Position numbers and translations under genes: made by a program. DNA of 20,285 nt from a virus. This document shows, one piece after another, positions 1-20,285 of the stretch. Within the stretch, counting starts at the first letter, position 1; every line of letters starts with the position of its first letter. The notes beneath the pieces are model-generated. The model was not told the origin of the DNA. It searched no databases and saw nothing but the letters and a program-made list of their open reading frames with translations. The stretch spans positions 1 to 20,285 of IMG/VR virus record IMGVR_UViG_3300037070_001097; one strand, 5' to 3'.

Positions 1-1973
1 ACCATACCGTCCGCCATGTCACGGCCGATTGCCGCGAAGAGCAGAGACGGCGACTTCGCTCTCGCCTCCGAGCGCGCAGCAGTTTCAGCTGCCCTTACCG
101 CCCCCGCGGCCGTCGCGGCGATGCCCGCTACCTGAGAGCTAATCCCCGCCTGGATACCCTGCCCGAGCGATACGCCGATGCTCCGCCCCACCGCACCAAC
201 CGGGCCGATAGCCGCGGTCAGAGCAGGAGGAATCTCCTTAGTGCGCTTGGCGTAGTCAGCCGCCGCTGCTGCGTTCTTCGCGAAGTTCTCCGCGGCCGCC
301 GAGAGCTTCGGGTTGGATTCCGCCGTCTTCTCGGAGACGTTGTGCGCCGCCTTCGCGAGTCGCGCCATCTCTTCTCCGTACCTCTTAACGACAACGTGAG
401 CCTCAGCTTCCTTCCCCGAGCGCTGTAGATTCGCCGCGAGCTTCCCGAGTTCTGTGGTCGAGGTGGCTGCTTCCGTGCGGAGCTCCTTCAGCGACGAGGC
501 CTGCTTGCGGGTAGAGGTTACGAGAGCCTCGTTGGAATCTCGTACCTCTAGCTCCGCCCGCTTACGGCCGGAATACGCCCGCTCGACATCGAGCTGGGCC
601 TGCTTGAACTCGTCGGTGCCCTTCTTTCCTTCTTTCTCGATCTGATTCCGGCGTTGCAGCGCAGTCGTGACGTCGAGCGTGGCCTGCTTCAGAGCGATGT
701 TCGCGTCACGCAGACGCTGTTGCCCGTGAGCCGCGTCGGAAGTGGCGGTCTTCAGAGCATCGATTGCCGCCCGCTGTCTGTCGATTGAGGTCGCTACGTC
801 GTCGCTCGCAATCTTCGTCTTGTAGAACGCGAACGCGAGCAGTCCTACCCCGGCGGTCAGCAGTCCTATCGGGCTAATGAGACTGGCTAGGCCCACTCCG
901 CTAGCAGCGAGCCGCATCTGTACCAGGGCAGCGTTGACCGCGGTAGCCACCTTATGGAACGCGACCATAGAGACAATCGCAACGCCGAACGACTGCCCTA
1001 AGCTAGAGACGCCGAATGAGAACACCGGGCTAGCGATAGCTAGCAGGGTCGGAAGTAGTTCCCTGGCTGACTGGATAAACCCGAGAACGGCCTGCTTGAC
1101 GTTCAGGAACGTAGGGATAAGAGCATTGATAGCCGTCGTGATGTGCGGCCCTACCGCCTCGGACAGCCTGGTGCCCCACTCGGTAACGACAGGGATCACC
1201 TGGGTGATAACTCCGAGTAGAGCGACAGCGGCGGGCATCAGCGCAGTGCCGATTGCTGCCGCGGAGTTCTCCAGCTCTGCCTTCAGGATGCGCTGCTGGT
1301 TCGCCAGCGACTCTGACGTTCGCCCGAAGTCGCCCTGGGTATCGGCGGTGTCCTTGAAGATGATGGCCGCCGTCGCTGCGGCCTTGGCCTGTGCGTCGAT
1401 AGCTCCCTTGCCGCTATAGAGCCCCATCTCGAGCGCCTGCGCTTTGATGCGGGCTTCGTTCAGGAACACGCCGAAGCGGCGTAGCGGCTCCGACTGTCCA
1501 GCTAGGCCGGACTGAAGCGCCATGAGCGTTTCCTCGGGAGAGGCGTTGTTGAAGGAGGCCATGTCCGCGGCCAACTCCACGAAGTCCTTCGACATCCCCG
1601 CGGCGTCCTTGCGGGCAAAGCCCATCGGGACGAGCATGTTGCCGAACGTGCCCGCGGCCTCGAGAGCAGCGCGCTGGGAGAGGCCGAAGGAGCTAGCGAG
1701 TCCTTCCGACCACTTGTGGACTTCCTTCGAGGACTTGCCGAACACTACGCCCGTCTTCGTGAGTTGCTCTCCCAGGTCGGAGGCAGCGTCTATGGACTTG
1801 ACGATGCCTACCGCGAGCCCCGCGGCCATCGCAGCGCCGGCTACTACAGCGGCCTTGCCGAGCTTCGCGAACGCAGTACCGAGACGAGACGAGCTCTGGC
1901 CGGCCTTCGAGAAGGCTTTGTTCAGACTAGAGGCATCGCCGATGATCTCGACTTGCAGCTTCCTACTCGCCAT
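1..1973 (-). CDS. Tail tape measure protein (N-terminal 657 residues, runs off left edge)
   Basis: Scaffold that sets tail length and is ejected ahead of DNA. The frame is open from ATG at 1973 to the window edge, so the C terminus is missing. A hydrophobic Ala/Gly-rich stretch lies at about residues 36-58. The segment at about 130-185 (DMASFNNASPEE, then GLAGQSEPLRRFGV) matches the conserved core of the TP901-type tape measure family. A further hydrophobic segment lies near 360-382, followed by a long charged, heptad-like region at about 395-500 and then Ala-rich sequence. The start is supported by GAGGAGG six bases upstream of ATG and sits only three bases after the stop of the frameshifted chaperone frame, the standard position for this gene. 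Family and N terminus are confident; total length is unknown. Confidence 0.95.
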   Translation of the reverse strand, partial: MASRKLQVEIIGDASSLNKAFSKAGQSSSRLGTAFAKLGKAAVVAGAAMAAGLAVGIVKSIDAASDLGEQLTKTGVVFGKSSKEVHKWSEGLASSFGLSQRAALEAAGTFGNMLVPMGFARKDAAGMSKDFVELAADMASFNNASPEETLMALQSGLAGQSEPLRRFGVFLNEARIKAQALEMGLYSGKGAIDAQAKAAATAAIIFKDTADTQGDFGRTSESLANQQRILKAELENSAAAIGTALMPAAVALLGVITQVIPVVTEWGTRLSEAVGPHITTAINALIPTFLNVKQAVLGFIQSARELLPTLLAIASPVFSFGVSSLGQSFGVAIVSMVAFHKVATAVNAALVQMRLAASGVGLASLISPIGLLTAGVGLLAFAFYKTKIASDDVATSIDRQRAAIDALKTATSDAAHGQQRLRDANIALKQATLDVTTALQRRNQIEKEGKKGTDEFKQAQLDVERAYSGRKRAELEVRDSNEALVTSTRKQASSLKELRTEAATSTTELGKLAANLQRSGKEAEAHVVVKRYGEEMARLAKAAHNVSEKTAESNPKLSAAAENFAKNAAAAADYAKRTKEIPPALTAAIGPVGAVGRSIGVSLGQGIQAGISSQVAGIAATAAGAVRAAETAARSEARAKSPSLLFAAIGRDMADGM

Positions 1974-1976
1974 CGC

Positions 1977-2503
1977 TCACCTCCTCTTGCTCGCCTCGCG
2001 CTCGGCCTTCTTCGCGGCTTTCTCCTGGGCGTACAGATCCCCGCATATGTCCTGCCACTCCCGCAGCGTCAGTTCCTCAATATCCCAGGGCGCTAGCCAG
2101 GGAGCGGCGTAGCGGAGTCCAGGTGACCAGAGCTCTCGATAGTCAAAGAGTTCTGCCCGTTCTCCGTTACGCCCTCGGCTGGGGGGCCGGTGTCAGGCAC
2201 CTCCTCATCGGCCTCACCGAAGCTCGCCAGCTCGAGTTCTCCCGCTTCCGCGAGAGTAAACTCCGGCCGCCTGCGTCGGACGATGACGAACGCGAGCGCC
2301 ACCTGTACGTCGGCGTCGTAGAACTCCAGCTCCGAGAACGGCGTAGGCTCCATGTAGGGAGCACCGTCCAGCAGCACGAACTCACCGCTCGCGGTTGTCT
2401 TCGGCCGCTGGCAGATGCGCTGTATCTCCTGCATCTCCTTCAACTTGAGCCGGTCGAGGTCGTACTCCTCCCCCTCGATCCAGATAGTCCCGAGTCGGGA
2501 CAT
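1977..2503 (-). CDS. Tail assembly chaperone, -1 frameshift fusion (gpG-T type)
   Basis: Predicted 175-residue product made when ribosomes slip back one base at CCCCCCA (2186-2180). Residues 1-108 come from the upstream chaperone frame. The next 67 residues come from the -1 frame, which is open from the slip site to TGA at 1979-1977. That tail contains LRYAAPWLAPWDIEELTLREWQ written across the join region and ends in a Lys/Glu/Ala-rich segment. The -1 frame has no useful start of its own, ends three bases before the tape measure ATG, and lies where lambda G/GT-type pairs sit. In such phages the G and G-T products bind the tape measure protein during tail assembly and are absent from virions. 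The open frame and its position are seen directly; use of this exact slip site is inference. Confidence 0.8.
2093..2503 (-). CDS. Tail assembly chaperone, unshifted product (gpG type)
   Basis: 136-residue protein from ATG at 2503. The N terminus contains a short beta-like start and then DLDRLKLKEMQEIQRI, typical of small siphovirus tail chaperones placed between the major tail protein and the tape measure gene. The middle contains FYDADVQVALAFVIVRRRRP and the C terminus is acidic and low in complexity. The zero frame ends at TAG (2095-2093), but the -1 frame continues, giving the longer fusion annotated separately. It lies 15 bases downstream of the gp10-like gene, with a purine-rich GGAGGGAGG-like ribosome site in the gap. 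It should act in the cytoplasm on the tape measure protein during tail assembly. The assignment rests on position, frameshift arrangement and general sequence character. Confidence 0.85.
   Translation of the reverse strand: MSRLGTIWIEGEEYDLDRLKLKEMQEIQRICQRPKTTASGEFVLLDGAPYMEPTPFSELEFYDADVQVALAFVIVRRRRPEFTLAEAGELELASFGEADEEVPDTGPPAEGVTENGQNSLTIESSGHLDSATPLPG
2180..2186 (-). promoter_or_regulatory. Programmed -1 frameshift slippery heptamer C CCC CCA
   Basis: On the minus strand the chaperone frame reads GGC CCC CCA, so the heptamer fits X XXY YYZ with zero-frame codons CCC and CCA. After slipping, both tRNAs still read proline codons (CCC CCC). The -1 frame is then open for 67 codons to the stop just before the tape measure gene. 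I saw no better heptamer between here and the zero-frame stop at 2093. I did not establish a downstream stimulatory structure. Confidence 0.65.
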
Positions 2504-2518
2504 ACTGCCTCCCTCCAG

Positions 2519-2911
2519 TTAGATGAACCCGTTCCCGTCTGCGATGCGGTCTATGAAATCCCCCATCGCTTCCACGATGTCGGGGGCTGTCTCCTCTACG
2601 GCGGGGTCCATCGCCTCTTCGAGCAGGAGTCGCCCCAGGTTCGGGCGCGAGATGCGCCGACGGCTACGCGCGGCGGGCACCATGTAGACAACGCCCTTCG
2701 CGGTAGATACGCCGATGCGCATGCCCGCCCAGTGCGGAGATCGGGGCATGTTGCGAATGCGCCCGAGAGCCAGTTCCTCCGCCTTCTCTGCCGCCGGCTC
2801 TGCGGCCTTCTTGAGCTCCTTCGTCAGCCCTTTGTTGAGGTCCTTCGAGATGCGCTTGAAGTCCCTCGTAAGCTCGCGGAGCCCCGTGACCTTGAGTGCT
2901 CCGGTTGCCAC
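2519..2911 (-). CDS. HK97 gp10-like neck/tail completion protein
   Basis: 130-residue protein. It starts at GTG 2911, which directly abuts the stop of the major tail protein gene. The N terminus KVTGLRELTRDFKRI, a long charged helix to about residue 50 (KELKKAAEPAAEKAEELA), then RSPHWAGMRIGV, YMVPAARSRR and RPNLGRLLLEEAMDPAVEE follow the HK97 gp10-like pattern: a helix, a small beta sheet and a C-terminal helix. Members of this family sit at the head-tail junction or tail end and complete the tail tube. Genes of this family more often precede the major tail protein gene, whereas here it follows. It is coupled to the tail tube gene and precedes the chaperones. The family call is reasonably sure; the precise neck role is not. 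Confidence 0.75.
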   Translation of the reverse strand: MATGALKVTGLRELTRDFKRISKDLNKGLTKELKKAAEPAAEKAEELALGRIRNMPRSPHWAGMRIGVSTAKGVVYMVPAARSRRRISRPNLGRLLLEEAMDPAVEETAPDIVEAMGDFIDRIADGNGFI

Positions 2912-3346
2912 CTACGGGCCTGCTACTGCCGTGCCCCAGACGAAGGACGAGTTGGGAGCCGGCGCGAAGTTCACCGTGATCTCCTCACCCTCGTTCAACG
3001 ACGCACCCACCGGGTAGCTGAAGCAGCTAGCCGTGCCCCCGTACCAGGGGTTGGTGCCGGACGTACCTGCGTCCGAGTCGGGCTGCACCCAGAACTTGAA
3101 CACCGAGCCGCCTGCGTACAGCGGGTAGATGGTCTGGTGCGGGCCGCCTGCCGCGTAGTCCATGCGGAAGGACACGTCGACTCCCTGCTCCGCCACGCCC
3201 GGCAGGAACTCCTTAGCGCCTAGCGGGGAGAAGCCGGAAACGTCCACCTTCTCTTTCTCGTCCGAGATCTGGACATCGAACCCCCAGCCGGACAACTGAA
3301 CTGCTCCGACTACGATCTTCCAGTCGGTAGCGAGCTTCTTCGCCAC
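2912..3346 (-). CDS. Major tail (tube) protein
   Basis: 144-residue protein, probably the subunit of the stacked tail-tube rings. It starts at GTG 3346 with AAGGAG five bases upstream, one of the better ribosome sites in the window, fitting a highly made protein. Motifs typical of the family are EKEKVDVSGFSPLGAKEF at about residues 30-47, GVDVSFRMDY, TIYPLYAGGSVFKFWVQP and a late beta-rich region with NPWYGGTASC. Length is at the short end for siphovirus tube proteins. The 50-base gap upstream (3347-3396) separates it from the glycosyltransferase cassette; I see only a weak imperfect hairpin there and no clear promoter. The next gene, gp10-like, abuts it. Ser/Thr-rich surface stretches make it a candidate glycosylation target, but that is inference. 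Confidence 0.85.
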   Translation of the reverse strand: MAKKLATDWKIVVGAVQLSGWGFDVQISDEKEKVDVSGFSPLGAKEFLPGVAEQGVDVSFRMDYAAGGPHQTIYPLYAGGSVFKFWVQPDSDAGTSGTNPWYGGTASCFSYPVGASLNEGEEITVNFAPAPNSSFVWGTAVAGP

Positions 3347-3396
3347 ATCAACTCCTTTCCGTGCTTTGCCCCGAGAGCGCTAGTGCGCCTCAGATT

Positions 3397-4026
3397 CTAC
3401 GCCGTCGCGAGGACGGCTCTCGCGCGGGAGATATAGAGCTCCCGATTCGCAAGAGTGATCTCACCAACTCGCGGATTCCGCGAAGGCTGGGAGGTCGTGC
3501 TTTCCTTGTGCTCTAGCCCTACGGATACGTCACGTAGAGCCATACCCCTAGCTCTAGCTTCGAGCGAGAGCAGGTTGTCGGAGTAGTACGCAGGCTCCTC
3601 GAGCTCCGTAGAGAAGCCGCCTAGAGCGCGTAAGTCCGAAGTCATTCCCGCGAGGCACCAGCCGTCGAGGTACGGCATCGCTACCCCGTCGACGTCAGCG
3701 TGCCTGTCGTAGCGCAGATGCCCTGCCAGCTCCCCCGGCTCGAGCGCGGCGCGTATCTCGTCCAGCCACCCCCTCCTCCCGAGTCGGACATCGTTGTTGA
3801 GGAAGAGCACCGCATCCGTCGAGGCCTTGCGCAGCCCGATGTTGCTAGCGCGGCTGAACCCGAGGTTGCGCCTAGTCCGAACGTGCGCAAACGGCAGCGG
3901 GCGGGTGGAGGCGTTGTCGATGATGATGCTCTCATCCCCTGGCTCCATCTCCGGCAGTAGCGCCTCGAAGTAGTCGTCCGCCAGCTCGAGGTGGTCGAGC
4001 CAGGGCGTGACGATTGCGATGTTCAC
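3397..4026 (-). CDS. Family 2-like glycosyltransferase (GT-A fold)
   Basis: 209-residue enzyme predicted to transfer a sugar from a nucleotide donor. The GT-A hallmarks are clear: a beta strand MNIAIVTPWL at the start, IIIDNAS at 34-40 binding the nucleotide, NLGFSRASNIGL at 54-65, and the metal-binding LFLNNDV at 74-80 (NND in place of DXD). An acceptor-side segment DGWCLAG lies at 121-127. This pattern resembles rhamnosyltransferase-like GT2 enzymes. The ATG at 4026 overlaps the preceding stop as ATGA, so it is translationally coupled. It is the last gene of the cassette and lies immediately before the major tail protein gene. Donor and acceptor are unknown; a virion protein or a growing glycan on one is my inference. 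Confidence 0.9.
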   Translation of the reverse strand: MNIAIVTPWLDHLELADDYFEALLPEMEPGDESIIIDNASTRPLPFAHVRTRRNLGFSRASNIGLRKASTDAVLFLNNDVRLGRRGWLDEIRAALEPGELAGHLRYDRHADVDGVAMPYLDGWCLAGMTSDLRALGGFSTELEEPAYYSDNLLSLEARARGMALRDVSVGLEHKESTTSQPSRNPRVGEITLANRELYISRARAVLATA

Positions 4027-4538
4027 CGGGAGACGTCAACGCCGCTGATGGCGTTGTGCAGGCTCACCACGTCGGGGAGCCACGCTACCTCAGCAGCAGC
4101 GAGAACTTCCTGCAGCCAGTAGCAGTCACCGTTGTAGTCCAGCGGGATGCGCCTATCTCCGATCCATTGCCGCTTGATGAACGCCTGCCCTGCGTCAATG
4201 AAGCCTAACTCGGTAGAGCCTGCGGTAAGGACGCGCCCGTCGGTACGGAGTTGGGATACGACTACGGCGTCTACGCCCGGTCGAGCACTTACCACTACCT
4301 CGAATACATCCGGGTGTGCCAAGGTGTCATCGTCCAGAATCCACACCCAGCCATCATCGAACGTGTCTAGCATCTCGTTCTTCAGGTACTGCCCGCCGAC
4401 GTGCTGGCGCTCCAGGTCTAGCTTCCAATGCCAGATGACGTTGATATCTGACGAATACTTCTGCGCCTCGTACAAGCTCTCCGCTACCCGCCCCAGGTTC
4501 TCCGGGCGCGATACCGCCGTCAGCACATGGAGCCTCAT
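4023..4538 (-). CDS. Small glycosyltransferase-like protein (GT-A fold)
   Basis: 171-residue protein beginning MRLHVLTAVSRPENLGRV, the usual opening strand and loop of GT-A sugar transferases. The metal-binding motif is visible as WVWILDDDT at 64-72. A later DYNGDCYWLQE at 134-144 sits where the acceptor-binding aspartate region is expected. It is shorter than most GT2 enzymes and lacks an obvious C-terminal extension. The ATG at 4538 overlaps the methyltransferase stop as ATGA, and its own stop overlaps the next glycosyltransferase start. Substrates cannot be read from sequence. It is divergent from the other three small GT-A proteins in the cassette, so each may add a different residue. Confidence 0.75.
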   Translation of the reverse strand: MRLHVLTAVSRPENLGRVAESLYEAQKYSSDINVIWHWKLDLERQHVGGQYLKNEMLDTFDDGWVWILDDDTLAHPDVFEVVVSARPGVDAVVVSQLRTDGRVLTAGSTELGFIDAGQAFIKRQWIGDRRIPLDYNGDCYWLQEVLAAAEVAWLPDVVSLHNAISGVDVSR

Positions 4539-5209
4539 CGCGTCAGGCTCCAGCAGGAACTGAGCCCCGGCCCCTCTATCTCGCCGGGATGGAGGTAGGA
4601 GCCGACGTAGCTAGCTTCGAGCCCTGCCTGTTGCGCTATCGAGATGACTTCGGCGCTAGACCAGGCGTGCGTGATGGGCGCTTCTCCGTCTGCTAGCGCA
4701 GCGAACGTCTCGGGGTTGCCGCCCGCTATCCGGCGGTAGAAGTCGGAGCCGGAGTCGTACACCATCATGCGTATCTCGCCATCGGGGTTCAGGGCTCCGC
4801 GTAGCCGCTTCAGCGTCTGCACGGGGTTCGGAGTGTGGTGGATGACGCCGGCCGTATGAACGTAGTCCACCTGCTCTAGCGGAGCCGTGCCCCACATCGT
4901 GCGGTAGTTGTCGAACCCGTGCGCCTTGCAGCGAGCTCGCGTCATCTGGATGGCCTTCGGGGAGACGTCGTAGGCATAGACCATCTCCGCACCGCTAAGC
5001 AGGAACCCCACCACGTCGTGCCCTGGGCCGCAGCCGTAGTCCAGTACCGTCAGCCCCGGCTTCTGCGTAGGCATCAGGTCGAGCAGGCCGGGGTAGGTGG
5101 CGTTGCGTCGGTCCATCATCGCTAGCGACTGCTCCGCGGTGACGTCGAGCGGTACGTCCGCTACCTGATGCAGCGACCAGTGATCTATCGAGCGTTGCGC
5201 GAGGCTCAC
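4535..5209 (-). CDS. Class I SAM-dependent methyltransferase
   Basis: 224-residue enzyme with a Rossmann-type SAM-binding core: motif I VLDYGCGPG at 55-63, acidic D81 after strand beta-2 (YAYDVSP), and a post-core VIHHTPNP at 122-129 typical of Methyltransf_11/12-like proteins. The N-terminal 45 residues (RSIDHWSLHQV, DRRNATYPGLL) resemble the cap found in sugar or small-molecule methyltransferases. It starts at GTG 5209, overlapping the previous stop as GTGA; its own stop overlaps the next start as ATGA. Placed among glycosyltransferases it most likely O- or N-methylates a sugar or the reducing end of a glycan, an inference from context. A protein methyltransferase role cannot be excluded. 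Confidence 0.88.
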   Translation of the reverse strand: MSLAQRSIDHWSLHQVADVPLDVTAEQSLAMMDRRNATYPGLLDLMPTQKPGLTVLDYGCGPGHDVVGFLLSGAEMVYAYDVSPKAIQMTRARCKAHGFDNYRTMWGTAPLEQVDYVHTAGVIHHTPNPVQTLKRLRGALNPDGEIRMMVYDSGSDFYRRIAGGNPETFAALADGEAPITHAWSSAEVISIAQQAGLEASYVGSYLHPGEIEGPGLSSCWSLTR

Positions 5210-5784
5210 TTCAGCCCCGCCGCGCGTAGGGAGTTCAGCTGCGCTTCGCTATGCGCTAGCCGCTCCGGGGTATCTATGCGCCCTACCTGTTCCCAGTGAT
5301 GTACGAAGGCGTAGGAGTGGAACATGCGCGTCTCGATACCAAGCAGACGCGCCTTCTCCGACAGCCAGACGTCGGCGCCGTAGTCAATCTCCGGCCACGG
5401 GCCTATGCGCTCGTACTGGCTGCGCGTCATCAAAGGGATGCGGGTGAAGTGCGGCGTACCTCCGTCGCCGCCGTCTACTACGTTGTCCCAGGGGCCGTCG
5501 GCGGAGTGGTTGAGCACCTTCGGGGCGGGGAGCTCGTCGTGGGAGTCGAGCCAGGGCAGCGCTTCTTCCCACCAGCCGGGTAGCGGCTCTAGGTCGTCGC
5601 TCGTGAAGTGGAGCCGGTCGCCCTTCGCCCTGCGAAAGCCTTCATTGCATGCGGTAGGCCAGTTGGCGTAGTCGTGCATATGGATGAACTCGACAGCGAA
5701 AGGTGTAGTAGCGGAGTACGCAGCTACGCAGCGCTCCCAACTCTCCTCGCGCCCTTCGATTGTAGGAATGACTATCGAGAGCAT
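5206..5784 (-). CDS. Small family 2-like glycosyltransferase
   Basis: 192-residue protein beginning MLSIVIPTIEGREESW, the opening of GT2 enzymes. The donor/metal motif is present as LHFTSDDLEPLPGW at 58-71 (SDD as DXD). A later FTRIPLMTRSQYERIGPWPE segment and DYGADVWLSEKARLLG at 134-149 correspond to the acceptor loop and the conserved [DE]D-W-type helix seen in many capsule or phage GT2 proteins. VHHWEQVG follows near 161. The start abuts the asparagine-synthetase stop (TAGATG), and the stop overlaps the methyltransferase start. It should act in the cytoplasm with the other cassette enzymes. Sugar donor and acceptor are unknown. Confidence 0.85.
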   Translation of the reverse strand: MLSIVIPTIEGREESWERCVAAYSATTPFAVEFIHMHDYANWPTACNEGFRRAKGDRLHFTSDDLEPLPGWWEEALPWLDSHDELPAPKVLNHSADGPWDNVVDGGDGGTPHFTRIPLMTRSQYERIGPWPEIDYGADVWLSEKARLLGIETRMFHSYAFVHHWEQVGRIDTPERLAHSEAQLNSLRAAGLK

Positions 5785-6642
5785 CTAGACCAGCGCTGTC
5801 TGCCCTGCGCAGAGGTCGAGCCACCACTTGCGATCCCAGGGCTTGTCCGCGTCGGGCACGTAGCCGATGCGGTCACCGATGAAGTCTCGCAGCGGCCCTT
5901 GCGCCCATTCGACATACGGAACAGGAAAGCCCTTTTTGTCCTTGCGCTCGAGAATCCCGTCAGGTACCAGCCCGCGCATAGCCTGCTTCAGCGCTGCCTT
6001 CCCTACGCGCTCCATCGGCTCGAGGCTCATCACGTAGTCGATGAGCGGCTGGTACTCCGCCATCGGAGCCTTCGCCTTGAGGCCGTGCGCCTTCGTGACT
6101 TGCTCGTCTACGCGCAGGAGCGCCGACAGGTGCTCCCACTCCCAGGCCAGAGCTTCCTCGAGCGTCTCCGGATAGCCCTCGGGCTGGCGGTAGTTCTCGT
6201 AACCCTCGGGCATCGGCAGCCCCGCTACTGCGATGAGGCGCGCGTAGCCTCCGAAGAGCTCGTCGCCGCCTTCGCCGGATAGCACCGTCTCGACTTCCTC
6301 GGAGACGTACTGCGCCACCATGTACTGCCCGAACGTACCCGGCCCCTCGAACGGGGGATCGAGGGACCGGAGACAGGCATCGATGTTGTCGATGAAGTCC
6401 TGCGGCGTAATCTCAATCTCGTGCCACTCGCGCCCCTGCGCCACGATGCGCGCCCACGGCCGTTCGTCGTACAGGAAACCCTGGTAGTAGCCGGTAAAGA
6501 CGGGCAGCTCCGGCGCGAGCATGGCGACGGTAGATGAGTCGATACCGCCGCTGAGCAGTACCCCTATGCTCGAGCCTTCTTCGTAGGCCGCTTCAACCGC
6601 ATCGGTCAGTAGGTCGCGGAGTTTCTCGGGGTTGAGTGTCAT
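5785..6642 (-). CDS. Asparagine-synthetase-type amidotransferase, synthetase domain only
   Basis: 285-residue protein matching the C-terminal ATP-dependent synthetase half of AsnB-like enzymes. The PP-loop SGGIDSS lies at 31-37, the second signature LSGEGGDELFGGY at 121-133, and the C-terminal RKDKKGFPVPYVEW at 233-246. These enzymes adenylate a carboxylate and replace AMP with ammonia. The usual N-terminal glutaminase domain with a Cys2 nucleophile is absent: the protein begins only about 27 residues before the PP-loop. The true start is ATG 6642, overlapping the epimerase stop as ATGA; an in-frame extension upstream lies inside the epimerase gene. In a glycosyltransferase cassette it probably amidates a uronic acid or other carboxylated sugar, using free ammonia or a host glutaminase subunit. 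The function is inferred; the domain is clear. Confidence 0.9.
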   Translation of the reverse strand: MTLNPEKLRDLLTDAVEAAYEEGSSIGVLLSGGIDSSTVAMLAPELPVFTGYYQGFLYDERPWARIVAQGREWHEIEITPQDFIDNIDACLRSLDPPFEGPGTFGQYMVAQYVSEEVETVLSGEGGDELFGGYARLIAVAGLPMPEGYENYRQPEGYPETLEEALAWEWEHLSALLRVDEQVTKAHGLKAKAPMAEYQPLIDYVMSLEPMERVGKAALKQAMRGLVPDGILERKDKKGFPVPYVEWAQGPLRDFIGDRIGYVPDADKPWDRKWWLDLCAGQTALV

Positions 6643-7466
6643 CGTCCCTCCAGGGTGAGATGAGTGTAAGTGTCCTCGACTCCGTGCTCTTCGTACCACG
6701 CCACGGTGCGCGCGATGCCCGTAGCCATTGGAGTACCGACGCGGGGCACGCCGTTCATCTCATAGTGCGGTACGTCGTCTACCGGCTTGTCGATGAGGTT
6801 GCAGGCGGGCTCCGCGCCGAGTACGTCTCCGATCATCCCCGGCAAGTCCTGAATCGCCGTCTCCGTGCCGCTGCGCACGTCGACAACTCCCGTCTCAGTG
6901 CCCTGCAGCACTCGCTCTACCAAGTCCTCGATGAACACGAAGTCGCGCGTCACGTCCCGAACCACCGTGCACGTCTCTCCGGCCTTGATTCGCCTGTAGA
7001 ACGTCGGGATAGGCCCGGATAGGTTCCTAGGCCCGTAGACGCTCGCAAGCCGGTACACAGTCAATGGCTGCCCGCTAAGACGTAGGTAGTGCTCGCCCGC
7101 GATCTTCGAGATGGCGTAGCTGGAGATAGGCGGCAGCACCGTCTGGAAGTAGATGATGCGCGCGTTGTGGTGCTTCGCTACGGCGGCTACGTTGATGGCG
7201 CCGGCCACGTTGACGTCGGTATCCCGGTGCCACTTCAGCGGGTCTTTGTAGCTGGCGGCGCAGTGGATGACGAGACGGGGCTTGAAGTCGTTTGCGAGGT
7301 CGTACAGCGTAGAGCGGTCGCAGATGTCTAGCGAAACCGCGGGCCAGTTCGACTCCCGCCCAGTCTCGAAGTTGTCTACGCCCATTACAACGTTTCCGGC
7401 TCCAGTGAACGCTTCGGCTAGATGGCTCCCGATAAATCCCGCCGCACCAGTAAGAAGGATTCTCAT
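6639..7466 (-). CDS. NAD-dependent epimerase/dehydratase (extended SDR)
   Basis: 275-residue nucleotide-sugar-modifying enzyme. The Rossmann motif GAAGFIGSH is at 7-15 and the acidic residue D31 suits NAD. DICD at 47-50 and the catalytic Tyr-Lys pair YAISK at 117-121 are present, followed by GEHYLRL and VYRLASVYGPRN at 137-148, as in UDP-glucose 4-epimerase and dTDP-glucose dehydratase relatives. The C terminus has RDFVFIEDLVERVL at 174-187. The loop before the active-site Tyr (QTVLPPISS) is shorter than usual, so the exact chemistry (epimerase, dehydratase or reductase) is open. ATG 7466 overlaps the previous stop as ATGA. In context it likely makes or interconverts the nucleotide sugar used by the neighbouring transferases. 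Confidence 0.9.
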   Translation of the reverse strand: MRILLTGAAGFIGSHLAEAFTGAGNVVMGVDNFETGRESNWPAVSLDICDRSTLYDLANDFKPRLVIHCAASYKDPLKWHRDTDVNVAGAINVAAVAKHHNARIIYFQTVLPPISSYAISKIAGEHYLRLSGQPLTVYRLASVYGPRNLSGPIPTFYRRIKAGETCTVVRDVTRDFVFIEDLVERVLQGTETGVVDVRSGTETAIQDLPGMIGDVLGAEPACNLIDKPVDDVPHYEMNGVPRVGTPMATGIARTVAWYEEHGVEDTYTHLTLEGR

Positions 7467-8095
7467 AGCCCGTACTGCTCAAAGGTGATATTGCGCACCC
7501 GGAACGTCTCCTGGTAGTAGGGGTCGTCTCGATGAGCTAGCCCGATATGCACGACGCAGGGCCGCTGCACTCGCCCTAGTAGCTTCCCCGCTCTGCGTAC
7601 CTGCGAAGAGAACTTGGCGTCCTCGAACGGCACCTTGCTCCAAGGCTCTTCGGAGTAGCGCAGGCCGGCGTCGTAGGCTTCGCGGCGCAGGATGCAGTTG
7701 CCGCCGACGTTGGGGTGCGGGCCTTCCTCCTCGAGCGTCCGAAGCCCTAGCTGCCATAGCTGCGGGTCTTCGAAGCGCTCGGCTACTTCGTCGCACCAGC
7801 CGGGTAGGTACTCCATGTCGTTGTCCGAGCGATGGAGCAGTGTCGCGTCTTCAGGCGCGAGTTCGAAGCCCTGGTTAGCCGCGGCTCCGGGGTAGCGGTT
7901 CTCAGGGAAGAACACCAGCTCGTCTACGAAACCGTCACTGAAGGCTGCCTCTAGGTAGCGCCGCGTCTTCTCGTCGCTCGCGTTGTCAACGACGACTAGC
8001 CAGAACGGCAGCGTCACCGTTTCGCCGTAGGAATTCAGCGTGCGCTTCAGTAGCTCCAGGCGGTTGTAGGAGACGATGGTGGTGTGGAGCCTCAC
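7463..8095 (-). CDS. Family 2-like glycosyltransferase
   Basis: 210-residue GT-A enzyme. It begins at GTG 8095, overlapping the methyltransferase stop as GTGA; the longer open frame upstream is antisense-like sequence within that gene and is rejected. The nucleotide-binding strand is WLVVVDNASDE at 32-42, the metal motif is RSDNDMEYLPGW at 89-100 (DND), and GGNCILRREAY at 131-141 marks the acceptor region. A late VPFEDAKFSSQVRRAG segment matches the E-D catalytic-base position of GT2 enzymes. It overlaps the epimerase start at its 3' end. It is one of four small GT-A proteins in the cassette; substrates are unknown. Confidence 0.9.
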   Translation of the reverse strand: MRLHTTIVSYNRLELLKRTLNSYGETVTLPFWLVVVDNASDEKTRRYLEAAFSDGFVDELVFFPENRYPGAAANQGFELAPEDATLLHRSDNDMEYLPGWCDEVAERFEDPQLWQLGLRTLEEEGPHPNVGGNCILRREAYDAGLRYSEEPWSKVPFEDAKFSSQVRRAGKLLGRVQRPCVVHIGLAHRDDPYYQETFRVRNITFEQYGL

Positions 8096-8670
8096 AGCAG
8101 CACGACTCCGATGCCACCCCAGTCCGCATTCGGGTTCTCGATGATGTCGAGCGTGTGGTGCGTCTGCCGTATCTCGTTCCAGAGCCGCGCTACCTCTATC
8201 TCGGGGTGGTTCGGAGACGGCGGCAAGATGTCGTGGAAGAGCGCTACGCCGCCCTTGCGCACCATCGGGCCGTAGGTGCGCCAGTCGCTCAAGACTTCGT
8301 TGTAGTAGTGCCCCGCGTCGATGAAGGCCCAGTCGTAGGGAGCGTGGAGCCCGATGTGCTCCGCTATCGCAGGGTCGCGGGAGTCTCCGGCGAAGACGTC
8401 TAGCTTGACGTCGTCGGGAATCCATTGCGGGTAGAGGTCGCGGTTGTCTACTCCTACCGCGTAGCTGTCGAGGGAGACAATGTGCGCTCCCTGCTGCGCG
8501 TTCTGGAGCCAGTGGTAGAGCGTGCCGCCGTGGTAGGTGCCGACTTCTAGAATCTTGCGCGGAGCGAAGCGGCGGTAGAGCTCCAGCACTGTCTCAAACT
8601 CGGACTGCCATTGGAAGATACGCACTGGCGTAGGCGGGCCGTAACCGGGAAGCTGCTGCGCCATGTTCAT
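8092..8670 (-). CDS. SAM-dependent methyltransferase, CmcI/Methyltransf_24-like
   Basis: 192-residue enzyme with motif I ILEVGTYHGGT at 40-50, an acidic SLDSY at 66-70, AGDSRD at 94-99, FIDAGHYY at 116-123 and ALFHDI at 143-148. This spacing, including the aspartate-rich metal-type positions, resembles CmcI-like and Methyltransf_24 proteins, which O-methylate sugars or hydroxylated small molecules and often accompany glycosyltransferases. It belongs to a different subgroup from the second methyltransferase of this cassette. ATG 8670 overlaps the HTH gene stop as ATGA, and its stop overlaps the next glycosyltransferase start as GTGA. A role in capping or decorating the glycan is inferred from context. 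Confidence 0.85.
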   Translation of the reverse strand: MNMAQQLPGYGPPTPVRIFQWQSEFETVLELYRRFAPRKILEVGTYHGGTLYHWLQNAQQGAHIVSLDSYAVGVDNRDLYPQWIPDDVKLDVFAGDSRDPAIAEHIGLHAPYDWAFIDAGHYYNEVLSDWRTYGPMVRKGGVALFHDILPPSPNHPEIEVARLWNEIRQTHHTLDIIENPNADWGGIGVVLL

Positions 8671-8876
8671 GGGACCAAACCCTCTTCAAACCACTTCTGG
8701 CCGTAGAAGGCATAGTCTTGCGCCGTCGCATGGCTAACCCCGAGTAACTCCCCGATCTCTCGGCCGGATGCCCCAGACTCCGAAAGCGCGTAGGCGGCAA
8801 AACAGCGGAGGCGATCAATGCGAATGGGACGTGAGCGCCAGAACGGGTTTACACGCGGTCGTACTGTCGCGTTCAC
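8667..8876 (-). CDS. Small helix-turn-helix protein
   Basis: 69-residue protein starting at GTG 8876, overlapping the GT4 stop as GTGA; its own stop overlaps the methyltransferase ATG as ATGA, so it is a true member of the operon. Residues 36-59 (SGREIGELLGVSHATAQDY) form a good helix-turn-helix of the kind found in sigma region 4 or Trp-repressor/transposase-type DNA-binding proteins. The N terminus is basic (Arg/Pro rich) and there is no room for another domain. Possible roles are a local regulator, or a homing or packaging DNA-binding protein unrelated to the enzymes around it. The fold call is moderate and function is unknown. Confidence 0.65.
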   Translation of the reverse strand: MNATVRPRVNPFWRSRPIRIDRLRCFAAYALSESGASGREIGELLGVSHATAQDYAFYGQKWFEEGLVP

Positions 8877-10090
8877 TGCTTCGCCTCCGCGCGCTCCCGC
8901 GCCCTACGTACCTGCCGCGACTCTTCCTTGCCGTTGCTCAGCGGCGCTACCTTCACCGGCTCCGCGAGCTTGCGCAGTACGGGCTTCCAGAACTTCTCGG
9001 TAACCACGTCGGCGTCATAGCCCTGCGCGAACTTCACTGCGGCTTCGCGTAGCTCGTAGTTGTCGCGGTGCTCGTAGGCGTGCTCAAGGCATTCCACGAT
9101 GCTCTCGATGCGGGGCATGATGCCGAAGGAGCACTGGAGCTCATCCCACCAGCGGTCACCCTGAGCCATCCAGCCGGCGTGCGTCAGCTCTGTCATCGCG
9201 GAATGGTCGCAGGTGATGACGGGCACCCCGCAGGCCTGAGCCTCGAGGATTGGCACTCCGAAGCCTTCGCCCATCGAGGGATTCAGGAGCACGTCGAAGG
9301 AGTTGTAGAGGCCGGCGACGAAGGCGCTGTCCATGATGCCCAGGTGCCAGGCGTTCGCCTGCGGAGTACGGATGCGCTCCTCGGGAATCTCCATGATCTT
9401 GGCCAGCCGCGCGAGGTCCTGGCCCTTGCCGCCGGGGTTCATGCGGCTATGCACGTACAGGTAGGCGTCCGGGTGCTGCTTCAGGAAACGCCCGAACGCA
9501 TCGAAGGCCTGGGGGAAGCTCTTCCTTGCGGCTACCGGATTCCAACCCGCGTTAGCCGCCACCATCCCTACCAGGAACGCATCCTCGGGAATCTCGAGCA
9601 TCTTGCGTACTGTTTCTCGCCAGCCTGGAACCGGCTGGAACACCGACGTCTCTACGCCATGCGGCACGTACAGCGGAGTCAGCCCGAACTTGAGCATCCA
9701 GCTCTCGCCGAAGCGGCTCATAGCTATCGGAGTCACGCGCTCGTGCTGGAGCACCGCTAGAACTTCCGGCGGAATCGGCCAGTGGTCGACGGGAGCCCAT
9801 ATCGCCATGCGCACGTCGGGCCACGCGTCGGGGTGGAGCACCCAGGCGTCGTAGAGCGTGATGACGACGTCGGCGCGGTGGTGCTTTGCGAACGTCTCTA
9901 TCGCCGGCTCGTCCTTCGCGGGGTACACCTCGATGCCGTGCCAGTTCGTCGCGCGGTTGTCGAGGCCGTGGTTCGCTGCTATCGCGACGTCGTGCCCTAG
10001 CTCCTTGAACCGGCGGGTGAACATCTCCGTCTGTTCCCCGTATCCGCTGCCTGTCCACGGCGCGTTGCTAATCCAGAGCACCCTGCTCAT
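8873..10090 (-). CDS. GT4-family glycosyltransferase (GT-B fold)
   Basis: 405-residue enzyme and first gene of the cassette. The N-terminal half opens with VLWISNAPWTGSGYGEQT (4-21), a glycine-rich acceptor-domain loop, and has PHGVETSVF at 143-151. The C-terminal donor domain has LLNPSMGEGFGVPILEAQ at 268-285, with the EX7E pair E275 and E283, then ACGVPVITCDHSAM. This is the standard GT4 signature. The C terminus ends in a basic Arg-rich tail. The real start is ATG 10090, overlapping the tail-terminator-like stop as ATGA; a longer open frame upstream is a shadow of that gene. It transfers an alpha-linked sugar in GT4 families (retaining mechanism); donor and acceptor are unknown. Being first, it is a candidate for the enzyme that primes the protein or the glycan. 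Confidence 0.93.
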   Translation of the reverse strand: MSRVLWISNAPWTGSGYGEQTEMFTRRFKELGHDVAIAANHGLDNRATNWHGIEVYPAKDEPAIETFAKHHRADVVITLYDAWVLHPDAWPDVRMAIWAPVDHWPIPPEVLAVLQHERVTPIAMSRFGESWMLKFGLTPLYVPHGVETSVFQPVPGWRETVRKMLEIPEDAFLVGMVAANAGWNPVAARKSFPQAFDAFGRFLKQHPDAYLYVHSRMNPGGKGQDLARLAKIMEIPEERIRTPQANAWHLGIMDSAFVAGLYNSFDVLLNPSMGEGFGVPILEAQACGVPVITCDHSAMTELTHAGWMAQGDRWWDELQCSFGIMPRIESIVECLEHAYEHRDNYELREAAVKFAQGYDADVVTEKFWKPVLRKLAEPVKVAPLSNGKEESRQVRRARERAEAKQ

Positions 10091-10533
10091 GGGAGAATCT
10101 GAACCCTCCAGATACAGCCGAGCAGGCGGTTGTCGGTAGAACCGGGGTCTTGGAAGTAGCCGAAGGAGCTTGGGCCTTCCACTACCGCGAGGTCGTCCAC
10201 GATGCCGCCTAGCGTCTCGTCGGAGGTAATGGCCTGCAGCACCGATACTGGTTCGGCAGGGTCCATCATCGACAGCAGCAAGTCCTGGCCCGCTTCGTGG
10301 TCGCCGGTATGAACTCGCGCTCTGACGGAAAAGAACAGGGAGTTGTTGCCGGGGCCGTAGCTGTGCGCTTCCTGGAACGGCTCGCCGGGGTAGATGTCGA
10401 TAGACGGAGGCGTGGGGTTCGCCACCAGCCGCCCGTCTACCTGGAGTCCGGGGATGAGCGGGTTCGCGGTACCGCATAGCGTGTCCTGCAACTGCTCCGC
10501 GAGCGCGTCCATGATGGTGGTGAGGGAAGCCAC
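10087..10533 (-). CDS. Tail terminator-like neck protein
   Basis: 148-residue protein starting at GTG 10533, 11 bases after the adaptor stop, with a weak AGGGCGG ribosome site. An N-terminal helix (TTIMDALAEQLQDTL), then VANPTPPSIDIYP at 37-49, NNSLFFSVRARVHTGDHEAGQDLLLSMM in the middle and a C-terminal beta strand (LLGCIWRVQIL) give the alpha/beta pattern of siphovirus tail terminator proteins, which cap the tail tube and join it to the neck. Position after the adaptor supports this. In other siphoviruses the next gene is usually the major tail protein; here the sugar cassette intervenes. A head-closure (stopper) role is the main alternative. Confidence 0.65.
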   Translation of the reverse strand: MASLTTIMDALAEQLQDTLCGTANPLIPGLQVDGRLVANPTPPSIDIYPGEPFQEAHSYGPGNNSLFFSVRARVHTGDHEAGQDLLLSMMDPAEPVSVLQAITSDETLGGIVDDLAVVEGPSSFGYFQDPGSTDNRLLGCIWRVQILP

Positions 10534-10544
10534 GCCGCCCTACT

Positions 10545-11177
10545 CTACGCTATAGGGAAGACGGCGCGCAATCCAGCGAGCTTATGCGCGTGCCTGTCCC
10601 AGGAGTCGCGGGGCGTATGAGTCGCGCCAGCTACTTCCCCGAGCCCGATGATGCCGAAGGGAGACTGCTCCTGCTGCCAGTGCTCTACGGCGCGCTCGAG
10701 GTTCACTTGCCTAGCTAGCGGCGGAGGGTTGGAGTACGGCGTCGTGTACCCGTTGATGTCCGTAGCGCCTACTTCGTCGTCTATCTCCTGCGCCGCTGTC
10801 TTCAGTACGCGCATCAGGGAGTTGTGCCGCGAGGTGGCGTTGACGCGCAGGAGTAGCGCGAGCTCGGCTACCGATGCGTAGACAGGCCGGTCGTCTTCGA
10901 CGTTCTGAATCGGGAACGTCGGTAGCGCGGTAGCTAGAGCAGCATCGAGGAACACGATGCGATACCACCGCTCTGCTGCTGAACCGAGCGCGGTAGTGAA
11001 GTTGCGGTACTGGGGGTTCGCGGGGTCGGCGTCGACGGGGGAGAGGTTCTGCGTCTCCAGCACTGTCCAGGAGACGGGAGCCGCAGCGGTGCCCTCCTCG
11101 ATACGCGCCTGCGTCCAGGGCAGGGAGTCATAGCGCGGGCTTGGTCTGTAATCCTCGAGTGAGACAACTACTGTCAT
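10545..11177 (-). CDS. Head-tail adaptor with N-terminal beta-type extension
   Basis: 210-residue protein. Residues 99-172 (VYASVAELALLLRVN, then SLMRVLKTAAQEIDDEVG and LERAVEHWQQE) follow the helical pattern of HK97 gp6/SPP1 gp15-like adaptors, which dock under the portal. Residues 1-95 look like a separate beta-sandwich: SWTVLETQNLSPVDADP, then a T-rich strand and WYRIVFLDAA at 71-80, as in Fn3-like domains. That extension is not part of the minimal adaptor. ATG 11177 overlaps the stop of the repeat protein as ATGA. The call rests on helix pattern and position next to the terminator-like gene. Confidence 0.7.
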   Translation of the reverse strand: MTVVVSLEDYRPSPRYDSLPWTQARIEEGTAAAPVSWTVLETQNLSPVDADPANPQYRNFTTALGSAAERWYRIVFLDAALATALPTFPIQNVEDDRPVYASVAELALLLRVNATSRHNSLMRVLKTAAQEIDDEVGATDINGYTTPYSNPPPLARQVNLERAVEHWQQEQSPFGIIGLGEVAGATHTPRDSWDRHAHKLAGLRAVFPIA

Positions 11178-12013
11178 TCAGTCACGTCCTCCGGTATCAC
11201 TCCGCCTACGGTGTCCGAGATGTGGCCTTCCTCGCGCCCGTCGATCATGCCGGTGAGCACTCCCGCAATGTGGCCCGTGTATATCGCATCGAGCATCACG
11301 AGCGAAGACGTAATGGAGCCGATGCCGCTGATGAATCCGCGCGGGAAGAGTGCGGCGGTGCGGTTCGCCGTGATGTTCCTACCGCCCGCTATCTGAGCCG
11401 CCGCCATGAGCGTACCCAGCTCCGCGGCCGTAAAGACGTCTGCTCCGCTGAGGCTCGTATCGGGAGTCAGCGCGCCCGTGCGCGGCTTCTCGCGGATACG
11501 TGAGCCAGCCAGGAACGCCGCAGCGACTAGAGCCCCTGTCTCTGCTGCGGTAAAGACGTCCGCTCCTGCCAGTACCCCGGAAGCGATGAGCGAACCCGCC
11601 TTGAGGTACGCGCCTTCCTTCGTCCCGACCCCCGCGAGGAACGCGGAGGCCATGAGCGTGCCCGTCTCCGCTGCGGTGAATACGTCAGCACCGCTGAGGA
11701 ACGCGCTAGAGAGCAGGCTGCCCGTCTCCGCTGCTGTAAAGGCGTCTAGGCCGCTGAGAGACGTATCGGGAGTCAGGCTCCCTAGCTCCGAAGCCGTGAA
11801 GGCGTCGGCGCCGCTGGAGCTGGTATCGGGGGTAAGGCTGCCTAGCTCGCTGGCCTCGAAGACGTCGGCACCTGCGAGCACAGAGGCCGCGAACAGTGAG
11901 CTCGTCTTCTCGTAGGTGATACCCCCCGCGGCTATTGCGGGAGGCGTGACTATCCGTGTCTGGCTAGCCTTCTGCCTCGGTTGCGGACGGAGAACCCAGC
12001 GGGTACGGCTCAC
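11174..12013 (-). CDS. Repeat protein made of ~20-residue tandem units
   Basis: 279-residue protein from GTG 12013 in the virion block. About ten units span residues 28-229, consensus near GADVFTAAETGSLMASAFLS with two alternating endings (TPDTSLS or MASAFLA types). One unit is 22 residues long, and units beginning GVGTKEG, GSRIREK and GGRNITA have diverged. The N terminus (about 27 residues) is basic and the C terminus (230-279) is unique and ends acidic. No signal peptide or enzyme motif is seen. Strict periodicity suggests a solenoid or fibrous structural element, perhaps a head or neck decoration; Ser/Thr-rich repeats could carry sugars. I do not recognise a named family. It overlaps the adaptor start as ATGA. 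Confidence 0.75.
   Translation of the reverse strand: MSRTRWVLRPQPRQKASQTRIVTPPAIAAGGITYEKTSSLFAASVLAGADVFEASELGSLTPDTSSSGADAFTASELGSLTPDTSLSGLDAFTAAETGSLLSSAFLSGADVFTAAETGTLMASAFLAGVGTKEGAYLKAGSLIASGVLAGADVFTAAETGALVAAAFLAGSRIREKPRTGALTPDTSLSGADVFTAAELGTLMAAAQIAGGRNITANRTAALFPRGFISGIGSITSSLVMLDAIYTGHIAGVLTGMIDGREEGHISDTVGGVIPEDVTE
11327..11932 (-). repeat. Degenerate 60-bp tandem repeat array inside the repeat protein gene
   Basis: Ten in-frame units of about 60 bases, each encoding 20 residues (one encodes 22). The best conserved pieces read GACGTCTTTACCGCAGCGGA or close variants. Copies differ mostly at third codon positions, with amino acids kept, suggesting old duplication with selection on the protein. 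Boundaries are approximate because the outer units have decayed. Confidence 0.8.
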
Positions 12014-12024
12014 GCCCTACTCGC

Positions 12025-12459
12025 TTACTCGTCCCATTCGATGCTGAAGTCCAGGTGCTGCCCGGTGCCGGTAGGGCAGATGATGACGATGCCCGCCGTA
12101 GTTGCATTGTCGATGACGAGTTCGCCCACATTCCACGTCCACACTACTCCTGAGCCGACAGCGGCGGCGAGCGATGCCTGCACTATCGCGGCACCTACAG
12201 TGGCATCGGCGGTATGGGTGTTGAACCCCGTCGCAATGACGGTATGGGAGTCGTCCGACATAGGAACTTCGGTAAGCGCTGCGCCTTGTGTACCCGTAGC
12301 AGTCGCTCGAGCGATTCCGACCGTGCAAGCGGTAACGGTGGTGTTGTAGACCTCAATCTTGGTGATACTCGGTCGGACGCCCGCTGTGGCATAGACGGAA
12401 GGACCGCGCACGGTCGTCGGCACCGCGGAGGTTCGTGTTGCTACTGCGCATCTCGGCAT
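12025..12459 (-). CDS. Small Ala/Thr-rich virion-block protein
   Basis: 144-residue protein from ATG 12459 with AGGAG seven bases upstream (AGGAGAAAACA then ATG), one of the clearer ribosome sites. The sequence is beta-strand-like and rich in Ala, Thr and Val: SITKIEVYNTTVTACTVGIA, then VVWTWNVGELVIDNATTAGI and a C terminus ending DFSIEWDE. No signal peptide, enzyme motif or Cys cluster is seen. Size, composition and setting among structural genes suggest a small decoration or fibre-associated protein with a beta-sandwich or jelly-roll, but I do not recognise a family. Confidence 0.75.
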   Translation of the reverse strand: MPRCAVATRTSAVPTTVRGPSVYATAGVRPSITKIEVYNTTVTACTVGIARATATGTQGAALTEVPMSDDSHTVIATGFNTHTADATVGAAIVQASLAAAVGSGVVWTWNVGELVIDNATTAGIVIICPTGTGQHLDFSIEWDE

Positions 12460-12468
12460 TGTTTTCTC

Positions 12469-13215
12469 CTATCTTCGGTTCCGGCGGGCCATCACGAGGA
12501 AGGGAATCTCCGTTACAGCGGCTCCAGCGGTTTCCTTGACGATGCAGGTCAGCACCCACCACGGATCCGACGCAGCCATCGTCTCGAGGTTCGCGTTGAT
12601 GACGTTGCCCGAGGTGACTCCTGCTGCGTGGTTGACGGTGATGGCCGTGTCGTTACCGAGGCCTGCGAGGAACTCCGCCACGCTCTCCGTCCACTCCACC
12701 GACTCTGCGGCTTCGTCCCAGTTGCCGGTTGCGTTGTCATCGCCTAGCACGCAGACGAGCAGGCCCATGTCGTTGTCTGCCGTTGCCGCTGCGGAGGTCG
12801 CGGGTGACTCGATAGAGGCGTCGGTGCCCGAGGCGGTGGCGCTACCGACGAAGGGGTCGGAGCCGGTAGATACGAAGCCGTTGTAGCGAAACATGCGGCC
12901 CGCGTGGTTGTTGGTCGACGTCGTGCAGGTGGTAGCGAGGTCGCCCGTCTCGGTGCCGTCGGCCCAGACGTACCAGACGGAAATGCAGGTAGCGCCGATG
13001 GTCGCCACGGTGCCGATGTCCACGTCTGCCGGAACGCCGGGATGACGCGCCCATGAGCCGCCTGGGTTGTCGAAGCCCATCGCGTGCTCGCCGCCGCACT
13101 TGACGAGCACGAGCAGGTCGCCGGCCGCGACGGAGGCGGGGTACGGAACCGCGAGAGACGTGTTGGCGTTGACTTCCGCTCCCGCGCCGGCCGCTGCGAA
13201 AGCTACTTGCGCCAT
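12469..13215 (-). CDS. Beta-rich virion-block protein
   Basis: 248-residue protein whose ATG at 13215 directly abuts the previous stop (TAGATG). The opening MAQVAFAAAGAGAEVN followed by PASVAAGDLLVLVKCG resembles a common phage protein type in which a jelly-roll or Ig-like domain starts with an a-GD-L-v strand. W-rich strands (CISVWYVWADGTE at about 79-91, DPWWVLTCIVKE near the end) support a beta-sandwich. It is Ala/Thr/Gly rich, with no enzyme motif or signal peptide. Role probably structural or receptor-contacting, an inference from neighbours and composition. Confidence 0.75.
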   Translation of the reverse strand: MAQVAFAAAGAGAEVNANTSLAVPYPASVAAGDLLVLVKCGGEHAMGFDNPGGSWARHPGVPADVDIGTVATIGATCISVWYVWADGTETGDLATTCTTSTNNHAGRMFRYNGFVSTGSDPFVGSATASGTDASIESPATSAAATADNDMGLLVCVLGDDNATGNWDEAAESVEWTESVAEFLAGLGNDTAITVNHAAGVTSGNVINANLETMAASDPWWVLTCIVKETAGAAVTEIPFLVMARRNRR

Positions 13216-14163
13216 CTAGCCCGAGACGTAGTCGAGCATGGACTCGAACGTGCACAGCGGGCTATTCGCCGCAGGGCTCACGTTGCCGCCCTTGTCCCCC
13301 GAAGCCGGTAGGTAGACAGCGCGACCGCTCGAGGGAACGCATACCCGAGAGTTCCTGACGCCCGAGCTCGCATCGAACGGAGTCCGCACCTGGTTCGCGT
13401 GCCGTGGCCCGATGGCGCAGTGGTCGCACAGGAAGTTGACGGGCGCGCCGCCGTTGAAGCTCTGGATGAAGACGTTGCCGCCGCCCGTGCAGCACCAATC
13501 CATCACGAAGTTGCGGAGCGTGATGTCGCGTCCGCCGCCCATCTGGATGCCGTCGAAGTGTCCGCCCGATGGCCCGGTGGCGCGGCAGTAGCCCGACTCG
13601 ACGGTGATGTCGTGCGGTGCGGGTGCGGGTGGGTTCACCTTGATGCAGTCGTTGAAGTCTCCGAAGACTTCCAGCCGCTCGATGTGCCCCGTGCAGCCAG
13701 AGCGCAGATTGATCGCGTCCCCGTTGAAGCTACCCGTGAGGCGGACGAGCTCGAGGTCGACGGCTCCGGTGCATGTCCAGTTCGCGTTGTTGCGGATGAT
13801 CTGCTGCCCCGGTGGGGGCGGAGGTGGCGGTGGGGGAGGCGGTGGAGGTGGCGGCGGTGGCGTCGGGTCAACCCCGTCCGACTCGTGGAGCGGGCCCTTG
13901 AAGAGCTCGGTGATGCCGTAAAGCGCGTTCGGCACCTTCGAGAACGTCACCGAGCTAGCCAGCGGGTCGGCGGTGTTCGAGACGCGCGCCCCGTTGACGT
14001 AGAAGCGGTATCCGTCCGAGTTCGGCTCCGGGGCAGGCGTCCAGCCGAAGGTGATCGTGGCGTCCGTCTCGGATGTCTTGTGCCAGCCGGATACCTCGGC
14101 AGAGGCGGCGGTGACGAGCAGGAGAAAGGCCGAGAGTCCGAGGATAAGGGCTAGGCGCTTCAT
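13216..14163 (-). CDS. Signal-peptide protein with polyproline linker and probable right-handed beta-helix
   Basis: 315-residue protein. Residues 1-22 (MKRLALILGL, then FLLLVTAASA) form a good Sec signal peptide with an ASA cleavage site. Residues 23-95 are Fn3-like (TITFGWTPAPEPNSDGYRFYV). Residues 102-118 are 17 consecutive prolines. Residues 120-315 contain turns such as FNGDAINLRSGCTGHIERLEV and HFDGIQMGGGRDITLRNF, typical of right-handed beta-helix proteins (pectate-lyase-like). About ten cysteines lie in this half, consistent with disulfides outside the cytoplasm. ATG 14163 overlaps the previous stop by one base (TGATG). An exported protein inside a head-tail operon is odd: it may be a cell-surface or polysaccharide-binding protein, or a virion spike keeping a host-derived leader. 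No catalytic residues were assigned. Confidence 0.85.
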   Translation of the reverse strand: MKRLALILGLSAFLLLVTAASAEVSGWHKTSETDATITFGWTPAPEPNSDGYRFYVNGARVSNTADPLASSVTFSKVPNALYGITELFKGPLHESDGVDPTPPPPPPPPPPPPPPPPPGQQIIRNNANWTCTGAVDLELVRLTGSFNGDAINLRSGCTGHIERLEVFGDFNDCIKVNPPAPAPHDITVESGYCRATGPSGGHFDGIQMGGGRDITLRNFVMDWCCTGGGNVFIQSFNGGAPVNFLCDHCAIGPRHANQVRTPFDASSGVRNSRVCVPSSGRAVYLPASGDKGGNVSPAANSPLCTFESMLDYVSG

Positions 14164-14597
14164 CAGTGGAGCAGTGCAATCGTCGGAGTCACCTTGATGA
14201 CGTCGTTAGTGAGGAGAACCACAGCGGTCACGTCATCGAAGTTGGCCTGCCCTGGGAACAGCACCGTCTCCGCGTTGTTCGTGACGTAGAAGCCGTTGAT
14301 GGTGGCTCCCGACGCCCCCACCGTGGGGAACGTGACCTGCGGATATGTGGTCTGCCGCCCTGTGTTGCCGGCGCGCTCCGCTAGAGCTCCCCATGTCGCC
14401 GCCGCGAGTGCCTGGTCGGCGTAGGACGTGTACGTCGTCTCGGTGATGTTCGCAATGGTCTGAGCGTGCGTAATCACCGTCGAAGCGGTCTGGGACGTAA
14501 AGAGCTTCAGCGCCAGTGGTGACGTGTACTTGGCCGTGTTCAGCGGGAACTGACCTAGCCAGAGGTCTAGCCCTTCGTCCGGGCACATCTGAGCCAT
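14163..14597 (-). CDS. Small virion-type protein (phage 'LFxNNxTP'-like)
   Basis: 144-residue protein from ATG 14597, overlapping the preceding stop by one base (TAATG). Residues 28-71 (LALKLFTSQTAS, then ETTYTSYADQAL and TWGALA) and 87-109 (VTFPTVGASGATINGFYVTNN) follow a pattern I know from small hypothetical structural proteins of siphoviruses: a leading L-F strand, a T-Y-T-x-Y turn and a G-x-x-G-F-Y-V strand. No catalytic motif or transmembrane segment is present. Likely a minor virion or decoration protein; the family is remembered by pattern only, so the function stays open. Confidence 0.75.
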   Translation of the reverse strand: MAQMCPDEGLDLWLGQFPLNTAKYTSPLALKLFTSQTASTVITHAQTIANITETTYTSYADQALAAATWGALAERAGNTGRQTTYPQVTFPTVGASGATINGFYVTNNAETVLFPGQANFDDVTAVVLLTNDVIKVTPTIALLH

Positions 14598-14791
14598 TAC
14601 GCCTCCGTTCCTTTGTGGCTGCAGTTAGGGCAGAAGCCCGCGCCGTAGTCCACTCCTGACTTCAGCTCTTCTACCGGCCGGCCGGTGAGCACGTGAACCT
14701 GCTCCTTCTCGATGCCGCCCGAGAAGCGCCCCGGATTGCCGACTGTGCCGAGCGCACAGGCGGGGTTTTCGCATAGGTACTTCTTCGCCAT
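14597..14791 (-). CDS. Small zinc-ribbon-like protein (64 aa)
   Basis: 64-residue protein starting at ATG 14791, one base into the stop of the upstream gene (TGATG); a longer open frame upstream is only the shadow of that gene. Cys7 and Cys12 (CENPAC) and Cys54 and Cys57 (CPNC) form two pairs at the ends of the protein, as in a zinc ribbon. The middle (GIEKEQVHVLTGRPVEELKSG) is unremarkable. No partner is known. The pairing with another Cys-rich small gene just upstream is notable. Confidence 0.7.
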   Translation of the reverse strand: MAKKYLCENPACALGTVGNPGRFSGGIEKEQVHVLTGRPVEELKSGVDYGAGFCPNCSHKGTEA

Positions 14792-15066
14792 CAGAGCACT
14801 CCTTCGATTGGTGCCGATATAGGGCCACCGAGCGCATGAACGTGAGTCCGGCTGCATCCGTGGCAGAGCTGGGGAATGTCGTCGGCGCTTGCGAAGACGT
14901 TCTCGCAGCAGCCGCAAGTCTGAAACTTCGGGCTAGCCAGCAGCACCATCCCGGCTTCTCGAGCGATGCGCACGCAGTCGTCGGGCGTAGCCACCAGGCG
15001 CTTCTCGCGGTCGTGGACGCAGTACACCTTCGCGCTACCGCCGAGTACGAGCTGGATACCGGGCAT
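14791..15066 (-). CDS. Small Cys-rich hypothetical protein (91 aa)
   Basis: 91-residue protein with ATG at 15066, preceded by TAGGAGG and a CCC spacer, a strong site that decides this start over the longer in-frame extension, which would cross the terminator hairpin and the capsid stop. A beta-like N terminus (IQLVLGGSAKVYCVHDRE) is followed by a Cys cluster C51, C53, C54, C68 and C71 (CGCC, CHGC) plus nearby His, suggestive of metal binding. The final part has SAPIEGVL. It is the first gene after the capsid hairpin. Function not recognised. Confidence 0.75.
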   Translation of the reverse strand: MPGIQLVLGGSAKVYCVHDREKRLVATPDDCVRIAREAGMVLLASPKFQTCGCCENVFASADDIPQLCHGCSRTHVHALGGPISAPIEGVL

Positions 15067-15079
15067 GGGCCTCCTAAGC

Positions 15080-15105
15080 AGTAGGGGGGCCGAAGCCCCC
15101 CTACT
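15080..15105 (-). terminator. Strong C(UUCG)G hairpin after the capsid gene
   Basis: Perfect 11-bp stem (AGTAGGGGGGC with GCCCCCCTACT) and a UUCG loop closed by C-G in the minus-strand RNA, beginning 10 bases after the capsid stop. There is no U-tract after it, since GCTTAGGAGG and the next ribosome site follow at once. It may be a partial terminator, an RNA-end stabiliser raising capsid mRNA, or both. Confidence 0.8.
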
Positions 15106-15115
15106 CACTCCGCTA

Positions 15116-16429
15116 CTAGAGATGCGTACCGAGATGGAAGAAGCGGTTGACGTCGAACACAACCGCGTTGAAGGCTCCGATAAGCCCCACCTCGTATCCG
15201 CCGATTCGCGGTTCGACCACCCTCAGATCGACCGGGCTGCCGGCGTTCTCTCCGATGAGGAGAGCTCCGGAGTCCCCGATGATCGCGGTGTCCTGGTCGA
15301 AGCCGTGGGAACCGATGACTCTCAGGCCGAAGAAGTTCCCGGTCATCGAGCCGACGTCCAGGCTCCCAATCGGTGACATCTGCACCACCTGGTCGGTGCC
15401 GAGTGCCGCGAGCTGGTAGAAGCGGTTGGCCGACAGGTACAGGGTGTTCGTCCTGTGCCTTGAAACCGTCGCGGTGTTGATGCCGGAGAGGCCCGCGATA
15501 ACCGCCGCGCGCCACTGACCGAATGACTCCGTACCGGCGGTGCCGAGACGCCCGGAGGCGGTACCGACCGTGCCGATAGCGGAAGTCTCCATCGCCTCGC
15601 AGGCGACGGATTCGGTCTGCCTCGCATATGCCTCGGCCGCGAGGTCGAGGTAGAGCGCGAGCACGTCCGGGTTCGACCAGTTCAGTGCCTGCCAGGAGAT
15701 ATTCACGGCACCGAGGTAGGTGTTCGCCGTCAGCGTTGAGCTCGAGACGGTAGGCGCGACGGTGCCGGCCTCCGTCTTCTCAGCCGACTGCAGGATGACG
15801 CTCGGGCGCGTACCGATGACCGGGTACGTCATCGAGCCCCTGTCCAACGGAACGTCCCGCCCAGAATCCACGACGGGCCTCGAACGGTCGATGATGTCGA
15901 GGATGTCCGTCATGTGCGTCGGGTTGATGAGGCCCGCAACGGTCGTCGAGGTCACGTTCTGCAACGTGCGCTCGAGCCGCTCTTCCGCCTGCATCCTGAT
16001 GGCGTTGGGATCGCCCCCGGCCAGCGGGAGGATCTGGCTGCCGAACTTCTCGTCCGTGATGAGCTTGTCCCGTGCGTACTCCGCGAACGAGCGGTAGACG
16101 CTAGGGCCGTTGGAGCGGGGAGTGGCGTAGCGGCGGATACCGCTCTCGCCGTCGCCTTCTCCGTCGCCTTCGTCCGAGCGCAGCACCCTCGAGACGTCTA
16201 CAGCGGCGTCCTGCCGCTCTACGTCGCTTGCGAGAAGGATGATCTCCTCTTCGTACTCCGCGATCTGCTCGCGGTACTTCGTTGCCTGGGCCCGCTCGCC
16301 CTCGCTCTGAGAACGCTTCTCGTCCTCCGCGAGGTCGATCAAGTCCTGGAGCTTCGATGCGGTCCTGTCGCGCTCGTCTCCGAGACGCTCCATGCGCATC
16401 TTTGTGGCTCCCATGACAGCTTGCGCCAT
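15116..16429 (-). CDS. Major capsid protein (HK97 fold)
   Basis: 437-residue shell subunit. Residues 1-100 form a charged, coiled-coil-like scaffold (delta) domain (DRTASKLQDLIDLAEDEKRS, KYREQIAEYEEEI), expected to be removed by the adjacent protease. A flexible acidic stretch DEGDGEGDGESG lies near 86-97. The shell domain follows, with NVTSTTVAGLINP at 158-170, MTYPVIG at 200-206, TYLGAVNISWQAL at 237-249 and VVFDVNRF at 423-430, typical of the family. ATG 16429 is chosen because GGAGG lies six bases upstream; a GTG one codon earlier is less well spaced. It follows a 107-base gap after the protease gene and ends 10 bases before the UUCG hairpin. It may be a substrate of the glycan cassette, but nothing in the sequence proves it. 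Confidence 0.93.
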   Translation of the reverse strand: MAQAVMGATKMRMERLGDERDRTASKLQDLIDLAEDEKRSQSEGERAQATKYREQIAEYEEEIILLASDVERQDAAVDVSRVLRSDEGDGEGDGESGIRRYATPRSNGPSVYRSFAEYARDKLITDEKFGSQILPLAGGDPNAIRMQAEERLERTLQNVTSTTVAGLINPTHMTDILDIIDRSRPVVDSGRDVPLDRGSMTYPVIGTRPSVILQSAEKTEAGTVAPTVSSSTLTANTYLGAVNISWQALNWSNPDVLALYLDLAAEAYARQTESVACEAMETSAIGTVGTASGRLGTAGTESFGQWRAAVIAGLSGINTATVSRHRTNTLYLSANRFYQLAALGTDQVVQMSPIGSLDVGSMTGNFFGLRVIGSHGFDQDTAIIGDSGALLIGENAGSPVDLRVVEPRIGGYEVGLIGAFNAVVFDVNRFFHLGTHL

Positions 16430-16478
16430 CACGCACCTCCGTTGGGTTGAAGTTGCTCTACCCGGCGGGTGCCGCTTA

Positions 16479-16510
16479 CGAGGAGGTGCCGATATCTCGG
16501 GGTGTCCTCG
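16479..16510 (-). other. Intergenic imperfect hairpin upstream of the capsid gene
   Basis: In the 107-base gap between protease and capsid genes (16430-16536), CGAGGA (16505-16510 side) and TCCTCG pair across two symmetric CACC loops, enclosing CCGA-GATA-TCGG. It lies about 50 bases upstream of the capsid ribosome site. I found no convincing sigma70-like promoter in the gap. Possible leader structure; weak evidence. Confidence 0.35.
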
Positions 16511-16536
16511 GCGGGGTGCGCCTTACTAGGGGGATT

Positions 16537-17418
16537 CTACAATGACTTCGCGACGTTGCGCAAAGAATCTGGCACGTCGAGCTTCGCCACACCGTAGTAG
16601 CGAATGAGCCTACGTGCGGCGTCGCCCTTCTCGGTATGCCCGAGAGTGATGCGCCCGCCCGCTATCTGCTTCGCGGCGCGCTGAATCGCTTCGAGGGAGA
16701 TGGAGCCGTCCGGCTCGAGCACCGGGAGCTTCTCTGCCGCGAGGCAGGAAGCGGCCCACTGCTCGTCCGTGAACCGTTCTCGTGTATCGCTCCAGGGAGC
16801 CTTCGAGACTGTCCGCGAGACGAGAGAGGAGAACCCCAGCCGCTCGAGGCGGGCGTCGACGTCGGAGTTGAGCTCGACTGTGACCGGCTCAAGCTCCTCC
16901 GGCGGTGCCTCGCGCACTGCCAGAACCTGCGCCCCCTCAAACGCAGGCTCACGGCAGAGCGCGATGTTGTCGAGGTGCGCCTTGACGCGCTTCACCACTC
17001 CGTCTTCGCGAATGCTCTTGAGCGGCTTCGCCTCGAGCGAGACGCCGGTGAGCACGCCCTCGTTCACCAGCTCGAGCGCCTTGTCGGCGTCCTGCTGAGA
17101 GAGCATGCGGAAGGAGCCCTCGAAACCCTCGTCGCTATCCCGAAATTCCACTCCGCGCCCGACGACGCCGCCTACACCGGGCTGGTGCTCGAAGTTCATC
17201 AGGACGCGGTTGGCTGCGTTCTGCTGCTTGTCGAAGACTCCCGGCATCCACATCTCTTCGTAGGGGATGCCGGTGCCCCCGCGATGCACGGGGTCGACTA
17301 CGCGCTGTGCGACGTTGTACGGCACCACGCGCAGGTCGAGTGTGCGCCCGTCGCCCGAGGCCTCGAGGTCGACCGCGAACTCGCGGTGGATGACCTGGCC
17401 GTCTAGCTCTTCGCTCAT
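16537..17418 (-). CDS. Prohead protease (HK97/S78-like) with C-terminal extra domain
   Basis: 293-residue capsid maturation protease. Residues 11-165 have the family pattern: REFAVDL, RTLDLRVVPYN at 25-35, YEEMWMPGVFD at 53-63, MNFEHQPGVGG at 74-84 with candidate catalytic His78, and TGVSLEAKP at 124-132 with candidate Ser127. Residues 206-293 are separate: SKAPWS, FTDEQWAASCLAAEKLPVLEPDG and SLEAIQRAAKQI, then ARRLIRYYG and VPDSLRNVA. This resembles the DUF6582-like tail on some actinophage proteases or scaffold proteins, recalled by pattern only. ATG 17418 overlaps the portal stop as ATGA; the longer in-frame extension upstream is portal antisense-like shadow and is rejected. The protease should cut the capsid delta domain. 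Confidence 0.9.
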   Translation of the reverse strand: MSEELDGQVIHREFAVDLEASGDGRTLDLRVVPYNVAQRVVDPVHRGGTGIPYEEMWMPGVFDKQQNAANRVLMNFEHQPGVGGVVGRGVEFRDSDEGFEGSFRMLSQQDADKALELVNEGVLTGVSLEAKPLKSIREDGVVKRVKAHLDNIALCREPAFEGAQVLAVREAPPEELEPVTVELNSDVDARLERLGFSSLVSRTVSKAPWSDTRERFTDEQWAASCLAAEKLPVLEPDGSISLEAIQRAAKQIAGGRITLGHTEKGDAARRLIRYYGVAKLDVPDSLRNVAKSL

Positions 17419-18665
17419 TGAGACACTCCTTGGCTCGGGCGAAGCGCGACTACGCTCGCCGTCTGTTGGGCCGGGGTTGCTCCGGCGGAAGGTGGCGTCG
17501 CGAGGTCCATGATGGATTCCTCGGCTGGCTGCGGCGGGAGCTTGAAGATTGCCACCCGTGCTTCCTCCGCACTGACTAGCCCCTTCTCTACCGCCATCGA
17601 CCACGCTTCCACTAGCTCCTTGAACGTGGGCTGGATAGCGGCTTTCGCGTCGAACTCCACATAGGAGCCGCGCGGGAGCATGTTCGAGCTGAGCGAGCGC
17701 TGGACGAATCCGGCAATCGGACTCAACTCGAAGCGCCACCAGTGCTCCCCGAGCATTGCGGGAGACTGGTAGGTAAGCCCTCCCTCCAGAGGCAGGTTGA
17801 GCATGAACGCAGGAACGCCGAACGCGCTTGCAATCGCTCGAGCGTCGAACTCCTGGGCATCGAGCAGCATCAAGTCGGCCGGCGAGAACGAGAGCTTTTC
17901 GAACTCGATCTCCGGCGGCAGCACGGGCGGAGCTCCGCGTCTCAGTGCAGTGCGCTCCACCCACTGGTTCTGAATCGCCTCCGCCTGCTCCTGCGTCAGC
18001 TTGCGCTTCGACTTCAGTACCGCCTTCGGCATCCCCTGGGCGTTCATCACGTTCCCCAGGTCGGCTGCTGCGGTCAGCCCGAGTACCTGCGCTGCGTAGG
18101 ACTGAAGCGCTGATGTACCTCGAACGCTGCCGGCGGAGGGGTCGCGCGTGATCTGCACTACGCGAGCGGGGTCGAGCGGAGTCTGCTTCGAGCGGTAGGA
18201 ACGCTGCCCCCCCGCTACGCCTACGGTGATATTGGCGGGGTCGAGCACCGTCCAGCCCGCGGGGAAGCCGTCGGCGTAGCTCGATGTCAGGTAGATGAAG
18301 GCGTCCCCGTAGCCGTACATGGAACGGACGATGGCAGCAACGGCGTCACCGATGCCGTTCGGGTACCAGATGGGGTCCGGGTTCGCTACCCAGACGGGTT
18401 CCCTCGTACCGAAGAAGCGCAGCGGCATCGAAGAAATCTGCTGGGAGTTGAGCTGGATACAGCGGTTAGCGGCCCAGACGCGCTCGCCTATGCGCGGGCT
18501 GAAGCCTGCGCCCTGGAGGCCGCTCCAGAAGTCCGTGATGGCGGACTGGAAGACGTCCTCGGTCGTGCCGTCGTCGTCGGAGCGCTGAATCTCGAGCGCG
18601 CGCTTGAGCGTCGCGGGGCTTGTAACTACAACCCTCCCCGAGCCGGCGATCTCTTCATACGTCAA
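17415..18665 (-). CDS. Portal protein (HK97 family)
   Basis: 416-residue subunit of the dodecameric ring at the capsid vertex through which DNA enters. Family hallmarks are VWAANRCIQLNSQQISSMPL at 63-82, GDAFIYLTSSYADG at 120-133, LDPANITVG at 141-149, RGTSALQSYAAQV at 182-194, and IASAFGVPAFMLN at 278-290, followed by QSPAMLGEHWWRFELSPI. The start is TTG 18665, overlapping the terminase stop (TTGA), with GGAGG about ten bases upstream. The C-terminal 40 residues are Pro/Ala/Gln rich and probably disordered. The order terminase-portal-protease-capsid is canonical for HK97-like phages. Confidence 0.93.
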   Translation of the reverse strand: MTYEEIAGSGRVVVTSPATLKRALEIQRSDDDGTTEDVFQSAITDFWSGLQGAGFSPRIGERVWAANRCIQLNSQQISSMPLRFFGTREPVWVANPDPIWYPNGIGDAVAAIVRSMYGYGDAFIYLTSSYADGFPAGWTVLDPANITVGVAGGQRSYRSKQTPLDPARVVQITRDPSAGSVRGTSALQSYAAQVLGLTAAADLGNVMNAQGMPKAVLKSKRKLTQEQAEAIQNQWVERTALRRGAPPVLPPEIEFEKLSFSPADLMLLDAQEFDARAIASAFGVPAFMLNLPLEGGLTYQSPAMLGEHWWRFELSPIAGFVQRSLSSNMLPRGSYVEFDAKAAIQPTFKELVEAWSMAVEKGLVSAEEARVAIFKLPPQPAEESIMDLATPPSAGATPAQQTASVVALRPSQGVSQ

Positions 18666-20140
18666 AAGATTTCAACCTCCCCGGTGGTGTCCGGTTGCCC
18701 CATCGCTGCCCAGAGCGCGAGCGTCGAAGCTACGAGCGGTGAGATGTCTACCGTCGATGACTTGCGGCTCCAGGCCCAGCGGTCTAGTAGGGGACGGGTT
18801 CTCGCTCCGCGGATTGCGTTCCAGAGGTCTAGCGAGCCAACGTGCCGGAGCGTCTTCGCGGATACGACGTCGACCATACGACCGCAAGCCTGAGCGTGAG
18901 AAGCGGAGTCCAGGGTAGTGATATTCAGCCCTCGCTCTAGCAGCGCGGGCACTATGGACTTGGCCGGCCCGAGGTCGTCGCACACGATGGCCTGAGGGCC
19001 GTGCTGCGCTTCGAGCTCCTCGAGCCTATCTGGCACCCAATCAACACCGGGGAGCTTCTCGATAACTTCGATGTGCCAGTCTCCAAACTGGTTCTTCCCC
19101 GCGGCTGCTAGCGCAGTGCGTCGTCCGGGAGAGGTGTCAAAGCCGAAGCACACCGGGTCTTGGAGCTTTGATTCCGCGTCTTCGCACTCGCCCCAGAGCT
19201 CCGCGGATATTGGGGAATCGCTCGAGCCGGCGGGATCGGGGTAGTCACCGACTCCGAGCAGCTCTACCGCGAAGGTTCTGCGAGGGAGCGATTTCAGCTC
19301 CTTGTGCATATGCTCGGGGAAGATACGAATACCCCAGGCGGGTGTTGCCTTGCGCCACTCGTCCGGGTCGTGAAATACCGACTCCGGCACCATCTCGGGA
19401 TCGTCGTAGTCAAGGCTCCACTCGAAGTAGACGAGGTTGGGGTCATCCCCGGCTAGCCCTCGGTGACGGAGCCTCGTAAAGACGAGCCCTTGCTGATGGG
19501 AGTCCTGGTCAACCGCGGAACCCGTGTACCACACCTGCGGGTTCTCCTTCGCGCGCAACGTCGGGAAGAGCGCTGCGAGGGCTTCCTCGGGGAGGATCAT
19601 CGCCTCATCGAGAAAGAGGTGGTCGCAGGCGAATCCGCGCCCGCCGCCCTTCGTCCGGGTACGGAACATCATCTGGCGCCCGTCGACTAGGCGAAACCCC
19701 TCTTGCCCGTGCGAGTAGCTAGGCCGCCGGTTATGTACCTGCTTCAGCAAGTCCGGCGTGCGGTCGATCAAGCCCCAGAGCCGGTCGAAGTGGAGACGGG
19801 AGGTAATCGCCTCATGAGCCGAGTGGATCACTAGCTGTGACTCCCACTTGTACATGGAAGTCAGCTGGACAACCTCGAGGATGCCGCCCTTGCCGTTCTG
19901 TCGCGGTACGTTCAGTCCTACCTCGAGCGCGGCCCACTTGCAGTCGATGACACCGCAGGAGCCTTCGATGACATCGCGCTGCCAGGCGTCGAGCTCGAAC
20001 TTGACGCGCTCCGCCATCTCGAAGACGTCATCGGCGCGCGACTCCGTGAAGATGGGAACAGAGCGCACCCGCGGAGCTACGTGCGTGAGCGTTACCACTC
20101 GCGCGAAGTCTTGTTGCGGCCCGACTTGCCTTGGTTGCAC
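18662..20140 (-). CDS. terL: Terminase large subunit
   Basis: 492-residue packaging motor. The ATPase domain has Walker A VPRQNGKG at 78-85, Walker B LFLDEA at 175-180 and WYTGSAVDQDS at 204-214 (coupling region). The nuclease (RNase H-like) domain shows FGFDTSPGRRTALAA at 332-346, AIVCDDLGPAK at 384-394 and VDISPLVASTLALWA at 464-478, giving candidate acidic metal ligands D335, D388/D389 and D465. The RQNGKG Walker A and the general layout are like actinophage TerL proteins. GTG 20140 is preceded by GGAG eight bases upstream but lies inside the HNH gene (49-base overlap); a later GTG at 20098 is a possible alternative. It couples to portal translation through TTGA. Confidence 0.95.
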   Translation of the reverse strand: MQPRQVGPQQDFARVVTLTHVAPRVRSVPIFTESRADDVFEMAERVKFELDAWQRDVIEGSCGVIDCKWAALEVGLNVPRQNGKGGILEVVQLTSMYKWESQLVIHSAHEAITSRLHFDRLWGLIDRTPDLLKQVHNRRPSYSHGQEGFRLVDGRQMMFRTRTKGGGRGFACDHLFLDEAMILPEEALAALFPTLRAKENPQVWYTGSAVDQDSHQQGLVFTRLRHRGLAGDDPNLVYFEWSLDYDDPEMVPESVFHDPDEWRKATPAWGIRIFPEHMHKELKSLPRRTFAVELLGVGDYPDPAGSSDSPISAELWGECEDAESKLQDPVCFGFDTSPGRRTALAAAGKNQFGDWHIEVIEKLPGVDWVPDRLEELEAQHGPQAIVCDDLGPAKSIVPALLERGLNITTLDSASHAQACGRMVDVVSAKTLRHVGSLDLWNAIRGARTRPLLDRWAWSRKSSTVDISPLVASTLALWAAMGQPDTTGEVEIF

Positions 20141-20285
20141 TTAGGGTGCTCCGGCCCGAGGTACTTTCCCGGATTGCGGTCGTCGTGCCCGAGATCCCAG
20201 GGGGCACCGGCTTCGATGCGTCCGCCGCAACTAGCGCAGTGCGCGAGGCCGGCATGTACCCAGGGGGCAAGTTCCGCGCGTACCT
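20092..20285 (-). CDS. HNH endonuclease (N terminus missing at window edge)
   Basis: 63 residues to the stop at 20094-20092 (TAA); the N terminus lies outside the window. The visible part reads CASCGG, then IEAGAPWDLGHDDRNPGKYLGPEHPKCNQGKSGRN, the phage HNH pattern: a CxxC zinc pair, WDLGH with the catalytic His, GPEHxxCN and a final Asn-containing turn. Genes of this type next to the large terminase help genome packaging in cos-type phages such as HK97 (gp74) and stimulate TerL cutting. It overlaps the terminase start by 49 bases. The family is sure; the packaging role is inferred from position. Confidence 0.88.
   Translation of the reverse strand, partial: VRAELAPWVHAGLAHCASCGGRIEAGAPWDLGHDDRNPGKYLGPEHPKCNQGKSGRNKTSREW

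Follow-up and report, generated by a model that had tools for sequence, protein, structure and literature searches.

An optional gene for a predicted Sec-exported modular protein in the late operon of a soil-type virus

Introduction

Why should a gene packed between the structural genes of a virus encode a protein that begins like one destined for secretion? We have pursued this question by following up an initial annotation of a 315-aa ORF in a 20,285-base record, classed as a virus record, the whole of which is referred to here as the window. Related loci are designated by L numbers, and two conserved genes that served as anchors on either side of the ORF are designated A5 and A6.

Results

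Virus, host and late operon

The recognised structural genes of the window lie on the minus strand in the order terminase, portal, protease, capsid, small genes and tail terminator (Pfam, PHROGs; Table 1), and the families matched around the 315-aa ORF bear out the head-tail operon context claimed in the initial annotation. A5 is probably a structural protein. Most of the terminase relatives (1699 records) are actinobacteriophages, comprising Mycobacterium, Gordonia, Arthrobacter, Propionibacterium, Rhodococcus and similar phages, and portal relatives (317 records) are in the main Microbacterium and Mycobacterium phages. These affinities suggest an actinobacterial, one-membrane host, from which an exported protein would pass straight to the outside. 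One A5 relative resides in a contig binned as Acidobacteria (the L017 MAG), which argues against regarding an actinobacterial host as settled. A soil origin is indicated by the company of related contigs and by the relatives rather than by the window's own record, and 'soil-type' is used here in that sense.

Table 1. Features of the window in and around the 315-aa ORF
Feature	Position	Strand	Evidence
Terminase large subunit	18662..20140	-	phrog_9 E 6.1e-61; relatives mostly actinobacteriophages
Portal protein	17415..18665	-	PF04860 E 8.6e-40
Prohead protease region, start not settled	16537..17400	-	PF04586 E 0.00039, at cut-off
Major capsid protein	15116..16432	-	phrog_2263 E 4.1e-29
Anchor A5, 144 aa, conserved, upstream neighbour of 315-aa ORF	14163..14597	-	10 viral loci and 1 MAG contig, 79-95% identity
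Predicted exported modular protein, 315 aa, ATG start	13216..14163	-	ORF list; L002 relative 71-82% identical by domain
Putative Sec-type signal peptide (residues 1-22; cleavage predicted after ASA)	14098..14163	-	Sequence, home-made rule and shuffles, start-codon scan
Fn3-like segment, about residues 23-100	13864..14097	-	71% identical in L002; weak Foldseek list; no Pfam match
17-proline linker, residues 102-118	13810..13860	-	Sequence
Cys-rich probable right-handed beta-solenoid, residues 119-315	13219..13809	-	82% identical in L002; AF2, VIA-align
248-aa downstream neighbour, no confident family	12469..13215	-	Pfam, PHROGs, jackhmmer
Anchor A6, conserved 144-aa downstream protein	12025..12459	-	39 viral loci
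Protein of ~20-aa repeats	11174..12013	-	Sequence; 60-nt DNA repeat
Head-tail connector, by position only (adjoins tail terminator)	10545..11177	-	No PHROG match
Tail terminator	10087..10533	-	phrog_17840 E 4.1e-13

Two other features of the region were observed. A cassette encoding glycosyltransferases, two methyltransferases, an Asn-synthase-like protein and a sugar epimerase lies between the tail terminator and tail genes (3397-10090, minus strand), and glycosyltransferase-like and epimerase-like ORFs are placed before A5 instead in L002; virion proteins or surface glycans could be the targets of its modifying activity. The repeat protein consists of GSLxxDTxLSGADVFTA-type units and contains no cysteines. 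Similar repeat proteins are detected in L003, L008, L010, L011, L014 and L017, following the anchors in several phages and fused to a LamG-type domain in L011.

Operon position and leader

The start of the 315-aa ORF overlaps the A5 stop by 1 nt and the 248-aa gene begins directly after the stop of the ORF, a gapless packing with both neighbours which implies that the ORF is most simply expressed within the late operon. A scan of both strands of 10400-17500, which recognises promoters of the sigma-70 type only, detected none against 0.7 expected in shuffles, and the single terminator-like site in the same region is on the other strand. The gene thus lacks the promoter and terminator of its own that characterise a moron, a separately expressed unit within a prophage, as far as a sigma-70-type scan reports.

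In the predicted leader (MKRLALILGLSAFLLLVTAASA, followed after the cut by EVSG) a charged start is followed by a hydrophobic core, and ASA, a small-x-small cut site, directly precedes residue 23, in agreement with the Sec signal and ASA cleavage initially proposed; when the first 45 residues were shuffled 5000 times, 18 of the shuffled versions did no worse under our home-made rule. No start codon occurs between the ATG and codon 72, and consequently skipping the leader would cost most of the Fn3 segment. Reading of the sequence revealed neither a lipobox nor a sorting motif, and the C-terminus has no membrane segment; on a one-membrane host, the protein is therefore less likely to be displayed stably at the surface. 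The predicted export of the 315-aa protein is well supported by its sequence. The suggestion that the protein is exported before, or instead of, assembly has likewise gained from the start-codon scan, as well as from the leader form and the 10 of 10 cysteines of the predicted exported part that are kept in the L002 relative.

Comparison of the window and L002 genes indicated that the leader changes fastest (pN 0.42, pN/pS 0.69 over 21 codons), with pN/pS values of 0.43 for the Fn3-like segment, 0.26 for the solenoid and 0.055 for A5. By these substitution estimates the leader is the fastest-changing part yet leader-like in form, and the solenoid is under constraint. Signal peptides typically behave in this manner, the sequence changing and the form being retained.

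Fn3-like segment, proline linker and solenoid

The domains initially proposed were examined by structural modelling. The full-protein AF2 model is poor (mean pLDDT 51.4), and Fn3 domains head its Foldseek list with a best E of 0.26, the Fn3 of Bacillus circulans chitinase A1 being among the leaders without significance; the segment has no Pfam match and is here called Fn3-like. The 17 straight prolines were counted exactly as described. They are encoded by mixed CCA, CCG, CCT and CCC codons and hence did not arise by trinucleotide slip, and among 535 non-redundant ORFs from the window and related loci, proline runs of at least 6 are present only in the 315-aa ORF (17) and in its L002 relative (8).

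The C-terminal part is Cys-rich as claimed, since all 10 cysteines of the protein occur after residue 130. Cysteine accounts for 10 of the 197 solenoid residues compared with 0.23% of the capsid and 0.24% of the portal protein, and is also found in leaderless genes of the operon, at 1.4% in terminase, 2.0% in the 248-aa neighbour and 2.1% in A6. An AF2 model of residues 119-315 had a mean pLDDT of 58.5, the only confident part being the first ~60 residues (75-92 in blocks of ten). In structural alignment the best counterparts of the solenoid model were right-handed solenoids, for the most part polysaccharide lyases, at best Z of 8.4 and 8.3, values which VIA-align ranks as borderline, and Foldseek with the solenoid model found nothing significant among either PDB or viral models (viral: none with E < 0.04). 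The beta-helix of the initial annotation is retained here as a probable right-handed beta-solenoid that matches no Pfam family and that may or may not be a lyase.

A relative with an inserted GH16 domain

Relatives of the 315-aa protein are scarce. A search of viral contigs detected two, one cut at its start (L003) and one of full length in a 62-kb contig (L002), and four further query choices returned only these contigs again. The window protein matched no Pfam, PHROG or NCBIfam family and no lysin family, and had no relative among PDB sequences, in 50,697 phage records searched by tblastn, or in genomes from the phylum to which the L017 MAG belongs (0 of 247, a figure that carries no weight without a positive control). 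The solenoid had no relatives among 42 stretches of genome contigs, and in the records behind L017, L002, L010 and L011 only L002's own copy was found.

The L002 protein has the same leader layout and retains 10 of 10 solenoid cysteines, with the Fn3-like segment and solenoid conserved to the extent given in Table 1. Between these two parts it contains a GH16 domain (PF00722 E 3.5e-15; PDB GH16 chains down to E 7.1e-16), flanked on each side by a poly-Pro/Thr tract where the window protein has its single 17-proline run. Within this domain ELDVME fits the GH16 catalytic signature, ExDxxE. No PF00722 match is present in the window protein (0 Pfam families). The simplest account of the difference would be exchange at the poly-Pro tracts, with the enzyme lost or gained. 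A link to capsule or other polysaccharide, as initially suggested, thus receives indirect support from the L002 GH16 domain and weak support from the solenoid fold.

A second GH16 protein is encoded downstream in the same L002 operon (9739-11103; PF00722 E 8.8e-17) and has no leader; the two L002 GH16 domains are 34% identical to each other. GH16-like 'minor tail proteins' of Curtobacterium phages are also leaderless. This suggests that virion-borne GH16 needs no leader and that the leader on the other L002 copy is a distinct choice. A short ORF with a leader-like N-terminus was also noted near one end of the L002 contig (L063 1046-1534).

Presence of the gene across A5 loci

Ten viral loci, together with the MAG contig L017, were found to contain A5, and the L002 contig is the only one of the ten shown to carry a gene of the 315-aa type. 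None of six further A5 loci readable downstream (L008-L011, L013, L014) has such a gene; L012, L015 and L016 end within A5 and are hence uninformative downstream. Other leaderless ORFs adjoin A5 in L008, L010, L011, L013 and L014, and in L017 too, and in L009 A5 is followed by an HNH gene and then by an unrelated leader-bearing ORF of 238 aa. The order in L010 is A5, one 237-aa gene and A6, with no 315-aa-type gene, and in L046 a remote A5 homologue lies ~0.2 kb before A6. Judged from the loci compared, the 315-aa gene is optional at its place. The 248-aa neighbour was considered as one family across phages and rejected, as jackhmmer with the window copy found no relatives among the compared ORFs, the L010 and L029 copies matching mutually; the 'empty site' in L010 is accordingly deduced from gene order, homology of the neighbour playing no part.

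A strict, home-made leader rule selected 7 of the 535 non-redundant ORFs, those of the window, L002, L009, L026, L033, L053 and L045, of which the L026 and L053 ORFs begin ~13 and ~5 bases after A6, respectively, and that of L045 is far away. Leader-bearing ORFs comprise 6 of 150 within 1 kb of an anchor and 1 of 299 elsewhere (one-sided Fisher p 0.0066; 0.017 with window and L002 merged; 0.043 with both dropped), the other 86 of the 535 being anchors themselves or from sources without a listed anchor, in a count for which the threshold was set after a first look (a loose rule gave 12 of 535), the loci were fetched around anchors and the ORF set includes spurious ORFs. Apart from the window and L002, the near-anchor ORFs are the four of L009, L026, L033 and L053, which are unrelated. 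Enrichment of leader-bearing ORFs near the anchors, and with it a recurrent slot, is thus suggestive. A 161-aa gene preceding the L033 leader-bearing ORF was considered as an A5 homologue and rejected by profile.

The L053 ORF (5446-6831, 461 aa), directly after A6, has an RR-containing leader-like start; it has no relative in Pfam, NCBIfam or phage records, its sole PDB match having E 0.71. The L009 leader ORF has no relatives in Pfam, PDB or phage records. Pfam matches were sought in 100 neighbouring proteins, of which 91 were picked from 216 by size and proximity and 9 came from other loci. They comprised 2 GH16, 3 LamG-type, 3 BppU_N and 1 GHL15 and several capsid, portal or glycosyltransferase matches, most of the proteins having no family; with 2 GH16, 3 LamG-type and 1 GHL15 among 100, recognisable glycan families do not dominate the neighbourhood. 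In the phage region of the Acidobacteria MAG contig (L017 5294-11070), several similar small ORFs with AGFFDGEGC or AGLFDGEGC near the start lie between structural genes; from this motif we presume them to be homing endonucleases.

Discussion

The best reading of the architecture is that it resembles a secreted bacterial carbohydrate-active enzyme, consisting of a leader, an Fn3-like spacer, one or more poly-proline hinges and exchangeable functional domains. We give about an even chance to the proposal, drawn from sequence comparison, that the gene is optional cargo of the late operon, encoding a Sec-exported modular protein that binds or cleaves glycan outside the cell. The protein would be made late, together with the virion proteins, and exported by Sec with the leader cut after residue 22, its cysteines pairing outside the reducing cytoplasm. 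The Fn3-like part and the stiff poly-proline arm would act as spacers. In the window form the solenoid may bind or cleave a glycan of the wall, capsule or biofilm matrix, and in the L002 form the GH16 domain would cut while the solenoid probably binds; either action would let progeny spread more easily. Of this scheme, computation has shown the anatomy of the leader, the modular build, the position in the operon and that the gene is optional, whereas secretion itself, pairing of the cysteines, the glycan acted on and the gain for the phage are inferred. This proposal is favoured because the leader cannot be skipped, its form is kept, 10 of 10 cysteines are conserved, L002 carries GH16 in this protein and a leaderless GH16 sister besides, and the gene is optional. 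Against it stand a leader call made by a home-made rule, a single full-length relative, and a window form which has no GH16 and a solenoid with no detectable family. Poly-proline and Fn3 parts, moreover, occur in virion proteins too, cysteines are present in some leaderless genes of the operon, and few of the scanned neighbours belong to a glycan family.

Location among structural genes, with the 1-nt overlap upstream and direct join downstream, would suit a virion fibre or spike whose export allows disulfide-dependent folding and which is added to the particle once the cell has lysed, a late and extracellular step of virion maturation. A Cys-rich solenoid and the annotation of the Curtobacterium phage GH16 proteins as tail parts are in keeping with such a route. 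However, the gene is optional here, no attachment domain is recognised, and the leaderless GH16 sister in L002 suggests a virion route that dispenses with the leader; we consider this explanation unlikely. The same location speaks for an ordinary spike whose leader is left over or uncleaved, the hydrophobic start being roleless or a membrane anchor. This idea, which takes up the leftover leader of the initial annotation, has been weakened by the optional presence of the gene and by the leader itself, which keeps its form despite divergence and offers no alternative start, and appears very improbable. The protein is probably neither a cytoplasm-assembled spike nor the bearer of a leftover leader.

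If the product is secreted, it might serve the living host rather than the progeny. As a lysogenic-conversion or nutrient gene, it would encode a secreted carbohydrate-active protein with which the host feeds on soil polysaccharide, in line with the L002 domain layout, which is that of secreted bacterial enzymes, and with the published functional soil viral chitosanase (PMC9485262). The tight late-operon packing and the lack of a promoter-like site on either strand of 10400-17500 argue otherwise and render this function rather unlikely. An exported adhesin held on the infected cell, masking receptors or blocking superinfection, would account for export and for a solenoid that could bind surface glycans, and has a precedent in lambda Lom, which is exported and whose gene lies among tail genes (PMC12309495). 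Yet the sequence offers neither a lipobox nor a sorting motif nor a second membrane segment, and late co-expression would be late for exclusion, so that such a role seems quite improbable.

The proposal of secreted, glycan-acting cargo can be extended, more tentatively, to a recurrent slot beside particular structural genes at which unrelated Sec-exported proteins are swapped, providing a secreted toolset made in step with virions. GH16 would then exist in two formats in one phage, one virion-type and leaderless, the other secreted with a leader, and poly-proline coding tracts would be the joints of domain exchange. We regard this extension as possible but doubtful.

Phage glycan enzymes are usually regarded as particle parts or metabolic extras. 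If our preferred explanation is true, secretion of a matrix-acting tool by the infected cell would coincide with the production of particles. The beta-helix depolymerase spikes of phages are assembled from leaderless cytoplasmic chains; the window protein probably shares with them a right-handed beta-solenoid and a glycan context, and differs in its leader, 10 conserved cysteines and Fn3-polyPro front. The Curtobacterium phages Daddyjeff and Yotsuba resemble it in having a GH16-like domain in a gene annotated as structural, but their 'minor tail protein' has no leader and no Fn3-polyPro-solenoid layout and is annotated as a virion part.

Auxiliary genes of soil viruses whose products bind or degrade polysaccharide have been catalogued (PMC6172770), and V-Csn is a functional soil viral GH75 chitosanase, described in a main text that uses neither 'signal peptide' nor 'secreted' (PMC9485262). 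V-Csn and the L002 form, with its GH16, are alike in that a soil-type virus encodes a domain for glycan degradation; the enzyme family is different, and here the gene belongs to a structural operon and has a leader and poly-Pro hinges, the window form being without an enzyme domain. The window-type layout is not described in the available portions of PMC12309495, PMC9485262, PMC6172770 and PMC6116005, and the combination was not found in the open-access literature, a scope largely outside subscription journals and preprints. Lys44 of phage fOg44 is a Sec-exported signal-peptide endolysin (PMC6116005) and, as predicted for the window protein, is a phage protein exported by Sec during infection; Lys44 cuts peptidoglycan for lysis, whereas the window protein matches no lysin family. 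Lambda Lom, coded between the tail spike and tail fibre genes (PMC12309495), likewise has a signal peptide and is embedded among tail or structural genes. Lom, however, is an outer-membrane beta-barrel, in contrast to the window protein, which would be a soluble Fn3-polyPro-solenoid protein encoded between capsid and connector genes.
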